Origin: Methyloversatilis universalis EHg5
Lineage (GTDB): Bacteria; Pseudomonadota; Gammaproteobacteria; Burkholderiales; Rhodocyclaceae
Length of the DNA: 64,000 nt
Reading direction: 5' to 3'
NCBI RefSeq assembly: GCF_000378945.1
Contig: NZ_KB900539.1
Span: 3,546,122-3,610,121 of the forward strand
Shown here: positions 1 through 64,000 of the stretch, in pieces
Layout: each line of letters starts with the position of its first letter
Numbering within the stretch: position 1 is the stretch's first letter
Position numbers and translations under genes: made by a program
Notes under the pieces: model-generated
Seen by the model: the letters and a program-made list of their open reading frames with translations, nothing else
Told to the model about the DNA's origin: nothing
Database searches by the model: none

Positions 1-695
1 CCGGTGAAGGTGATGGCATTGACGCCCGGGTGGGTGGTCAGGAATTCGCCGGCCGAGTCGGGACCGAAGCCATGCACCACGTTGTAGACGCCGGCCGGCA
101 CGCCGACCGCGTTCATCACCTCACCGAGCAGGGTCGCGGTCTGCGGCGTCTCTTCCGACGGTTTCACCACGACGGTGTTGCCGCAGGCCAGCGCCGGGCC
201 CACCTTCCAGGTCATCAGCAGCAGCGGCAGGTTCCACGGACACACCACGCCGACCACGCCGACCGGCTTGCGCAGCGCGTAATTGATCGCGCCGCGACCG
301 TCCGGCGTCGCCATCTCGAAGAACTCGCCCGGCACGTTCTTGACCACGTCGGCGAAGATCTTGAAGTTGGCGGCACCGCGCGGAATGTCGAGGTGACTGG
401 CCAGGCTGACCGGCTTGCCGGTGTCGGCCACTTCGGCGGCGACGAAGTCGTCGAAGCGGCGGTTGATTTCATTGGCGACCGCGTACAGCAGTTCGGTGCG
501 CTCGGTCACCGTCATGCGGCCCCAGGGGCCTTCGAGCGCGGCACGCGCTGCGGCGACCGCGGCATTTACCTCGTCGCGCCCGGCTTCGCTGACCGAGGCG
601 ATGACGCGGTTGTCCAGCGGCGAACGCTTGTCGAAGCGGCGGCCTTCGCGGCCGGCGACGAACTCGCCGTTGATGAAGTGGCTGATCTGTTTCAT
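1..695 (-). CDS. dmpC: 2-hydroxymuconic semialdehyde dehydrogenase, copy 1 (C-terminus off window)
   Basis: NAD-dependent aldehyde dehydrogenase that oxidises the catechol ring-fission product 2-hydroxymuconic semialdehyde to 4-oxalocrotonate in the meta pathway. Only the first 231 codons are present: the start is the ATG at 693-695 (MKQISHFING) and the frame runs off the left edge at AITFTG. The visible part is the NAD-binding half, with the CPWNLPLLLMTWK stretch and KPSEETP typical of the family; the catalytic Cys lies outside. It aligns closely by eye with the full-length copy at 53476-54936, which suggests the same substrate. It follows the GlcG-like gene by 27 bases on the same strand and may be co-transcribed. 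Confidence 0.88.
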   Translation of the reverse strand, partial: MKQISHFINGEFVAGREGRRFDKRSPLDNRVIASVSEAGRDEVNAAVAAARAALEGPWGRMTVTERTELLYAVANEINRRFDDFVAAEVADTGKPVSLASHLDIPRGAANFKIFADVVKNVPGEFFEMATPDGRGAINYALRKPVGVVGVVCPWNLPLLLMTWKVGPALACGNTVVVKPSEETPQTATLLGEVMNAVGVPAGVYNVVHGFGPDSAGEFLTTHPGVNAITFT

Positions 696-722
696 CGATC
701 TCTTTCGTGTGGGAGCGGCGCG

Positions 723-1160
723 TCAGCGCGCCGAGGTCAAATCGAGCGCAGCGAGCGCTGCGCGAGCGCAGTCCTCGTCCTGCGCCTCGGAACCGCCGGA
801 AATGCCGATGCCGCCGATGCGTTCGCCGGCCACCACCAGCGGCAGGCCGCCGCCGAACATGACCATGCGCGGGCGCAGCGGCAGCCCTTGGCGGACGGCA
901 TCGGAATGGGATGACAGGGCGACCGCCCAGTCGCCGGTCGGCAGACCGAAGCTGGCGGCGGTGTAGGCCTTGTCGATCGCGATATCGACCGAGTGCAGCG
1001 GCGCGCCCGGCATGCGGAGGAAGGACACCAGCTGTCCGGCGCGATCGACCACGGCCGCATTGACGCAGGCGCCGACCGACTGCGCGTGCGCCACAGCCGC
1101 CTGCACCGCTGCCGATGCCGCCCTCCAGCCCACCGTCGATTGCCGTGCTGCCACGTCCAT
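723..1160 (-). CDS. GlcG/HbpS-like (DUF336) heme-binding-type protein
   Basis: A 145-residue protein of the GlcG/HbpS (DUF336) family. The visible signature is the N-terminal helix with repeated Ala/Val, then ACVNAAVVDRAGQLVSFLRM, then the Gly-rich GGGLPLVV...IGGIGISGGS segment near residues 103-125. Family members bind heme or small ligands and recur in aromatic-degradation and glycolate operons, but their role in meta pathways is not settled. It is the first gene of a minus-strand unit with the truncated dmpC. The AT-rich gap upstream (1200-1290) contains a possible sigma-70 promoter on the minus strand (TTGACG, 17 bases, TATCGT). No catalytic function can be assigned. Confidence 0.8.
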   Translation of the reverse strand: MDVAARQSTVGWRAASAAVQAAVAHAQSVGACVNAAVVDRAGQLVSFLRMPGAPLHSVDIAIDKAYTAASFGLPTGDWAVALSSHSDAVRQGLPLRPRMVMFGGGLPLVVAGERIGGIGISGGSEAQDEDCARAALAALDLTSAR

Positions 1161-1235
1161 GTCGTCTCCTCCGTGGGGCTGCTGTATCGCGGCCTCTCAC
1201 TCAATCGATATTCGATGGACTTAACGATATAAAAC

Positions 1236-1275
1236 GATTATCTCGACGTCAACGTTTTTTCTCGAGATTTTTGGC
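1236..1275. promoter_or_regulatory. AT-rich candidate operator between the DUF336 gene and the GntR repressor
   Basis: This divergent intergenic stretch carries CGATTATCTCGA followed by TCTCGAGATTTTTGG, including the palindrome TCTCGAGA. A similar word order (CGATAATCGA, then TCTCGATATTTGG) sits at 8561-8589, immediately upstream of the catechol dioxygenase promoter. The two are the only AT-rich gaps of island A, so they are candidates for binding by the GntR repressor encoded next door. This is inferred from sequence likeness alone. Confidence 0.35.
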
Positions 1276-1350
1276 TTTTCATGGAGAAAGTTCGGCACTA
1301 GAATGCATGCATGCCCGCTCAACCCGTGGGGGCATTCAGGGAAACATCAA

Positions 1351-2094
1351 ATGGATCAGTTGATTACCGGCGAATTTCAGGCCAACGGCGAGGCCTACGA
1401 GCCGAAAACCCTGGTCGATGGCGCCTACCGGCAGCTGCGGCGCGACATCATCGAAGGCCGTCACGCCCCCGGTGCCAAGCTGCGGGTCGAACATCTGAAG
1501 GACGCCTACGAGGTGGGTGCCGGCACGCTGCGCGAGGCGCTGGCGCTGCTGGTGAGCGATTCGCTGGTGGTGGCGCAGGGCCAGCGCGGCTTTCGCGTGG
1601 CGCCGATTTCGCTGGCCGATCTCGAGGACATCACGCGCACCCGCGTCATGCTGGAAAGCGAAGCGCTGCGACAGAGCATCGAGAACGGCGACGAAGCGTG
1701 GGAAGGCAATCTGGTGAGCGCCTTCCACCTGCTCACCCGGGCCGAGGAGAAGCTGGCCGGCGATCTGGATGGCAGCGTGAACGAGTGGGAAGACAGAAAC
1801 CGGGGGTTCCACGAAACGCTGATCGGCGCCTGCAACTCGCGCTGGATTCGCCACTTCCTGGCCATCCTTTACCGGCAGTCCGAGCGCTACCGGCGCATCT
1901 CGGTGCTGAACCGGCCGGTGCCGCAGGACGTGCACGAAGAGCACGAGCAGATTTTCAAGGCCACGATCGCGCGCGATGCCGACGAAGCCTGCCGTCTGCT
2001 GTCGGGCCACATCTGGCGGGCCTTCCACACGGTGTCCGCTGTCCCCGAGTTTGCACAGGAATCGGCGAGCCGCAAGGTGGCGAACGGAAGCTGA
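1351..2094 (+). CDS. GntR-family (FCD subfamily) repressor, AphS-like
   Basis: A 247-residue transcription factor. The N-terminal winged helix (about residues 20-85: LVDGAYRQLRRDIIEGR, then GTLREALALLVSDSLV) is GntR type. The C-terminal all-helical half is FCD type, with likely metal-binding acidic/His positions in NRGFHETL, HEEHEQIF and LLSGHIWRAF. The ATG at 1351 is preferred over one at 1303 because an AGGGAA ribosome site lies just before it and the extra N-terminus is not GntR-like. Comamonas phenol clusters carry a GntR repressor (AphS) that silences phenol hydroxylase genes; position inside this island suggests the same job. It is convergent with dmpQ. Confidence 0.82.
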   Translation: MDQLITGEFQANGEAYEPKTLVDGAYRQLRRDIIEGRHAPGAKLRVEHLKDAYEVGAGTLREALALLVSDSLVVAQGQRGFRVAPISLADLEDITRTRVMLESEALRQSIENGDEAWEGNLVSAFHLLTRAEEKLAGDLDGSVNEWEDRNRGFHETLIGACNSRWIRHFLAILYRQSERYRRISVLNRPVPQDVHEEHEQIFKATIARDADEACRLLSGHIWRAFHTVSAVPEFAQESASRKVANGS

Positions 2095-2187
2095 GGTCAG
2101 GCGCAGCCGCACCTCGACCGCCCGGCCGCGACCGGGGCCGCTCCGACAGGACATGCACGCCTTGTCGGTGGCACGTGCAAGCCTCCG

Positions 2188-2272
2188 GTGGAAGCGAGCT
2201 TGCTCGCGATCTCGGCCGCAATCGACGCACGCGGCGTGCAGCGGCCCTGCCGCGAGCAAGCGCGCCCACAGG
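2188..2272. repeat. REP-like inverted pair between convergent genes
   Basis: Two inverted copies of a short element separated by about 45 bases: GAAGCGAGCTTGCTCGCGAT at 2191-2210 and CGCGAGCAAGCGCGCCCACA at 2251-2270. The first contains GCGAGC-TT-GCTCGC. The second resembles the reverse complement of the first and reads into CCACAGGA, the same wording as pseudomonad-type REP/BIME elements. It lies in the 189-base gap where dmpQ and the GntR gene converge, the usual home of such repeats. It may also act as a transcript-end hairpin. Confidence 0.55.
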
Positions 2273-2283
2273 ATCTCGCCTCG

Positions 2284-2619
2284 TCAGCCCTTCTGCGCCA
2301 CCTCCTGCTTCAGCGCCTCGACGCTGCGCGCCATCTTTCCCACCACCTTCAGCTTCAGATCGCTGGTCGGATAGATGCGGCAGGCGAGCACGCACTGTCG
2401 GCGCTCGTCCTCCTCGCTGATCGCGCTGCGGCTCATCACGCCGGCGGTATAGGTGCCGGACAGCACCTCCACCTTGCACACGCCGCAGCCGCCCTGGCGG
2501 CAGCCGACCGGAATGCCGCGGCCGCCCAGCGCCTCCATGCCGCGCAGCGCGTTCTGCGTTTCCGCACACAGATACTCGCGGCCGATGCCGTCGAGCACGA
2601 TGCTGTACGACCGCCCCAT
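2284..2619 (-). CDS. dmpQ: Chloroplast-type [2Fe-2S] ferredoxin (catechol dioxygenase reactivation)
   Basis: A 111-residue ferredoxin. Cluster ligands are visible as Cys40, Cys45 and Cys48 in CRQGGCGVC and a fourth at about Cys80 (C-x4-C-x2-C-x31-C). XylT/DmpQ proteins of this type re-reduce oxidised iron in catechol 2,3-dioxygenase when substituted catechols inactivate it. The ATG at 2617-2619 starts two bases after the dmpP stop, so translation is probably coupled; a longer upstream frame overlaps dmpP and is not credible. It is last in the operon, which begins with the dioxygenase it would serve. Phenol operon 2 has no counterpart. Confidence 0.88.
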   Translation of the reverse strand: MGRSYSIVLDGIGREYLCAETQNALRGMEALGGRGIPVGCRQGGCGVCKVEVLSGTYTAGVMSRSAISEEDERRQCVLACRIYPTSDLKLKVVGKMARSVEALKQEVAQKG

Positions 2620-2621
2620 GG

Positions 2622-3680
2622 TCAGATCTTCCTGAACAGCGGGCTGCGCACCTGCTGTGCGTCGGCCGCCGAGAAAAACTTCTCGGTGTGGATGTCGCGC
2701 TCGAACAGCCGGCCCTGCATCAGCGCATTGATGCAGGCGTCGATCATGACCGGCGGTCCGCACAGATAGGCCTGGTGGCCGCGGAAATCCTCGCGGAAGT
2801 GGGCCAGTGCCGCCTCGTGCGCGAAACCGCGGAAGCCGTCCCAGTCGCTGCCGGCCGGCTCGTCGGACAGCGCCGGCACATAACTGAAAGCCGGATGCGC
2901 CGCCGCCAGCGCGACGAAGTCATCGTGGTAGTACAGCTCGGCGCGATTGCGCGCGCCGTACACCAGCGTGATCGGCTGCGCATAGTCCCTGGCCAGCAGA
3001 TCGAGAATCATCGACCGTGGGCTGGACAGCCCGGAGCCGCCGGCCATGAAGATGAGCGGCCGGGCCGCGGACTCGCGCACGAAGAAGCGGCCGTAGGGAC
3101 CGGACAGCTTCACCCGGTCTCCCGCCTTCAGCGACTCGTGTATCCAGGTGGTGCCGCGGCCGCCGGGCACGATGCGGATGTTCAGCTCGACTTCGTTGCC
3201 ATTCGACGGTGCGTTTGCGAGCGAGAACGCGCGCGACATGCCGGGCTCGGCGCCGATGTCGAGGTTGATGTACTGACCGGCCTGGAAGTCGAGCGGCCGG
3301 TCCAGCTCGACGAACAGGCCCTTTATCGTCGGCGTCAGCTGTTCGATGCGGGTCACCGTGCCGTGGAAATCTTCGACCGGAATATTGCGCGCGTCAGGCT
3401 CCTCGTCGATGTCCGCCTTGATGGTCACGTCGCTCTGCAGCCGCGCGCAGCAGGCCAGGGTCTTGCCCTCGTCGCGCTCGAAATCCATCAGCGCAAAGTC
3501 GGACGCCTCACCGTGGTCCACCTCACCGTCCACCACCTGCACCTTGCAGGTGGCGCACAGGCCGTGGCAGCAGGCGTGCGGCAGCCAGATGCCCGCCCGC
3601 AGACAGGCATCCAGCACCGTCTGGTCGTCCTCGACCTCCAGCGTCTGGCCGAGCGGTTCTATGGTCAGCGCGTAGCTCAT
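2622..3680 (-). CDS. dmpP: Phenol hydroxylase reductase component, copy 1
   Basis: A 352-residue NADH-dependent flavo-iron-sulfur reductase that passes electrons to the di-iron hydroxylase. Domains in order: plant-type [2Fe-2S] domain (Cys37, Cys42, Cys45 and about Cys77), FAD-binding barrel with the RAFSLAN motif, and NAD-binding domain starting at IFMAGGSGLSSPRSMI. The length matches DmpP. The ATG at 3678-3680 follows a GGAGAAACTGAT ribosome-site region; the upstream extension in frame runs through the repeat element described separately. It is separated from dmpO by 240 bases, whereas the equivalent gap in operon 2 is 11. Confidence 0.93.
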   Translation of the reverse strand: MSYALTIEPLGQTLEVEDDQTVLDACLRAGIWLPHACCHGLCATCKVQVVDGEVDHGEASDFALMDFERDEGKTLACCARLQSDVTIKADIDEEPDARNIPVEDFHGTVTRIEQLTPTIKGLFVELDRPLDFQAGQYINLDIGAEPGMSRAFSLANAPSNGNEVELNIRIVPGGRGTTWIHESLKAGDRVKLSGPYGRFFVRESAARPLIFMAGGSGLSSPRSMILDLLARDYAQPITLVYGARNRAELYYHDDFVALAAAHPAFSYVPALSDEPAGSDWDGFRGFAHEAALAHFREDFRGHQAYLCGPPVMIDACINALMQGRLFERDIHTEKFFSAADAQQVRSPLFRKI

Positions 3681-3734
3681 ATCAGTTTCTCCAATGCGCC
3701 GCGCCGCGCGCCGGGCCGCCCCACCGGATGGAGC

Positions 3735-3915
3735 AGGGGTTTCGGCAAGCACCGCTCGCCGCCTGCACGACCGGTCGGGTGCGCACACCCGACCGTGGTC
3801 GGCGCAGCCCCCACGGCGGGGGTGAGGCAGGGGGTGCGCGACGCATGCGTCGCGCCTGCCGAACGGGTCGGCTGTGCAAAGCCGACCCTGCGCGAACAAA
3901 GTGAGCGTGGGAGCC
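3735..3915. repeat. Palindrome cluster (REP/BIME-type) inserted between dmpO1 and dmpP1
   Basis: Three strong inverted repeats occur in a row: GGTCGGGTG-CGCA-CACCCGACC at 3773-3794, the perfect 20-base palindrome GCGCGACGCATGCGTCGCGC at 3836-3855, and GGGTCGGCT-GTGCAA-AGCCGACCC at 3865-3888, with a C-run/G-run pair at 3808-3822. The first and third are variants of one unit. Translated in the minus frame they give the VGFAQPT/VGCAHPT strings common in repeat-derived false ORFs of Proteobacteria. The paralogous operon has only 11 bases at this point, so the element is probably an insertion. Confidence 0.75.
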
Positions 3916-3920
3916 TCATT

Positions 3921-4280
3921 TCAACTGCACGATCCCTGGATGCCGGTCAGGCCGGGCGTGCGGAAGCGCAGCACGTCCTTGTGGCCCAGACCGTTCTCGG
4001 CCAGCGTGCGGTTGAAGTGCGGCGTCCACGGCTGGCCGGACTTCAGCCACTCGACCTTCGACCAGTCGACCCGGGCCCAGTCCGGGTGATAGCCGTAGGC
4101 ACCGGGCAGCACCTTCTCGACGATGTCGCCGAAGCGCAGGGTCGGCGGGAAGGGAAAGGTCAGCGGCGCGCAGAACATCAGGTGGTCGTCCCAGCCGATG
4201 TACAGCAGCTGGTTGCCGTGGAAGTTCTCGACGCCGTCGCGCGGCGTGCCTGCATATTCCTTCACTGCAGCGACTTGCAT
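3921..4280 (-). CDS. dmpO: Phenol hydroxylase component P4, copy 1
   Basis: A 119-residue gamma-type subunit of the (alpha-beta-gamma)2 phenol hydroxylase oxygenase. It matches the family by FHGNQLLYIGWDDHLMFCAP, FGDIVEKVLPGAYGYHPDWARVDW and NGLGHKDVLRFRTPGL. The ATG at 4278-4280 is used because a frame extension upstream would overlap dmpN. It starts 14 bases after the dmpN stop. It has no catalytic residues of its own and is needed for oxygenase assembly. Confidence 0.92.
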   Translation of the reverse strand: MQVAAVKEYAGTPRDGVENFHGNQLLYIGWDDHLMFCAPLTFPFPPTLRFGDIVEKVLPGAYGYHPDWARVDWSKVEWLKSGQPWTPHFNRTLAENGLGHKDVLRFRTPGLTGIQGSCS

Positions 4281-4294
4281 GTTCTTGTCCCCCC

Positions 4295-5848
4295 TCAGTC
4301 GTTGCGCTTGGCCATGCCGCGCCATGCTTCGAAATTGCGCTGGTCTTCCGAGCCCTCGAAGTCGCCGTTGTCGCGCCCCGCGTTCAGCCGGTAGTGCTCC
4401 AGCACCGCCGCCAGCGGGTCGAAGCCCGGCGCGGTCGGGTCGCTGCCTTCGGGGAAGCAGTTGCCCTGGTAGATCTGATGCACCGGCAGCCAGGCCTGGA
4501 CGTACTTCTCCGGCTCGTTGTCGAAGATGTGCTGGCAGTGGTCGGAACAGAAGTGGTACTTGCTGCCCTTGTAGTCACGCTCGCGATAGCAGATCTTCGT
4601 CGGGTCACCGGGCTCGGTGAACAGCATCGGGATCTGGCAGGTCTGGCACAGCATGGGCAGCGTCTTGTTGTAGAAGCGGTTGCCCTTCTGCTGCTGCTCG
4701 CGCCAGAACTCGAAGCGCGGCCGGTAGTGCTGGTCGAAGGTGTCCGGGTACTTCTGCGACAGCCACTTCATCTCGTCCTCGTCCGGCATCCAGGTGTGGA
4801 AGTCGGTGGCCGCGCTGTAGTTGTAGAAAGCGGCCCACACCTGGTGCGACAGGTGATCCTTCTCCTGCCTGATCTGTTCGCAGCAGTCCGGCATCCGGAT
4901 GCCGTAGCGGGCGAGGTCCTTGAAGAGCGCGCCGCCGTTCTCCTCGAAATAGATCTCCCAGGCTTCCTTCCAGCTCATGACGCGCTTGGGCAGCATGTAG
5001 TCCATCATCATCGCGACGATGGACAGCAGGCGCACGCCACGCCAGGTCCACTTGTCGATCCAGCGCTGCACGATGGGCAGGTTGGCCGGGTCCTGTTCGA
5101 GGATGAACTTGATGCACTCCAGCCCCAGCGTCATGTGGCGCGCCTCGTCGGACTGCGCCGAGAAGCCGAAGGTCATGGTGCCCATGTCGCCGTTGTAGGC
5201 CGCGCCGGACACGAAGGGCACGAACAGCAGATTGGTCAGCACGTACTCGAACGAGAAGCCGACCGACACGATGAATTCGAACGGCCCGGCGGTGATCGCG
5301 TCGTCGAAGAAGCTCTTCGGTACCGACAGGTACCAGACGCGGTCGTACATGTGCGGCGCGTCGTGGAAACCGTTGTAGTACTTGTTGTAGTTCGACAGCG
5401 AGTGGATCTGCGTCTGCGCGTGGCGCATCTCGTCGATCGCCTGCATCATGCAGGCCACCCGCGCGCCCGGGCCCGGGAAGGCGCGGCCGGCGTGGGCGAA
5501 GCCGCGGTGCGCCATGTATTCCAGCGGTGTGACCGCGGTCAGGAAGATCTTGATCGCGTTCAGGTAGCGCGCATCGGTGACGCCGAGGTGGCCGTTGCTC
5601 TGGCTGTAGGCATCGATGATGGCGTAGAGCTTGCGCTCCTTCTCCGCCTGGTATTTCCAGTAGGCGTCCATGGTCAGCCGGAAAGGGTCTTCCCACTTGT
5701 CCCAGTCGTGGATCTTGATGCCTTCGTAGTCGGCGTACGGGTACACCTTCTCCTTCGGCTGATAGCTGGTGTCCCACGCGAGATCACGGGTCATCAGCGT
5801 GTAGCGTTCCTTCAGACCCAGCTTCTTCTTCGGTACCTGCATGTCCAT
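4295..5848 (-). CDS. dmpN: Phenol hydroxylase large (di-iron) oxygenase subunit, copy 1
   Basis: Catalytic alpha subunit (517 residues) that inserts one oxygen atom of O2 into phenol to give catechol. Carboxylate-bridged di-iron ligands are visible as Glu110, Glu140 and His143 (DEMRH), Glu201, and Glu235 and His238 (DEARH), the two-EXXH pattern of bacterial multicomponent monooxygenases. A C-terminal zinc/YHS-like segment is present: CQTCQIPMLF followed by YHFCSDHCQHIF. Length and every landmark fit DmpN. It lies 80 bases after dmpM, more than the 10 bases in operon 2. The gene is intact. Confidence 0.96.
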   Translation of the reverse strand: MDMQVPKKKLGLKERYTLMTRDLAWDTSYQPKEKVYPYADYEGIKIHDWDKWEDPFRLTMDAYWKYQAEKERKLYAIIDAYSQSNGHLGVTDARYLNAIKIFLTAVTPLEYMAHRGFAHAGRAFPGPGARVACMMQAIDEMRHAQTQIHSLSNYNKYYNGFHDAPHMYDRVWYLSVPKSFFDDAITAGPFEFIVSVGFSFEYVLTNLLFVPFVSGAAYNGDMGTMTFGFSAQSDEARHMTLGLECIKFILEQDPANLPIVQRWIDKWTWRGVRLLSIVAMMMDYMLPKRVMSWKEAWEIYFEENGGALFKDLARYGIRMPDCCEQIRQEKDHLSHQVWAAFYNYSAATDFHTWMPDEDEMKWLSQKYPDTFDQHYRPRFEFWREQQQKGNRFYNKTLPMLCQTCQIPMLFTEPGDPTKICYRERDYKGSKYHFCSDHCQHIFDNEPEKYVQAWLPVHQIYQGNCFPEGSDPTAPGFDPLAAVLEHYRLNAGRDNGDFEGSEDQRNFEAWRGMAKRND

Positions 5849-5928
5849 CTGCTTTTCTCCTCAATGACGGAGCGGGTGCGGCCTCTGCGGTGGGCCGTCC
5901 GTGTCCCGCGTTCTCCCTCGGGTATGAC

Positions 5929-6198
5929 TCAGTCGTTCCAGTGCAGCGTGAATTCGTCGTCGCTTTCGTCGATATGGCCGGACAGCGATATCAGGTGGGT
6001 GTGCAGCTCCTGCAGGTCGAACTCGCGGCCGATGCGCTCGGAGATCGATTCCCGCTTCACGGTGAGGCGCCCTTCGGCATCGATCTTCACCATGGCGGGC
6101 GATTCGACCGGCAGCGCGTGCGGGTTGTCGGCCAGGATGGATTCGATGATCGGACGCGTGTCGTCGTTGGTCTGCAGCGCGATGAATACCTTGGACAT
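5929..6198 (-). CDS. dmpM: Phenol hydroxylase effector (coupling) protein, copy 1
   Basis: An 89-residue cofactor-free regulatory protein (P2) that binds the oxygenase and couples NADH oxidation to hydroxylation. Family landmarks: N-terminal MSKVFIALQTNDDTRPIIES, central VKIDAEGRL, and LQELHTHLISLSGHIDESDDEF at the C-terminus. It begins 10 bases after dmpL. It is strongly similar by eye to the 89-residue copy in operon 2, with the largest differences in residues 25-50. Confidence 0.94.
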   Translation of the reverse strand: MSKVFIALQTNDDTRPIIESILADNPHALPVESPAMVKIDAEGRLTVKRESISERIGREFDLQELHTHLISLSGHIDESDDEFTLHWND

Positions 6199-6208
6199 GG
6201 CGCGCCCC

Positions 6209-7201
6209 TCAGGCCGGCACGCCGCACTTGGCGACGCGGGCAGCGAACTGGGTGGCGAGATCGTCCAGCGCCGCGCCGGCGCGTTCGCCCAGCGCGCGCT
6301 GTGCGAGCGGGGTCAGGGCGTCCAGCGCACGGCTCTGCCAGGCGGCGATCCAGCCCCGCACGAGTGCGGCGTTCTCCGGCGATTCGGCACAGGCGGTCTT
6401 GATCTGCGCATCGACCCACTTGGCGGTTTCGGCATACCACTCGGTCATGAACTGGGTCAGCATGGCGACCGCGGTGCCGCCGCGCAGCGAAAGCGCGTCC
6501 TCGACCAGGGTCTTGTAGAACAGCGGATACACCAGGCCGTCGAGCACGAGGTTCTGCGCGATGAACAGTTCGAACCAGTCCTGCACCACCAGGCTGTCCT
6601 CGACCACACGGCGCAGGCCCTGCCAGTCGGCGGCGTACAGCCAGTGTTCCTTCGCGGTGGCCAGCGCGCCGGGGTCGCCGAGCAGCAGGCCGATGCGGGT
6701 CAGGTACTGGGCGATGGCCAGGTTGTCCATCGCGTGGAACATGCAGGGCTGGGTGATGGCGGTGCCGTAGCCGTAGGCGCAGACCGAGGCGTTGTTCATG
6801 TTGGCGCCCCAGGCCACGTGACGCAGCGGCAGCAGCAGGTCGAGCGCGAGCTGGCGCACGTCTTCCGGCAGCAGCGCGCCGAGGTTGCGCGATTCGACGA
6901 AGTCGAAATTCGATTCGGCGGTGTCCTGCTGGCGGGCGCGCGCCAGCGTCCAGGCGCCGTAGTAGTACTGGCGCGGATCCTTGAACGCGTACCAGTCCTG
7001 CATCTTCAGCGCGGTACGGGCGGCATCGAAGATTTCGTGGTCCGGGTCCCAGGTCGGGCGATAGTGGAAGTTGGCGGTCGGCTGCAGGTCGAAGGTGCCT
7101 TCCTGATAGCGCGATGCCGGCTTGTCGCCGAAGCGGCGCTCGATGTGGCCGTAGGTCTGTCGCTGCGGCTTGATTGATACGGTACGCAGATCGATCTGCA
7201 T
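6209..7201 (-). CDS. dmpL: Phenol hydroxylase beta subunit, copy 1
   Basis: A 330-residue structural subunit (P1) of the oxygenase, a ferritin-fold paralogue of the alpha subunit that has lost the metal site. Recognised by MQIDLRTVSIKP at the N-terminus, YRPTWDPDHEIFD, MQDWYAFKDPRQYYYGAWTLARAR and ANMNNASVCAYGYGTAITQPCMF. It lies 43 bases downstream of dmpK and 10 upstream of dmpM in the invariant K-L-M-N-O-P order. Confidence 0.95.
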   Translation of the reverse strand: MQIDLRTVSIKPQRQTYGHIERRFGDKPASRYQEGTFDLQPTANFHYRPTWDPDHEIFDAARTALKMQDWYAFKDPRQYYYGAWTLARARQQDTAESNFDFVESRNLGALLPEDVRQLALDLLLPLRHVAWGANMNNASVCAYGYGTAITQPCMFHAMDNLAIAQYLTRIGLLLGDPGALATAKEHWLYAADWQGLRRVVEDSLVVQDWFELFIAQNLVLDGLVYPLFYKTLVEDALSLRGGTAVAMLTQFMTEWYAETAKWVDAQIKTACAESPENAALVRGWIAAWQSRALDALTPLAQRALGERAGAALDDLATQFAARVAKCGVPA

Positions 7202-7244
7202 GCCAGTCTCCTCGGATGTGTTCTATTGACGCCCGTGGTCGCGC

Positions 7245-7487
7245 TCAGCGCGCGCCGCGGTTCAGCACTTCGTTCAGTCGTGCGCCCACTGCCGGAGGCT
7301 GTCCGGCCCCGCCATCAAGCAGCACCACGTCCTGCGCCGCGCAGAACTCGTCGAAGGCAGCACGGGTGAGCATCATTTCGGCGAACAGCTCCGGCTCGCC
7401 GAGCGCGAAATCGAACTCGACGAAGCCGTCCTCGCGCTCGGCGGTGATGCGCACGTACTTGCGGAAAGGATCGAATGCAGACGCCAT
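7245..7487 (-). CDS. dmpK: Phenol hydroxylase assembly protein, copy 1
   Basis: An 80-residue P0 protein, thought to help load iron into the oxygenase rather than take part in turnover. The core FVEFDFALGEPELFAEMMLTRAAFDEFC is diagnostic of the DmpK/phenol hydroxylase subunit family. The ATG at 7485-7487 lies 7 bases after the catechol dioxygenase stop, so the dioxygenase and hydroxylase are one transcript. Confidence 0.9.
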   Translation of the reverse strand: MASAFDPFRKYVRITAEREDGFVEFDFALGEPELFAEMMLTRAAFDEFCAAQDVVLLDGGAGQPPAVGARLNEVLNRGAR

Positions 7488-7494
7488 GTCCGCC

Positions 7495-8421
7495 TCAGGT
7501 GTGGACGTTCAGGAAGGCTTCGTTCAGCTTGCGGTCGTGATAGAAGATCGCCCGCCCGAGGTCTTCCACCGTCCAGTTGATCGTGGGCTTGTCCGGGTAG
7601 TAGATGTAGCCGCCGGAGAACACCTCGTTGCGGTTGCCCGACGGGTCGAAGAAGTAGATCGTCGCGCCGCGCGTGATGCCGTGCCGCGTCGGCCCGATAT
7701 CCAGCGACACGTCGTGCTTCGAGATCAGGTCGGCCGCGCGCAGCACGTCGTTCCAGGTATCGAGGATGAAGGAGCAGTGGTGGAAGCGACCCTTCTCCGG
7801 ATTGCGGATGAAGGCGATGTCGTGCGGCTTGGTCGAGCAGGTCAGGAACACGCCCACCATCACGTCACCGGCCATCACCTGTTCCGCGATGGTGAAGCCC
7901 AGCACCTCGGTAAACAGCTTCACCACCCCATCGACGTCGTCGCCGTACAGCAGGCAGTGGTCGAAGCGGGTCGGCTGCATGCCCACCAGACCGTCCGGCC
8001 ACGGGTCCGGATTCACGTCCGGCAGTCCGTTGCCCACCTTGTCCTTGGTCGCGAACAGTTCAATCGCGTGCCCGGTCGGCACCGTGAAGCGGAAGCGCCG
8101 GCCGGTGTGCAGGTGCTCGCCCGCCGGCACCCACTGCAGATCGCTCGCCAGACGGCTGCCTTCAACCTCCGCCGCCAGACGGTCCAGCGTCGCTTCGCTG
8201 TCCACACGGAAGCCCATGTAGTCCATGCCCGGCGCCTCCGCCGCACGCAGCACCACGCTGTGGTGGTCGTGTTCGTCCCAGGCCTTGAAATACACCCGAC
8301 CCTGGGCATCCCGCCCGGTCTCGATCAGGCCCAGTACCTGCCCGTAATGCTTTACCGCGGCATCCAGGTCGGTCACGCGTAGCGCGACATGACCCGGGCG
8401 CAGCACGCCCGTCATCGGCAT
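7495..8421 (-). CDS. dmpB: Catechol 2,3-dioxygenase
   Basis: Extradiol Fe(II) dioxygenase (308 residues) that opens catechol to 2-hydroxymuconic semialdehyde. It has the two-domain vicinal oxygen chelate fold. Metal ligands in the C-terminal domain are visible as His155 (RFDH), His215 (RFHHCSF) and Glu266 (NRNEVF), with the signature SLDIGPTRHGITRG before the last. The ATG at 8419-8421 gives the same length and N-terminus as XylE-type enzymes; the longer frame adds a non-homologous 14 residues. Unusually it is the first gene of the operon, ahead of dmpK, whereas in the classical dmp operon it follows dmpQ. It is the only ring-cleavage enzyme in the window and must serve both hydroxylases unless others lie elsewhere. 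Confidence 0.95.
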   Translation of the reverse strand: MPMTGVLRPGHVALRVTDLDAAVKHYGQVLGLIETGRDAQGRVYFKAWDEHDHHSVVLRAAEAPGMDYMGFRVDSEATLDRLAAEVEGSRLASDLQWVPAGEHLHTGRRFRFTVPTGHAIELFATKDKVGNGLPDVNPDPWPDGLVGMQPTRFDHCLLYGDDVDGVVKLFTEVLGFTIAEQVMAGDVMVGVFLTCSTKPHDIAFIRNPEKGRFHHCSFILDTWNDVLRAADLISKHDVSLDIGPTRHGITRGATIYFFDPSGNRNEVFSGGYIYYPDKPTINWTVEDLGRAIFYHDRKLNEAFLNVHT

Positions 8422-8540
8422 TTCTCCGTCCTCCTTTGTTGTGTGGTGCGTGCTGCGGCGCACCAGCGGTTCGGAAAGGCAGAAAGCAGGAGAGCGCTTG
8501 CCGAAACACCGGATGCAGCCGTCAGCCGCACCCTCTCCTA

Positions 8541-8556
8541 TCCAAGAAGCGTGCCA
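8541..8556 (-). promoter_or_regulatory. Sigma-54 (-24/-12) promoter of the dmpB-dmpKLMNOPQ operon
   Basis: Reading the minus strand, TGGCACGCTTCTTGGA matches the YTGGCACGrNNNTTGCW consensus with correct GG-to-GC spacing; only the -12 C is replaced by G. Transcription would start near 8530, leaving about 108 bases of leader before the dmpB ATG. It lies downstream of two DmpR-like sites and divergent to a sigma-54 activator gene. Confidence 0.75.
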
Positions 8557-8560
8557 TACT

Positions 8561-8589
8561 CGATAATCGATAAAAATCTCGATATTTGG
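8561..8589. promoter_or_regulatory. AT-rich element next to the -24 box (candidate repressor or IHF site)
   Basis: CGATAATCGATAAAAATC followed by TCGATATTTGG sits between the -24 box and the upstream activator sites. It shares wording with 1236-1275 next to the GntR gene, so it is a candidate GntR operator. On the minus strand TATCGAGATTTTT also fits most of the IHF consensus WATCAANNNNTTR, and IHF commonly bends this interval in DmpR-type promoters. The two readings cannot be separated from sequence. Confidence 0.4.
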
Positions 8590-8630
8590 TGGTTTTGGGT
8601 GGGCGAGAGTACAGTCCTCCCGTCCACTGC

Positions 8631-8677
8631 TTGATGAGTTGATGAAGCACCCGAAGAGGTGTTCACCAACTGATGAA
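8631..8677. promoter_or_regulatory. Two DmpR/XylR-like upstream activator sites
   Basis: TTGATGAGTTGATGAA (8631-8646) and TTCACCAACTGATGAA (8662-8677) match the palindromic UAS consensus TTGATCAATTGATCAA at 13 and 12 of 16 positions by my count. Their centres are 31 bases apart, about three helical turns, as in known paired UAS. They lie about 110-140 bases upstream of the predicted dmpB start site and within the leader of the divergent activator gene, so autoregulation is possible. Confidence 0.65.
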
Positions 8678-8826
8678 CGCGTCAGGCGGAAGAAGACCGG
8701 CCACTCGGGTCACCCGGCACCACGGAAGAAGCCGGACCGGCTCGCAGGAGGTCGAACAAGCGCTGCAGCGCAACATCGGCACGCCGGCCCGGCGTGACCG
8801 GCACCGGTCTGGAGGAGGCACGGGCA

Positions 8827-10518
<1,692 letters not shown>

Positions 10519-10539
10519 AGCCCGCCGGTCAGTTCATCA

Positions 10540-12243
10540 TCAGCCGGCGCTGAGCGCGCGACCGCCGGTGAAGGCGGCGCGTGCGCCGGCGTCGAGCTTG
10601 CCGGCTGCGCGGTTGAGGCCGCTGATCACCGCGAGCAGCGAGGCGGTGATGATGTTGCGATGCATGCCGGCGCCGAAGGTGGTGCCGGGTACGCCGTCGA
10701 TCACGCATTCGACGAAGGCGATGGCGGCGGCATCGGCGCCGTGCCCGATCGCGCGTTCCTCGAAATCATGCACCCGCGCCGGCACGCCGAGCGCGTCGAG
10801 GGCGGCGGCAATCGGACCGTTGCCGCGCCCGCTCAGCGTGCGCTCGACGCCGTCGACCCGGAGCACCAGCTCGATGCCCTGTTCATCGCCCACCTCGCGC
10901 AGGTGATGCGTGACGTAGGCGAAGGGCGCGGTGGTTTCGAAGTACTGCTGCGCGAACAGCTTCCAGATGTCGGCGGCACGCACTTCCTGGCCGCTGCTGT
11001 CGGTGAGCTGCTGTACCGCGGTCGAGAACTCGACCTGAAGGCGTCGCGGCAGCGTGACACCGTATTCGCTCTCGAGCAGCCAGGTGACGCCGCCCTTGCC
11101 CGACTGGCTGTTCACCCGAATGATGGAATCGTAGGTGCGGCCGACGTCGGCCGGATCGATCGGCAGATAGGGCACTTCCCACACCGCGTCCGGCTTCTGC
11201 GCCGCGAAGCCCTTGCGGATGGCGTCCTGGTGCGAACCGGAAAAGGCGGTGAACACCAGGTCACCTGCATACGGATGGCGGGCATGCACCGGAATCTGCG
11301 TGCACTGTTCGACCGTGCGCGCGATGTCGTTGATGCGCGAGAAGTCCAGGCCCGGATCGACACCCTGGGTGTAGAGATTGAGCGCCAGCGTCACGAGGTC
11401 CACGTTGCCGGTGCGCTCGCCGTGGCCGAACAGGCAGCCCTCGATCCGGTCGGCACCCGCCATCACCGCCAGTTCGGCGGCTGCGACCGCGGTGCCACGG
11501 TCGTTATGCGGATGCACGCTGAGAACGACCGACGCGCGGTTCGCCAGATTGCGGTGCATCCACTCGATCTGGTCGGCGTAGTGATTGGGCGTGGCGATTT
11601 CGACGGTCGCCGGAAGGTTGAGGATGACCGGCCGCTCGGGCGTGCCGCCCCAGGCCTCGACCACCGCGTCGCACACCTCTTTCGCGAACTCGAGTTCGGT
11701 CGCGGTGAAGGTTTCCGGGCTGTACTGGAAGGTCCACTCGGTGTCCGGCTGCGCGTCGGTAAGGCGCTTGATGAGCAGGGTGCTGTCGACTGCGAGCTGC
11801 TTCACTTCGTCGCGGCTCATGTCGAACACGACGCGGCGGAAGGTCGGCGAGGTCGCGTTGTAGACATGCACGATGGCCCGCTTGGCGCCACGCAGCGACT
11901 CGATGGTGCGTTCGATCAGGTGCGGCCGCGCCTGGGTGAGCACCTCGATGGTCACGTCGTCCGGGATGTGACCGCCTTCGATCAGCGTGCGCACGAAGCT
12001 GAAGTCGGTGTCGGACGCCGACGGGAAGGCGACCTCGATCTGCTTGAAGCCGATGTCGACCAGCATCTTGAACATGCGCATCTTGCGCTCGCCGTTCATC
12101 GGCTCGAACAGCGCCTGGTTGCCGTCGCGCAGATCGGTCGACATCCAGATCGGCGCGCGGGTGATGCTGCGCGACGGCCATTGGCGATCGGCGAGCGGAA
12201 TCGGGGTGACAGGGCGGTACTTGGTATTCGGCTGCTTCAACAT
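10540..12243 (-). CDS. leuA: 2-isopropylmalate synthase
   Basis: Condenses acetyl-CoA with 2-oxoisovalerate, the first step of leucine synthesis. At 567 residues it is the long LeuA type. Visible: the N-terminal TIM-barrel with [15 protein letters not shown] (metal and substrate site), the [41 protein letters not shown] signature in the middle and a C-terminal LeuA allosteric domain (about 430-560) expected to bind leucine. The ATG at 12241-12243 begins [12 protein letters not shown], the usual start; the upstream extension runs toward the attenuator. It is convergent with dmpR, 21 bases apart. Upstream lies a leucine-rich leader peptide and hairpin. Confidence 0.96.
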
Positions 12244-12384
12244 GATGGGCTCCGGCAAATGGGGAAAAGACGTGGCCGGCATGCAGGGCTGTCAGGCGGC
12301 CACGGGTTTCCTGGCCTGACAACCGCTGCGCAGTCGCAGCATCGGAATGTGTTGAAACGGCTCGAACATGACGGGAATGCTCCG

Positions 12385-12422
12385 GAAAAACGGAATTCAC
12401 CTCCCGGTCCATCGACCGGAGG
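12385..12422 (-). terminator. Candidate leu attenuator hairpin
   Basis: On the minus strand CCTCCGGTC-GAT-GGACCGGGAGG (12401-12422) forms a strong stem with one bulge, followed ten bases later by a run of five T (12386-12390). It starts about 30 bases after the stop codon of the leucine-rich leader ORF and ends about 140 bases before leuA, as expected for transcription attenuation. The gap between stem and U-run makes termination efficiency uncertain. Confidence 0.5.
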
Positions 12423-12451
12423 CGGCTACAGCACAACAGGAGGGGGGAGTT

Positions 12452-12535
12452 TTATGTGCGCGCGGGGCGCAGCAGCAGACCCGACGCGAGCAGCGTCGAG
12501 GAGAGGGACAGCAGTTGGGTCTGATGCGAGAGCAT
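12452..12535 (-). CDS. leuL: Leucine-rich leu leader peptide
   Basis: A 27-residue ORF (begins MLSHQTQLL, ends GLLLRPART) with nine leucines, including a CTG-CTG-CTG run near its end, followed by the candidate attenuator hairpin and leuA. This is the classical layout of a leader peptide whose ribosome stalls when leucyl-tRNA is short, favouring an antiterminator. A sigma-70 promoter on the same strand (12543-12571) predicts a transcript starting at or within one or two bases of this ATG, so the leader may be translated without a Shine-Dalgarno sequence. An in-frame ATG 12 bases upstream overlaps the -10 box and is unlikely. Confidence 0.7.
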   Translation of the reverse strand: MLSHQTQLLSLSSTLLASGLLLRPART

Positions 12536-12542
12536 GGACAAG

Positions 12543-12571
12543 ACCATAGGCAAGCCGGGAAAAGCTGTCAA
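12543..12571 (-). promoter_or_regulatory. Sigma-70 promoter of the leu leader/leuA
   Basis: On the minus strand TTGACA (12566-12571), a 17-base spacer and TATGGT (12543-12548). The predicted start site is near 12535-12537, exactly at the leader-peptide ATG. The rest of the 469-base gap between leuA and glnS holds the leader and attenuator; a weak TAGAAT at 12596-12601 on the plus strand may belong to glnS but has no good -35. Confidence 0.65.
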
Positions 12572-12712
12572 CCCTGAATTTCGCCGGCAAGCAGCTAGAA
12601 TCGTGTTCTTCTGCCGGGCCACGGTCTGGCCCCTGCATCGAGCGGACAGCCTGCCGGCTGCCGCGCATGCCCAGGCAACGACACCCATCTTCAGAGTTCT
12701 CTGCTGCCCATC

Positions 12713-14488
12713 ATGTCCGAACGCAACGCACCCGCCCCGGCGTCAAATTTTCTGCGCGCCGTCATCGAAAAGGATCTGGCCAACGGCACCTATGCCAGCC
12801 GCCACTGGGCGCGCAGCCCGGGCGACGCGGCCCACCATGCTGCCGGCGAACCTGACCCGGCGAAGATCCGTACCCGTTTTCCGCCGGAGCCGAACGGCTA
12901 TCTGCACGTCGGTCACGCCAAGTCCATCTGCCTGAATTTCGGTCTGGCGCGCGACTACGGCGGCGTGTGCCACATGCGTTTCGACGACACCAATCCGGAA
13001 AAGGAAAGCGTCGAGTACGTCGAATCGATCAAGGACGCGGTGCAGTGGCTGGGCTTCGGCTGGGACGCCTTCGGCGCCTCGCAGCTCTATTTCGCCAGCG
13101 ACTACTTCGATTTCATGTACCGCGCGGCAGAACACCTGATCACCGCCGGCCACGCCTACATCGACCAGCAGACGCCGGACGAGATGCGCGCGAACCGCGG
13201 CACGCTGACCGAACCGGGCACGAATTCGCCGTGGCGTGACCGCCCGGCGGACGAATCGCTGGCGCTGTTCCGCGAAATGCGCGACGGCAGGCACCCGGAT
13301 GGCGCCATGGTGCTGCGCGCGAAGATCGACATGGCCAGCCCCAACATCAATATGCGCGATCCGGCCATTTACCGGATCAAGCACGCGCACCACCACAACA
13401 CCGGCGACAAGTGGTGCATCTACCCGATGTACACCTACGCCCACCCGCTGGAAGACGCGGTCGAAGGCATCACCCACTCGATCTGCACGCTGGAGTTCGA
13501 GGACCAGCGCCCCTTCTACGACTGGGTGCTGGAGCGCCTGGCCGAAGGCGGCCTGCTGGCGCATCCGCTGCCCAAGCAGTACGAATTCGCCCGCCTGAAC
13601 CTGACCTATGTGATCACCAGCAAGCGCAAGCTGATGCAGCTGGTGACCGAAAAGCACGTCAGCGGCTGGGACGACCCGCGCATGCCCACCATCGTCGGCC
13701 TGCGCCGCCGCGGCTACACCGCCGAGGCGCTGCAGCTGTTCGCCGAGCGCATCGGCGTGTCCAAGGCCGATTCGTGGATCGACTATTCGACGCTCGAAGG
13801 CGCGCTGCGTGACGACCTCGACGGCCGTGCCGCCCGCGCGATGGCGGTGCTCGATCCGCTCAGGCTCAAGCTCACCAACTGGGATGAAATATTCGGCGGC
13901 AGACAGGCCGAGCCCTGCTCCGCGCCGGTGCATCCGCACCATCCGGAACACGGCACGCGCAGCTTCAACCTGACGCGCGAAGTGTGGATAGAGCGCGAAG
14001 ACTTCATGGAAGAGGCGCCCAAGGGCTACCACCGCCTGTTCCCGGGCAACAAGGCGCGTCTCAAGTACGGCTACGTAATCGAATGCACCGGCTGCGAAAA
14101 GGACGCCGACGGCCGCATCACCGCGGTGCTCGCGACCATCGTGCCGGACACCAAGAGCGGCACGCCGGGCGCCGACAGCGTCAAGGTGAAGGGCGTCATC
14201 ACCTGGGTGAGCGTGGCCGAAGGCCTGTCGGCCGAGGTGCGGCTGTACGACCGGCTGTTCACTGAAGCCCACCCGGACGCGGGCGGCCGCGACTTCCTGA
14301 CCGTGATGAATCCGGATTCGGTGAAATCGGTGCAGGCCTTCGTCGAGCCCGGTCTGGCATCTGCGACTGCAGACGACAAATTCCAGTTCGAGCGCCATGG
14401 CTACTTCGTCGCCGACCGGATCGATTCGGCCGCGGGGCGCCCGGTGTTCAACCGCGCGGTCACGCTGAAGGACAGCTGGGGCAAATAA
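12713..14488 (+). CDS. glnS: Glutaminyl-tRNA synthetase
   Basis: Class I aminoacyl-tRNA synthetase (591 residues) charging tRNA-Gln. The catalytic core starts FPPEPNGYLHVGHAKSICLNFGLA (HIGH motif as HVGH, residues 65-68), followed by RFDDTNPEKE and, later, the KMSKS equivalent in VITSKRKLMQL. The C-terminal anticodon-binding beta-barrels occupy the last third. The N-terminal extension through residue 50 is slightly longer than in E. coli. Housekeeping gene on the plus strand, divergent from leuA. Confidence 0.97.
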   Translation: MSERNAPAPASNFLRAVIEKDLANGTYASRHWARSPGDAAHHAAGEPDPAKIRTRFPPEPNGYLHVGHAKSICLNFGLARDYGGVCHMRFDDTNPEKESVEYVESIKDAVQWLGFGWDAFGASQLYFASDYFDFMYRAAEHLITAGHAYIDQQTPDEMRANRGTLTEPGTNSPWRDRPADESLALFREMRDGRHPDGAMVLRAKIDMASPNINMRDPAIYRIKHAHHHNTGDKWCIYPMYTYAHPLEDAVEGITHSICTLEFEDQRPFYDWVLERLAEGGLLAHPLPKQYEFARLNLTYVITSKRKLMQLVTEKHVSGWDDPRMPTIVGLRRRGYTAEALQLFAERIGVSKADSWIDYSTLEGALRDDLDGRAARAMAVLDPLRLKLTNWDEIFGGRQAEPCSAPVHPHHPEHGTRSFNLTREVWIEREDFMEEAPKGYHRLFPGNKARLKYGYVIECTGCEKDADGRITAVLATIVPDTKSGTPGADSVKVKGVITWVSVAEGLSAEVRLYDRLFTEAHPDAGGRDFLTVMNPDSVKSVQAFVEPGLASATADDKFQFERHGYFVADRIDSAAGRPVFNRAVTLKDSWGK

Positions 14489-14589
14489 GGCAGCAATATC
14501 CTTCAGCGATGTCGGCGGACTTTACAGTGCCGCCGGCACCCGCCCCGCACGCGTCCGGGAAGCACGTTGGCAAGCCGTGCCGGCATGGT

Positions 14590-14605
14590 GGGCACGGAGA
14601 TTGCT
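14590..14605 (+). promoter_or_regulatory. Near-perfect sigma-54 promoter upstream of the PEP-CTERM gene
   Basis: GGGCACGGAGATTGCT matches the sigma-54 consensus TGGCACGrNNNTTGCW everywhere except the first base, with the correct 12-base step from GG to GC. Start of transcription would be near 14616, about 60 bases ahead of the PEP-CTERM ATG. RpoN promoters controlled by PrsR/PrsK are known for PEP-CTERM genes in floc-forming Zoogloea. Confidence 0.75.
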
Positions 14606-14676
14606 CACGAATTTTCACAAACATCTGTTCTGCTTCCGACAGATCACGCAAATCGACCCATCAGCGAGGTGAACCC

Positions 14677-15264
14677 ATGACACGAGTCCTGCGCAGCATT
14701 GCACTGGCATCCCTGAGCATCGCGGCGCTTACCGCGCATGCAAGCGTGGCGAACGTGATCGATCAGTCCACGCCGGACGGCGGTACCGTACTGGCGTTCT
14801 TCTCGCAGAGCGATCTGGCGCAGTCTTTCCGCCAGTTGGCCGACAACATCACCGGTGCCGGCATACAGCTCAACGGCACGGCAGCCAGCAGTCCCGCGTC
14901 GATCACGATAGAACTGTGGTCCCAGCTGCCCAACCGTGGCGGCCAGCGGCTCGCCGGCGGCGAAACGCTCGCCAACAGCGGTGACTGGGCCGACGTGTTC
15001 TGGCCCGCGCTGACCGTCACGCCGGACACCACCTATTTCCTGGTGTTCAAGTCGAGCAACAGCGCGCTCGGCGTCAGCGGGCACCTGAACAACCCCTATC
15101 CGGACGGCAACACCTTTGCCACCTCCGGCTACGGCAGCTTCCCCAATTTCGACTACGCCTTCCGGACCTATGCGCTCGCACCGGCGGTGCCGGAGCCCGC
15201 AAGCTGGGCCAGTCTGCTCGGCGGTCTGGCACTGATCGGCGGCGCGCTGGCGCGCCGTCGCTGA
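14677..15264 (+). CDS. PEP-CTERM sorted exported protein
   Basis: A 195-residue secreted protein. It has a Sec signal peptide (MTRVLRSIALASLSIAALTAHAS) and a C-terminal exosortase signal: VPEPASW, a hydrophobic stretch and the basic tail ARRR. Exosortase EpsH/XrtA would cleave and attach it. The mature part (choice-of-anchor-like, with SQSDLAQSFRQ and TPDTTYFLVFKSS) has no catalytic motif I recognise. The start at 14677 follows GCGAGGTGA; a longer frame from 14509 lacks a signal peptide at its front. PEP-CTERM proteins are linked to exopolysaccharide and floc formation. No exosortase gene is in the window. Confidence 0.85.
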   Translation: MTRVLRSIALASLSIAALTAHASVANVIDQSTPDGGTVLAFFSQSDLAQSFRQLADNITGAGIQLNGTAASSPASITIELWSQLPNRGGQRLAGGETLANSGDWADVFWPALTVTPDTTYFLVFKSSNSALGVSGHLNNPYPDGNTFATSGYGSFPNFDYAFRTYALAPAVPEPASWASLLGGLALIGGALARRR

Positions 15265-15276
15265 ACCGGGCCGCAC

Positions 15277-15840
15277 ATGGCCCGGCAATCCGTTGCACTC
15301 GCACACGCCTATCGCCTGCTGAACCACGGCCCGACCGTGCTGGTCGGTGCCGCCAGCGGCGACCGGCACAACGTGATGGCCGCGGCCTGGTGCATGCCGC
15401 TCGATTTCGAGCCGCCGAAGATCGCGGTGGTGCTGGACAAGGCCACCCATACCCGTGAGCTGATCGAACAGTCGGGCGAATTCGCGATCAGCGTGCCGCC
15501 GCGCGCACTGCTCGCCGCCACGGTCGCGGTCGGCAATCGCAGCGGACGTGACGGCGACAAGTTCGGCCCGCTCGGGCTGCATCACTTCACCGGCGATCAG
15601 ATCGCCGCACCGCTGATCGAAGGCTGCGTCGCCTGGCTGGAATGCCGGGTGCTCCCCGAGCCGCATAACCAGTCACGCTACGACCTGTTCATCGGCGAAG
15701 TGGTGGCCGCCTCGGCGGACGACCGGGTGTTCAGCGGCGGACGCTGGCACTTCGGTCCGGACGACGACGCGCTGCGCACGCTGCACCATGTCGCGGGTGG
15801 CGCCTTCTTCGTCACTGGCGAACCTGCCGGCGGCGACTGA
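15277..15840 (+). CDS. Flavin reductase-like FMN-binding split-barrel protein
   Basis: A 187-residue member of the flavin reductase-like (split-barrel) family. Landmarks: the N-terminal NHGPTVLVGAASGDRHNVMAAAWCMPLDFEPPKIAVVLD, the FMN-contact HTRELIEQSGEFAISVP and the C-terminal YDLFIGEVVAASADDRVF. Family members reduce FMN with NAD(P)H or bind it as a cofactor; the exact substrate is not evident. It starts 12 bases after the PEP-CTERM stop and could be in the same transcript, though a functional link is not obvious. Confidence 0.82.
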   Translation: MARQSVALAHAYRLLNHGPTVLVGAASGDRHNVMAAAWCMPLDFEPPKIAVVLDKATHTRELIEQSGEFAISVPPRALLAATVAVGNRSGRDGDKFGPLGLHHFTGDQIAAPLIEGCVAWLECRVLPEPHNQSRYDLFIGEVVAASADDRVFSGGRWHFGPDDDALRTLHHVAGGAFFVTGEPAGGD

Positions 15841-15902
15841 ACTTCGGGCGCACCCGCCAACTCCCAGCACGGTCGACCGACGACCGCCGAAGGAGCTCAT
15901 GC

Positions 15903-16925
15903 ATGCGCCCGCTTTTCGCCAGTCTGCTGTTCTGCACCAGCCTGCCGGCACTGGCCGGTGGCACGGCCAGTCAGTTCGGCTCCGCCTTCTATACCGGCCT
16001 GTCGCTGAGCGTGGTGCAGGTACGGGTCGCCAATGCGGCCGGCAAGGGGTTTTTCGGCTCCGGCGTCGTGGTTGCCGACGGCGAGGTGATCACCAACTGC
16101 CATGTGACGCGCCAGGCGGTACACATCGAAGTGGCCAAGGGCCCGCTGGTGTTTCCGGTGTTCGGCCAGAAGGTCGACATGACCAACGATCTCTGTCTGC
16201 TGCGCACCGCGGCGATGCCGCTGCGCACGGCAACGCTGCGCGACGCCGGCACGGTAAAACCGGGCGAAACGTCGTTCTATTACGGCTACTCGGGCGGAAT
16301 CGAAGCCTTTTTCGCGCCCGGCCGGATTGCCACGCTGCATCCGCATGACGGCAGCGCGGTGCTCGAAACATCCAGCGGCTTCGCGCTGGGCGGCAGCGGT
16401 GGCGGACTGTTCGACGCCGATGGCCGCCTGATCGGTGTCACCACTTTTCTGTCGTCGGGCCACAGCGGTGGCTATTTCGCGATGCCGGCCGACCTCATCC
16501 ATCGGCTGCGCACCCGGGCCGAAACCGCGGTCGGACCGATAGACGGTCTGGCGCTGTGGGAAGGCCCGGACGACGGCCAACCCTGGTTTCTGCGGCTGGC
16601 CAGGCTGACCGCGCGCGCCCGCTGGCAGGAAGCCGCTGCGCTCGGGCAGGCGTGGGCCAGTGCGGAGCCGTCAAATGCCGATGCCTGGCACCAGACCGGC
16701 GTCGCCCTGCTGCACGACCGGCGGCCGGAAGAGGCCTTGCCCGCGCTGCTGCGGGCGCAGCAGATCGCCCCCGACCATCCGGACGTGCTGTTCCATCTGG
16801 CGCTGGCGTACGCCCGCACCGGCGGACAGGACGCGGCACGTGAAATGCGGGATCGTCTCGCGGTGGCTGACGCCGAACGGGCCACCCGGCTTGACGAAGC
16901 GCTCGGCTGTTCGGCCTATTGCTAA
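15903..16925 (+). CDS. Exported trypsin-like serine protease with C-terminal TPRs
   Basis: A 340-residue protein. It starts with a signal peptide (MRPLFASLLFCTSLPALAGG). A trypsin-like domain (about 35-215) has the complete triad: His67 in TNCHV, Asp96 in NDLCLL and Ser165 in GGSGGG. Two TPR-like repeats follow (about 235-320: ADAWHQTGVALLHDRRPEEALPALL, PDHPDVLFHLALAYARTG). No PDZ domain is present, unlike DegP. It lies 71 bases upstream of the FhaC-type transporter start on the same strand, so it may process or quality-control the large exoprotein in the periplasm; this is inference from position. Confidence 0.82.
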   Translation: MRPLFASLLFCTSLPALAGGTASQFGSAFYTGLSLSVVQVRVANAAGKGFFGSGVVVADGEVITNCHVTRQAVHIEVAKGPLVFPVFGQKVDMTNDLCLLRTAAMPLRTATLRDAGTVKPGETSFYYGYSGGIEAFFAPGRIATLHPHDGSAVLETSSGFALGGSGGGLFDADGRLIGVTTFLSSGHSGGYFAMPADLIHRLRTRAETAVGPIDGLALWEGPDDGQPWFLRLARLTARARWQEAAALGQAWASAEPSNADAWHQTGVALLHDRRPEEALPALLRAQQIAPDHPDVLFHLALAYARTGGQDAAREMRDRLAVADAERATRLDEALGCSAYC

Positions 16926-16996
16926 AGGATTACAGCCAAAGACATACAAACCCACTAAACTCCGTCCGATACAAGAACTTACAGACGGGGTCATCG

Positions 16997-18565
16997 GTGA
17001 AGGTCAGCTTTGCATGCCTGCTGCTCGCATGCGTGCCCTTGCTCGCGCAGGCGGAAGAATCCGCAGAAGGACCTCGCTTCGAGGTACGCGCCTATTCGCT
17101 GTCCGGCGGCACGGTATTCAGGCCTTCAGAAGTCGATGCACTGCTCGCCCCGTACACCGGCGGCGAAATCGGTTTCAGCCAGATCGAAGCCGCGCGCACC
17201 GCGCTGCAGGCGGCCTATCACGGCCGCGGCTTCGGCGCTGCCCAGGTCAGCATTCCGGAACAGGAACTGACCGGCGGCACCGTCATCCTCGAAGTGCTCG
17301 AACCGCGCCTGACCGAAATCACGCTGCAGGGCGCGAAACACCATGACGAGGCCAATATCCGCCGCAGCCTGCCCGGCCTGGCCGACGGTGGCATGCCCAA
17401 CACCACCGACGTGGCCCGCCAGCTGTCGCTGGCCAACGAAAACAGTTCGAAGCAGACCGACGTCACCTTCAAGTCCGGGCGCAAGCCGGGCGAGATCGGC
17501 GCCACGATTTCGGTGGCGGACGACAATCCGGTGCGCCGCTTCGTCACCGTAGACAACAGCGGCACGCCATCGACCGGAACCCACCGCGTCGCAGTGGGCC
17601 TGCAGCACGCGAATCTGTTCAACCGCGACCACGTCGCCACCTTCCAGTACACCACCTCGCTGGAACAGCCGTCCGACGTGACCATCTTCGGTCTGGGCTA
17701 CCGCATTCCGCTGTACGAAAGCGGCAATTCGATCGACCTGGTGGCTGGCTACTCGAATGTGAATTCGGGTCAGGTGCAGGTGCTGAACTCCACCGCCAGC
17801 GTGTCCGGCGCCGGCCGCATATTCTCCGCCCGCTACAACTGGCATCTGCCGCGCGAGGGCGAACTGAGCCAGCGCATCAGCCTGGCCGCTGACTGGCGCG
17901 ACTTCGACAGCAGCTTCGTGGTGGAAAACACCAATACCAGCCTGGTGCCGCGGGTGATCACCCACCCGATCAGCCTGTCCTGGTACGGCAACTGGCGCAA
18001 TGATCTGCGCGAAGCCGGGCTCAACGTGAGCTTCGCCCGCAACCTGCCGGGTGGCGAGCACGGCGGCGGCACCGCCTTCAGCGCCTCCCGCGACGGCGCA
18101 AGTTCGCGCTTCTGGGTGGTGCGCACCGGTGCGTCGTGGCTGCAGCTGCTGCCGCGCGACTGGCGTGTGCGACTGCAGGCCCAGGCGCAGTACACGACCG
18201 ACGAACTGGTGGCCGGCGAACAGTTCGGCATTGGCGGCGCCGATTCGGTGCGCGGCCTGCGCGAACGGGTGCTGGCCGACGACAAGGGCTGGCGTCTGAG
18301 CGCCGATCTGGAAACCTCGGCCTGGCTGCACGACACCTGGGTCATGCGCGGCGTGCTGTTTGCCGACGCGGCGCACATCTACCGGGTGCGACCGCTGGCT
18401 GCAGAAGATGTGAGCAACGGTGTCTTTTCTGCGGGCGTGGGGCTGCGCGTCAACTTTTCCACGTGGCTGGCCGGCCGGATCGACTACGCTCAACTTATTG
18501 ACGGAGCAGGCAGATACGACTCCGGCAGTCACCGCGTGCACGCAAGCTTCAGTGTGAATTTCTGA
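16997..18565 (+). CDS. FhaC/ShlB-type two-partner secretion outer-membrane transporter (TpsB)
   Basis: A 522-residue TpsB pore that exports the adjacent giant exoprotein. The chosen GTG at 16997 gives a clean signal peptide (KVSFACLLLACVPLLAQAEE) preceded by a GGGG ribosome site; an ATG at 16919 overlaps the protease stop and adds a hydrophilic tail. Domains: two POTRA repeats (about 30-175; the second begins ITLQGAKHHDEANIRRSLPGL), then a 16-strand barrel ending in Phe (SVNF). The VRGF-like loop tip of Omp85 proteins is present as SVRGLRE. The secretion partner follows after 175 bases. Confidence 0.9.
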   Translation: MKVSFACLLLACVPLLAQAEESAEGPRFEVRAYSLSGGTVFRPSEVDALLAPYTGGEIGFSQIEAARTALQAAYHGRGFGAAQVSIPEQELTGGTVILEVLEPRLTEITLQGAKHHDEANIRRSLPGLADGGMPNTTDVARQLSLANENSSKQTDVTFKSGRKPGEIGATISVADDNPVRRFVTVDNSGTPSTGTHRVAVGLQHANLFNRDHVATFQYTTSLEQPSDVTIFGLGYRIPLYESGNSIDLVAGYSNVNSGQVQVLNSTASVSGAGRIFSARYNWHLPREGELSQRISLAADWRDFDSSFVVENTNTSLVPRVITHPISLSWYGNWRNDLREAGLNVSFARNLPGGEHGGGTAFSASRDGASSRFWVVRTGASWLQLLPRDWRVRLQAQAQYTTDELVAGEQFGIGGADSVRGLRERVLADDKGWRLSADLETSAWLHDTWVMRGVLFADAAHIYRVRPLAAEDVSNGVFSAGVGLRVNFSTWLAGRIDYAQLIDGAGRYDSGSHRVHASFSVNF

Positions 18566-18572
18566 AACGGAT

Positions 18573-18593
18573 GCCGTTCCGTATGAGAACGGC
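18573..18593 (+). other. Intergenic hairpin between TpsB and TpsA genes
   Basis: GCCGTTC-CGTATGA-GAACGGC forms a 7-base stem with a 7-base loop just after the TpsB stop; a second short pair GTTC/GAAC follows at about 18599-18617. There is no T-run, so it is not a standard terminator. It could lower read-through or protect the upstream message, balancing one pore against one very large passenger. Confidence 0.35.
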
Positions 18594-18740
18594 AATGTTC
18601 TGTTCACACGCTTGAACACTGTCGCGGCACGCATCGACGCGCGCAACACGATGGACTTTCCTGCTGCATGGCCGGCCCCACCCGCGCGCTCCTTCCCGCG
18701 CTCGAATTGACGGACCGGCCTCGAAGAACTTGAGGCTGAC

Positions 18741-21700
18741 ATGAACAAGGGGCGCTACAGACTGGTGTATTCCGAAGAGCACGGCAGTTACGTGCCGGTG
18801 CCGGAAGAAACCAGTGCACGCAGCAAGGGTCAGGGCGGCCGCGCACTGCGCCGTCTGGTGGCTGCGATGGCCGCGGCGCTGCCCGGTCTGTCGATCGCCA
18901 ACCCGACCGGCCATCAGGTCATGCAGGGCCAGGTCGGCATCCAGCAGCAGGGCGGCACGCTCAACATCACGGCCAGCGACAAGGCCATCATCCACTGGAA
19001 GCAGTTCTCCATCCAGCCGGGTGAAACCACCCGCTTCATCCAGCCGAATGCGACCGCCACCGTACTCAACCGCGTGGTCGGCCAGGACCCGTCGCAAATC
19101 CTCGGCAACCTGATCGCCAACGGCCGGGTATTCCTGATCAATCCGAACGGCGTGCTGTTCGGCGCTGGCGCCAAGGTCGATACCGCCGGTCTGGTGGCAT
19201 CCACACTCAACATCAAGAACGAGGACTTCAACGCTGGACGCCTGAAGTTCGAAGCCGAGGGCGCGGCCGGCAAGATCCGCAACGAAGGTTCGCTGAAAAC
19301 CACCGGCGGCCCGCTGCTGCTGATCGCCACCGACATCGAGAACACCGGCCTGATCACCGCCGAGAACGGCGACATCGTGCTGGCGGCCGGCAAAAGCGTC
19401 GAGATTGCCGATCCTCACCAGCCTGCGCTGCGCGTGCGCATCGAAGCAGGCGGCGAAGCGATCAACCTCGGTCAGCTGATCGCGAAAGGCGGCAACGCCG
19501 GCATGTTCGGCGCCGCACTGACCCAGGCCGGAAAGATTTCGGCCACCGGCGCCCAGCGCACCGCGGACGGCCGCATCGTGCTGCGCGGTACGAAGTCGGT
19601 CACGCTGACCGAAACCTCCGAAACCACGGCCCGTACTGCCGACGGCAATGGCGGCGCGATAGAGATCAGCGCGCCGGAAGTGAAGATCGAGGCGAAAGCC
19701 GTGGTCGACGCCAGTGGCATTCAGGGCGGCCGCATCGATGTCACCGCCGGGCAGCGCGCCACGGTGGACGGCACGCTGCGCGCGACCGGAAAACTGCCGG
19801 CGCCGCCGGCAGCCGCACCGGCCCCTGCCGACATCGAATTGCCGGTCACCGCCGCCGGCCCGGCACCGGCGCCCGCAGTGCAGCCAGTCGCGGATGCAGG
19901 CAAGGGTGGCCACATCCAGATCACGGCGGACACCGTGGCCATCGGCGGCAGCGCCACGCTGGACGCTTCGGGAGACACCGGCGGCGGCTCGGTGCTGGTC
20001 GGTGGCGACTGGCAGGGTGCCAACCCGCTGGTGCGTAACGCGCAGGTGAGCTGGGTAGGCAGCGGCGCCCGTCTGCTGGCCGACGCGCTGCTCGATGGCG
20101 ACGGCGGCAAGGTGGTGGTGTGGGCCGACCAGGCCTCCGCCTTCCACGGCAACATCTGGGCACGTGGCGGCCGCGACGGCGGCAATGGCGGCCAGGTCGA
20201 GGTGTCCGGCAAGGTGGCGCTGCTGTATCGCGGTCGCACCGACACGTCGGCGGCGCGCGGCCGCAACGGTTCGCTGCTGCTCGATCCGCTGTCCATCGTG
20301 ATCCAGGGCGGCAGCGGCGACGGCGCCAACGACGGCAACCTGAGCTACAACGGCGGCACCGCAGGCACCATCACCGCCGAATCGCTCGGTCCCACCGTGG
20401 TCTATGAGAGCGAACTCGAAGAACAGAGCAAGACCACCGACATCATCCTGCGCGCGCAGCGTTCGGTCACGGTCGGCAACGCGCAGTTCAACTACACGGC
20501 CAGCGGCAACGCGAGCGGCGAAACCGCCGGTCAGCTCACGCTGGCAACCGGCAGCAGCCTGCTGATCGAAACCCGCAATCTGGGCGCCGGCGAAGGCGGC
20601 GTGAGTGCCGGCATCGATCTGGTGACCGGCGGCTGGCACGGCGCCGGCCTGCGCATCGTGACCCAGGGCAGCGGCAGCATCACGATGCAGACCGGCTACA
20701 GCAACGGCACCCAGGTCGGCGACCAGCGCGCTGACATCGTGCTGCCGGTGCTGCAGACCGCCAGCGGCGGCATTCTTGCGCGCGCCGGCAGCACTTCCGT
20801 CATCGATCTGCGTGGCATCAGCTATCGCAGCGGCGGCACCATTTCGATGCAGGCCGGCACCGTGAGCGGCGGCACTGCCTTCAATGCGGCCGGCGGCACG
20901 GAAATCACCGGCAATTACCTGCTGAGCGGCGGCACCGTCAGCTTCGATGGCGGCAACGCCTCGATCAGCGGCCTGCTCACACTGAATGGCAACCTCGGCG
21001 GCGCGTCGGCGCTGTCGGTGGGTGGACTGCTGTGGCAGGGCGGCCAGATGCTGGCTGGCGGCCGTGTCACGCTGAACGGCGCCGGTCAGATCGACGGCTC
21101 GAACGCCTATCGCTACCTCGACCGCCGGCTCGACGTGGCCGGACAGTTCGACCTGGCCAACAGCACCGGCTACGAACTGATCGTCCGCAACGGCGGCGAA
21201 TTGCACCTGAACGCCGGTGCCACGCTGTCATCGACCACTGCGGACGGCATGATACGACTGGCCGCCGGTACCGGCGGCAGTGCGCTGCTGAGCGGCGACG
21301 CCGGCAGCCGGATCGCCATCGCTGCCGGCCGCTCGCTGCAGCTGAATACCGACAGCGCAGCCGGCAGCACCATCGCCGGCCAGTTCGACACCTCGGGTGA
21401 CGGCGCACTGATCGTGGCCAATGGCCGGCTGTCCACCGCGGCGGATACCACCTTCACCGGCAGCGGCATCCTGCGCCTGCTCAATGGCGGCACGCTGAGC
21501 GGCAGCCATCGGCTCACGCTGGGCAACCGATTCGAATGGCAGGGCGGCCTGCTGGACGGCAGCGGCACCACCGTGCTGTCCGGTACCGGCGTAGTGGACA
21601 ACAGTTCGAGCTATCACTATCTCGCACGCACGCTGCAGGTCGACGGCACACTGACACTGGGCAACAGTTCGGGCTATCTGCTCTACATCAACGATGGCGG

Positions 21701-24700
21701 CCGCCTGCACCTCGGCGCCACCGGCACGCTGTCCACCGACGGCAGCGCCGCGTACATCTACATGAATGCCGGCGCCACCGGTGTCGCTCGGCTGTCTGGT
21801 GACACCGGCGCGCGCGTCGTGATCGGCGACGGCGCCCAGCTCTACCTGCGCACCGACAACACCGGCGGCAACCGGCTGTCCGGCACGCTGAACATCGGCG
21901 GCGCTGGCGTGCTGACGCTGGATTCAGGCAGCGTTTCGGTCACCGACACGGCCCTGCTCACCGGCAGCGGCACCGTACGCCTGAGCAATGGCGGTGACAT
22001 CGGCGGTGCCGGAACCCTCACCCTCGCAGCCAACTTTGACTGGCGCGGCGGTTCGATGAGCAATGCGGCCGGCACCACCATCCTGGCCGGCAGCAGCTCG
22101 ATCGACAACACCTCCGGCTACAAGTACATCGGCCGCCGGGTGGTGCTGACCGGCAGCCTGACCATGGGCAACAGCAGCGGCTATTACCTGCAGATCCACA
22201 ACGGCGGCAATCTGCATCTGGCAGCCGGCAGCCGTCTGGCCACCTCGACCGCCAGCGGCATGATCTACCTGGCGGCCGGCACCGGCGGCGCCGCACTGTC
22301 CGCGGATGCCGGATCGGCCATCACCGCTGCCGCCGGCACCGTGCTGACCTTGCAATCCGACGGCAATGCCGGCAACACGCTGGCCGGCCGCTTCACCTTC
22401 GATGGCGCAGGCGAAGTGCGCATGCCGTCCGGCCAGTTCACCACCGCCGCTGCCACCACGTTTGCCGGCAACGGCCTGCTGCGCCTGAACGGCGCCACGC
22501 TGAACCTGCTGCACACCACCGAATTCGCGTCACCGCTGGTGTTCGAAAGCGGCATCATTGCCGGCAGCGGCAGCGTGCTGCTGTCCGGTGACAGCCGCTG
22601 GACCAGCGGCACCATGAGCGGCACCGGCACCACCACCGTGACCGGCCGACTGCAGATCGACAACAACGCCGGCTACAAATTTCTCGGCCGGCAGCTGGTG
22701 ATCGACAGCCAGCTGGATTTCGGCGCCTCCACCGGTTACTACCTGCAGCTGAACACCGGCGGAAGACTTCATCTGAACGCCGGCGCCACGCTGAGCACGA
22801 ACAGCAGCACCGCCGTCATCTACATGGCCGGCGGCAGTGGCGGCAACGCCACCTTCAGCGCCGACGACGGTGCGCGGGTGGCTGTCGCAAGCGGTGCCGA
22901 TCTTTTCCTGCGCAGCGACGGCACCAACGGCAACCGCATCGCCGGCAACTTCGAGCTGACCGGGGCCGGAGATCTCGTGCTGGACAGCGGCATGCTGCAG
23001 ACCGGTGCAGCCACCGTCATCGACGGCATCGGACGGCTGCGGCTCAGCGGCAGCGCCACGCTGAATGCCGAACATGCGCTCAGCATCAACAGCGTTTTCC
23101 GCTTCGACGGCGGCGTGCTGGGCGGCAGCGCAGCCACCACCCTTTCCGGCGCCTTCACCTGGGCCGGCGGCACCATGGCAGGCACCGGCACCACAACAAT
23201 TGCCGGCAGCGGCACCGTCGATAACACCGCTGGCTACAAATTCCTGAACCGCCGGCTCACGGTGACCGGCAGCCTGATGTTCGGCAACAGCAGCGGCTAC
23301 TACCTGCAGCTGAACAACGGCGGGCGACTGCACGTCGCGGCCAATGCGACGCTGGGCACCAGCAGTGCCGACGGCGTGATCTACCTGGCTTCAGGCTCCG
23401 GCGGCAGCGCACTGATCAGCGCAGACAGCGGTTCGAACATCCAGCTGGCCACCGGTACAACGCTCGTGCTGCGGGCGGACAACGCCGGCAACAATGGCAT
23501 CGCCGGCAACTTCAATCTGACCGGTAACGGCACGCTGCATCTTGATTCCGGCACCCTCAGCGCGGACGCAGCAACCGCCTTCACCGGCGACGGGCGTCTG
23601 TTGCTGTCCGGCGGCGGCACGCTGGCCGGCAGCGGACTGATCACCATTGCTTCGGTGTTCGACTGGACCGGCGGCAGCATGGCCGGCACCGGTACCACCC
23701 GCCTGCTGCGCGACGTGTCGCTCAGCGGGAGCGGAGCGCGTCACCTGAACCGCACGCTGGAAATCGCCGCCGGCCGCACGCTGTCGCTCGGCGACAACGT
23801 GACGCTGCAACGCTCGACCAGCAATGGCGGTACCGGCGGCATCGTGGCGCAGGGTACGCTGCTCAAGTCTGCCGGCACCGGGACCGCCTATGTCACCTAT
23901 CTCGACCTGAGCGGCAACATCGCCTCCAGCAGCGGCGTGCTGTCGATCTACGGCAACGCCGTGGGCACTTCGCTGAACGGCGTGAACGCATCGACCAGCG
24001 GCAGCGGTGCGCTGCGCCTCGATTCCGGACTGTTCACGCTCACCAACGGCCAGACCTTTACCGTGTCCGGCGGCCGTGTCGAACTGAGCGGCGCCACGCT
24101 GAGCACCAGCGGCAGCACGTCGATCACCGGCGGCGGCGTGTTCGCGCTGACCGCCGGCACGCTGAACGGCACCGGCACGCTGACCGTCACGTCCGGCTTC
24201 GACTGGACCGGCGGCACCATGTCGGGCACCGGCACCACACGGCTGGACACCTCGGTCACGCTGACCGGCAGCGGCACCCGCACCCTGGACCGGACACTGG
24301 AAATCGCGGCCGGCCGCACGCTGGATCTCGATGACAACGTGCTGATCCAGCGTTCGACCAGCAGTGGCGGCACCGGCGGCATCGTCGCCCTGGGTACGGT
24401 CCGCAAGGCAGGCGGCACCGGTACCGCCTATCTGCGCTATCTCGATCTCAGCGGCAATATTTCCGCCAACCGCGGCGTCCTGTCGATCTACGGCAACAGC
24501 GCAGGCAGCCGCATCGCCGGCGCGGTGCTGTCCAGCAACGGTGGCTCGCTGCGCGCCGACAGCGGCACGCTGCTGCTGAACGCCGGCGAATCGGCGCAGA
24601 TCGCGAGCGGCACCTTCGAACTGTCGGGCGCCACGCTGACCGCCACCGGCAACAGCAGCCTGGACGGCGCCGGCACCTTCAGCTTCACCTCCGGCACGAT

Positions 24701-27700
24701 CAACGGGCCAGGCACGCTTATCGTAAATACCGCGACGGACTGGAGCGGCGGCAACATGGCCGGCAGCGGCATCACCCGCCTTGCCGGCGCGGCGCGCATC
24801 CTCAGCGGCAGCACCCGCGGCCTCGGTCGCACGCTGGAAATCGCCGGCAGCACAGTGGCCTCCAACCTGAGCGGCGCCGTGCAGATTCAGGACGGTGCCC
24901 GCATTTCGGTGCTGTCCGGCGGCACGCTGGAACTGAACAACAGCGCGGTCTTCAGCCATCTCGGCAGCGGTCGCATCGACAACGCCGGCCTGCTGCTCAA
25001 GACCGGCAGCGACAGCGCCTCGCTGGCCATGCCGGTGGGCAACACAGGCACGCTGCGCGTCGCCGAAGGCAGCCTGAGCGCCAACGGTTTCACCACCAAC
25101 GCCGGTACGCTCGATCTGCGCGCCGGCAGCATGCTTACGACCGGCAGCCTGCAGAACAACGGCGTCATCCAGGGCAGCGGCACGATCAACCTTGGCGCCG
25201 GCACGCTGACCAATGCCGGCATCGTGCGACCGGGCGACGCCAGCGGCACCGGCACGCTGACCGTCACCGGCCAGTTCGTGCAGACCGCGGGCGGCCGCAT
25301 CGAGGCGGACGTGCTCGGCGCCACCGCCGCACAGCAGGACCACCTGGTGGTCAGCGGCAGCGCCCAGCTCGATGGCGCGCTGGTGCTGACGCCGGCAAAC
25401 GGTCTCACCTTCGGTGCCAGCGACCGCTATACCGTGCTGTCCTGCGGCGCCGACGGCTGTCTGAGCGGCGCTTTCGCCAGCGTGAATACCGGCGGTCTGG
25501 CAGTCACGCCGACCACCTTCTCGAACGCAATCAGCTTCGCCACCGGCACCATTGCCAGTACCTGGATTTCGCAGACTTCCGGCTTCTGGGATGTCGCCGC
25601 GAACTGGGCCGGCGGTCTGATTCCGACCGCCAGCACCGACGTGGTGATCGATCAGGCGGGCGACCTCACGGTCACCGTCCGCGCCACCTCGCCAGCCAGC
25701 AACTTCACGGTCAATTCGCTGCGCTCGAACGAGAACATCGCAATCACCGGCAGCACGCTCACGCTGCGCGGCGACTCGGTGATCAACGGCCGGCTGTCGA
25801 TGACGGGCGGCACACTCACCATCGGCAGCCAGCTCGAAGTGGGTGCCATGACGCTCAACGGCGGCACCGTCAGCGGCGGCCGGCTGATCGCGGCCGGCAC
25901 CGGCAATGTGCTGGGCAATGGCACGCTGAGTGCCCTGCAGCTGATGCTGGGCAGTCGTCTGACCTCTACCGGCAACGGCACGCTGTCGAACGTGACGGTG
26001 TCCAGACTGGGCAGCGGCAGCGACGCGGGCCGCATCGTGGTTGCCAATGGCAGCGACCTGCGCGTCGCCGGTACGCTGACGCTGGACAACGCCTCGGTCA
26101 CGCTCGCCTCCGACGGCAGCTCCACCTTCCTGCGTGGTACCTCGGGTGCATGGAGCATCGCCGGCAATGGCTCCATCCTGTTCGGCGGCAGCCACAACGC
26201 CGTGCGCGCCAGCAATTACCTCGGCTACGGCTCCGGCGCCTACAGCCTCTCCATCGGTGCAGGCGTCACCGTCGCAGGCGCCAACGGCGGCTACATCTAC
26301 TTCGGCAACAATGGCGCCAACGCAGGCACCATCGAGGCAGCCACCGCCGGCCGCGAAATCGTCGTCAATGCCTGGAACAACACCGATACCTGGAACAACA
26401 CCGGCACCCTGCGCGCCAACGGCGGCATGCTCAGCCTCAACGACGCCTGGTCCAGTGCCGGCAACGGCGCACGCATTCAGCTCGACAGCGGCACCCTCTT
26501 CCTCGGCGGCTCCTTCAGCACCGCTTCGTTCAACACCCTGGTTCGACCCGCCGACGCCGATCGCGGCGCGCTCAACCTCGTCGGTACGCTGAACAACGCC
26601 AACGCGACCCTCAACCTCAATGGCGCAACCGGCACGCTCAACTCCGGCGGCACCATTGCCGGTGGCACGCTGGCCATCGACAACGCCTCCGGCGGCGCCT
26701 TCAACACCGGTTACGCCGGCGTGTCCGGTTCGTCCTTCGGCGGCTCAAACTCCGCCGCCCTGGACAACGTCCGCCTGAGCGGCAGCACCACCGTCGCCAA
26801 CGGCGGTGACCTGCGCGTGATCGGTACGCTGACGCTGGACAACGGGTCGGTCACGCTCGCCTCCGACAGCAGCTCCACCTTCCTGCGCAGCACCTCGGGT
26901 GCATGGAGCATCGCCGGCAATGGCTCCATCCTGTTCGGCGGCAACCACAACGCCGTGCGCGCCAGCAATTACCTCGGCTACGGCTCCGGCGCCTACAGCC
27001 TCTCCATCGGCGCAGGCGTCACCGTCGCAGGCGCCAACGGCGGCTACATCTACTTCGGCAACAACGGCGCCAACGCCGGCACCATCGAGGCAGCCACCGC
27101 CGGCCGCGAAATCGTCGTCAATGCCTGGAACAACACCGATACCTGGAACAACACCGGCACCCTGCGCGCCAACGGCGGCATGCTCAGCCTCAACGACGCC
27201 TGGTCCAGTGCCGGCAACGGCGCACGCATTCAGCTCGACAGCGGCACCCTCTTCCTCGGCGGCTCCTTCAGCACCGCTTCGTTCAACACCCTGGTTCGAC
27301 CCGCCGACGCCGATCGCGGCGCGCTCAACCTCGTCGGTACGCTGAACAACGCCAACGCGACCCTCAACCTCAATGGCGCAACCGGCACGCTCAACTCCGG
27401 CGGCACCATTGCCGGTGGCACGCTGGCCATCGACAACGCCTCCGGCGGCGCCTTCAACACCGGTTACGCCGGCGTGTCCGGTTCGTCCTTCGGCGGCTCA
27501 AACTCCGCCGCCCTGGACAACGTCCGCCTGAGCGGCAGCACCACCGTCGCCAACGGCGGTGACCTGCGCGTGATCGGTACGCTGACGCTGGACAACGGGT
27601 CGGTCACGCTCGCCTCCGACAGCAGCTCCACCTTCCTGCGCAGCACCTCGGGTGCATGGAGCATCGCCGGCAATGGCTCCATCCTGTTCGGCGGCAACCA

Positions 27701-30700
27701 CAACGCCGTGCGCGCCAGCAATTACCTCGGCTACGGCTCCGGCGCCTACAGCCTCTCCATTGGCGCAGGCATCACCGTCGCAGGCGCCAACGGCGGCTAC
27801 ATCTACTTCGGCGACAACGGCGCCAACGCCGGTCTGGTCGAGGCGGTTACCGCCGGCAAGGAAATTTCGCTGAACGCGTGGAGCAGCAACAGCAGCTGGA
27901 CCCAGTCCGGCACGCTGCATCTGGCCAATGGCGGGCAGTTCCACGTCGGCGACAACTTCATCAATTCAGGCGTGCTGCGCGGCGCCGGCAACATCAACGC
28001 CAGCGGCCGCACCATCACCAGCACCGGTCTGGTCCATGCCGAAGGCGGCGTGCTGTCGGTCACCGGCAACCTGACCCAGGCCGCTGGCAGCACGCTGCGC
28101 TTCGACATCGGTGGCACCGAGCGCGGCACCGGCCACAGCGCGCTGGACGTGAATGGCACCTTCACCTTCGGCGGCACGCTGCAGGTAGTCCATACCAATG
28201 GCTTCACGCCGGCCGCAAGCGAAGCCTTCCCGCTGATCCGGTATGCGACGCGCGCGGGCACTTCGCAGTTCGCCACGCTGGATGTGCCGGCGGGTTCGGG
28301 CTACGGCAGCTACTACGGCGCAGGCACCTATCTGCTGGCTCGCGGTGCGGCGCTGAACGGGGAAATCAACGAGTGGATTTCCAACGCCAGCGGCGACTGG
28401 TCGACCGGCACCAACTGGTCGCTGGGCGTGGCACCGAACAGCGCCACCATGTCGGTGCTGATGGACCGCGTCGGCTTCACGCCGACCGTCACCATTTCGT
28501 CCGGCAGCTGGACGATCGGTGAGCTGATTTCGCAGGAGCATCTGACGATGACCGGCGGCTCGCTCACCGTCATCGGAGAAACCGCGATTGCCGGTCAGCT
28601 CACGCTGAACAACGCCTCCCAGCTGCTGGCCCAGGGCCATCTGGATCTCGGCACGGTCACGTTGAATGGCAGCAGCCAGTTCATCGCCCGCAACAGCGGC
28701 CATATCGCCGAATACCGGCAGAACGGCGGCACCAGCACCTTCTCCGGAGCCGGTCTGGCGTTCGATGTGTTCGACATCCGGGGCGGCACGGTCAATTACG
28801 ACGCCACGCTGGCCCTGCCCTCCCAGCTGCTGCGCATCGCCAACTACACCGCCAACCTGAATGCCGACCAGGGTCAGACGCTGATACAGCTGCAGTCGGG
28901 CACGCTGAACCTGAATCTGGGCTCGCTGTCTTCCGACCTCGACATGAGCGGCGGTACGCTCAACGTCGCCGGCAACACCGTGTCGAACGGCCGGCTGGAC
29001 TGGACCGGCGGCAACATCAACGGCAGCGGCACGCTGACCCAGAACGGCGTGATGACCATCACCGGCAACGGCTCCTACGGCCTGGGCGGTGGCATCACGC
29101 TGGTCCATGCCAACAGCAGCGGCAACAGCCGCATGGCCAAGACCGGCAGCTATTTCTATCTGAACGGCAGTGGCACCACGCTGCGCAACGCGGCCGGCGC
29201 GGTACTCACGCTGGACAGCACCGACAACACCTTTGGCACCTACTACAGCGGCGGCACCGGCGGCCTGCTGCAGAACCAGGGCACGCTGATCAAGACCGGC
29301 GCCGGCGTGTTCCGGGTGAACAGCCCCACCCGCTTCGAACAGGCCGGCCTGCTCGACATCCGCGCCGGCAGCATCGATCTGTCGTACAGCACCGGCAACG
29401 TGTTTTCGGGCAACACCCTGATCGCCGCCGACAGTGCACTGACGCTGACCGGCTCACAATCGACCGCCTTCACCGGCAGTGCCCGCTTCAGCGGCGCCGG
29501 CCTGATCCAGCAGAATTCCGGCAGCACCGGCATCGCCGACGGCGCACGCATCGACAGCAGCCTGCGTCTGGCTGGCGGCACACTGGGCGTGACCGGCACC
29601 GTCAGACAGAACGGCGCCTTCACCTGGACCGGCGGCGAAATCAACGGCGGCGGCACCCTGGCGGTGAGCGGCGTGCTCGAACAGAGCGGCAACACCACGG
29701 TCTATCTGCGCGACGCCACCACGCTGCTGCATTCGAACACCAGCGGCAACAGCCGCATCGCCAACACATCGAGCAGCGGTCTGAACATCGACAGCGGTTC
29801 GGTGTTCCGCAACACCGGCACGCTGACGCTCGACGTGGCGGGCAGCGGCTCCATCATGTACATCGATCAGGACAGCGGCAGCGCTGGCCTGTTTGACAAC
29901 ACCGGCACGCTGATCAAGACCGGCAGCGGTCGCGTGGACATCGGCACCTACGGCCTGGTGTCGCTGCGCCAGGCCGGCGCGCTGACCATCAACGAAGGCT
30001 GGATGACGCTGGGCGGCAGCGGCGGTACGCCGCCGGTGCACCAGATCAGCGGCAGCCAGTCCATCGCCTCGGGCGCGCTGCTGCAGGTGACCAGCGGCCA
30101 GACCGCGCTGGCTTCGTCTGCCACCTTTGCCGGCGCTGGCCGGCTGGAAGTGGCCGGCGGCACGCTGACCATAGGCGATGGCGTACAGCTGGGCTCCGAT
30201 CTCGCGCTGGCACTGAGCAACGGCACGCTGAGCGTGGTCGGCCAGCTGCAGCAGAACAGCCGCTTCACCTGGACCGGCGGCCAGATCAACGGCGGCGGCA
30301 CCCTGGCGGTGGCCGGCGTGTTCGAACAGACCGGCAACACCACGGTGTATCTGCGCGACGGCACCACGCTGCTGCACACCAACACCAGCGGCGACAGCCG
30401 CATCGCCAACACTTCGAGCAGCGGCTTCAACATCGAGAACGGCTCGACCTTCCGCAACACCGGCACGCTGAAGCTTGACGTGGCATCGGCGAGCGGCGTC
30501 ATGTACATCGACCAGGACGGCGGCAACGCTGGCCTGTTCGACAACGCCGGCACGCTGATCAAGACCGGTGCGGGCCGCCTGGACATCGGTACCTACGGCC
30601 TGGTGTCGCTGCGCCAGACCGGTACGCTCAACGTCAATGCAGGCTGGATCACCTTCGGCGGCAGCGGCGGCACACCGCCCGAACATCTGCTGGCAGGCAC

Positions 30701-33700
30701 CCAGACCATCGCAGCCGGTGCCCGCATCGACATCGACGGCGGTCGCACCCGCCTGGCGAGCAGCGCGGTCGTGTCAGGCGCCGGCCCGCTGCGCCTGACC
30801 GGCGGCGTGCTGGCGATGGACGATGGCATGACGACCGGCATCACGCTGCAGCAGAGTGGCGGCACGCTGTCGGGCACTGGCAGCAATACGCTGAGCGGCC
30901 GCTACGAATGGACCGGCGGCACCGTCGGCGGCAGTGGCGTGCTGACCGTCAGCGGCGCACTGCAGATCAGCGGCTCCGGCAGCTTCGGCCTCGACGGTCG
31001 CTCGCTGCGGCACACCAATGCGGCGGGCAGCAGTTCCATCTACAAGACCGGCGGCTATCTGTACGTCAGCAACGGCGCCACCTTCACCAATGCGGCCGGC
31101 GCCGCGCTCTACATCGACACCGCCGGCGGCAATTCCGGTGTCTGGTATGGCGGCACCGCCGGCAGCTTCGTCAATGACGGCCTGCTGGTGAAGCAGGGCA
31201 ACGGCACCTTCAACTTCTGGAACCCGGTCCGGCTGAGCAATACCGGCACGCTGACCGTGGCGCAGGGCACGCTGTTCGCCGACAACTTCACCAGCAACAG
31301 CGGCACGCTGCACACGCTGTCCGGCGCCGTTCTGAACACCGGCAATACCGCGCTCACCAACACCGGCACGGTGTCCGGACACGGCACGCTGGTGATCGGC
31401 GGCACCGGCCTGCTCAACCGCGGCATCGTCGCACCGGGCGGCAGCAACGAGGACGGCACGCTGCGCATCACCGGTCACTACACCCAGGCCGCCGACGGCA
31501 CGCTGCAGATCGAGCGCGGTACGCCGGGCACCGACGCACTGGTGGTGAGCGGCACCGCCACGCTGGGCGGCACGCTGACGGTGAGCTCGCTGACCGGCTA
31601 CACGCCGACCACGCTGCAGAGCGATATCGTCAGCGCCGGCACGCTGACCGGCAGCTTCTCGACCGTCACGCTGCCCAGCGGCTACAGCACGCTGGCGGTC
31701 GGCAACCGGCAGGTGCTGAGCTATGCCGGTGCGATCTGCGGCGGCATCTGCTGGGACGGCGGCGCCGGCACCAATCTGTGGACCGACGCGGCCAACTGGA
31801 CCGGCGATCTGCTGCCGGGCCTGACCTCGCTGGTGTTCATCGACCTGCAGAACGGCGTCAGCGTGCTGCTGAACAGCGGCACCCACACGGTCGCGTCGCT
31901 CACCACTACCGCCGGCAACACCCTCACGCTGGCCGGCGGTTCGCTCACGCTGAGCGGCGGCGCATCCGGTCAGAACGCCTCGACCCTGGCCGGCAACCTG
32001 AACATCAGCGGCGGCACGCTGACCGCGAATGCCGCCACGTCGATCGCCCGGCTGGCGCTGTCGGCGGGCACGCTGGGCGGCAGCGGCGCGATCACCTTCA
32101 ACGGTGCAGGCTCAAGCTGGACCGGCGGCGACATCACCGGCAGCGGCAACACGATCCTGGCCGCCGGCTCGACGCTGGACTACGCAGCCGGCACCCGCAG
32201 CACCGCGCGCCGCCTGGACATCCGCCAGGGCGGCACCCTGCGTCACCTGTCCGGCGTGCTCACGCTGACCGGTGGCGCCAGCAATGCCGGCGTGATCGAC
32301 GTCGCGCAGGGCGTGACCGCACGTTACGGCGGCAGCGCCACCTATCTGCTGGACAGCAGCGGTCAGTTCGCCGGTGGCGGCCGGATCGAATTCATCAACT
32401 CGGCCCAGGCCACCGCAGCCAGTACCGCGCCGACCATCGCCGAATCGACCTTCACCGTGCGGGTACAGGACAGCGCCCGCTTCACCGCGACCGCACCGAC
32501 CGCCATTGCCCGGCTCGAACTGGCGGACAGCGCCCAGGTCATTGCGCAGGCCGGCCTGCAGGCCGGCACACTGACCCAGACCGGCGGCACGCTGACGGTG
32601 AATGCCGCCTCCGCGGTCGGCCAGTACAGCTGGGCCGGCGGCACGCTGGCCGGCACCGGTGCGCTCACGCTGCTCGGCAACGGCAGCTGGACCCGCGGCA
32701 CGCTGAGCGGCAATCTCGTCATCGGCAATGGCGCCACGCTCACGCTGAGCAGCACCGGCAGCGACGACGTGCAGGGCACCAGCTACAAGCGCTTCGGCAC
32801 CGGCTCGCTGAGCAACTTCGGCACGCTGGCCTGGCAGGAAGGCCATATCGACGTGGTCGGCAACGCCCGCGTCGACAACCACGGGCTGCTCGACATCAGC
32901 GGCAACTTCAGTTTCGGCGACCGCTCGGTCGGCGTCGGCACGATCACGCTGAACAACCACGCCGGCGCGCTGATCCGCAAGAACGGCGGCGGCGAAACCA
33001 GCATCGGTTCGCTGGGCATTCCGGGCGGTACTGCGAACTATGCGGTGGTGACCAATGACGGTGAAATCCTGGTCGGCAGCGGCAGCCTGCGCTTTGGCGT
33101 CGGCTACGCCGGTGCGCCGGGTGGCGGCAGCTTCATCCACAACGGCCAGATCGACGTCGTGGCCGGCGCCTTGCTGGAATTCGGCGGCAGCCTGACCCAC
33201 AACGGCTACACCTTCATCGACAGCGGCGCCACGCTGCGCCGCATCGGCGGCTTCACCAATACCGCAAACGGCACGATCCAGGGCTTCGGCACGCTGGACG
33301 TCGGCAACGGCAACACACTGCGCAACGACGGTACGCTGCAGGTGGGCGACGTGTTCAATGGCGTGAACACCCACGGCACGATGCAGGTGACCGGCAACTA
33401 TCTGCAGGGCAGCGGCGGCCGGCTGCTGATGGCAGTGGGCGGCAACGCCGCCGGCCAGTACGACCGGCTCGCGGTCAGTGGCAGCGCGACCCTGGGCGGC
33501 AGTCTGGTGGTGAGCGAAGCCGCTGGCTATGCACGCGATTCGGTGGCGATCGACCTGATCACCGCAAACGGCGGCCTGAGTGGCGGCTTCGGCACCGTGA
33601 CCCTGCCGGCCGAGGGCTACGCCGTCGCGCAGGGCGCGAACGCACTGCGTCTGAACTACGCCGCCATCGTGTGCGGCGGCATCTGCTGGGACGGCGGCGC

Positions 33701-36700
33701 CGGCACCAATCTGTGGACCGACGCGGCCAACTGGACCGGCAATGTGCTGCCCGGCCTGAACGACCTGGTATTCATCAATCTGGGCGCTGGCGGTCAGGTC
33801 AGACTGACCGGCGGCGATCAGCGCATTGCCGCGCTGAACACCGGTGCCGGCAGCACGCTGACCATTTCCGGCGGTGCGCTCACGATCACCGGCCTGTCCG
33901 GCAGCAGCAGCGTCGCCTCGGCCGTGGCCGGCGATGTGGTACTCACCGGCGGCACGCTCACCGTGGGCGGCCAGGCGAGCTTCGCCAGCCTGCGCCAGAG
34001 CGGCGGCTTCAGCCAGTTCGACGGCATCGCAACGGTGAACCGGCTCGCGCTGTCCGGCGGCGAGGGTGTCACGCTGCGCACCAACGGCCGCCTCACGGTC
34101 AGCGACGACTTCGACTGGCGCGACCAGGCCGATCTAGATGGCGCCGGCACCTTCACCACTGCAGGTCTGACCACGGTCACCGGCTCCGGCGGCCTGGGCT
34201 TCGGCATCAGCGTGGACTGGCACAACACCGGTACCGTCAATCTGGCCAATGGCGCACTGCTGCACTTCTACTCGACCAGCGACGGCAACGGCGGTGCGCT
34301 GATCAACGAGGCCGGCGGCGTGATCGACCTGTCGGGCGGCAACGCACTGGCGCTTGGCACCCACAGCGGCCCGCTGTCGCGCTTCGTCAATGCCGGCACG
34401 CTGATCAAGCGCAGCGGCGGCGACCAGCGGCTGGAAGGCAACTACAGCTTCGAAAACCTCGGCACGGTGCAGGTCGATGGCGGCCGCCTGGACATCCGCG
34501 TGTCGAACGCCGATGGCGGCGCCGACACTGGCCGCTACGTCAGCAACGCGACGCTGGCCTTCGGTGCCGGCCAGCGCATCCTGGCCGCCGGCAGCGACAT
34601 CGCCGGCAATGGCGCGGTGGAGTTCTCCGGCGCCCGGGTGACGGTCAATGGCGACTACAGCATCGCCGGCACAGGCAACACGCGCATCAGCGCCGGCCGC
34701 GCCGACTTCGCCTCCGCACTCACCTTCGCCAATACGCTCATCGTGCGCGGCGGCGTACTGAACTTCAACGGCGACACCGTGCTGAACCGGCTCGAAATGG
34801 GCTGGTCCGTCGGCGACCCGGCCACCTACGCGGTGCTCGGCGGCACCGGCGCACTTACCTTCACCGGCAGCAACTCGACCATTACCGACGGCACGCTGGC
34901 CAGTGGCGTCGTGAGCGGCTACGACACAGCCCTCGGCCCGCTGTACGTCCAGATGCCGACCGCACCGCGCACGGTCACGGTCGCCAGCGGCGCGTCGCTC
35001 ACCGTCGGTGGATCGCAGTACGCCGACCTGTCGGGCATCGCGCTGAACAACCAGGGCACGCTGTCGCTGGTGGACAACATCCACATCCATCTCGACAACA
35101 CGCTGGACAATGCCGGCCGGCTGGAGCTGGGCAGCGCCAGCGCAGCGCTCGGACAGATCGCCGACGTGGCATGGGTTGCTCCGGGCAGTCTGCTGATCCG
35201 GAATACCGGTGCACTGGTCAAGCAGCAGGGCAACGATGCTTTTGCCGCCGCCACGCTGATCAGCAGCGGCACGGTGGAACTTGCCGCCGGCACACTGCGG
35301 CTGGGTGGCAACTACGTGCAGGACGCCGCAGGCACGCTGGTATCTGTGGTGGGCAGCGCAGGGCCGGGCCGTCTGCACGTGGATGGAAGCGCAACCCTGG
35401 GCGGCACGCTGGAAGTGCGTGAGGCAGCGGGCTACAACCGCATACAGCTGAACAAAGAACTGGTCAGTGCAAACGGCGGTATCAGCGGTGCCTTCGCCGC
35501 CCGCAACCTGCCCGCCGATTACACCCTGTCCGCCACGCCCAACCGGCTGAACCTGAATTACACGCTGCTGACCTGCGGCGGCATCTGCTGGGATGGCGGC
35601 GCCGGCACCTCGAACTGGATGGACGCCGCGAACTGGACCGGCGATCTGCTGCCTGGCCTGACCGATCTCGTCTTCATCAACATCGTGCCGGGGGCCAATG
35701 TCACGCTGAACGCATCGCCCGCGCAGACCGTGGCCGGCCTGACCATAGGCAACGGCAACAGCTTCACGCTGACTGGTGGCGTGCTCAACGCACCGACCAC
35801 GGTGCAGGCTGGCGGCACGATGTCCCTGCTGGGCGGCACGCTGAATTCCGGCGGACTTTTCTCCAACGCAGGGACCGCGAATCTCGCCGGCGGCGCGCTG
35901 AACGCCAGCCAGCTCAGCAACAGCGGCACGATGAACCTGAGCGGCAGCGTGTTCACTGCCGGCCTGATCACCAACAACGGCACGATGAATCTGCTGGCGG
36001 GCACGCCGGCCAATCTGACCAGCACGCGCTTCAACAACAACGGCCTGATCGTTGCCGATACCGGCAGCACCGTCGAATTCGGCAGCGGTGGCGGCATGAT
36101 CTTCGCGAACAACGGCGACGTGCAGGTGCGCAGCGGCACGCTGTCCGTGCTGGCGCACGACACCGACGCGTCAGGCCCGGGGGCCGATACCGGCGACTAT
36201 TCGGTGGACGCTGGCGCCTCGCTGCGCTTCCGTGACGCCTTCCGTGACTTCGGTCCGGGCTCGTCGATCACCGGCGCCGGCAACGTCGAATTCACCGCGT
36301 TCTCCGGCGGCGCCTTCAATGTGAATGGTGTCTATTCGGTCGGCGGTACGACCCGGGTGAGTGGCAACACCCTGGTCAATTTCAACAGCAACGCGAACTT
36401 CGGCACGCTGGATGTCGCCGGCAATATCGGTGGCGGCGGCACGCTCAATGTCGGCAACCTGACCTGGACTTCGGGCAGCATCGGCGGTGCCGGCCGCAGC
36501 ATCGTCGTCAGTGGCAGCGCCGCGATGGACGGTTCGTCGCTGACCCTGAACGGCGCACGCCTGACGGTTGCCGGCAGCGGCCTGATCGACGCCGACACCC
36601 AGCTCGCGCTGAACGCCGGCGCCCAGCTCATCGTCGGCAGCGGAGCCAGCTTGGGTCTAGGTAACAACAGCGCAGTGAGCGGCAATGGCAGCGTGGTCAA

Positions 36701-37418
36701 TCGTGGCACGCTGGTCGGCACGGTAGGCACCACCGAGGGCACCGGAAGCGCCAGCATCGGCGTGCTGCTTTCGAACAGCGGCACCGTGAACGCCAGCAAC
36801 GGCAACCTTGGACTGACCGGCGGCATCCGCACCAGCGCAGGTTCGTCCTTTGTCATCGGCAACAGCGGAACGATGGAACTGGGCGGCGAACTGCCGGACG
36901 ACATCTTCGACCAGATTCAGATCAGTGGCAGCGGCAGCCTCAGCTTCTCGTCAGCGGTGCAGCCGGTGATCAACCGCAGCTTCTCTGCGCAGGCAGGCAC
37001 ACCCTTCGTGTTCAGTCTGCGTGCTGGCACGGCCCTGCGCAGCGGTCCGTCCCAGGGCGTACTGACCGGCCAGGCCGCGGGCTGGACCTATACCGCACCC
37101 GACGGCTTCAATGGCCGCCAGAGCGCCGTATTCGAACTGAGCAGCGGCAGTGGTACCGCGCTGATCAACGTCGTGTTCAACGTGGTATCGGTGCCGGCGG
37201 TGACGACGCCGATCGTGCAGCAGGTCACCGTACCGCTGCTGCCCGAAGTGTTCAGGCCGCCACGCATCGACGTGCCGTCGGCACCGTCGGCGCCGCAAGT
37301 CTCCGCACCGGTGAGCATCGCCAGCCTGGACGCCCTCGACAACATCGCCACCGCATCTGGCCCGCAGATGGAGCAGCCGCTGCGCGATTTCCGCGGCAGC
37401 CGCCTGCAGTGCCGCTAA
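18741..37418 (+). CDS. Giant filamentous hemagglutinin-like exoprotein (TpsA), 6,225 residues
   Basis: Predicted secreted adhesin exported by the upstream TpsB. Residues 1-22 (MNKGRYRLVY...YVPVPE) are the extended signal peptide region; cleavage is expected near residue 53 (GLSIA/NPTG). The TPS hemagglutination-activity domain spans about 54-330, with NGRVFLINPNGVLFG (NPNG at 134-137). The remainder is a Gly/Ser/Thr-rich beta-helix built from several repeat families, annotated separately, and punctuated by five W-x-NW modules preceded by LP-x-GY strings. A Ca-binding or Ig-like segment (YTAPDGFNGRQSAVFEL) and a Pro-rich tail (PEVFRPPRIDVPSAPSAP) close it. Near the end there is a single Cys (LQCR). 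No toxin or protease domain is visible. The reading frame is open for 18.7 kb without a break. Likely role: surface attachment or aggregation. Confidence 0.92.
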   Translation: MNKGRYRLVYSEEHGSYVPVPEETSARSKGQGGRALRRLVAAMAAALPGLSIANPTGHQVMQGQVGIQQQGGTLNITASDKAIIHWKQFSIQPGETTRFIQPNATATVLNRVVGQDPSQILGNLIANGRVFLINPNGVLFGAGAKVDTAGLVASTLNIKNEDFNAGRLKFEAEGAAGKIRNEGSLKTTGGPLLLIATDIENTGLITAENGDIVLAAGKSVEIADPHQPALRVRIEAGGEAINLGQLIAKGGNAGMFGAALTQAGKISATGAQRTADGRIVLRGTKSVTLTETSETTARTADGNGGAIEISAPEVKIEAKAVVDASGIQGGRIDVTAGQRATVDGTLRATGKLPAPPAAAPAPADIELPVTAAGPAPAPAVQPVADAGKGGHIQITADTVAIGGSATLDASGDTGGGSVLVGGDWQGANPLVRNAQVSWVGSGARLLADALLDGDGGKVVVWADQASAFHGNIWARGGRDGGNGGQVEVSGKVALLYRGRTDTSAARGRNGSLLLDPLSIVIQGGSGDGANDGNLSYNGGTAGTITAESLGPTVVYESELEEQSKTTDIILRAQRSVTVGNAQFNYTASGNASGETAGQLTLATGSSLLIETRNLGAGEGGVSAGIDLVTGGWHGAGLRIVTQGSGSITMQTGYSNGTQVGDQRADIVLPVLQTASGGILARAGSTSVIDLRGISYRSGGTISMQAGTVSGGTAFNAAGGTEITGNYLLSGGTVSFDGGNASISGLLTLNGNLGGASALSVGGLLWQGGQMLAGGRVTLNGAGQIDGSNAYRYLDRRLDVAGQFDLANSTGYELIVRNGGELHLNAGATLSSTTADGMIRLAAGTGGSALLSGDAGSRIAIAAGRSLQLNTDSAAGSTIAGQFDTSGDGALIVANGRLSTAADTTFTGSGILRLLNGGTLSGSHRLTLGNRFEWQGGLLDGSGTTVLSGTGVVDNSSSYHYLARTLQVDGTLTLGNSSGYLLYINDGGRLHLGATGTLSTDGSAAYIYMNAGATGVARLSGDTGARVVIGDGAQLYLRTDNTGGNRLSGTLNIGGAGVLTLDSGSVSVTDTALLTGSGTVRLSNGGDIGGAGTLTLAANFDWRGGSMSNAAGTTILAGSSSIDNTSGYKYIGRRVVLTGSLTMGNSSGYYLQIHNGGNLHLAAGSRLATSTASGMIYLAAGTGGAALSADAGSAITAAAGTVLTLQSDGNAGNTLAGRFTFDGAGEVRMPSGQFTTAAATTFAGNGLLRLNGATLNLLHTTEFASPLVFESGIIAGSGSVLLSGDSRWTSGTMSGTGTTTVTGRLQIDNNAGYKFLGRQLVIDSQLDFGASTGYYLQLNTGGRLHLNAGATLSTNSSTAVIYMAGGSGGNATFSADDGARVAVASGADLFLRSDGTNGNRIAGNFELTGAGDLVLDSGMLQTGAATVIDGIGRLRLSGSATLNAEHALSINSVFRFDGGVLGGSAATTLSGAFTWAGGTMAGTGTTTIAGSGTVDNTAGYKFLNRRLTVTGSLMFGNSSGYYLQLNNGGRLHVAANATLGTSSADGVIYLASGSGGSALISADSGSNIQLATGTTLVLRADNAGNNGIAGNFNLTGNGTLHLDSGTLSADAATAFTGDGRLLLSGGGTLAGSGLITIASVFDWTGGSMAGTGTTRLLRDVSLSGSGARHLNRTLEIAAGRTLSLGDNVTLQRSTSNGGTGGIVAQGTLLKSAGTGTAYVTYLDLSGNIASSSGVLSIYGNAVGTSLNGVNASTSGSGALRLDSGLFTLTNGQTFTVSGGRVELSGATLSTSGSTSITGGGVFALTAGTLNGTGTLTVTSGFDWTGGTMSGTGTTRLDTSVTLTGSGTRTLDRTLEIAAGRTLDLDDNVLIQRSTSSGGTGGIVALGTVRKAGGTGTAYLRYLDLSGNISANRGVLSIYGNSAGSRIAGAVLSSNGGSLRADSGTLLLNAGESAQIASGTFELSGATLTATGNSSLDGAGTFSFTSGTINGPGTLIVNTATDWSGGNMAGSGITRLAGAARILSGSTRGLGRTLEIAGSTVASNLSGAVQIQDGARISVLSGGTLELNNSAVFSHLGSGRIDNAGLLLKTGSDSASLAMPVGNTGTLRVAEGSLSANGFTTNAGTLDLRAGSMLTTGSLQNNGVIQGSGTINLGAGTLTNAGIVRPGDASGTGTLTVTGQFVQTAGGRIEADVLGATAAQQDHLVVSGSAQLDGALVLTPANGLTFGASDRYTVLSCGADGCLSGAFASVNTGGLAVTPTTFSNAISFATGTIASTWISQTSGFWDVAANWAGGLIPTASTDVVIDQAGDLTVTVRATSPASNFTVNSLRSNENIAITGSTLTLRGDSVINGRLSMTGGTLTIGSQLEVGAMTLNGGTVSGGRLIAAGTGNVLGNGTLSALQLMLGSRLTSTGNGTLSNVTVSRLGSGSDAGRIVVANGSDLRVAGTLTLDNASVTLASDGSSTFLRGTSGAWSIAGNGSILFGGSHNAVRASNYLGYGSGAYSLSIGAGVTVAGANGGYIYFGNNGANAGTIEAATAGREIVVNAWNNTDTWNNTGTLRANGGMLSLNDAWSSAGNGARIQLDSGTLFLGGSFSTASFNTLVRPADADRGALNLVGTLNNANATLNLNGATGTLNSGGTIAGGTLAIDNASGGAFNTGYAGVSGSSFGGSNSAALDNVRLSGSTTVANGGDLRVIGTLTLDNGSVTLASDSSSTFLRSTSGAWSIAGNGSILFGGNHNAVRASNYLGYGSGAYSLSIGAGVTVAGANGGYIYFGNNGANAGTIEAATAGREIVVNAWNNTDTWNNTGTLRANGGMLSLNDAWSSAGNGARIQLDSGTLFLGGSFSTASFNTLVRPADADRGALNLVGTLNNANATLNLNGATGTLNSGGTIAGGTLAIDNASGGAFNTGYAGVSGSSFGGSNSAALDNVRLSGSTTVANGGDLRVIGTLTLDNGSVTLASDSSSTFLRSTSGAWSIAGNGSILFGGNHNAVRASNYLGYGSGAYSLSIGAGITVAGANGGYIYFGDNGANAGLVEAVTAGKEISLNAWSSNSSWTQSGTLHLANGGQFHVGDNFINSGVLRGAGNINASGRTITSTGLVHAEGGVLSVTGNLTQAAGSTLRFDIGGTERGTGHSALDVNGTFTFGGTLQVVHTNGFTPAASEAFPLIRYATRAGTSQFATLDVPAGSGYGSYYGAGTYLLARGAALNGEINEWISNASGDWSTGTNWSLGVAPNSATMSVLMDRVGFTPTVTISSGSWTIGELISQEHLTMTGGSLTVIGETAIAGQLTLNNASQLLAQGHLDLGTVTLNGSSQFIARNSGHIAEYRQNGGTSTFSGAGLAFDVFDIRGGTVNYDATLALPSQLLRIANYTANLNADQGQTLIQLQSGTLNLNLGSLSSDLDMSGGTLNVAGNTVSNGRLDWTGGNINGSGTLTQNGVMTITGNGSYGLGGGITLVHANSSGNSRMAKTGSYFYLNGSGTTLRNAAGAVLTLDSTDNTFGTYYSGGTGGLLQNQGTLIKTGAGVFRVNSPTRFEQAGLLDIRAGSIDLSYSTGNVFSGNTLIAADSALTLTGSQSTAFTGSARFSGAGLIQQNSGSTGIADGARIDSSLRLAGGTLGVTGTVRQNGAFTWTGGEINGGGTLAVSGVLEQSGNTTVYLRDATTLLHSNTSGNSRIANTSSSGLNIDSGSVFRNTGTLTLDVAGSGSIMYIDQDSGSAGLFDNTGTLIKTGSGRVDIGTYGLVSLRQAGALTINEGWMTLGGSGGTPPVHQISGSQSIASGALLQVTSGQTALASSATFAGAGRLEVAGGTLTIGDGVQLGSDLALALSNGTLSVVGQLQQNSRFTWTGGQINGGGTLAVAGVFEQTGNTTVYLRDGTTLLHTNTSGDSRIANTSSSGFNIENGSTFRNTGTLKLDVASASGVMYIDQDGGNAGLFDNAGTLIKTGAGRLDIGTYGLVSLRQTGTLNVNAGWITFGGSGGTPPEHLLAGTQTIAAGARIDIDGGRTRLASSAVVSGAGPLRLTGGVLAMDDGMTTGITLQQSGGTLSGTGSNTLSGRYEWTGGTVGGSGVLTVSGALQISGSGSFGLDGRSLRHTNAAGSSSIYKTGGYLYVSNGATFTNAAGAALYIDTAGGNSGVWYGGTAGSFVNDGLLVKQGNGTFNFWNPVRLSNTGTLTVAQGTLFADNFTSNSGTLHTLSGAVLNTGNTALTNTGTVSGHGTLVIGGTGLLNRGIVAPGGSNEDGTLRITGHYTQAADGTLQIERGTPGTDALVVSGTATLGGTLTVSSLTGYTPTTLQSDIVSAGTLTGSFSTVTLPSGYSTLAVGNRQVLSYAGAICGGICWDGGAGTNLWTDAANWTGDLLPGLTSLVFIDLQNGVSVLLNSGTHTVASLTTTAGNTLTLAGGSLTLSGGASGQNASTLAGNLNISGGTLTANAATSIARLALSAGTLGGSGAITFNGAGSSWTGGDITGSGNTILAAGSTLDYAAGTRSTARRLDIRQGGTLRHLSGVLTLTGGASNAGVIDVAQGVTARYGGSATYLLDSSGQFAGGGRIEFINSAQATAASTAPTIAESTFTVRVQDSARFTATAPTAIARLELADSAQVIAQAGLQAGTLTQTGGTLTVNAASAVGQYSWAGGTLAGTGALTLLGNGSWTRGTLSGNLVIGNGATLTLSSTGSDDVQGTSYKRFGTGSLSNFGTLAWQEGHIDVVGNARVDNHGLLDISGNFSFGDRSVGVGTITLNNHAGALIRKNGGGETSIGSLGIPGGTANYAVVTNDGEILVGSGSLRFGVGYAGAPGGGSFIHNGQIDVVAGALLEFGGSLTHNGYTFIDSGATLRRIGGFTNTANGTIQGFGTLDVGNGNTLRNDGTLQVGDVFNGVNTHGTMQVTGNYLQGSGGRLLMAVGGNAAGQYDRLAVSGSATLGGSLVVSEAAGYARDSVAIDLITANGGLSGGFGTVTLPAEGYAVAQGANALRLNYAAIVCGGICWDGGAGTNLWTDAANWTGNVLPGLNDLVFINLGAGGQVRLTGGDQRIAALNTGAGSTLTISGGALTITGLSGSSSVASAVAGDVVLTGGTLTVGGQASFASLRQSGGFSQFDGIATVNRLALSGGEGVTLRTNGRLTVSDDFDWRDQADLDGAGTFTTAGLTTVTGSGGLGFGISVDWHNTGTVNLANGALLHFYSTSDGNGGALINEAGGVIDLSGGNALALGTHSGPLSRFVNAGTLIKRSGGDQRLEGNYSFENLGTVQVDGGRLDIRVSNADGGADTGRYVSNATLAFGAGQRILAAGSDIAGNGAVEFSGARVTVNGDYSIAGTGNTRISAGRADFASALTFANTLIVRGGVLNFNGDTVLNRLEMGWSVGDPATYAVLGGTGALTFTGSNSTITDGTLASGVVSGYDTALGPLYVQMPTAPRTVTVASGASLTVGGSQYADLSGIALNNQGTLSLVDNIHIHLDNTLDNAGRLELGSASAALGQIADVAWVAPGSLLIRNTGALVKQQGNDAFAAATLISSGTVELAAGTLRLGGNYVQDAAGTLVSVVGSAGPGRLHVDGSATLGGTLEVREAAGYNRIQLNKELVSANGGISGAFAARNLPADYTLSATPNRLNLNYTLLTCGGICWDGGAGTSNWMDAANWTGDLLPGLTDLVFINIVPGANVTLNASPAQTVAGLTIGNGNSFTLTGGVLNAPTTVQAGGTMSLLGGTLNSGGLFSNAGTANLAGGALNASQLSNSGTMNLSGSVFTAGLITNNGTMNLLAGTPANLTSTRFNNNGLIVADTGSTVEFGSGGGMIFANNGDVQVRSGTLSVLAHDTDASGPGADTGDYSVDAGASLRFRDAFRDFGPGSSITGAGNVEFTAFSGGAFNVNGVYSVGGTTRVSGNTLVNFNSNANFGTLDVAGNIGGGGTLNVGNLTWTSGSIGGAGRSIVVSGSAAMDGSSLTLNGARLTVAGSGLIDADTQLALNAGAQLIVGSGASLGLGNNSAVSGNGSVVNRGTLVGTVGTTEGTGSASIGVLLSNSGTVNASNGNLGLTGGIRTSAGSSFVIGNSGTMELGGELPDDIFDQIQISGSGSLSFSSAVQPVINRSFSAQAGTPFVFSLRAGTALRSGPSQGVLTGQAAGWTYTAPDGFNGRQSAVFELSSGSGTALINVVFNVVSVPAVTTPIVQQVTVPLLPEVFRPPRIDVPSAPSAPQVSAPVSIASLDALDNIATASGPQMEQPLRDFRGSRLQCR
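21060..23700 (+). repeat. Five divergent ~170-190-residue repeats in the exoprotein
   Basis: Each unit contains a Y-[RHK]-[YF]-[LI]-x-R landmark followed by STGY/NSSGY, NGG-x-LHL and a Gly-rich strand. Landmarks lie near 21100, 21610, 22110, 22670 and 23230, a step of about 500-560 bases. Units have diverged at DNA level, indicating old duplications within the beta-helix. Confidence 0.7.
23745..24860 (+). repeat. Two to three RTLEIA-type repeats in the exoprotein
   Basis: The strings RTLEIAAGRTL, then LQRSTSNGGTGGIVAQGTL, then YLDLSGNIASSSGVLSIYGN at about 23750-23960 recur with few changes at about 24290-24500; a third degenerate start (RTLEIAGST) is near 24830. The step is about 540 bases. 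Confidence 0.65.
26040..27830 (+). repeat. 753-base tandem repeat, two full copies and a partial third
   Basis: Copy 1 is 26040-26792, copy 2 is 26793-27545, and the third runs from 27546 until it diverges near 27829. The period is exactly 753 bases (251 codons), so the frame is kept. Copies are almost identical at nucleotide level over most of the length, including third positions, unlike the older repeats around them. This indicates recent duplication or ongoing gene conversion. Confidence 0.92.
29590..30730 (+). repeat. 645-base tandem repeat pair in the exoprotein
   Basis: The block FTWTGG, then INGGGTLAV, then NTTVYLRD, then LLH-x-NTSG-x-SRIANTSSSG recurs with a step of 645 bases (for example TTCACCTGG at 29619 and 30264). 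Both copies end in SGGTPP followed by H or EH. They are similar but visibly diverged, intermediate in age between the 753-base repeat and the older units. Confidence 0.75.
31737..35680 (+). repeat. Three CGGIC-W modules in the exoprotein
   Basis: CGGICWDGGAGT followed by NLW or NW and DAANWTG, then LLPGL or VLPGL and LVFI, occurs at 31737, 33672 and 35574. Each is preceded by a strand ending LP-x-GY or LPADY. Two related modules without cysteines lie at about 25560 (WDVAANW) and 28375 (WSTGTNW). They divide the distal protein into blocks of about 630-650 residues. Each CGGIC carries a closely spaced Cys pair in a protein that otherwise almost lacks cysteine. Confidence 0.8.
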
Positions 37419-37428
37419 GGAGAGTTTC

Positions 37429-38205
37429 ATGCAAACACAGCCTGCCCTCACCTGCCTGATCGCCGTCGCCACGCTGTGTGTGGCCGGCCAGGCGGCCGCC
37501 CAGACGCCCAGCCCGGCCGCCGGCCGGGTGAGCTATCTGTCGGGCACCATGTATGTGCAGACCAATGACAACAAGACCCGCATCCTGGCGCGCGACTCGG
37601 CCATCTACAGCGGCGACGTGATCACCACCGAAAAGACCACGGTGGCACGCATCGAATTCGGCGATGGCTCCTCGCTGGCACTGAAACCGCGCAGCCAGGT
37701 GAAGATCGACGGCTTCGCCTTCGACGAGGCGAAGCCGGAAAAGGACAGCCTGCTGTACAGCCTGGTGAAGGGCGGGCTGCGCGCGGTGACCGGCCTGATC
37801 GGCAAGCGCAATCGCGAGGGCTACCGCGCCAGCACGGTGACCGCGACCATAGGCATACGCGGCACCCGCTTCGGCATGCTGCTGTGCGACGAGAACTCGA
37901 AGGACGACCCGGCCTGCCTGAAGGCACTGGAAGAAGCGAAAGACCGCAAGGCCGGCGAACCGGCGCTGGTGTTCGACGTCGAGGAAGGCAGCATCGAGGT
38001 GAAGAACGAGGGCGGCAGCAAGACCTTTGAGGTGGGCCAGGCCGGTGTGGTGTCGAACAGCAAATCGGCACCGCAGTCGCTGCCGGAAAATCCGGGGCTG
38101 GATCAGTCTCTGCCGTCCTCCACCGCAGCGCGCCCTGGGCCGGCTGGCATGGGGGGCAGCACGGGCCTGGGCAGCGACAGCGACGCGTCCTGCACCGTGC
38201 AGTAG
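37429..38205 (+). CDS. FecR-domain exported protein
   Basis: A 258-residue protein with a signal peptide (ending AGQAAAQ) and a FecR domain (about 35-160). FecR landmarks: GRVSYLSGTMYVQ, SAIYSGDVITTEKTTVARIEFGDGSSLALKPRSQVKI and TATIGIRGTRFGMLLC. The C-terminal 60 residues are low complexity. It has no transmembrane anti-sigma region, so it is of the exported FecR type rather than an iron-signalling FecR. It starts 10 bases after the giant exoprotein stop and is followed by a terminator, so it is the last gene of the two-partner operon; a role in exoprotein display is plausible but unproven. Confidence 0.85.
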   Translation: MQTQPALTCLIAVATLCVAGQAAAQTPSPAAGRVSYLSGTMYVQTNDNKTRILARDSAIYSGDVITTEKTTVARIEFGDGSSLALKPRSQVKIDGFAFDEAKPEKDSLLYSLVKGGLRAVTGLIGKRNREGYRASTVTATIGIRGTRFGMLLCDENSKDDPACLKALEEAKDRKAGEPALVFDVEEGSIEVKNEGGSKTFEVGQAGVVSNSKSAPQSLPENPGLDQSLPSSTAARPGPAGMGGSTGLGSDSDASCTVQ

Positions 38206-38256
38206 GCGCTGCCGCGGGCGCCGTGCCCGCAACGCTGCATCGCGGCGGATGCACAC

Positions 38257-38286
38257 AAAAAAGCCCGGCCAAGGCCGGGCTTTTTC
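38257..38286. terminator. Bidirectional rho-independent terminator
   Basis: AAAAAAGCCCGGC-CAAG-GCCGGGCTTTTTC: a perfect 7-base GC stem flanked by an A-run and a T-run. It serves both the exoprotein operon on the plus strand and the convergent dsbC gene on the minus strand. Confidence 0.93.
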
Positions 38287-38304
38287 ATTGCGTCATCGCT
38301 GCGC

Positions 38305-39018
38305 TCACTTCACGCCGGCGATGCGCTTTTCCAGCTGGGCCACCGGCACATAGCCGGGAATACGCTCACCGTTGCTGAGGAAAATGGTGGGCGTGCCACG
38401 CACACGGTACTTCTCGCCCAGCGCCACCGACTTCTTCAGGCCGGCGGTATCGCAGGAGGCGGCCGCGGCCGGCGGCTGCACATTGGCGGTCATCCAGTCG
38501 CCCCAGGCTTTCTGGCGGTCGGTCGCACACCAGATCGATTCCGACTTCTTCTGCGAATCCGGGCCCAGCACCGGCGTCAGGAAGGTGTAGATGGTCACGT
38601 CGTTCAGCGTGAGCAGTTCCTTCGCGAGCTTCTTGCAGTAGCCGCAGTTCGGATCTTCGAAAGTGGCGATCACGCGCTTGCCGTTGCCGCGCACCTGCTT
38701 GATCGCAACGTCCAGCGGCAGCTCGGCGAAATTGATCGCCGACAGCTGGTTCACGCGTGCCTGGGTGATGTTCTGCCGGGTTTTCGCGTCGAGGATTTCA
38801 CCGATGATCAGATAGCTGGCCTTTTCGTCGGTGTACAGGATTTCGCCGCCCACCCGGACCTCGTACAGACCGAGGTAGGGCGTCTTGGTCACGCCCTCGA
38901 CCTTGGCGCCTGCGCCCAGCGTGGCTTCCACCGTCGATCGTATGGTCTCCTCGGGGCTGGCCCAGGCGAATGAAGCCGACAGTGCGCACAGCAGTGCGGC
39001 GGTGTGCTTGATGAACAT
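38305..39018 (-). CDS. dsbC: Periplasmic thiol:disulfide interchange protein
   Basis: A 237-residue disulfide isomerase. Signal peptide MFIKHTAALLCALSASFAWA; N-terminal dimerisation domain (ETIRSTVEATLGAGAKVEGVTKTPYLGLYEV); linker; thioredoxin domain with the active site FEDPNCGYCKK and the cis-Pro loop GTPTIFLSNG. A second pair of cysteines (WCATD and ASCDT) matches the structural disulfide of DsbC. The ATG at 39016-39018 gives the signal peptide directly; the frame extends upstream without homology. It may act on Cys-containing exported proteins. Confidence 0.93.
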   Translation of the reverse strand: MFIKHTAALLCALSASFAWASPEETIRSTVEATLGAGAKVEGVTKTPYLGLYEVRVGGEILYTDEKASYLIIGEILDAKTRQNITQARVNQLSAINFAELPLDVAIKQVRGNGKRVIATFEDPNCGYCKKLAKELLTLNDVTIYTFLTPVLGPDSQKKSESIWCATDRQKAWGDWMTANVQPPAAAASCDTAGLKKSVALGEKYRVRGTPTIFLSNGERIPGYVPVAQLEKRIAGVK

Positions 39019-39053
39019 GCAGTGTCCTCGTTGTGGCGCGCGGCGCGCGCCGA

Positions 39054-40220
39054 TTAACCCAATGCGTAGCGTACCAGTGCGTTCCGTACGACCGGAATGC
39101 GTGCGGTCAGTTTCAATCCGGTATTGCGCAGCCACGAAAGTGCCGGCCACTGCGGCCGGAAAAGTTCGTGCAGCGCGTGCGTGGTGAGCTGCAGCGCATT
39201 CACCTCTTCGGCACGCCGCCGCTCGTAGCGGCGCAGCGCGCGCAGGTCACCCAGCACGCTGCGATCCAGCCCGGCCAGCAGTGCCGACAGCTCGCGCGCG
39301 TCGGCAAAGCCCAGATTCACGCCGTGGCCCGACAGCGGATGAATGGCATGGGCCGCGTCACCGATCAGCGCCACGCCGGGCGCAACCACCTTTGGCACCT
39401 GCATCAGCCGCAGCGGAAAGCCGGCCGCCGGCGTCACCACTTCGAGCCGGCCCAGCATGTGATCGCCGGCCGCCGCAACGTGAGCCGCCAGTGTCGCCGC
39501 GTCGTATTGCAGCAGTTCGCGCCCGACCGCTTCAGGCGCCGACCACACCATGGACATGTGGCCGTCGGGCAGCGGCAGATAGGCGAGCACGCCGTCCGGC
39601 CGGAACCACTGCCAGGCGGTCCCCAGATGCGGCCGCTCGCAGCGGAAATTGGCCACCACGCCCAGTTCTTCGTAGTCGGTGAAACGGGCTTCCAGCCCGG
39701 CCTGCGCCCGCACCCATGACTGCACGCCGTCGGCGCCGACCACCAGTGCGGCATCCAGCGTGCGGCCGTCCTCCAGCGCGAGCCGCGAACGTCCGCCCTC
39801 CACCGCCAGCGCCGCCGGTTTGGCCGGGCACAGCAGGGTCACGTTGGCCTGACGCTTGACGCCTTCCCACAGTTCGCGCGCGATCAGGCTGGATTCGGCG
39901 ATCCACGCCAGTTCGCCCACGCCCACGTCGAAAGCGGAAAAATCCAGCTGAGTCCCGCGATCGCCGAACACCTCGATGCGCGCCATCGGCTGCAGCCGCG
40001 CACTGTCGAGATGGGACCAGGCGCCGATCTGTTCGAGAAAGCGCGCACTGGACGGGCTCACCGCATAGACCCGCGCATCCCAGCCGCCAACCGGCCACTC
40101 CGGCGGCCGGCCCTCGACCAGCGCCACCGACAGCTGCGTGCGGCGCAGCGCCGCGCACAGCGCCAGCCCGGCCAGCCCGGCCCCCACCACCACCACGTCG
40201 AATTCAAGATCCCGCTGCAT
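39054..40220 (-). CDS. UbiH/UbiF/COQ6-family FAD-dependent hydroxylase
   Basis: A 388-residue flavin monooxygenase of ubiquinone synthesis. FAD motif VVVVGAGLAGLALCAALR at the N-terminus, the second flavin motif VALIGDAAHAIHPLSGHGVNLGFAD near residue 270-300, and ERRRAEEVNALQLTTHALHELF at the end are typical. UbiH, UbiF, UbiI and UbiM cannot be told apart with confidence by eye. It ends 35 bases before dsbC, so the two may share a transcript. Confidence 0.85.
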   Translation of the reverse strand: MQRDLEFDVVVVGAGLAGLALCAALRRTQLSVALVEGRPPEWPVGGWDARVYAVSPSSARFLEQIGAWSHLDSARLQPMARIEVFGDRGTQLDFSAFDVGVGELAWIAESSLIARELWEGVKRQANVTLLCPAKPAALAVEGGRSRLALEDGRTLDAALVVGADGVQSWVRAQAGLEARFTDYEELGVVANFRCERPHLGTAWQWFRPDGVLAYLPLPDGHMSMVWSAPEAVGRELLQYDAATLAAHVAAAGDHMLGRLEVVTPAAGFPLRLMQVPKVVAPGVALIGDAAHAIHPLSGHGVNLGFADARELSALLAGLDRSVLGDLRALRRYERRRAEEVNALQLTTHALHELFRPQWPALSWLRNTGLKLTARIPVVRNALVRYALG

Positions 40221-40278
40221 CGCGGACTACCTGTTCATGTGCAGACCAACCCGGGATTGTCCGGCCGCTGCCACATTC

Positions 40279-40307
40279 TTGACAAGTCCCGGTCGCTCAA
40301 GGACAAT
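40279..40307 (+). promoter_or_regulatory. Sigma-70 promoter of the tRNA gene
   Basis: TTGACA (40279-40284), 17-base spacer, GACAAT (40302-40307), placed so that transcription would start about 10 bases before the tRNA. A consensus -35 with a good -10 fits a strongly expressed stable RNA. Confidence 0.75.
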
Positions 40308-40323
40308 CCGCGTCCTTTCGCGT

Positions 40324-40400
40324 GGTGATGTAGCTCAGCTGGTTAGAGCGACGGATTCATAATCCGTAGGTCGAGGGTTCAAGTCCCCCCATCACCACCA
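40324..40400 (+). tRNA. tRNA-Met (anticodon CAU)
   Basis: A 77-base cloverleaf with encoded CCA. Acceptor GGTGATG pairs with CATCACC; D arm GCTC-AGCTGGTTA-GAGC; anticodon stem ACGGA/TCCGT with loop TTCATAA (anticodon CAT); T arm GAGGG-TTCAAGT-CCCCC with one mismatch. The CAU anticodon also fits tRNA-Ile2 with lysidine, but the acceptor and anticodon stems resemble betaproteobacterial elongator tRNA-Met more. No integrase or att repeat is next to it. Confidence 0.95.
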
Positions 40401-40407
40401 CTTATTC

Positions 40408-40447
40408 AAAAGCAAACGGCCCGCAGCGATGCGGGCCGTTTGCTTTT
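40408..40447 (+). terminator. Rho-independent terminator after tRNA-Met
   Basis: AAAAGCAAACGGCCCGCA-GCGA-TGCGGGCCGTTTGCTTTT, an 18-base perfect stem with a four-base loop ending in TTTT. Being symmetrical, it can also end the minus-strand hydratase operon whose last stop is at 40485. Confidence 0.93.
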
Positions 40448-40484
40448 GTGCGTTCCGTGCCGCAGAGCGCGGCCGCGACGGGCT

Positions 40485-41210
40485 TCAATCAGTGGGGCCG
40501 GTGCGGCGCGCCATCACCGCGCGGTTGATCAGGTCGATCTCGATGTCGATGCGCTGTGCCAGCCCATCCGGGCGCAGCAGTGCCTTGGTGCGGCCCCAGG
40601 CGTCCGGGTCGTGGGCAGCCAGTTTCCGGGCGCGTTCGCGGGCAGTGTCGTGCAGCGCGTCGCCGCTGACGATCTCGCTCACCAGCCCCCACTCGTGCGC
40701 CAGCGCCCCGGTCAGCACTTCACCTGCCAGCAGCAGGCGCTTGGCCCGGTTCAGGCCGACCGCCATCGCAAGCAGTTGCGTGCTGCCGGCTTCCGGCGCG
40801 ATGCCCAGTTCGACGAAAGGAAAGCGGATTTTCGCGTCGGCGGTGCAGCACACCCAGTCGGCGTGCAGCAGGCTGGTGGCGCCGATGCCGACCGCCGCGC
40901 CCTGCACCGCGATCACCAGCGGCCTGTCGACCTCGGCCAGTGCGTGCAGGAAGCGCGGAATCGGGTCATCCGGCCCCTGCGGCCAGTGAGCGAAAGCCGC
41001 CAGATCGTGGCCGGCGGTGTAGTCATGGCCGGCGCCGGTCAGCAGCAGCGCACGCACCGCCGGGTGCGCCTGCCCGGCACGCAGCGCCTCGCCCAGCGCG
41101 GCGAACATGGGCAGCGTGAGTGCATTGCGTTTGTGCGGACGGTTCAGGCGGATGTGCCACAGCCCGTCCTCCAGCGTGACATCGACCGATTCGGCGGGGG
41201 TGCTGTCCAT
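40485..41210 (-). CDS. Enoyl-CoA hydratase/isomerase family protein
   Basis: A 241-residue crotonase-fold protein. Landmarks: IRLNRPHKRNALT, LLTGAGHDYTAGHDLAAF (first oxyanion segment), AVQGAAVGIGATSLLHADWV (second), and FVELGIAPEAGSTQLL, where the catalytic Glu of hydratases is expected (ELGIAPE). The ATG at 41208-41210 is used; the frame extends far upstream only as an antisense-like overlap of the next gene. It ends the operon with the FadN-like protein and likely works in beta-oxidation of fatty or aromatic acyl-CoAs. Confidence 0.87.
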   Translation of the reverse strand: MDSTPAESVDVTLEDGLWHIRLNRPHKRNALTLPMFAALGEALRAGQAHPAVRALLLTGAGHDYTAGHDLAAFAHWPQGPDDPIPRFLHALAEVDRPLVIAVQGAAVGIGATSLLHADWVCCTADAKIRFPFVELGIAPEAGSTQLLAMAVGLNRAKRLLLAGEVLTGALAHEWGLVSEIVSGDALHDTARERARKLAAHDPDAWGRTKALLRPDGLAQRIDIEIDLINRAVMARRTGPTD

Positions 41211-41226
41211 GAGCGATCTCCGGGGT

Positions 41227-43635
41227 TCAGTTGCGCAGCGGCTTGCCGGTCTCCAGCATATGGGCAATGCGCGCCGCGGTCTCCGCCGTGGCCACCAGCC
41301 CGACGAAGGCGTGACGCTCGGCCGCCAGCAGCTGCGCCGCATCGGCCAGCGAGCCGGACGCGACATCGCCGCCGCACAGCGCCCAGGCCAGCGCATTGCC
41401 CACCCGCTCGTCGTGTGCCGACAGTTCGCCAGCGGCGCGCCGCTGCGCCAGCCGCGTACCGAAGGCGTCGATGCCGGCGCGCCCGGCCACCGCCACCGGC
41501 AGCGCCGGCCGCGCGGTGCCACCGGTGCGCGCCAGCGCGCGCGCCTTCTGCTGCGCCACCCACAGCAGCTCCTGCGGATGGAATACCACGCTGTCGCGCT
41601 CGCGCGCGAAGCCGAGCGTCACCGCCTGCTGCGCGTTGGGCGCAGTGCGGCCGGCGGCCAGCAGGTCGAACGGGCGGCTCAGCGCGTCGATCAGGCCGTC
41701 CACGCCCGGCCGGCCCCATTGCGCGGCTTGCTGCGCGGCGCGCCGGGCGAACACGGTGCAGCCGCCGGCGCCCGGAATCACGCCGACCCGGCTTTCGACC
41801 AGACCGACCGTGCTTTCCAGTGCCAGCGCCGCCGCCGTGCAATGCATCATGATTTCGCAGCCACCGCCCAGCGCCATGCCGGACACCGCGGCCACCACCG
41901 GCACCTGCGCCCGCGCCAGCCGCGAGGTCAGGGTCTGGAAGCGGATCAGGAAGTGATCGACCGCGGCCAGATCGCCCTGCCGCATCAGTTCGCTCACATG
42001 GCGCAGATTGGCACCGACGCTGAACGGCCTCTGCGGCTGCCACAGCACCAGCGCATCGAATTCGTGTTCGGCGCGGTCGATCGCGTCGAGCAGGCCCTCG
42101 ATGGCACCCGGGCCGATGGCGCCCATCTTCGTACGCAGTGACAGCACCGGCACTGCGCCGTGTTCGGCCTCGCCCTCGGGCAGCCACAGCGACACGTCGT
42201 CGGTTTCGGCCAGCACGGTGCGGCCGGGTGCGTGCTCGCCCAGCAGGGTGTCCGGGAAAAGCTGCCGCGCGAGCACCGGCAGGGCCGCCCGCGGCAGCGC
42301 GGCAGCGCGCGCTGCCGACCACGAAGCAGCGCCCTCGTGCACCGCGCGGCGCGGCTGCAGCGCGTCGGCGAACACCCAGTCGGGCAGGGCGCAGGCCGCC
42401 ATCGTTGCGCCCTGCTCGATGTCCGCGGCGATCGCCCCCGCGGTTTCCTGCCAGCCGGCCGCCTGCCACTGTTCGAACGGACCGCGCTGCCAGCCGTAGC
42501 CCCAGCGCATCGCGAAATCGATGTCGCGCGCGGTCGGTGCGATGTCCTGCAGATGGCGGGCGCAGTAGTGGAACAGGTCGCGCTGCACCGACCACAGCAG
42601 TTGCGCCTGCGGATGTGCCGAGGCGCGCAGCCGGCGCATGCGCTCGCCCTCGTCGCGCAGCGCGATCAGGTCGGCCACTTCGGGCGCGATCTGTCCGTCG
42701 GCGGCGCGGTAGGCGCCGCTCGCCGGATCGAACACCTCGTGCCCGGCCGCGCCCTTGCGGTAGAGCCCGCCACGGGTTTTCTGGCCGAGGGCCCCGGCGG
42801 CGACGCGCTCGCTCATCCAGGCCGGCACCCGGTAGTGCGCGTGCCACGGGTCGTCGGCCAGCGTGCCCTCGAAGGTGCGCAGGATGTTGGCCATGGTGTC
42901 CAGCCCGATCAGGTCCATCAGGCGGAAGGTGCCGCTGCGCGGATGCCCGAGTGGCGGGCCGGTCAGCGCGTCGACCACGTCGAAGCCCAGACCGAGCCGC
43001 GCTGCGTGATGCACGGTGGCCAGCAGCGCGAAGATGCCGACCCGGTTGGCGATGAAGTTGGGCGTGTCGAGCGCGCGCACCACGCTCTTGCCCAGCGTCG
43101 AGGTGAGGAAGGTGTCCAGCGCGTCGAGCACCGCCGGCTGCGTGCCCGGACCGGCGATCAGTTCGACCAGCGGCATGTAGCGCGGCGGGTTGAAGAAGTG
43201 CACGCCGCAGAAGCGCGGCTGCAGCGCGGCCGGCAGCGCTGCAGCCAGATCGGCGATCGGGATGCCCGAGGTGTTGCTGGCGAACACCGCGTGCGCGGCC
43301 AGATGCGGTGCCACGCGGTCATAGACGCTGCGCTTGATGTCCATGCGCTCGGCCACCGCCTCGATCACCAGATCGCAGTCGGCCAGCAGCGGCGCATCGT
43401 CGTCGAAACTGGCCGCTTCGATCAGCGCGGCGCGCGCGGCCTCGACCAGCGGCGCCGGCTCGATCGCCAGCAGGCGCTGCACCGCGGCGCGGGCGACGCC
43501 GCGGCGATCGCCCTCGCTGCCCGGCAGGTCGTACAGCCGCACTGGAATGCCGGCGTTGGCGAAATGGGCGGCGATCTGCGCGCCCATCACACCGGCGCCG
43601 AGCACCGCCACCTTGCGTGCAATCAGTCGTTTCAC
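41227..43635 (-). CDS. 3-hydroxyacyl-CoA dehydrogenase/enoyl-CoA hydratase fusion (FadN-like)
   Basis: An 802-residue bifunctional beta-oxidation enzyme. The order is dehydrogenase first (NAD motif VAVLGAGVMGAQIAAHFANAG; HFFNPPRYMPLVELI; C-terminal HAD domains to about 470), then a crotonase domain (about 480-720: VPVVAAVSGMALGGGCEIMMHC, VGLVESRVGVIPGAGG). This order and length match FadN rather than FadB/FadJ, where hydratase comes first. It lies 17 bases after the NAD(P)H oxidoreductase gene and 16 before the hydratase. A thiolase partner is not in the window. Confidence 0.9.
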   Translation of the reverse strand: MKRLIARKVAVLGAGVMGAQIAAHFANAGIPVRLYDLPGSEGDRRGVARAAVQRLLAIEPAPLVEAARAALIEAASFDDDAPLLADCDLVIEAVAERMDIKRSVYDRVAPHLAAHAVFASNTSGIPIADLAAALPAALQPRFCGVHFFNPPRYMPLVELIAGPGTQPAVLDALDTFLTSTLGKSVVRALDTPNFIANRVGIFALLATVHHAARLGLGFDVVDALTGPPLGHPRSGTFRLMDLIGLDTMANILRTFEGTLADDPWHAHYRVPAWMSERVAAGALGQKTRGGLYRKGAAGHEVFDPASGAYRAADGQIAPEVADLIALRDEGERMRRLRASAHPQAQLLWSVQRDLFHYCARHLQDIAPTARDIDFAMRWGYGWQRGPFEQWQAAGWQETAGAIAADIEQGATMAACALPDWVFADALQPRRAVHEGAASWSAARAAALPRAALPVLARQLFPDTLLGEHAPGRTVLAETDDVSLWLPEGEAEHGAVPVLSLRTKMGAIGPGAIEGLLDAIDRAEHEFDALVLWQPQRPFSVGANLRHVSELMRQGDLAAVDHFLIRFQTLTSRLARAQVPVVAAVSGMALGGGCEIMMHCTAAALALESTVGLVESRVGVIPGAGGCTVFARRAAQQAAQWGRPGVDGLIDALSRPFDLLAAGRTAPNAQQAVTLGFARERDSVVFHPQELLWVAQQKARALARTGGTARPALPVAVAGRAGIDAFGTRLAQRRAAGELSAHDERVGNALAWALCGGDVASGSLADAAQLLAAERHAFVGLVATAETAARIAHMLETGKPLRN

Positions 43636-43652
43636 GATGTTCTCCGGAAAGG

Positions 43653-44360
43653 TCAGGCGCCGGCCAGCGGGCGGAAGGTGTCGTCGAAGCGGTCGAGCGA
43701 GGGCATGGGCAGGGTCGGGCGCGCATCCAGCGCACCCAGCGCGGCGCGCCAGTGCTCGAGCATGGCGGCCCGCTCCGCCTCCGGCAGATAGGGCACGTGG
43801 TGAGCGTAGAAAGGCTCCAGCACGTCGAAGCCGACATAGCCGAGCGAACCCTGCAGTACGTGCCGCAGCATGCCGTTCAGCTCGCCGTGGAGAGCCTGCG
43901 GCCCGAACATGTGTTCACGCCCGCCGAGCGAAGCGGCCACCAGCGCGCGCCGGCCGCGCAGGCCACCGCGGTCGTAGATGCGCTTGCCGCCGTAGAACAC
44001 GCCGGACACGAACACGCGGTCTATCCAGCCCTTGAGCATGGCCGGCACCGAGAACCAGTAGATCGGGAAGTTCAGGATCAGCAGGTCGCAGGCCAGCACC
44101 TTGTCCACCTCGGCGCGAATGTCCGGCGCCAGCGTGCCGCCCTCCTGCGCGTGGCGCTGTTCGAGTGCGTAGTTCAGGTAGTCCGGGTTGCGGCGCTCCG
44201 CGAAGTCGGCGGCGGACGCCACCGGGTTGAAGCGCTGGGCATAGAGGTCGGACACGGTGACCGTGTGGCCCTGCGCAGCCAGCGTGCCGACCGCGGTGCG
44301 GCACATCGCCGCGCTGAAGGACTGCGGCTCCGGATGGGCATGGACGATGAGTACCTTCAT
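43653..44360 (-). CDS. NAD(P)H dehydrogenase (quinone)-type flavodoxin-fold oxidoreductase
   Basis: A 235-residue flavoprotein of the Kef-regulatory/NQO family. N-terminal phosphate-binding segment MKVLIVHAHPEPQSFSAAM; central DLLILNFPIYWFSVPAMLKGWIDRVF, the flavin and quinone signature; C-terminal FYAHHVPYL. It probably reduces quinones by two electrons. The ATG at 44358-44360 matches the family start; the upstream extension in frame is not conserved. First gene of the unit with the FadN-like protein and hydratase. Confidence 0.87.
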   Translation of the reverse strand: MKVLIVHAHPEPQSFSAAMCRTAVGTLAAQGHTVTVSDLYAQRFNPVASAADFAERRNPDYLNYALEQRHAQEGGTLAPDIRAEVDKVLACDLLILNFPIYWFSVPAMLKGWIDRVFVSGVFYGGKRIYDRGGLRGRRALVAASLGGREHMFGPQALHGELNGMLRHVLQGSLGYVGFDVLEPFYAHHVPYLPEAERAAMLEHWRAALGALDARPTLPMPSLDRFDDTFRPLAGA

Positions 44361-44450
44361 CGCGGGCACTCGGCGGCGATACGGAAAGGGTGGGCGTGCA
44401 GGGTCATCGGACTCTCCGTGAGCGGATGGATGCGGCAGCGGGGCCGGCGG

Positions 44451-44491
44451 AATAAAAAGGGCCGGGCGGAAGACGGATGACTCCGCCCGGC
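44451..44491 (-). terminator. Rho-independent terminator of the RND operon
   Basis: On the minus strand GCCGGGCGGA-N11-TCCGCCCGGC (44461-44491) is followed by CC and TTTTTATT. It lies about 95 bases after the RND transporter stop and separates that operon from the NAD(P)H oxidoreductase unit. Confidence 0.85.
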
Positions 44492-44585
44492 ACAACACCT
44501 CCAGGCCCGTCGCAGCGGGATGTGCGCAGGAACCGGAGGAGGAGCTGATCGGTGAGGCCGGCGCCGCGCGACGCCGGCCGGTGGT

Positions 44586-47021
44586 TCAGGCGGCGCGTGC
44601 CTGCGGCAGCGGGTCGGCGCCTGCGGCCTGCGTGGCGGGCGCCGGCCGCAGCAGGAAGTGGCCCAGCGCCGGCAGCAGGATGAGCGCGCCCAACATGTTC
44701 CACAGGAACATGAAGGCCAGCAGGATGCCCATGTCGGCCTGGAAGCGGATCGGCGAGAAGGCCCAGGTGGCGACGGCGATGCCCAGCGTGACACCGGTCA
44801 GCACCACCACCTTGCCGGTGAACAGCAGCGAACGGTAATAGGCGCCGGACAGGCTGTCGCCCGCACGCAGGCCAGCCAGCGTCACGGTGAGCACGTAGAG
44901 CGCGTAATCGACGCCGATGCCCACGCCCAGTGCCACCACCGGCAGCGTCGCCACCTTGACGCCGATGTCCAGCCACACCATCAGCGCCTCGCACAGCACC
45001 GAGGTGAGCATGAGCGGCAGCACCGCGCACACCACCGCACGCCAGGAACGGAAGGTGACGAAGCACAGCAGCACCACCGCGGCATACACCAGCGCCAGCA
45101 TCTGCCGGTTGGCCTGACGCACCACGTCGTTGGTGGCCGCCTCGATGCCGGCGTTGCCGGCGGCCGGCAGGAAGCGCGCCGCCTCGCTGTCGTACTTGCG
45201 GCCGAAGGCTTCCACCACCGCTGACACCGACAGCAGGGTGTCGGCCTTGTGGTCCTTCAGGAAGGTCTGGATGGTGAGGAAGCTGCACTGCGCGTCCAGC
45301 GTTTCGCGCGGCGCGTACTGCGCCACCGAATTGATGCTGGCCTGGTCGCGCGACAGTTCGTACCACTTCGGATTGCCTTCGGCGAAACCGACCAGGCCGT
45401 TCTTCGCGGTGCCGACGAAGGACAGCGTGGATTCGACGCCGGGCAGCGCGCGCAGCTGGCTTTCCAGCGCATTGACGCGCAGCAGCGTGGCGTATTCCGA
45501 ACAGCGGCCCTTGGGCGTCGGAATCATCACCGTGTAGACGTCGCTGCTGGCAGCGTAGCGGCTCACCACGTAGGCGTTGTCGAGGTTGTAGCGCGAATCC
45601 GGGCGCAGTTCCGGCGCGCCGGCTTCGAGGTCACCCACCTTGAGTTCGAAGCTCACCACCAGACCGGCCACGCCCAGCAGCGCGGCAACCACCACCGCGA
45701 CCGTGGCATAGCGGCGCTCGGTGAACAGATCGAGGAAGGCCCAGAACGGATGCTTCACCGCCTGCCCGGATTCGTCGTTCGCCGCCTCGGCCCGCAGGCT
45801 GCGCACCGCGGCAGCCGCGCTGACGCCGGTATAGGACAGCAGGATGGGCAGCAGCACGAGGTTGGTGAAGATGAGCACGCCCACGCCCAGGCTGGCGGCC
45901 AGCGCCAGATCCTTGATGACCGGAATGTCGATCACCATCAGCACCGCGAAACCGACCGCGTCGGCCAGCAGCGCGGTCAGGCCGGCGAGGAAGAGGCGGC
46001 GGAAGGTGAGCCGCGCCGCCACCAGCTTGGGCGCGCCGCGGCCGATGTCCTGCATGATGCCGTTCATCTTCTGCGCGCCGTGACTCATGCCGATGGCGAA
46101 CACCAGGAAGGGCACCAGAATCGAGTACGGATTCAGTTCGAAACCCAGCAGCGGCAGCAGGCCGAGCAGCCACACCACGGCCACCACCGAGCACAGCACC
46201 ACCAGCGCGGTGCTGCGCACGCAGCGGGTGTACCAGAACAGCACCGCGGTACAGATGCCCAGCGCCACTGCGAAGAAGCCGATGATCTGCTGCATGCCGG
46301 CCATCAGGTCGCCGCTCACCTTGGCGAAGCCGGTGATGTAGATGCGCACGTCCTCGCTCGCGTGGCGGGCGCGCAGGTCTTCCAGCCGGCGATTCATGTC
46401 CAGGTAGTCCAGCGGCTTGCCGGAGTCGAAGTCGACGTCGAGCAGCGGCATCTGGATCACCGTGGACTTGAAGTCGGCGGCGACGATCTGGCCGATCTGG
46501 CCCGATCGTTCGATGTTCTTGCGCAGCTGCGCCATCATGTCCGGCGAGCCGTCGAAGCCGGGCGGCATCACTTCGCCGCCTTCCAGCCCCTCTTCGGTCA
46601 CGCCCACCCAGCGCACCGCCGACATCCAGATCGACTTCACGAAGGAGCGGTCGACGCCCGGGTACAGATAGACCTCGTCATTGATCCGGCGCAGCGTCTC
46701 CATGTATTCCGGGTAGAAGATGGAGTCGCGCTCGGTGGCCACGACGATGCGCAGCACATTGCCCGAACCGGCGAGCTGCTTGCCGTAGGCCCGCATGTTC
46801 TCGATGTAGCTGTGGTTCGACGGCAGCATGCGCTCGAAGCTGGCGGCCAGCTGCAGCGACAGCGCCTGCCAGCCCAGCACGGCGGTGAGCAGCGCGCACA
46901 GCACGATGACCCACAGCCGGTTGTTGAAGAACAGGCGCTCGATGGACGAGCCGGCCCGCGCGTCGAAGCGGGTCACCTCGTCAGAGGCGGATGCGCCCGC
47001 GCGATGAATGTCGTGTTTCAT
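44586..47021 (-). CDS. RND-superfamily (MMPL-type) transporter
   Basis: An 811-residue inner-membrane permease of the MMPL/hydrophobe RND branch. It has TM1 (LWVIVLCALLTAVLGW, about 35-52), a large periplasmic loop, a block of five TM helices (about 245-400, including SILVPFLVFAIGMSHGAQKMNG), a second loop and a second five-helix block ending LLAFMFLWNMLGALILLPALGHFLL. RND transporters of this type export or take up lipids, sterols and hydrophobic compounds. Its start overlaps the stop of the YCF48-like gene by four bases (ATGA), indicating coupling. No membrane-fusion protein is adjacent. Confidence 0.9.
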   Translation of the reverse strand: MKHDIHRAGASASDEVTRFDARAGSSIERLFFNNRLWVIVLCALLTAVLGWQALSLQLAASFERMLPSNHSYIENMRAYGKQLAGSGNVLRIVVATERDSIFYPEYMETLRRINDEVYLYPGVDRSFVKSIWMSAVRWVGVTEEGLEGGEVMPPGFDGSPDMMAQLRKNIERSGQIGQIVAADFKSTVIQMPLLDVDFDSGKPLDYLDMNRRLEDLRARHASEDVRIYITGFAKVSGDLMAGMQQIIGFFAVALGICTAVLFWYTRCVRSTALVVLCSVVAVVWLLGLLPLLGFELNPYSILVPFLVFAIGMSHGAQKMNGIMQDIGRGAPKLVAARLTFRRLFLAGLTALLADAVGFAVLMVIDIPVIKDLALAASLGVGVLIFTNLVLLPILLSYTGVSAAAAVRSLRAEAANDESGQAVKHPFWAFLDLFTERRYATVAVVVAALLGVAGLVVSFELKVGDLEAGAPELRPDSRYNLDNAYVVSRYAASSDVYTVMIPTPKGRCSEYATLLRVNALESQLRALPGVESTLSFVGTAKNGLVGFAEGNPKWYELSRDQASINSVAQYAPRETLDAQCSFLTIQTFLKDHKADTLLSVSAVVEAFGRKYDSEAARFLPAAGNAGIEAATNDVVRQANRQMLALVYAAVVLLCFVTFRSWRAVVCAVLPLMLTSVLCEALMVWLDIGVKVATLPVVALGVGIGVDYALYVLTVTLAGLRAGDSLSGAYYRSLLFTGKVVVLTGVTLGIAVATWAFSPIRFQADMGILLAFMFLWNMLGALILLPALGHFLLRPAPATQAAGADPLPQARAA

Positions 47022-48103
47022 GATCCCTTGCCCTGTCCGCCTTCACCCTGCCCCGCGTGCGCCGGCAGGTCGAATGCCTTCACGCCCAGCACGCCGGTCG
47101 CCAGCGCCCGGCCGTCCGCGGTGGCCACCACCCCGGACAGCGACGGCAGCCGCTGGTCCATCACGCTGAAACTGCGGCCACCGTCCCGGCTGACCGCCAC
47201 CTCGCCGGACTGGCTCACCATCAGCACGCCCGGCTGTCCGCCCTCCGCTGCAAGCAGCGCAGCGCCGGTCCATGACGCACCGGTACCGGCATCGATCCGG
47301 CTCCAGTGGGCGCCGCCATCCGCACTGTGGAAGGCGTTGCCGCGCAGGCCGAACACCAGCAGCTCGCCCGGCCGCGGGCTGGCCAGACCGAAGAAACTGC
47401 CCTCGTAGGGCGACTCGACGCGGGCGAACGACGTGCCATGGTCGTGCGACACGAAGATGGAACCGCTTTCGCCCACCACGTACAGCGCATCGCCCGACGG
47501 GCGGATGGCGTACAGGTGGCGCCCTTCCGGATTAGGCAGCGCGCCGTTGCGGCGCACCCAGGTCCTGCCGCCGTCCGCGGTGCTCAGCAGCAGGCCGAAA
47601 GCGCCGACCGCGTGGCCGTGCAGCGGGTCGCTGAAGTACACGTCGAGCAGCGGGTCGCCCGGGTTGGCCGGCGGCGCGTCGGCCGCCACCTCGCCGCCGG
47701 TTTCAGGCAGCGCCGCGATGCGGTTGCCGTCCAGCTGCAGCGTCCAGCTCTGGCCGCCGTCGCCGCTGGCCAGCACCACACCGCTGTGGCCCACCGCCCA
47801 GCCCTGGGTGGGCGTGGCGAAGTGCAGGCCGGTGATGGACACGCTGACCGGCACCCGGGCCTGCTTCCAGCTGCGGCCGTTGTCATCCGAATACACGATG
47901 ACGCCGGCCTCGCCGGCGGCCACCAGCCGGTCGCCAGCCCGCGTGGCCGCCACCAGGAAGGCGGCCGGTGCGCTGGCCGACTGCGCCGACGGCTGGGCCA
48001 GCGGATCGAGCGGGTCGAGATCGACCGCGAAACTGCCGAGCGCGGCGCAGGCCAGCCCCACGGCGATGGTGAGTGCGCACGTCGCGCCTAGTCGGTTTGC
48101 CAC
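47018..48103 (-). CDS. YCF48-like beta-propeller (BNR-repeat) exported protein
   Basis: A 361-residue secreted protein with an N-terminal signal (TCALTIAVGLACAALGSFA) and BNR/YCF48-type repeats: SDDNGRSWKQ, SGDGGQSWTLQ, TADGGRTWVRR, SHDHGTSFARV, SADGGAHWSRI and SRDGGRSFSVM. Related proteins, named after a photosystem II assembly factor, sit next to RND transporters and DUF1302/DUF1329 genes in non-photosynthetic bacteria, so a periplasmic partner for the transporter is likely. It is 37 bases downstream of the DUF1329 gene. Confidence 0.85.
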   Translation of the reverse strand: MANRLGATCALTIAVGLACAALGSFAVDLDPLDPLAQPSAQSASAPAAFLVAATRAGDRLVAAGEAGVIVYSDDNGRSWKQARVPVSVSITGLHFATPTQGWAVGHSGVVLASGDGGQSWTLQLDGNRIAALPETGGEVAADAPPANPGDPLLDVYFSDPLHGHAVGAFGLLLSTADGGRTWVRRNGALPNPEGRHLYAIRPSGDALYVVGESGSIFVSHDHGTSFARVESPYEGSFFGLASPRPGELLVFGLRGNAFHSADGGAHWSRIDAGTGASWTGAALLAAEGGQPGVLMVSQSGEVAVSRDGGRSFSVMDQRLPSLSGVVATADGRALATGVLGVKAFDLPAHAGQGEGGQGKGS

Positions 48104-48140
48104 CTGAATCTCCGGAACGTTTGGGCGGATGCCTGCGGTC

Positions 48141-49484
48141 TCAGCGCACGCCGCGCACGACCATGCCTTCAGGCGTCAGCAGGTTGGCCGACGGCGGCGG
48201 CTCGGCGATCTGGATCGGGCTCTTCTCGTCGGTGTTCAGCGTGACCGTGTAGGAACCCTTGATGAAATCCATCGTGACCCAGTGACGCAGATTGACGGCG
48301 GGCATTTCCGGCATCAGGGTCGGATAGCCGACGCTGGTGTGCCACAGGCGGCCCTGCGCGTCCCAGGTGTTGCCGATCACCATGGTCCAGCTGTCCTCGT
48401 CGGCATACAGCTTGCGGCGCGCACGCACGTCACGCTGGCCCTCGCGCACCGTGCCCTCGATCTCCCACACCCGGTGCAGCTCCCAGCGCACGGCGTCCGG
48501 ATTGGTGTAGTTCTTGCCGATCAGGTCCTTGTGCGGCGTCAGCAGCAGACGGTTGTTGTTGTAGGGGATGAACATTTCCTTCTTGCCCACGATCTTCCAG
48601 TCGTAACGGTCCATCGGGCCGAAGAAGATGAAGGGCTGGTCGAAGAAGTCGACCCCGGAGTTCACGAAGTTGGGCGTGTCGCAGCACAGATTGGGCGCGC
48701 GGCGCACGCGGCGCTGGCCGACCAGGTACTGCCAGGAGGCACGGGTGTTGTCCAGGCTGTCGCGGAACATGAGCAGTTCGCCGGCGCGCACCGACGGTGC
48801 GCTCACCGACTGCAGCACGCCGAAGTAATAACCTTTCTGCAGCGACTCGACCGACTCCGACTTCTCGTAATACGGCACGCGGATTTCATTCACCGCACCG
48901 GTGGCCAGCGCCGAGGTGCCGCTGGCGTCGATCACGTAGCTGTGCATCGGCCACACGATGCCGGCCGGATGCACGCGCAGGTTGTGGTTCCACACCACTT
49001 CGGCGCCGCTCTTCGGAATCGGGAACGGGGGGCCGCCGAAGGCGTTCTTGACGGCGAAGCCCTCAAGCTTGGTGCGGGTGGCGTTCTTGAAGGTTTCCTC
49101 GTACACCCACTCCGGCGCCGCCGCGGTACGGTGGGTCTTGTAGACGTTGAGCTTGTAGTCCGGGTACTTCTTCAGCAGGTAGACCTGACCTTCGTCCAGC
49201 TTGTCGGCGTACTGCGCCATATTGGCCGCGGTGATGGTGAACAGCGGCTTTTCGTCAGCGAACGGGTCGATGCGCGGCGTGCCCTGCTTGTAGCCGGCCG
49301 GCGCCTTGGCATAGCCACCGGTCCAGGCCGGAATGCTGCCGTCCTTGTTGCCGGCCTTCTCCGCGCCCAGCGGCGTCAGTTCGGTTTTCAGCTTCGCCGC
49401 TTCATCGGCGCCCACGGCAGCCAGTGCGCCGCTTGCGGTCGTCAGCGACAGCAGCGCCACCGACAGTGCGTTCATCAGTTTCAT
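48141..49484 (-). CDS. DUF1329 outer-membrane lipoprotein-carrier-like protein
   Basis: A 447-residue exported protein (signal MKLMNALSVALLSLTTASGALA). The DUF1329 core is visible from LKTELTPLGAEKAGNKDGSIPAWTGG through NNNRLLLTPHKDLIGKNYTNPDAVRWELHRVWEIEGTVREG. Family members are structurally like LolB and occur with DUF1302 proteins in steroid, alkane and polyester-degrading bacteria. The reaction or ligand is unknown; handling of hydrophobic molecules across the periplasm is the usual guess. It lies 20 bases after the DUF1302 stop. Confidence 0.88.
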   Translation of the reverse strand: MKLMNALSVALLSLTTASGALAAVGADEAAKLKTELTPLGAEKAGNKDGSIPAWTGGYAKAPAGYKQGTPRIDPFADEKPLFTITAANMAQYADKLDEGQVYLLKKYPDYKLNVYKTHRTAAAPEWVYEETFKNATRTKLEGFAVKNAFGGPPFPIPKSGAEVVWNHNLRVHPAGIVWPMHSYVIDASGTSALATGAVNEIRVPYYEKSESVESLQKGYYFGVLQSVSAPSVRAGELLMFRDSLDNTRASWQYLVGQRRVRRAPNLCCDTPNFVNSGVDFFDQPFIFFGPMDRYDWKIVGKKEMFIPYNNNRLLLTPHKDLIGKNYTNPDAVRWELHRVWEIEGTVREGQRDVRARRKLYADEDSWTMVIGNTWDAQGRLWHTSVGYPTLMPEMPAVNLRHWVTMDFIKGSYTVTLNTDEKSPIQIAEPPPSANLLTPEGMVVRGVR

Positions 49485-49504
49485 GTCTTGTCCTCCGTCT
49501 TTTT

Positions 49505-51187
49505 TCAGAATGAGCGCTGCAGCGTGACGGACACGAAATCGCGGTCCGCCAGGCTCTGCTTGAAGGTGAGGTCAGGCGTCAGGTCGGGACGCAGCACCAC
49601 GGCCGGGCCTTCCGAACCGAAGTAGTGGGTGTAGCGGATGCCCGCCTTCCACACCTGCTGATACAGGCCGTTCAGACCGATGCTGAAGTCGCCGCCCTTT
49701 TCCACGCCGCCGTTGAACTGCGCCACCGCACCCGAATTGCCCTTGGGGTTGTAGCCGACGCCGATCGGCATCGACAGGTCGAGGCCGGGCAGCGCCTGGA
49801 ACCAGTTCGGCTCCAGGATGAAGCGCAGGCCCCAGGCGTCGCGCGACGAGTTCGGATCGAGCGCGGCGCGGTTGCGGGTGACGCTGGTGACGCGGTTCCA
49901 CGCCACTTCGGCCAGCAGCATCGCGCTGTCCCAGAAGGCGGTGCGGTTGAACGAGAAGATGGCCGACAGGTTGGCGTGCGCGGTCTTGCCGATGGCGTAC
50001 AGCGCATCGCCGTTGATGCCGGCGCTGCCGGTCGGGCTGACATCGATTTCCGGCGCGCTGACCAGCGGTGCGTTGCGGCGGAAGGACACTTCACCGGACA
50101 GGTTGAAGTCGGCCACTTCGGTACTGAAGCTCATGCCGTACGTCTTGATGCCTTCCGGATACACGTGCTGGAAGTTGGCCGGCGCACCCGGCACGCCCAG
50201 CGCACCGAGCGGGCGCAGATAGGCCTGCGGCAGCTTGTCGTGGTAGCGCGCGACATAGAAGCCGAACTCGGTGTCCATGCCTTCCGGACGCCAGCGCAGC
50301 TGCGCGCCGCCCTGACCGGAATCCCTGGCGTCGAGGTCGTCCAGCCGCGCCACCGACGGCGCCAGGCCGACCGGGCCGAACAGGAAGTTTTCCGAACCCA
50401 TGCCCAGCACATCGACGGTCGAGAAATAGCTGCCGGACGACGGGATGCGCGACTTGCGCCATTCGAACTGGTAGTAGGCGCCGACCGAGAGGTTGCTCTT
50501 GATCTGGTACTGCGCCGAAATCTGGTTCACCGGCAGGATGATTTCCTTGAACTGCGAACCGGGCACCGACAGCAGCTTCACCACGTCGACCGGCTGCTGG
50601 GCGCCGGCAATGCCGTTGGCGCCGAAGAACAGCGTTTCGCCGTACAGCACCGAGTGACGGCCGAGGCGGAAACCGCCATCCTCGTTCTTCGCCCAGATGA
50701 AGGCGTCGAGCAGTTCCGCCTTGCGACCGTGGATCTTTTCGGTGGCATCGGTGAATTCGTTGAACGGCACCGAGGTCTGGTTGGCGCGCAGCGGGCTGTC
50801 GTGGTCGTTCGAGCGGTTGTACACGCTGTCATACCAGGCGGCCGCGCTGACGCGGGCGCCGACCCGCTGTCTGTAGGAGAGGTCCAGTTCGCTCAGCACG
50901 TCGATCCGGTTCGAAATCAGGCCGCGGTCGAAATTGCGGTCACCGTCATCGAGGTCGATATTGGCCGAGCCGGGCGCCACGTCGTTGACCAGCGCCGACG
51001 AGCGGTTCTCGACCCGCCAGGCAGCGCTGTACTTGAAGGTGTTGTCCCAGCGGATCTTCAGATCCGGATTGTCGTTGGCGATCTCGAAACCGTACGCGGA
51101 CGGTGCCGAAAACGCGGCGGCGATGGCGAGCAGCAGCGCCTGCCGGTGGGCGGGGCAGCGGCCTGCGCCCGGGATGCGTTCGAACAT
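49505..51187 (-). CDS. DUF1302 outer-membrane beta-barrel-like protein
   Basis: A 560-residue exported protein with a signal peptide (ALLLAIAAAFSAPSAYG) and alternating-strand sequence ending in a C-terminal Phe (VSVTLQRSF), as expected of an outer-membrane barrel. The DUF1302 signature FEIANDNPDLKIRWDNTFKYSAAWRV opens the mature protein. First gene of the operon DUF1302-DUF1329-YCF48-RND. The 423-base gap upstream holds the LysR-type promoter motif but no gene I can support; 51188-51390 would be an unusually long leader of about 200 bases. Confidence 0.88.
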   Translation of the reverse strand: MFERIPGAGRCPAHRQALLLAIAAAFSAPSAYGFEIANDNPDLKIRWDNTFKYSAAWRVENRSSALVNDVAPGSANIDLDDGDRNFDRGLISNRIDVLSELDLSYRQRVGARVSAAAWYDSVYNRSNDHDSPLRANQTSVPFNEFTDATEKIHGRKAELLDAFIWAKNEDGGFRLGRHSVLYGETLFFGANGIAGAQQPVDVVKLLSVPGSQFKEIILPVNQISAQYQIKSNLSVGAYYQFEWRKSRIPSSGSYFSTVDVLGMGSENFLFGPVGLAPSVARLDDLDARDSGQGGAQLRWRPEGMDTEFGFYVARYHDKLPQAYLRPLGALGVPGAPANFQHVYPEGIKTYGMSFSTEVADFNLSGEVSFRRNAPLVSAPEIDVSPTGSAGINGDALYAIGKTAHANLSAIFSFNRTAFWDSAMLLAEVAWNRVTSVTRNRAALDPNSSRDAWGLRFILEPNWFQALPGLDLSMPIGVGYNPKGNSGAVAQFNGGVEKGGDFSIGLNGLYQQVWKAGIRYTHYFGSEGPAVVLRPDLTPDLTFKQSLADRDFVSVTLQRSF

Positions 51188-51398
51188 TACCTCTCCTCCT
51201 TTTTTATGGAGCCGATCCCTGCACGCCGTCTTTCATGCGGCGATCCAGTCGGCTGACGGGTCCGGAACCGGTGCTCGGCGATGCACGCGATACCCCGCGT
51301 GCGGTGCAGATTCGCCGGCGCCTGCCGGGTGCGCCGGAAGGGTCCGCAAGCGGGCCTTTCCGACGCCGGGAACGACTTTTTTCGGGTCGTCTGATCTG

Positions 51399-51428
51399 AC
51401 AATAAGAGGGGCCAGCCATGCCGTCCAA
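51399..51428 (-). promoter_or_regulatory. Promoter of the DUF1302-RND operon
   Basis: Minus-strand TTGGAC (51423-51428), 18-base spacer, TATTGT (51399-51404). The -35 overlaps the conserved GTATTGGAC half-site, which fits a LysR-type activator bound against the -35. Predicted start is near 51391. Confidence 0.5.
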
Positions 51429-51464
51429 TACTTTTTGACAGCTACATCAATACCGAAAAAGTAT
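51423..51464 (-). promoter_or_regulatory. LysR-type box (ATAC-N7-GTAT plus GTATTGGAC) before the DUF1302 gene
   Basis: ATAC-CGAAAAA-GTAT at 51450-51464 is the BenM/CatM-type LysR recognition pattern (T-N11-A core). A second half-site, GTCCAATAC on the plus strand (GTATTGGAC on the minus), lies 22 bases closer to the gene. The same two elements with the same spacing precede dmpC (55037-55077) and dmpR2 (62896-62937), always on the minus strand. Confidence 0.6.
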
Positions 51465-51610
51465 GTACATGCGCGTTTGAAAGCCCTCCTCCGCGTGTGG
51501 AAAACGCAGGTCAAAACACTTTCAATTCATGGGTTTGGGCCGCCGCATGACGCGACACGCCCGGCGATGTACGCGCCGCCGGCCACCGGCCGACCACGCA
51601 CCGAGGGTGC

Positions 51611-51826
51611 TCAGATGCCTTCAGGCACCTGCTGCTTCTCGCTGCGCAGTCCGGCGGTCACGCCGGCCACCGAAAAGTCTTCGCTGCCGTGCTCGGTCAC
51701 CAGGATGCGCACGGTTTCCGCCTTCACGCCGAGCGTGGTGCACACCGCGTCGGTGATGGCGGCGGCGACCGCGCGCTTCTGTTCCACGCTGCGGCCGGTC
51801 ATCAGGTGCATTTCTATGATGGGCAT
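51611..51826 (-). CDS. dmpI: 4-oxalocrotonate tautomerase
   Basis: A 71-residue tautomerase converting 2-hydroxymuconate (enol) to the 2-oxo form in the 4-oxalocrotonate branch. After Met removal the catalytic Pro1 is exposed (M-PIIEMHLMTGRS); the conserved arginine is present in VRILVTEHG context. It is a little longer than the 62-residue classical XylH/DmpI. The ATG at 51824-51826 has GGAGGAG upstream. Last gene of dmpC-E-H-I, 32 bases after dmpH. Confidence 0.9.
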   Translation of the reverse strand: MPIIEMHLMTGRSVEQKRAVAAAITDAVCTTLGVKAETVRILVTEHGSEDFSVAGVTAGLRSEKQQVPEGI

Positions 51827-51858
51827 GTTCTCCTCCTTGTCTTTTTGTGCGCTGCGCG

Positions 51859-52662
51859 TCAGTCGACGAAGCGCATCGATACGTCGCCCAGTTCCTGGAA
51901 ACGCGCGATCACGCAGTCGCCTGCCTTGACCGCGATCGCTTCGGTGATGCCGCCGCTCATGACGAAGCTGCCGGCCGGCAGCGTTTCGCCCTGTTCGGCC
52001 AGGATGTTCACCAGCATGGCCACCGCGTCCGCCGGGTGGCCGAGCACCGCTGCAGAGGCCGCCGCGGCCACGATTTCGCCGTTCTTCTCCATCACCACGC
52101 CCAGCGTGCGCAGGTCGATGTCCTGCGGCCGCCGCGCACGGCCACCGCCGACGAAGCGGGCGGACGAACCGTTGTCGGCCACCACGCTGGGCAGGTCGAA
52201 CTTGAAGCCGGAAAAGCGCGAATCGATCACCTCGACCGCGGGCAGCACGTAATCGGTGGCCGCCAGCACCTGTTCGCGGGTGCAGCCGGGGCCGGCCAGC
52301 GGCGCACAGGTGACGAAGGCCACTTCGCACTCGACCCGCGGATGCACCATGTCGCCGGTGGAAATGGCCGAGTTCTCCGGCCGCGCCATATCGCTGGTCA
52401 GGAAGCCGATGCTGGGCACGTTCACGCCCATCTGCACCATCTTGGCCTTCGAGGTCAGGCCCACCTTCCAGCCGACCTGCCGGTGGCCGCGCGCCAGCCA
52501 GCGGCGGCGCAGCTCGGCCTGCACCGCATAGCCGTCGGCCACCGTCATCGCCGGGTATTCGTCGGTCAGCTTCGGGATGGCGTATGCCCGGGTCTGCGCG
52601 CCCTCGACGCGCTCGCACAGACGCACGATGTCTTCCCTGGACAGCGTCAGCTCGCTGCTCAT
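51859..52662 (-). CDS. dmpH: 4-oxalocrotonate decarboxylase
   Basis: A 267-residue metal-dependent decarboxylase giving 2-hydroxypenta-2,4-dienoate. Landmarks shared with DmpH/XylI: VGWKVGLTSKAKMVQMGVNVPSIGFL, EVIDSRFSGFKFDLPSVVADNGSSARFV, LGVVMEKNGEIV and AVLGHPADAVAMLVNILAEQGE. The hydratase next door is a paralogue; the MVQMGV and SSARF wording separates the decarboxylase. Its ATG overlaps the dmpE stop (ATGA), typical of the DmpE-DmpH pair, which form a complex. Confidence 0.92.
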   Translation of the reverse strand: MSSELTLSREDIVRLCERVEGAQTRAYAIPKLTDEYPAMTVADGYAVQAELRRRWLARGHRQVGWKVGLTSKAKMVQMGVNVPSIGFLTSDMARPENSAISTGDMVHPRVECEVAFVTCAPLAGPGCTREQVLAATDYVLPAVEVIDSRFSGFKFDLPSVVADNGSSARFVGGGRARRPQDIDLRTLGVVMEKNGEIVAAAASAAVLGHPADAVAMLVNILAEQGETLPAGSFVMSGGITEAIAVKAGDCVIARFQELGDVSMRFVD

Positions 52663-53456
52663 ACCGCACTCCTTCCGGTGAATTTCACCCGGCAGCTGCC
52701 CAGCCCGCCGACGGTGCACACCAGTTCGTCGCCACCGGTCACCGGCACCAGCGCCGACTGCGAACCGGACAGGATGATTTCGCCGGCGCGGAACGGAATG
52801 CCGAGCCGGCCCAGCGTGTTGGCCAGCCAGGCCACCGCGTTGGCAGGTGAGCCCTGCACCGCGGCGCCGACGCCGGTCGAATGCAGTTCGCCGTTCTTCT
52901 CCAGCACCATGCCGGCCATGGTGATGTCCAGCCGGCGCGGGTCGCCGCGCGTTTCGCCGAGCACGAACACGCCGCAGGAGGCGTTGTCGGCCACCGTATC
53001 CTGGATGCGGATCTTCCAGTCGGTGATGCGCGAATCGACGATTTCGAAACAGGGCGCCACGTAGTCGGTGGCGTGGATCACGTCCATCGCGGTGATGCCC
53101 GGCCCCTTCAGGTCGTGCTTGAGCACGAAGGCCAGTTCGGCTTCGGCCTTGGGCTGTATCAGCCGGCCGAGGTCTATCGGCTCGCCTTCGCGATACACCA
53201 TGCCGGACGTGAGCTGGCCGAAGTCCGGCTGGTACACGCCGAGGAAGTCCTGCACCGGCTTGCTGGTCACGCCTATCTTCTTGCCGACGATGGTTTCGCC
53301 GGCGTCGAGCCGTCGCTGCACCATGCGCAGCTGTATGCGGTAGGCATCATCCAGCGTGATGTCCGGTTCGCGCTCGAGCAGCGGCGGCACCGTGCGGCGC
53401 TCGACCAGCGCCGCATAAAGCTCGTCGCCGTAAGCCTGGATCTTTTGTGCGTCCAT
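52659..53456 (-). CDS. dmpE: 2-hydroxypenta-2,4-dienoate hydratase
   Basis: A 265-residue hydratase making 4-hydroxy-2-oxovalerate. Landmarks of DmpE: GKKIGVTSKPVQDFLGVYQPDFGQLTSGMVY, EIVDSRITDWKIRIQDTVADNASCGVFVLG and VAWLANTLGRLGIPFRAGEIILSGS. The ATG at 53454-53456 gives MDAQKIQAYGDELY, matching family starts. The next enzyme in the route, the DmpG aldolase, is not in the window. Confidence 0.93.
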   Translation of the reverse strand: MDAQKIQAYGDELYAALVERRTVPPLLEREPDITLDDAYRIQLRMVQRRLDAGETIVGKKIGVTSKPVQDFLGVYQPDFGQLTSGMVYREGEPIDLGRLIQPKAEAELAFVLKHDLKGPGITAMDVIHATDYVAPCFEIVDSRITDWKIRIQDTVADNASCGVFVLGETRGDPRRLDITMAGMVLEKNGELHSTGVGAAVQGSPANAVAWLANTLGRLGIPFRAGEIILSGSQSALVPVTGGDELVCTVGGLGSCRVKFTGRSAV

Positions 53457-53475
53457 GATGTGCGTAAAGAGAGTG

Positions 53476-54936
53476 TCAGAGCTTGACGCAGACGTTGCGC
53501 AGCTCGGTGTAGAACTCCAGCGAATGCACGCCGCCTTCACGACCGATGCCGGACTGCTTGGAGCCGCCGAAGGCGGTGCGCAGGTCGCGCAGGAACCACG
53601 CATTCACCCAGGTAATGCCGACCTGGATCGCCGCCGCCATGCGGTGTGCGCGCGCGAGGTCCTGCGTCCAGATCGTGGTGGACAGGCCGTATTCGTTGTC
53701 ATTGGCCAGCGCGGTGACCTCCGCCTCGCTGTCGAAGGGGCGGATGTGGCAGCAGGGGCCGAAGATTTCCTCGCGCACCACCGCCGCGGTTTCCGGCAGG
53801 CCGGTCCAGATGGTCGGCTGCACCCAGGCGCCGTCGGCCAGATCGGCCGGCATGTCGGGCACGCCGCCACCGGTGACCACGGTTGCGCCCTCCTCGACCG
53901 CGCGCTGGTAGTAGCCCAGCACCTTGCGCCGGTGCTCATGACTGATCAGCGGACCGTAAGTGGTGGCGTGGTCTTCCGGCCGGCCGTATTTCACCGACTC
54001 GGCGCGCACCTTCAGCGCCTGCACGAAGCGCTCGAACAGCGGGCGCTCGACATAGACGCGCTCGGTGCCCAGGCAGACCTGGCCGGAATTGAGGAAGCAT
54101 GAGCGGAACACGCCGTCGACCGCAGCATCGAAATCGGCGTCGGCGAACACGATGGCGGCGTTCTTGCCGCCCAGTTCGAAGGACACGTCGCGCATGCCTT
54201 TCGCGGCCGCCTGCATGATCACTTCACCGGTACGCGTTTCGCCGGTGAAGGTGATGGCATCGACGCCCGGATGCGCGGTCAGGAAGGCGCCGGCCGAATC
54301 CGGCCCGAAGCCGTTCACCACGTTGTACACGCCGCGCGGCACGCCCACCGCATTCATCACCTCACCCAGCAGCGCGGCGGTCAGCGGCGTCTCTTCCGAC
54401 GGCTTCACCACCACCGTGTTGCCGCAGGCCAGCGCCGGGCCCACCTTCCAGGTCATCAGCAGGAAGGGGGCGTTCCACGGGCACACCACGCCGATCACGC
54501 CCTTGGGCACGCGCAGCGTGTAGTTCAGCGCGCCGCGGCCGTCCGGCGTCGGCGTCTGGAAGGATTCGTTCGCCACGTTCCGGATCACGTCGGCGAACAC
54601 CTTGAAATTGGCCGCGCCGCGCGGAATGAAGGCGTGCTTCATCACGTGCTGCGGCTGGCCGGTGTCGGCCATTTCGGCGGCGACGAAGTCGTCGAAGCGG
54701 CGGGTGATTTCGTTGGCCACGCCGTACAGCAGATCGACCCGCTGATCCAGCGTGAGCCGGCCCCACTCGCCCGTCAGCGCACGCCGCGCGGCTGCGACCG
54801 CCGCCTCCACCTCGGGCTGGCCGCCTTCGCTGATCCGGGCCACCAGGCTGTTGTCGACCGGCGAGCGCTTCTCGAACTGCCGGCCGCTGAGACTCGACGT
54901 GTATTCACCGTCGATGAAGTGATCGATGACGCGCAT
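53476..54936 (-). CDS. dmpC: 2-hydroxymuconic semialdehyde dehydrogenase, copy 2
   Basis: A full-length aldehyde dehydrogenase (486 residues, the length of DmpC). NAD-binding CPWNAPFLLMTWKVGPALACGNTVVVKPSEETP; catalytic glutamate in SFELGGKNAAIVF; catalytic Cys in FLNSGQVCLGTERVYV; C-terminal FGGSKQSGIGREGG. The ATG at 54934-54936 gives MRVIDHFIDGEY, the usual N-terminus. First gene of the dmpCEHI operon, 19 bases before dmpE. It is very similar to the truncated copy at the left edge, so the window holds two semialdehyde dehydrogenases. Confidence 0.95.
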   Translation of the reverse strand: MRVIDHFIDGEYTSSLSGRQFEKRSPVDNSLVARISEGGQPEVEAAVAAARRALTGEWGRLTLDQRVDLLYGVANEITRRFDDFVAAEMADTGQPQHVMKHAFIPRGAANFKVFADVIRNVANESFQTPTPDGRGALNYTLRVPKGVIGVVCPWNAPFLLMTWKVGPALACGNTVVVKPSEETPLTAALLGEVMNAVGVPRGVYNVVNGFGPDSAGAFLTAHPGVDAITFTGETRTGEVIMQAAAKGMRDVSFELGGKNAAIVFADADFDAAVDGVFRSCFLNSGQVCLGTERVYVERPLFERFVQALKVRAESVKYGRPEDHATTYGPLISHEHRRKVLGYYQRAVEEGATVVTGGGVPDMPADLADGAWVQPTIWTGLPETAAVVREEIFGPCCHIRPFDSEAEVTALANDNEYGLSTTIWTQDLARAHRMAAAIQVGITWVNAWFLRDLRTAFGGSKQSGIGREGGVHSLEFYTELRNVCVKL

Positions 54937-55036
54937 GCATGCTCCGTTGAGAGTGGGCCGACCGGTCGCGCCTGCGGGCGCTGCGAGCACCGGAACGGTC
55001 GGGTTGAGAACAGTCTATGAGCCGCTTCTCTATACC

Positions 55037-55077
55037 GTCCAATACCTTTTATTTTGATTTCAATACTATTTTGGTAT
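55037..55077 (-). promoter_or_regulatory. LysR-type box (ATAC-N7-GTAT plus GTATTGGAC) before dmpCEHI
   Basis: ATAC-TATTTTG-GTAT at 55063-55077, extended to the palindrome TTTCAATAC-N7-GTATTGAAA (55058-55082), with the GTCCAATAC half-site at 55037-55045, 21 bases nearer the gene. A weak promoter overlaps it: TTGGAC (55037-55042), 17 bases, CATAGA (55014-55019). The region is far richer in A and T than its surroundings and is shared with the divergent toxin-antitoxin promoter. Confidence 0.62.
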
Positions 55078-55087
55078 TGAAACAAAC

Positions 55088-55114
55088 GATCGAATTATCG
55101 CCAAATGATCGAAT
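55088..55114 (+). promoter_or_regulatory. Direct repeats upstream of the toxin-antitoxin operon
   Basis: GATCGAAT occurs at 55088-55095 and 55107-55114, 19 bases apart, each followed by AT-rich sequence. They lie just ahead of the -35 box, a typical place for autoregulation by a ParS/Xre-type antitoxin complex. Confidence 0.4.
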
Positions 55115-55126
55115 AAATCCGGCCAT

Positions 55127-55155
55127 TTGAATAAAACCAAGCCTAAACCTATACT
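55127..55155 (+). promoter_or_regulatory. Sigma-70 promoter of the toxin-antitoxin operon
   Basis: TTGAAT (55127-55132), 17-base spacer, TATACT (55150-55155), then AAGGAG (55166-55171) eight bases before the antitoxin ATG. Confidence 0.75.
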
Positions 55156-55178
55156 GAGATCCTGCAAGGAGATGCCCC

Positions 55179-55775
55179 ATGGCGCATAAATTCGTCCTCC
55201 CGGCCAGGGCGGAAACGAAACATGTGACGACCCGCAAGCGACCGGTGTCTGGTCAAGTAGTCAAGCAAGCCAAGACTCCGGCCGCATTCGCTGACATGCA
55301 GGCCCGTTTTACGGAAGGACGGGGTCCAACGAATCGCGACGGCTGGAACAAGCTTTTCAAGGCGTATTACGTGACCGACCGTTTAACCATCCGTGACTCG
55401 ATCCGGCAAGGCGTACCGGCGCGCAACATCGGAATGCTGGCCAACGTACTCGAACTGCCGTCACTCCGGATCGCAGGCGCACTGGGCATTCCCGAATCGA
55501 CCGTGCGCCGGAAAGTCCGGGAGAATGCCCAACTGGCTCCGGATCAGACAGAGCGCCTGCTGGGCCTTCAGCGACTGATCGGTCAGGTACAGGCCATGGT
55601 CGAGGAAAGCGGAAACCCGGAAGATTTCGACGCAGCGAGCTGGACCAGAAAATGGCTCGATGAGCCCCATCCTGCGCTGGGCGGTGCGCGGCCCATCGAT
55701 TACCTCGATACGATGACCGGTCAGCAGATCCTCGCCGATCTGCTCTCACGTAACGTCACTGGGGCGTACGCTTGA
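55179..55775 (+). CDS. Xre/MbcA/ParS-type antitoxin (DUF2384)
   Basis: A 198-residue antitoxin. The centre has an Xre-like helix-turn-helix region (GMLANVLELPSLRIAGALGIPESTVRRKVRE, about 85-120). The C-terminus carries the MbcA/ParS toxin-binding signature: ARKWL-like TRKWLDEPHPALGGARPIDYLDTMTGQQILADLL. It is encoded directly upstream of, and overlaps, a RES-domain toxin gene. The N-terminal 55 residues are basic and longer than in minimal antitoxins. It should neutralise the toxin and repress the operon. Confidence 0.88.
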   Translation: MAHKFVLPARAETKHVTTRKRPVSGQVVKQAKTPAAFADMQARFTEGRGPTNRDGWNKLFKAYYVTDRLTIRDSIRQGVPARNIGMLANVLELPSLRIAGALGIPESTVRRKVRENAQLAPDQTERLLGLQRLIGQVQAMVEESGNPEDFDAASWTRKWLDEPHPALGGARPIDYLDTMTGQQILADLLSRNVTGAYA

Positions 55776-56263
55776 GCGAAGCACTGGCCACGGTATGGCG
55801 TATCGGAGTCGACACCCCGTCGTACCAGGCTTCGGATCTGAACGGAGAGGGCGGCAAGCACAGTGACGGTCGCTGGCACAGGAAAGGCTCACCGATTGTC
55901 TACGCCGCCAGTTCGGTCTCGCTCGCCTGTCTTGAGACACTGGTTCATCTTGGGCCGGCAGGTCTGCCGTTGAACCGCTATCTCGTCCGTATCGATGTAC
56001 CGGAGTCGTTGATACAGCGGGCACGGGTTCTCACCGCCGAGACAGCCGGCGTCGGCTGGGACGCCCGACCCGCCGGGATGGTGTCGATGGACCATGGCGA
56101 CGAATGGCTCGCCAGCATGGACTCCGCACTCCTCGTCGTACCCTCCGTGCTGGTACCAGAGGAAAACAACGTACTGATCAACCCTCTGCACCCGGACGCT
56201 CGTTCCATCGCGGCAACCAAGCTTCGGCTCTGGACCTATGACCCGCGCCTGGGTGCTCGATAG
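55772..56263 (+). CDS. RES-domain toxin (NAD-degrading family)
   Basis: A 163-residue RES family protein. The name-giving residues appear in order: Arg in VWRIG, Glu in SLACLETLVH, and a Ser in the later MDSALLVVPSVLVPEENNVLINPLHPD segment, the family's characteristic C-terminal block. RES toxins deplete NAD+ when free of antitoxin. The start is a TTG at 55772 that overlaps the antitoxin stop (TTGA), so translation is coupled and the toxin level kept low. It ends 60 bases from the convergent dmpP2 stop. Confidence 0.88.
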   Translation: MSEALATVWRIGVDTPSYQASDLNGEGGKHSDGRWHRKGSPIVYAASSVSLACLETLVHLGPAGLPLNRYLVRIDVPESLIQRARVLTAETAGVGWDARPAGMVSMDHGDEWLASMDSALLVVPSVLVPEENNVLINPLHPDARSIAATKLRLWTYDPRLGAR

Positions 56264-56323
56264 AACATCGCTCACGTGCCGGAGGCCGGCTCGCGCGCAA
56301 CCAGCAGCCGGGACCCATTGCTC

Positions 56324-57394
56324 TCAGATGTTGCGGAACAGAGGGCTGCGCACCTGCTGGGCGTCGGCGGCGGACACGAACTTTTCGCAGTAGATGTCCT
56401 TCTCGAACAGCCGCCCCTGCATCAGTGTGGCGATGCAGGCCTCTATCATGCGCGGCGGCCCGCACAGATAGGCTTTCCAGCCGCGGAAATCATTGTCGAA
56501 GGCGGCCTGCGCCGCCTCGTGCACGAAGCCACGGAAGCCGCTCCAGCCGCTGTCCGCCGGCTCGTCGGACAGCGCCGGCAGGTAGCGGAACTGCGGGTGA
56601 CGCGCAGCCAGCGCGACGAATTCATCGTGGTAGTACAGCTCGTCGCGGCTGCGCGCACCGTACACCAGCGTGATCGGCTGCGTATCGCCGCGCTCCAGCA
56701 GATCCAGGATCATCGAGCGCGGGCTGGACAGCCCGGAGCCGCCGGCCAGGAACAGCGAAGGCCGCGCCGCCGAGTGGCGCACGAAGAAGCGGCCGTAGGG
56801 CCCGGACAGCTTCACCCGGTCGCCGGCCTTCAGCGCTTCGTGCACCCAGGTGGTGCCGCGGCCGCCGGGCACGATGCGGATGTTCAGTTCGATGTCGTGC
56901 GTCGGCCCCTGCGCGGCGGACGGTGGCGACGCGAGCGAGAACGCGCGCGTCATGCCCGGCTCGGCACCGATGTCCAGATTGATGTACTGGCCGGCCTGGA
57001 AGTGCAGCGGCCGGTCGAGCCGGATGAACACGCCCTTGATGGTGGGCGTGAGCGCCTCGATGCGGCTCACTTCGCCGGTGAAGTCGCGCACCGGAATCGA
57101 TTCGGCATCCGGATCTTCCTCGACATCCGCTTCGATGGTGACGTCGCTTTCCAGTCGCGCGCAACAGGCCAGGGTCTTGCGCTCCTCGCGCTCGAAATCC
57201 ATCAGCGCGAAGCTGGACGCCTCGCCGTGATCGACCTCGCCGTCCACCACCTGCACCTTGCAGGTGGCGCACAGGCCGTGGCAGCAGGCGTGCGGCAGGT
57301 AGATGCCGGCGCGCAGGCTGGCATCCAGTATGGTCTGGCCGTCTTCGACCTCTATCGTCTGGCCGAGCGGTTCTATCGTGAGCTGATAGGTCAT
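56324..57394 (-). CDS. dmpP: Phenol hydroxylase reductase component, copy 2
   Basis: A 356-residue reductase with the same order as copy 1: [2Fe-2S] domain (HACCHGLCATC), FAD domain (RAFSLAS) and NAD domain (LFLAGGSGLSSPRSMI). It has a four-residue insertion after the FAD motif (SAAQGPTHDIEL). The ATG at 57392-57394 lies 11 bases after the dmpO2 stop. Last gene of operon 2: no DmpQ ferredoxin or catechol dioxygenase follows. Confidence 0.94.
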   Translation of the reverse strand: MTYQLTIEPLGQTIEVEDGQTILDASLRAGIYLPHACCHGLCATCKVQVVDGEVDHGEASSFALMDFEREERKTLACCARLESDVTIEADVEEDPDAESIPVRDFTGEVSRIEALTPTIKGVFIRLDRPLHFQAGQYINLDIGAEPGMTRAFSLASPPSAAQGPTHDIELNIRIVPGGRGTTWVHEALKAGDRVKLSGPYGRFFVRHSAARPSLFLAGGSGLSSPRSMILDLLERGDTQPITLVYGARSRDELYYHDEFVALAARHPQFRYLPALSDEPADSGWSGFRGFVHEAAQAAFDNDFRGWKAYLCGPPRMIEACIATLMQGRLFEKDIYCEKFVSAADAQQVRSPLFRNI

Positions 57395-57405
57395 CGCCGC
57401 TCCGT

Positions 57406-57762
57406 TCAGACCGCGCCCGGCAGGGCTTCGAGCCCCGGCGTCTGCAGCCGCAGCACTTCCTTGTGGCCAATGCCGTTGTCGGCCAGCGAGCGCTCGAAAT
57501 CCGGATCGAACGCTTCGCCCGAACGCAGCCAGCGCACGGCCGACCAGTCGATGGACGACCACTGCGGATGCACCGACCACGCCTCGGCCAGCGGGCCGCG
57601 CACCAGTTCGCCGAAGGTCATGGCCGGCGGCAGGCACAGGCAGACCGGCGCATAGAACATGAGGTGCCTGTCCCAGCCGACATAGAGCAGCTGGTTTCCG
57701 TGGAAGCGGTCGACCGTGTCTTTCGGTACGCCGACATAGGGGGCAATGGCAACGACGGGCAT
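57406..57762 (-). CDS. dmpO: Phenol hydroxylase component P4, copy 2
   Basis: A 118-residue gamma subunit: FHGNQLLYVGWDRHLMFYAP, FGELVRGPLAEAWSVHPQW, NGIGHKEVLRLQTPGLEALPG. The ATG at 57760-57762 gives MPVVAIAPYVG; ten bases separate it from dmpN2. It differs from copy 1 more than the alpha subunits differ from each other. Confidence 0.92.
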   Translation of the reverse strand: MPVVAIAPYVGVPKDTVDRFHGNQLLYVGWDRHLMFYAPVCLCLPPAMTFGELVRGPLAEAWSVHPQWSSIDWSAVRWLRSGEAFDPDFERSLADNGIGHKEVLRLQTPGLEALPGAV

Positions 57763-57772
57763 GACGGTCTCC

Positions 57773-59320
57773 TCAGTTCCGGGTGGCCTGGGCACGCCAG
57801 GCGGCAAAGTTCTTCTGGTCTTCCGAGCCCTCGAAATCGAGGTTGTCGCGCCCGTAGACCAGATGCCAGTAATCGAGCACCGACTTCAGCGGATCGAAAT
57901 CCGGCGCGCCGGGGTCGGCGCCTTCGGCGAAGCAGTTGCCCTGCCAGATCTGGTGCGCCGGCAGCCAGGCCTCGACGTACTTGTCCGGCTCACGCTCGAA
58001 GATGTGCTGGCAGTGGTCGGAGCAGAAGTGGTACTTGTCGCCCTGGTGCGTGACCTGGCGATAGGAGATCTGCGTCGGGTCGTCGGCTTCGGTGAACAGC
58101 ATCGGGATCTGGCACACCTGGCACAGCATGGGCAGCGTGGTGTTGTAGAAGCGCTTGCCCTGCTTCTCCATCTCCCGGTAGTGCTCGAAGCGCGGGCGGT
58201 ACAGGCGGTCGAAGGTGTCCGGGTACTTGGACGACAGCCAGTCCATCTCTTCCTCGGTCGGCAGCCAGGTGTGGAAGTTGGTCATCTTGCCGGCGGTGTA
58301 GAAGGCATTCCACGCCTGGTGCGACAGGTGATCCTTCTCCTTCTTGATCAGTTCCACGCAGTCCGGCACCTTGATGCCGTAGCGCGCGAGGTCCTTGAAC
58401 AGCGCCATGCCGTTCTCCTCGAAATACACCTCCCACGCCTCCTTCCAGCTCATGATGCGTTTGGGCAGCATGTAGTCCATCAGCATGGCGACGATGGACA
58501 GCAGGCGCACGCCGCGCCACACCCATTTGTCTATCCAGGCCTGGATGATGGGCAGGTTGGCCGGATCCTGCTCCAGCATGAACTTGATCACCTCCAGCCC
58601 CAGCGTCATGTGGCGCGCCTCGTCGGACTGCGCCGAAAAGCCGAAGGTCATCGCGCCCATGTCACCGTTGTAGGCGGCGCCGGAAATGAAGGGCACGAAC
58701 ACCAGATTGGTGAGCACGTACTCGAAGGAGAAGCCGATGGCGATGATGAATTCGAAGGGGCCGCAGGTGCACGCGTCCTCGAAGAAGCTCTTCGGCACCG
58801 ACAGGTACCAGAGCCGGTCATTCATGTGCTTCCAGTCGTGGAAGCCGTTGTAGAAGCGGTTGTAGTTCGACAGCGAGTGGATCTGCGTCTGCGCGTGGCG
58901 GATTTCGTCGATGGCCTGCATCTGGCAGGCGATCTGCGGACCGACGCCCGGCAGTTCGCGGCCCAGCCGCGCGAAGCCGCGGTGCGCGTTGTATTCCAGC
59001 GAGGGCACCGCCGACAGGAATATCTTCAGCGCATTGATGTAGCGCGCGTCGGTCACGCCGAGGTGGCCGTTATTCTGCGCATAGGCATCGACGATGGCGT
59101 ATAGCTTGCGCTCCTTCTCCGCCTGGTATTTCCAGTAGGCATCCATGGTCAGCCGGAACGGGTCTTCCCACTTGTCCCAGTCGTGGATCCGGATGCCTTC
59201 GTAGCGGGTCTGCGGGAACACCGCGTCCATCGGTTCGTAGCTGGTTTCCCAGCCCAGGCTGCGGGTCATCAGCGCGTACTTTTCCTTCAGGCCCAGCTTC
59301 TTCTTTACGTTCATGTCCAT
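57773..59320 (-). CDS. dmpN: Phenol hydroxylase large (di-iron) oxygenase subunit, copy 2
   Basis: A 515-residue catalytic subunit. Di-iron ligands are conserved: Glu109, Glu139 and His142 (DEIRH), Glu200, Glu234 and His237 (DEARH). The C-terminal metal-binding YHS-like part (CQVCQIPMLF, YHFCSDHCQHIF) is intact. Compared with copy 1, differences cluster around residues 118-135 and 160-190 (for example ACTCGPFEF against AITAGPFEF), near the substrate channel region, so the two enzymes may differ in preference for methylated phenols; that is inference. Confidence 0.96.
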   Translation of the reverse strand: MDMNVKKKLGLKEKYALMTRSLGWETSYEPMDAVFPQTRYEGIRIHDWDKWEDPFRLTMDAYWKYQAEKERKLYAIVDAYAQNNGHLGVTDARYINALKIFLSAVPSLEYNAHRGFARLGRELPGVGPQIACQMQAIDEIRHAQTQIHSLSNYNRFYNGFHDWKHMNDRLWYLSVPKSFFEDACTCGPFEFIIAIGFSFEYVLTNLVFVPFISGAAYNGDMGAMTFGFSAQSDEARHMTLGLEVIKFMLEQDPANLPIIQAWIDKWVWRGVRLLSIVAMLMDYMLPKRIMSWKEAWEVYFEENGMALFKDLARYGIKVPDCVELIKKEKDHLSHQAWNAFYTAGKMTNFHTWLPTEEEMDWLSSKYPDTFDRLYRPRFEHYREMEKQGKRFYNTTLPMLCQVCQIPMLFTEADDPTQISYRQVTHQGDKYHFCSDHCQHIFEREPDKYVEAWLPAHQIWQGNCFAEGADPGAPDFDPLKSVLDYWHLVYGRDNLDFEGSEDQKNFAAWRAQATRN

Positions 59321-59330
59321 GGCGTTCTCC

Positions 59331-59600
59331 TCAGCGGTCCCAGCTCAGCGTCAGTTCGTCTTCGGTCTCGTCCACGTGACCGGACAGCGATATCAGGTGG
59401 ACCTGCACTTCCTGCAGGTCGAAGTCGCGGCCCAGCCGCTCCTCGATGGAGGTGCGGCGGATCACCAGCCGGCCGGGCATGTCGATCTTCACCATGGCCG
59501 GCTGCAGATTGACCGTGGCCTCCGGGTTGTCGGCGACGATGGCGTCGACGATGCAGCGGCTGTCCTCGTTGGCCTGCAACGCGATGAACACCTTAGACAT
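59331..59600 (-). CDS. dmpM: Phenol hydroxylase effector (coupling) protein, copy 2
   Basis: An 89-residue P2 protein (MSKVFIALQANEDSRCIVDA; LQEVQVHLISLSGHVDETEDEL). The start overlaps the end of dmpL2 by eight bases, tighter than in operon 1, where a 10-base gap is present. Confidence 0.94.
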   Translation of the reverse strand: MSKVFIALQANEDSRCIVDAIVADNPEATVNLQPAMVKIDMPGRLVIRRTSIEERLGRDFDLQEVQVHLISLSGHVDETEDELTLSWDR

Positions 59601-60606
59601 GGCCGCCCTCCTTCAGCGCGACGCCCAGCTTCGCGACGCGGGCGTCGAACGCTTCGGTCACCGTGTCCAGCACCTTTTCGCCGTCCTGGTCGAAGGCCAG
59701 TTCCGCGACCGGCAGCAGCGCCTCGCGCACCCGGCCGCGCCAGTGCGCGAGCCAGCCGGCGATCAGCGCCGCGTTGGCCGGCGATTCGGCGGCCGCGGTC
59801 TTCACCGTGGCGTCCACCCAGCGGCTGGATTCGGCGAACCACTCGTTCATGAAGGCGCACACCATGGACACCGCGGCACCGCCCTCGGCGTTGAGCCGGC
59901 GGTCGACGAAGTGCGCATACACCAGCGGATACAGCAGACCGTCCTGCACCAGGTTCTGCGCGACGAACAGCTCAAACCAGTCCTTCACCACCAGGCTGTT
60001 CTCGACCTGACGGCGCAGCGGCTGCCAGCGGCCGTCGCCCAGCCAGTGGCTGCGGCCGTCTTCCAGTTCAGCCGGGCCGGCCAGCCACAGGCCGATGCGG
60101 GTGAGGTACTGGGCGATGCCCAGATGGTCCATGCCCTGGTACATGCAGGGCTGGGTGACTGCGGTGCCGTAACCGTAGGCGCACATGCCGACGTTGTTCA
60201 GGTTGGCGCCGTAGGCGACGTGGCGCAGCGGCACCAGCACGTCGAGCGCACGGCGGCGCACGTCGTCCGGCATCAGGTCGCCCAGGCCGCGCGTCTCGAC
60301 GAAATCGAAACCGGCTTCGGCCGCCTCCTGCATGCGGGCGCGCGCCAGCGTGTAGGTGCCGTAGTAGAACTGGCGCGGGTCCTTGAAGGCGTACCAGTCC
60401 TGCATCACGATCGCGGTGCGCGCCGGGTCGTACAGCTGGTGGGCCGGGTCCCAGGTCGGGCGGTACTGCAGGTTGGCGCTGGGCTGGATGTCCAGCGTGC
60501 CTTCCTGGTAGCGGCTGGCCGCCTTGTCGGCGCCGATGCGCCGCGCGATGTGGTCGAAGGTGTGGCGCAGTGGCGTGATCGCCACCGTGCGCAGATCGAT
60601 GTGCAT
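59593..60606 (-). CDS. dmpL: Phenol hydroxylase beta subunit, copy 2
   Basis: A 337-residue P1 subunit: MHIDLRTVAITPLRHTFDHIARR, YRPTWDPAHQLYDPAR, MQDWYAFKDPRQFYYGTYTLARAR, ANLNNVGMCAYGYGTAVTQPCMY. Seven residues longer than copy 1, mainly by its C-terminal ALKEGGHV. It follows dmpK2 after 49 bases. Confidence 0.95.
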   Translation of the reverse strand: MHIDLRTVAITPLRHTFDHIARRIGADKAASRYQEGTLDIQPSANLQYRPTWDPAHQLYDPARTAIVMQDWYAFKDPRQFYYGTYTLARARMQEAAEAGFDFVETRGLGDLMPDDVRRRALDVLVPLRHVAYGANLNNVGMCAYGYGTAVTQPCMYQGMDHLGIAQYLTRIGLWLAGPAELEDGRSHWLGDGRWQPLRRQVENSLVVKDWFELFVAQNLVQDGLLYPLVYAHFVDRRLNAEGGAAVSMVCAFMNEWFAESSRWVDATVKTAAAESPANAALIAGWLAHWRGRVREALLPVAELAFDQDGEKVLDTVTEAFDARVAKLGVALKEGGHV

Positions 60607-60655
60607 GAGGTTCTCCGGTTTCGGCGCAAGCCCGCGGCGCGGGCCGGTGCGGGTT

Positions 60656-60892
60656 TCAGCTGGGGCGTGCGGACAGGGCGGGTGCTTCCTGCCCGTCGTC
60701 GATGCGGGTGACCGAGTGGATGCCGCAGAACTCGTCGAACGCCCGGTCGGGCAGCATCATTTCGACGAACAGCGCGCGCTCGCCGATGGCGAACTCGAAC
60801 TCGACCAGCCCGTCCGGCCGGCGATGGGTGACGCGCACGAACTTGCGCGCCAGAACGTCCTGCGGGCTATCGCCCGCCTGCGTTTGCTGCAT
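60656..60892 (-). CDS. dmpK: Phenol hydroxylase assembly protein, copy 2
   Basis: A 78-residue P0 protein (FVRVTHRRPDGLVEFEFAIGERALFVEMMLPDRAFDEFC). The ATG at 60890-60892 is preceded by GAGGAGGA, a strong ribosome site; a longer frame upstream crosses the promoter and is rejected. First gene of operon 2, 65-75 bases after the predicted sigma-54 start site. Confidence 0.92.
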   Translation of the reverse strand: MQQTQAGDSPQDVLARKFVRVTHRRPDGLVEFEFAIGERALFVEMMLPDRAFDEFCGIHSVTRIDDGQEAPALSARPS

Positions 60893-60967
60893 TGCGATTC
60901 CTCCTCGTCCTGTCGGATGGGCGTCCGGCCTTGTCGGGCGGCCGGATCGGTGCTGCACCGTGATCAA

Positions 60968-60983
60968 TGCAGCCGGCGTGCCA
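60968..60983 (-). promoter_or_regulatory. Sigma-54 promoter of the second dmpKLMNOP operon
   Basis: Minus-strand TGGCACGCCGGCTGCA matches YTGGCACGrNNNTTGCW with correct spacing; only the first T of TTGC and the r position differ. Predicted start is near 60957. Upstream sites are not obvious: TTCTG-ACCTGC-CAGAA at 61043-61058 is the best inverted repeat at a suitable distance, but it does not resemble the sites of operon 1. Confidence 0.75.
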
Positions 60984-61102
60984 GAATTGGCAAGCCATTG
61001 AAGGACAAGGGAATCGCAAACAATGACGCCCCGGCGGGCCCGTTCTGACCTGCCAGAAACGTCAAGCGTGGAAAGGGCGCTGTACAGAATTGTCAACGCC
61101 GG

Positions 61103-61127
61103 GTTTGCGCTGCACCGCAGCGCAAAC
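61103..61127. other. Perfect palindrome between dmpR2 and dmpK2
   Basis: GTTTGCGCTGC-ACC-GCAGCGCAAAC, an 11-base stem with a three-base loop, five bases beyond the dmpR2 stop. It lacks a T-run on either strand. It may be the dmpR2 transcript-end hairpin or a binding site about 160 bases upstream of the dmpK2 start. Confidence 0.6.
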
Positions 61128-61132
61128 AGCGG

Positions 61133-62824
61133 TCACAGACCGGCGTCGAGGTCCTTCAGCCGGTAGGCGATCTGGCGCCGCGTGACGCCGAGCAGGCGGG
61201 CGGCTTCGGACACGTTGCCGCGTGCCCGGGTGAGCGCGGCGCGCATCAGCGCGCGCTCGTGCTGTTCCAGATCGAAGCCGGGCACCAGCAGGCGGTCGAG
61301 CGCATCGGCGTCGCCCTCGCTGCCGGCCGCACACAGGCTGCCGGACGCGCCGACCGCCTCGCCCGGTTCGATGGCCGGTTCGATGCCGGCGAACAGGTGG
61401 CTGGCTTCGATGAAACCGCCCTGCGGCGCCAGCAGCACGCCGCGCTCCACCATGTTTTCCAGTTCGCGGATATTGCCCGGCCAGTCATAGGCCTGCAGGC
61501 TCTGCACCGCGCGGTCGGTCAGGCCGGCCAGCCGCTTCTGGTAGATGGCCGCGTACTTCTCGACGAACAGCTCGACCAGCAGCGGAATGTCGGCCAGCCG
61601 CTCGCGCAGCGGCGGAATGACGACCGGGTAGGCATTCAGCCGGTAGTAGAGGTCGGCACGGAAGCGCCCCTCCTTCACCGCGCGCCGCAGATCCACATTG
61701 GTGGCCGCCACCAGCCGCACATCCACGGTGCGGGTGCGGTGGTCGCCCAGCCGCTCGACCTCGCCGGTCTGCAGCACACGCAGCAGCTTGGCCTGGGCGG
61801 CCGGGGAAATGTCGCCGATCTCGTCGAGAAAAAGCGTGCCGCCATGCGCGCGCTCGAAGCGGCCGGGGCGCGACTGCTGCGCGCCGGTGAAGGCGCCGCG
61901 CTCGACGCCGAACAGTTCGGACTCGATCAGGTCGTTCGGCAGCGCCGCGCAATTGACCGCGACGAAGGGCTTCAGCTGGCGCGCGCCGTTGTCGTGCAGC
62001 CAGCGCGCGAACATTTCCTTGCCGACACCGGTTTCGCCCAGCAGCAGCACGGTGATCGGGTTGTCCGCCGCCTTCTGCACCAGGTCGAAGGCGGCGCGGA
62101 AGCCCTGCGACGCGCCGATCAGATTGCCGCGGCCGCGCTGTTCGCCGAGCGAGGCGCGCAGCTGCGACACCTGTTCCTGCAGCGCCATCAGTTCGCCGAC
62201 GATGTTCTCCGGCTCGAAATAGCGGATGTGCGCCTCCGCGCCCTCGCCTTCCCACTCGTCCGCCACCTTGCCCTCGATCACGCAGCAGGGATCGCCGCGG
62301 CTCACGCACTGGGTTTCGCGGAACACCACGAAGCGGTTCATGAACTGGGTGACGTAGCCGGAGGCGTAGCCGATCATGGTCCAGCAGGCCGGCCCGTCGC
62401 CGAGGCCGAAATCCTGTAGCTGGGCTTCCGCCTCCCACGAGTTGTCCCAGCGGAAAGTGCCGTGGAAATGGCCGCGCTTCAGATCCAGTTCGGAATGCAG
62501 CGTGCTCGCCCGCACCAGCCCCTCCAGCCGGTGCAGCTGCGGGCCGAGCAGGAACACGTCTTCCAGCGCGCCGTCGCCGACCAGGCGCTTGGCCAGTTCG
62601 GCGTCCTGCTGGCCGGACACGAAGCCCATGCGCACCAGCAGCGCGCGGGCGCGCTCCTGCCCCAGTGAATTCAGCAGCTCGCGGCGCAGCGCGCCGAGCG
62701 CCCGCGCATGCAACAGCAGCATGCGGTTTTCCTGCAGCCAGATCCGCCCTTCTTCGGTGCAGAAACGCAGGTGATTGCGCAGCGCAAAGCGGTCCAGCAG
62801 ATCCTGCTCATTGTTGTTGTGCAT
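61133..62824 (-). CDS. dmpR: DmpR/XylR-type sigma-54 activator, copy 2
   Basis: A 563-residue activator with the same plan as copy 1: XylR_N effector domain, V4R domain (MIGYASGYVTQFMN; CVSRGDPCCVIEG), AAA+ ATPase ([27 protein letters not shown]) and a Fis-type helix-turn-helix (RGNVSEAARLLGVTRRQIAYRL). The ATG at 62822-62824 (MHNNNEQDLLDRF) is chosen because GAGGAG precedes it; a frame from 63037 runs through the promoter region. Unlike copy 1 it is transcribed toward and in line with its target operon. The effector domain is clearly diverged from copy 1, so effector range may differ. Confidence 0.92.
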   Translation of the reverse strand: MHNNNEQDLLDRFALRNHLRFCTEEGRIWLQENRMLLLHARALGALRRELLNSLGQERARALLVRMGFVSGQQDAELAKRLVGDGALEDVFLLGPQLHRLEGLVRASTLHSELDLKRGHFHGTFRWDNSWEAEAQLQDFGLGDGPACWTMIGYASGYVTQFMNRFVVFRETQCVSRGDPCCVIEGKVADEWEGEGAEAHIRYFEPENIVGELMALQEQVSQLRASLGEQRGRGNLIGASQGFRAAFDLVQKAADNPITVLLLGETGVGKEMFARWLHDNGARQLKPFVAVNCAALPNDLIESELFGVERGAFTGAQQSRPGRFERAHGGTLFLDEIGDISPAAQAKLLRVLQTGEVERLGDHRTRTVDVRLVAATNVDLRRAVKEGRFRADLYYRLNAYPVVIPPLRERLADIPLLVELFVEKYAAIYQKRLAGLTDRAVQSLQAYDWPGNIRELENMVERGVLLAPQGGFIEASHLFAGIEPAIEPGEAVGASGSLCAAGSEGDADALDRLLVPGFDLEQHERALMRAALTRARGNVSEAARLLGVTRRQIAYRLKDLDAGL

Positions 62825-62895
62825 GCAAGCTCCTCGCGGGTGTCGTCGCGCGCCCTGCTCCTCGCCGGCCACCTTAGCCTGCGCCGCAAGCGCCT

Positions 62896-62937
62896 GTCCA
62901 ATACCCGGCGCCGCACCGCCGCATACCGTGACGGTAT
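62896..62937 (-). promoter_or_regulatory. LysR-type box (ATAC-N7-GTAT plus GTATTGGAC) before dmpR2
   Basis: ATAC-CGTGACG-GTAT at 62923-62937 lies inside the perfect palindrome GCATACCGT-G-ACGGTATGC (62921-62939). The half-site GTCCAATAC is at 62896-62904, 22 bases nearer dmpR2, as at the DUF1302 promoter. A -10 is weak (TAAGGT at 62871-62876, 19-base spacer from TTGGAC). The site also lies about 100 bases ahead of the divergent Rieske gene and could serve both. Confidence 0.6.
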
Positions 62938-63039
62938 GCCGCCCTCCCTGCGGGAGGGTGCGCACGCCGCGCGCCGGCCTCACCGTGTGCAGGCGCCGCA
63001 TGACGGCGGCCGATCCGACAACGACACGAGGAGACACCG

Positions 63040-64000
63040 ATGTTCCTGAAGAACTGCTGGTACTGCGCCGGCTGGGACCACGAACTGAGCCAGGGCCGCG
63101 ACGCGCTGCTCACCCGCCGCATCGCCGGCGAATCGCTGGTGCTGTACCGGCGGCCGGACGGCGGCGTGGTGGCGATGGAAGACCGCTGCTGTCATCGCCA
63201 GGCACCGCTGTCGCTGGGCCGCAAGGAAGGCGACGCGCTGCGCTGCATGTACCACGGCTGGAAGTTCGGCCCGCACGGCCGCTGCATCGAAATCCCCGGC
63301 CAGGCGCAGATCCCCGAGCGCGCCTGCGTGCGCACCTTCCCGGTGGTCGAGCGCGACAACTGGATCTGGGTGTGGATGGGCGATCCCGCGAAGGCGGACC
63401 CGGCGCTGATCTGCAAGGCGGTCGGCCCCGGCCACCCGGACTGGAACATCCGCACCTCCAAAGTCCGCGTGAACACCAACTACCGGCTGGAACTGGCCAA
63501 TCTGTCCGACCTCACCCACATTTCCTGGGTGCATGACCAGACCTTCGGCGGCACCACGGTCTATGCCAGCACGCGGCCGAAACACACGCTGAAGGCCCGC
63601 GGCATGGACACCGAAATCTGGCTGCGCGGCGTGCCGGCACCGCGCTTCGCGCAGCACCTGTTCCCGCCCGACATGGTGTTCGACCTCTACTTCCTGTCGC
63701 AGATGAGCTTCCCCTGCAACTTCATCCTGCACTTCCAGGTGTATGCCGCCGGCACGGCGACCGAAGGGCCGTCGAACGGGCAGCTCATGCTGGATACCTT
63801 CTCCAGCCAGGCAATCACGCCCTGCGACGCCGACGCGGTCGATTACTACTACTCCTGGGGTGCCAGCAAGGCGACCGACGCGCCGGGCCTGGGCGAGCTG
63901 CTGTACGAGGCGATCAACGCCGCCTTCCTCGAAGACAAGCGCATCCTCGAAGGCCAGCACCAGCGCATGAAGGAGAAGCCCGACTTCCGCACCGTGGACT
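63040..64000 (+). CDS. Rieske non-heme iron oxygenase alpha subunit (C-terminus off window)
   Basis: First 320 codons of a VanA-like ring-hydroxylating or demethylating oxygenase. Rieske ligands Cys50-x-His52 and Cys69-x2-His72 (CMYHGWKF) are present. The mononuclear iron motif is visible as Asp157, His160 and His165 (DLTHISWVH). The ATG at 63040 follows CGAGGAGA. A substrate cannot be named; the family covers vanillate, phenoxybenzoate, phthalate-like and related compounds. It is divergent from dmpR2 and shares the LysR-type intergenic site, so it probably belongs to the aromatic island. Confidence 0.88.
   Translation, partial: MFLKNCWYCAGWDHELSQGRDALLTRRIAGESLVLYRRPDGGVVAMEDRCCHRQAPLSLGRKEGDALRCMYHGWKFGPHGRCIEIPGQAQIPERACVRTFPVVERDNWIWVWMGDPAKADPALICKAVGPGHPDWNIRTSKVRVNTNYRLELANLSDLTHISWVHDQTFGGTTVYASTRPKHTLKARGMDTEIWLRGVPAPRFAQHLFPPDMVFDLYFLSQMSFPCNFILHFQVYAAGTATEGPSNGQLMLDTFSSQAITPCDADAVDYYYSWGASKATDAPGLGELLYEAINAAFLEDKRILEGQHQRMKEKPDFRTVD

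Follow-up and report, generated by a model that had tools for sequence, protein, structure and literature searches.

Recurrent LysR-type composite promoters predict an AphT-like regulon in a phenol-degradation cluster of Methyloversatilis universalis EHg5

Introduction

Do a sigma-54 activator gene, a lower meta-pathway operon and an envelope transporter cluster of Methyloversatilis universalis EHg5 answer to one LysR-type regulator? In the 64,000-nucleotide stretch of DNA that was analysed (the window), an ATAC-N7-GTAT dyad lies upstream of a DUF1302-DUF1329-YCF48-MMPL gene run (site 51450), of dmpC2 (site 55063) and of dmpR2, a XylR/DmpR-type gene (site 62923), each time followed by GTATTGGAC (Table 1). 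The first-pass annotation read the two elements as BenM/CatM-type recognition and activation sites, the latter overlapping a TTGGAC -35. It predicted a regulon in which a LysR protein encoded outside the window would raise DmpR2 and, through it, hydroxylase 2, and it proposed a genome-wide scan for the motif and the LysR gene.

A scheme of this kind is in print. In the available part of Suvorova & Gelfand 2019 (PMC6449761), the LysR protein AphT is predicted to control lower meta-pathway genes, a COG1028 gene, a DUF1302/PF07044/COG1033/COG4447 operon and the gene for LapR, a DmpR-type activator, the last forming an AphT-LapR cascade in Azoarcus BH72. The AphT regulon comprises the aph genes of Comamonas testosteroni TA441 and is predicted in several Comamonadaceae and Rhodocyclales. 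The available part of a paper on Zoogloea oleivorans (PMC7012976) mentions no regulator for that organism.

Results

The composite, defined as ATAC-N7-GTAT, 17-18 bases and GTATTGG, is present at all three positions named in the first-pass annotation and has four copies in the 4.09-Mb genome, all on one strand and within 23 kb (scan with spacers of 14-24 bases). This is far from a random frequency: about 0.006 would be expected per genome from the base composition of the window, and the reversed-pattern control gave 0. The fourth copy lies 10 kb past the window, ahead of a ferredoxin/acetaldehyde dehydrogenase/aldolase/catechol 2,3-dioxygenase (C23O) run, and has GTATTGGAT at the position of GTATTGGAC. 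In the window each element occurs three times, always paired with the other, with GTAT-to-GTAT spacings of 22, 21 and 22 bases at sites 51450, 55063 and 62923. Genome-wide, ATAC-N7-GTAT alone is found in eight places versus three for its reversed control, and GTATTGGAC alone in six versus four; four of the eight and three of the six are composites. Allowing up to three mismatches at an 18-base spacer added two weak matches, versus one in the control. These counts and controls rule out a chance origin of the composites.

Table 1. Predicted promoter elements and genes of the window
Feature	Position	Strand	Remark
LysR recognition dyad ATAC-N7-GTAT (predicted) before dmpR2	62923..62937	-	15/15 bases identical in G206
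GTATTGGAC, putative activation half-site overlapping -35 (TTGGAC), dmpR2 promoter	62896..62904	-	
TAAGGT, putative -10, dmpR2 promoter	62871..62876	-	spacer 19
dmpR2, XylR/DmpR-type sigma-54 activator	61133..62824	-	XylR_N, V4R, Sigma54_activat, HTH_8 domains
-24/-12 element TGGCACGCCGGCTGC before hydroxylase 2	60969..60983	-	1 mismatch to TGGCAC-N5-TTGC
Phenol hydroxylase 2 genes	57773..61096	-	dmpK-, dmpL-, dmpN-like recognised
LysR recognition dyad ATAC-N7-GTAT (predicted) before dmpC2	55063..55077	-	ATAC and GTAT retained in G206
GTATTGGAC, putative activation half-site and -35, dmpC2 promoter	55037..55045	-	
TAGACT, putative -10, dmpC2 promoter	55012..55017	-	spacer 19
dmpC2, 2-hydroxymuconic semialdehyde dehydrogenase	53476..54936	-	TIGR03216 879 bits (cut-off 693)
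FAA_hydrolase-type hydratase/decarboxylase and tautomerase genes, dmpC2 run	51611..53504	-	dmpE/H/I-like
LysR recognition dyad ATAC-N7-GTAT (predicted) before DUF1302 operon	51450..51464	-	in G206 with one N7 change
GTATTGGAC, putative activation half-site and -35, DUF1302 promoter	51423..51431	-	
TATTGT, putative -10, DUF1302 promoter	51399..51404	-	spacer 18
DUF1302 protein	49505..51187	-	
DUF1329 (PF07044) protein	48141..49484	-	
YCF48/BNR-repeat protein	47018..48103	-	
MMPL/RND-type transporter	44586..47021	-	

The proposed overlap with a -35 is supported by what follows it. Of 97 distinct sites, 88 have a TANNNT -10 separated from TTGGAC by 18 or 19 bases and nine lack one; among the remaining spacers between 1 and 35 bases, none gives more than six. 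The putative activation half-site sits at the -35, with the predicted recognition dyad some 30 bases upstream of the -35, as in CatR/BenM-type sites.

The four composites could also be alike only through copying of one promoter, with no common control, and three of the four do crowd within 12 kb on one strand. We consider this exceedingly improbable, however, because the 17-18 bases that separate the conserved elements differ from site to site, no long flanking identity is seen among the four sequences, and across many genera these elements recur ahead of genes of the same classes. In addition, upstream of the 55063 dyad the match to genome G206 breaks down while the elements remain. All three promoters aligned with G206 retain the elements through the -10.

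The predicted LysR gene exists just outside the window, starting 2.9 kb beyond its end and inside the phenol cluster (L005:4025-4939). Of the 26 LysR matches in the genome, its product alone is a close BenM/CatM-type member. BenM and CatM are among its closest solved relatives, and the top-scoring structure is 1ixc (213 bits), which we take to be CbnR. NCBIfam models score it below their cut-offs (AlsR best at 256 bits, BenM 184, CatM 178). The DNA-binding region is near that of BenM, with Q versus N at residue 38. Among the 20 matches listed for plasmid relatives (at least 5000 records), none is named AphT. No site of its own was found before the LysR gene (best match six mismatches, 460 bases searched). 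Many relatives differ, in that the LysR gene there carries its own upstream site.

The composite and this LysR travel together. Among 249 genomes of the family, 37 have the composite, 38 the LysR ortholog and 36 both (Fisher p = 7.5e-40), leaving two with the LysR only (G014, G108) and one with the site only. The latter (G052) has a TTGGCC composite with no reference gene recognised downstream and is probably a chance match. At 57 of 80 ortholog loci, the 350 bases upstream of the LysR gene contain a composite with up to three mismatches, versus 0 of 80 after one shuffle per locus; the exact composite is missing from the locus DNA at 31 of the 80. Site and LysR are unlinked (on separate contigs, or with 45 kb between them) in only four genomes of the family, G028, G115, G170 and G184, three of which are draft contig assignments. 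Because the two are mostly linked, their co-occurrence and the repetition of the promoters partly reflect shared descent.

The genes beside the sites are also consistent. For 82 of the 97 sites, a cluster-type gene (at least 35% identity) begins within 400 bases; the other 15 have no convincing cluster gene nearby (six have none, seven only matches below 35%, and two a gene about 1 kb off). Many relatives have the composite in the gap between the LysR gene and a DUF1302-DUF1329-YCF48-MMPL-dmpR2 run in divergent orientation, an arrangement that unites two of the three targets proposed at the outset. A comparison is provided by the second, paralogous meta-pathway cluster of the genome analysed here: no composite was found before dmpC1 (best match seven mismatches in 410 bases), and four genomes of the genus with only a dmpC1-type gene have neither composite nor LysR.

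The motif is shared beyond this ortholog. In four of five other order-level genomes with a stricter composite, which come from other families, the adjoining LysR genes are only 32-46% identical to the query; the motif therefore characterises a broader set of LysR proteins. This finding, and the missing site at the cluster LysR gene itself, would allow a different LysR-type protein of the same genome to bind the composites. We think this very unlikely, since no other match in the genome comes close (the next-ranking one scores 92 bits, with 25.5% identity across 290 residues) and the site tracks the cluster ortholog in 36 of 37 site-bearing genomes. It is thus very probably the cluster LysR that operates this shared switch sequence of phenol-degradation gene sets.

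A candidate promoter for the last step of the proposed cascade lies between dmpR2 and hydroxylase 2. TGGCACGCCGGCTGC matches the consensus of XylR/DmpR-dependent sigma-54 promoters with one mismatch, which fits a LysR-DmpR2-hydroxylase 2 order. The listed dmpK frame starts upstream of this element, and the true dmpK start should therefore be lower. LysR might instead bind its sites with no working cascade: transcription of hydroxylase 2 would run on from the dmpR2 promoter, or DmpR2 would suffice without LysR. In favour of this, dmpR2 and dmpK2 lie near each other in the same orientation, and the separate promoter is a single imperfect match. However, all 15 bases of TGGCACGCCGGCTGC are unchanged in G206, and in G060 the composite directly precedes a dmpR2 homolog while the ferredoxin/C23O/hydroxylase run starts some 6 kb beyond and is preceded by a separate -24/-12 match. 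We therefore regard the lack of a cascade as unlikely.

Discussion

Based on the sequence comparisons, we infer with considerable confidence that the four composites are sigma-70-type promoters activated by one LysR of the CatR/ClcR/BenM kind, most likely of the AphT type, with a regulon that includes the dmpR2 cascade. A LysR tetramer would grip the dyad and, two helical turns along, contact the GTAT of GTATTGGAC at the -35. Binding of a meta-pathway metabolite would then let polymerase initiate from TTGGAC-N18/19-TANNNT. The predicted regulon comprises the lower meta pathway (the dmpC2 and ferredoxin-C23O runs), the envelope cluster and dmpR2; DmpR2 would in turn activate hydroxylase 2 from its -24/-12 promoter.

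The likeness to AphT rests on the published description. As far as the available part of that account goes (PMC6449761), AphT too is a CatR/ClcR-type LysR and has an odd palindrome of the T-N11-A kind before its target operons. The LysR gene here lies within the phenol meta-pathway cluster or close to it, and, judged by site position, its predicted targets include both lower meta-pathway genes and a DUF1302/PF07044/COG1033/COG4447 operon. In contrast to AphT, the LysR gene lacks a composite, whereas one is present before each of four separate runs, one of them dmpR2 alone. The same source gives the CatR/ClcR motif as AkACC-N5-GGTAT with a neighbouring activation site. The dyad here is similar (ATACC-N5-GGTAT, inner C and G each in 81%), but CatR and ClcR target catechol or chlorocatechol genes. 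BenM/CatM-type recognition, as first proposed, is supported in that site 1 of the BenM/CatM system of Acinetobacter baylyi fits ATAC-N7-GTAT with T-N11-A, although the motif is not unique to this regulator. In the available part of that work (PMC6628147), BenM and CatM govern ben and cat genes and respond to muconate, BenM also to benzoate.

We can offer a more specific picture only tentatively, and we would put it at somewhat under an even chance. The LysR may sense either 2-hydroxymuconic semialdehyde or 2-hydroxymuconate, both products of ring cleavage, and raise DmpR2, the sensor of phenol. The lower pathway would then exert positive feedback on the upper pathway and on the envelope transporter cluster. 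Together with this, an older LysR-divergent DUF1302-DUF1329-YCF48-MMPL-dmpR2 run may have broken up in Methyloversatilis into units under separate control, each keeping or regaining a whole composite promoter. Both candidate compounds are muconate-like.

The regulon joining dmpR2, the lower meta pathway and the transporter cluster is thus supported, and the cascade fits, but both had already been predicted in print for AphT and are not new in kind. What is new is a rearranged member of the AphT-type scheme in a Methyloversatilis-like genome. The second meta-pathway cluster of that genome, which has no sites, serves as a natural control. The precise promoter model (dyad, half-site/-35, -10 and fixed spacing), together with a candidate regulator, makes the published cascade prediction directly testable. 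Common promoters in many genera also link a poorly understood envelope cluster (DUF1302, DUF1329, YCF48-like and MMPL) to phenol metabolism.

Putative composite promoters in the Methyloversatilis genome

The first-pass annotation had proposed one LysR-type promoter shared by dmpR2, dmpCEHI and the DUF1302-RND operon, and all three of its composites (the dyad ATAC-N7-GTAT, a 17-18 base spacer and GTATTGG) were found at the positions it gave. In the window, the dyad and GTATTGGAC each occur in three places, and each dyad is paired with one GTATTGGAC. A whole-genome scan, which the annotation had suggested, found the composite to be non-random: ATAC-N7-GTAT-N14-24-GTATTGG occurs four times in 4,088,571 bases, versus 0.006 expected from the base composition of the window and none for the reversed-pattern control. 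The dyad alone occurs in eight places, four of them composites, and its reversed pattern in three. With an 18-base spacer and up to three mismatches, two more weak places appear in the genome, versus one in the control.

Composite sites (named by dyad start) and other features. Bare coordinates are positions in the window, which spans C1:3546122-3610121; C1 is NZ_KB900539.1, G000 the own genome, L005 and L007 its stretches beyond the window end and before the window start; HMSD, 2-hydroxymuconic semialdehyde dehydrogenase.
Feature	Position	Strand	Remarks
Site 51450	51450	-	precedes DUF1302, DUF1329, YCF48-like, MMPL
Site 55063	55063	-	precedes HMSD (dmpC2), then hydratase/decarboxylase/tautomerase genes
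Site 62923	62923	-	precedes XylR/DmpR-type activator (dmpR2), then phenol hydroxylase genes
Fourth composite	C1:3620124-3620163	-	10 kb past window; same strand as other three; precedes ferredoxin, acetaldehyde dehydrogenase, DmpG-type aldolase, catechol 2,3-dioxygenase, SDR, tautomerase
-24/-12 element	60983		between XylR/DmpR-type activator and hydroxylase; one mismatch
Cluster LysR gene	L005:4025-4939 (C1:3613024-3613938)		LysR HTH and substrate domains
MalT-like LuxR-family regulator gene	L005:1285-3945		back to back with LysR gene
Third XylR/DmpR-type gene	L005:11214-14218 (G000:C1:3620213-3623217)		divergent from VanA-like Rieske oxygenase gene
-24/-12 element of VanA-like gene	L005:13106		perfect
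Xre/MbcA/ParS-type antitoxin and RES-domain gene pair	55179-56263		immediately upstream of site 55063
Paralogous meta-pathway and phenol hydroxylase cluster	3-10494 and G000:C1:3530000-3546122 (L007)		second cluster
DmpR-type gene of paralogous cluster	8860-10494	+	
Open frame	18741-37418		6225 codons; longest listed in window

The -24/-12 element at 60983 is identical in the same-genus relative G206. The fourth composite begins about 50 bases beyond the end of the third XylR/DmpR-type gene.

A candidate LysR regulator

The LysR gene that had been predicted is present inside the cluster, beyond the window. The LysR substrate-binding family has 26 matches in the own genome (24 above the cut-off), and one of them lies within the cluster (C1:3613282-3613899). 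Among the 12 sequences listed, the top solved relative of this protein is 1ixc (CbnR; 213 bits), with BenM and CatM further down. Its best NCBIfam models are AlsR (256 bits), a generic LysR model, BenM (184) and CatM (178), all under their cut-offs. Its DNA-binding region is close to that of BenM, with Q for N at residue 38, a residue assigned to the recognition helix (PMC6628147). Because the next best of the 26 matches by score is only 25.5% identical over 290 residues, the cluster LysR is the only good candidate in this genome for a BenM/CatM-type site. From co-occurrence, position and the absence of a second candidate, we predict with high confidence that it acts at the sites. The gene has no composite of its own before it in the own genome. 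In G206, too, a 71% homolog of the MalT-like regulator and the LysR gene stand back to back.

Co-occurrence of site and regulator

The top named match of the cluster LysR (89%) is in a Methyloversatilis MAG. Among 249 family genomes (spacer 16-19; LysR ortholog at E <= 1e-90), 37 have a composite (reversed control, 1), 38 have the ortholog and 36 have both; G052 has only the site, and G014 and G108 only the LysR. In four genomes the two are separated, either by falling on different contigs or by 45 kb. Within the 13 same-genus genomes, own included, the HMSD gene (E <= 1e-150) is present in six. G000 and G206 have both HMSD paralogs, the LysR gene and four composites; in G070, G152, G182 and G226 the 72-74% paralog is the only one, and composite and LysR are both absent. 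The paralogous cluster has no composite in its window part, and none was found before its dmpC1 in the own genome (best, 7 mismatches).

In the named-genome set, 49 of the 80 LysR-relative loci kept (from 345) carry one or more exact composites (53 in total; control, 0): 47 of 63 at LysR identity of at least 60%, and 2 of 17 below. If up to 3 mismatches of 16 are allowed, 49 of the 63 and 8 of the 17 have a composite in the 350 bases upstream of the LysR gene (shuffled control, 0 of 80). Six of the 49 exact-composite loci, the Methyloversatilis MAG among them, have none in these 350 bases. Of 349 order-level genomes, six, the own among them, carry a stricter form of the composite. In four of the other five its neighbour is a LysR gene with 32-46% identity to ours, which indicates that the architecture is a property of a wider LysR group.

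Promoter anatomy

We pooled 119 sites: those in the 80 named loci, those in the DNA surrounding 60 of the 62 family sites outside the own genome (leaving out two duplicate-looking G116 sites), and the own four. Once sites with identical first 100 bases had been removed, 97 were left, which are not independent events, since similar promoters come from related species. The spacer is 18 bases in 91 and 17 in six. The dyad consensus is ATACC-N5-GGTAT, with 81% for both the inner C and the inner G, and GTATTGG is followed by A (99%), C (92%) and G (89%). TANNNT follows TTGGAC after 18 bases in 70 sites and after 19 in 18, with neither in nine; no other spacer in the range 1-35 exceeds six sites. 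This fixed spacing, seen in 88 of 97 sites, supports the earlier proposal that TTGGAC is a putative -35 overlapping the activation half-site. CatR/ClcR are described as having a recognition site plus an adjacent activation site (PMC6449761). In the benA and catB regions, Site 1 is ATAC-N7-GTAT according to a figure legend in PMC6628147, and more sites lie near by.

When the three window promoters were aligned with G206, the dyad, GTATTGGAC and -10 were all kept. At site 55063 the alignment breaks down upstream of the dyad; the G206 stretch matching the antitoxin and RES-domain pair aligns poorly. At site 51450 an extra block (about 51510-51540, around CATGAATTGAAAGTGTTTTGA), some 50 bases further up than the dyad, is conserved to the same degree as the promoter elements.

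Genes downstream of the sites

Downstream genes were recognised with 21 own-cluster proteins as the only references, so other genes would go unseen. The first recognised gene at the 97 sites is DUF1302 (44), HMSD (21), C23O (9), ferredoxin (6), MMPL (4), DmpR2 (3), YCF48 (3), DmpK (1) or none (6); all seven hits to MMPL and YCF48 fall below 35%, and two of the C23O genes are about 1 kb distant from the site. At 82 of 97 sites a cluster gene at 35% or more begins within 400 bases.

In 83 longer loci, 29 of 56 sites are followed in the same direction by a homolog that matches DmpR2 best (a label chosen between two reference proteins, not taken from a tree), and no gene recognised in the opposite direction intervenes; 26 of these 29 have the order DUF1302-DUF1329-YCF48-MMPL-DmpR2. 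Sixteen sites have no such homolog although over 8.5 kb of DNA follows them, and the remaining 11 have a shorter stretch behind them. Thus, two of the three proposed targets share one run beside the LysR gene in many relatives; in the own genome they are split, each with its own site.

Relation to the AphT regulon

AphT is a CatR/ClcR-type LysR found, within one study set, only in several Comamonadaceae and Rhodocyclales (Suvorova and Gelfand, PMC6449761). It is predicted there to control lower meta-pathway genes with a COG1028 gene, and a DUF1302/PF07044/COG1033/COG4447 operon. For Azoarcus BH72 the same authors predicted a cascade from AphT to LapR, an AphR homolog, although their search detected no LapR sites ahead of the lap genes there. 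The main text of PMC6449761 does not name Methyloversatilis, and among the literature matches listed it is the only one naming AphT. With the sites confirmed, the own cluster is most likely a rearranged new member of the known, so far predicted, AphT regulon. What is newly added to this predicted regulon is a sharper promoter model.
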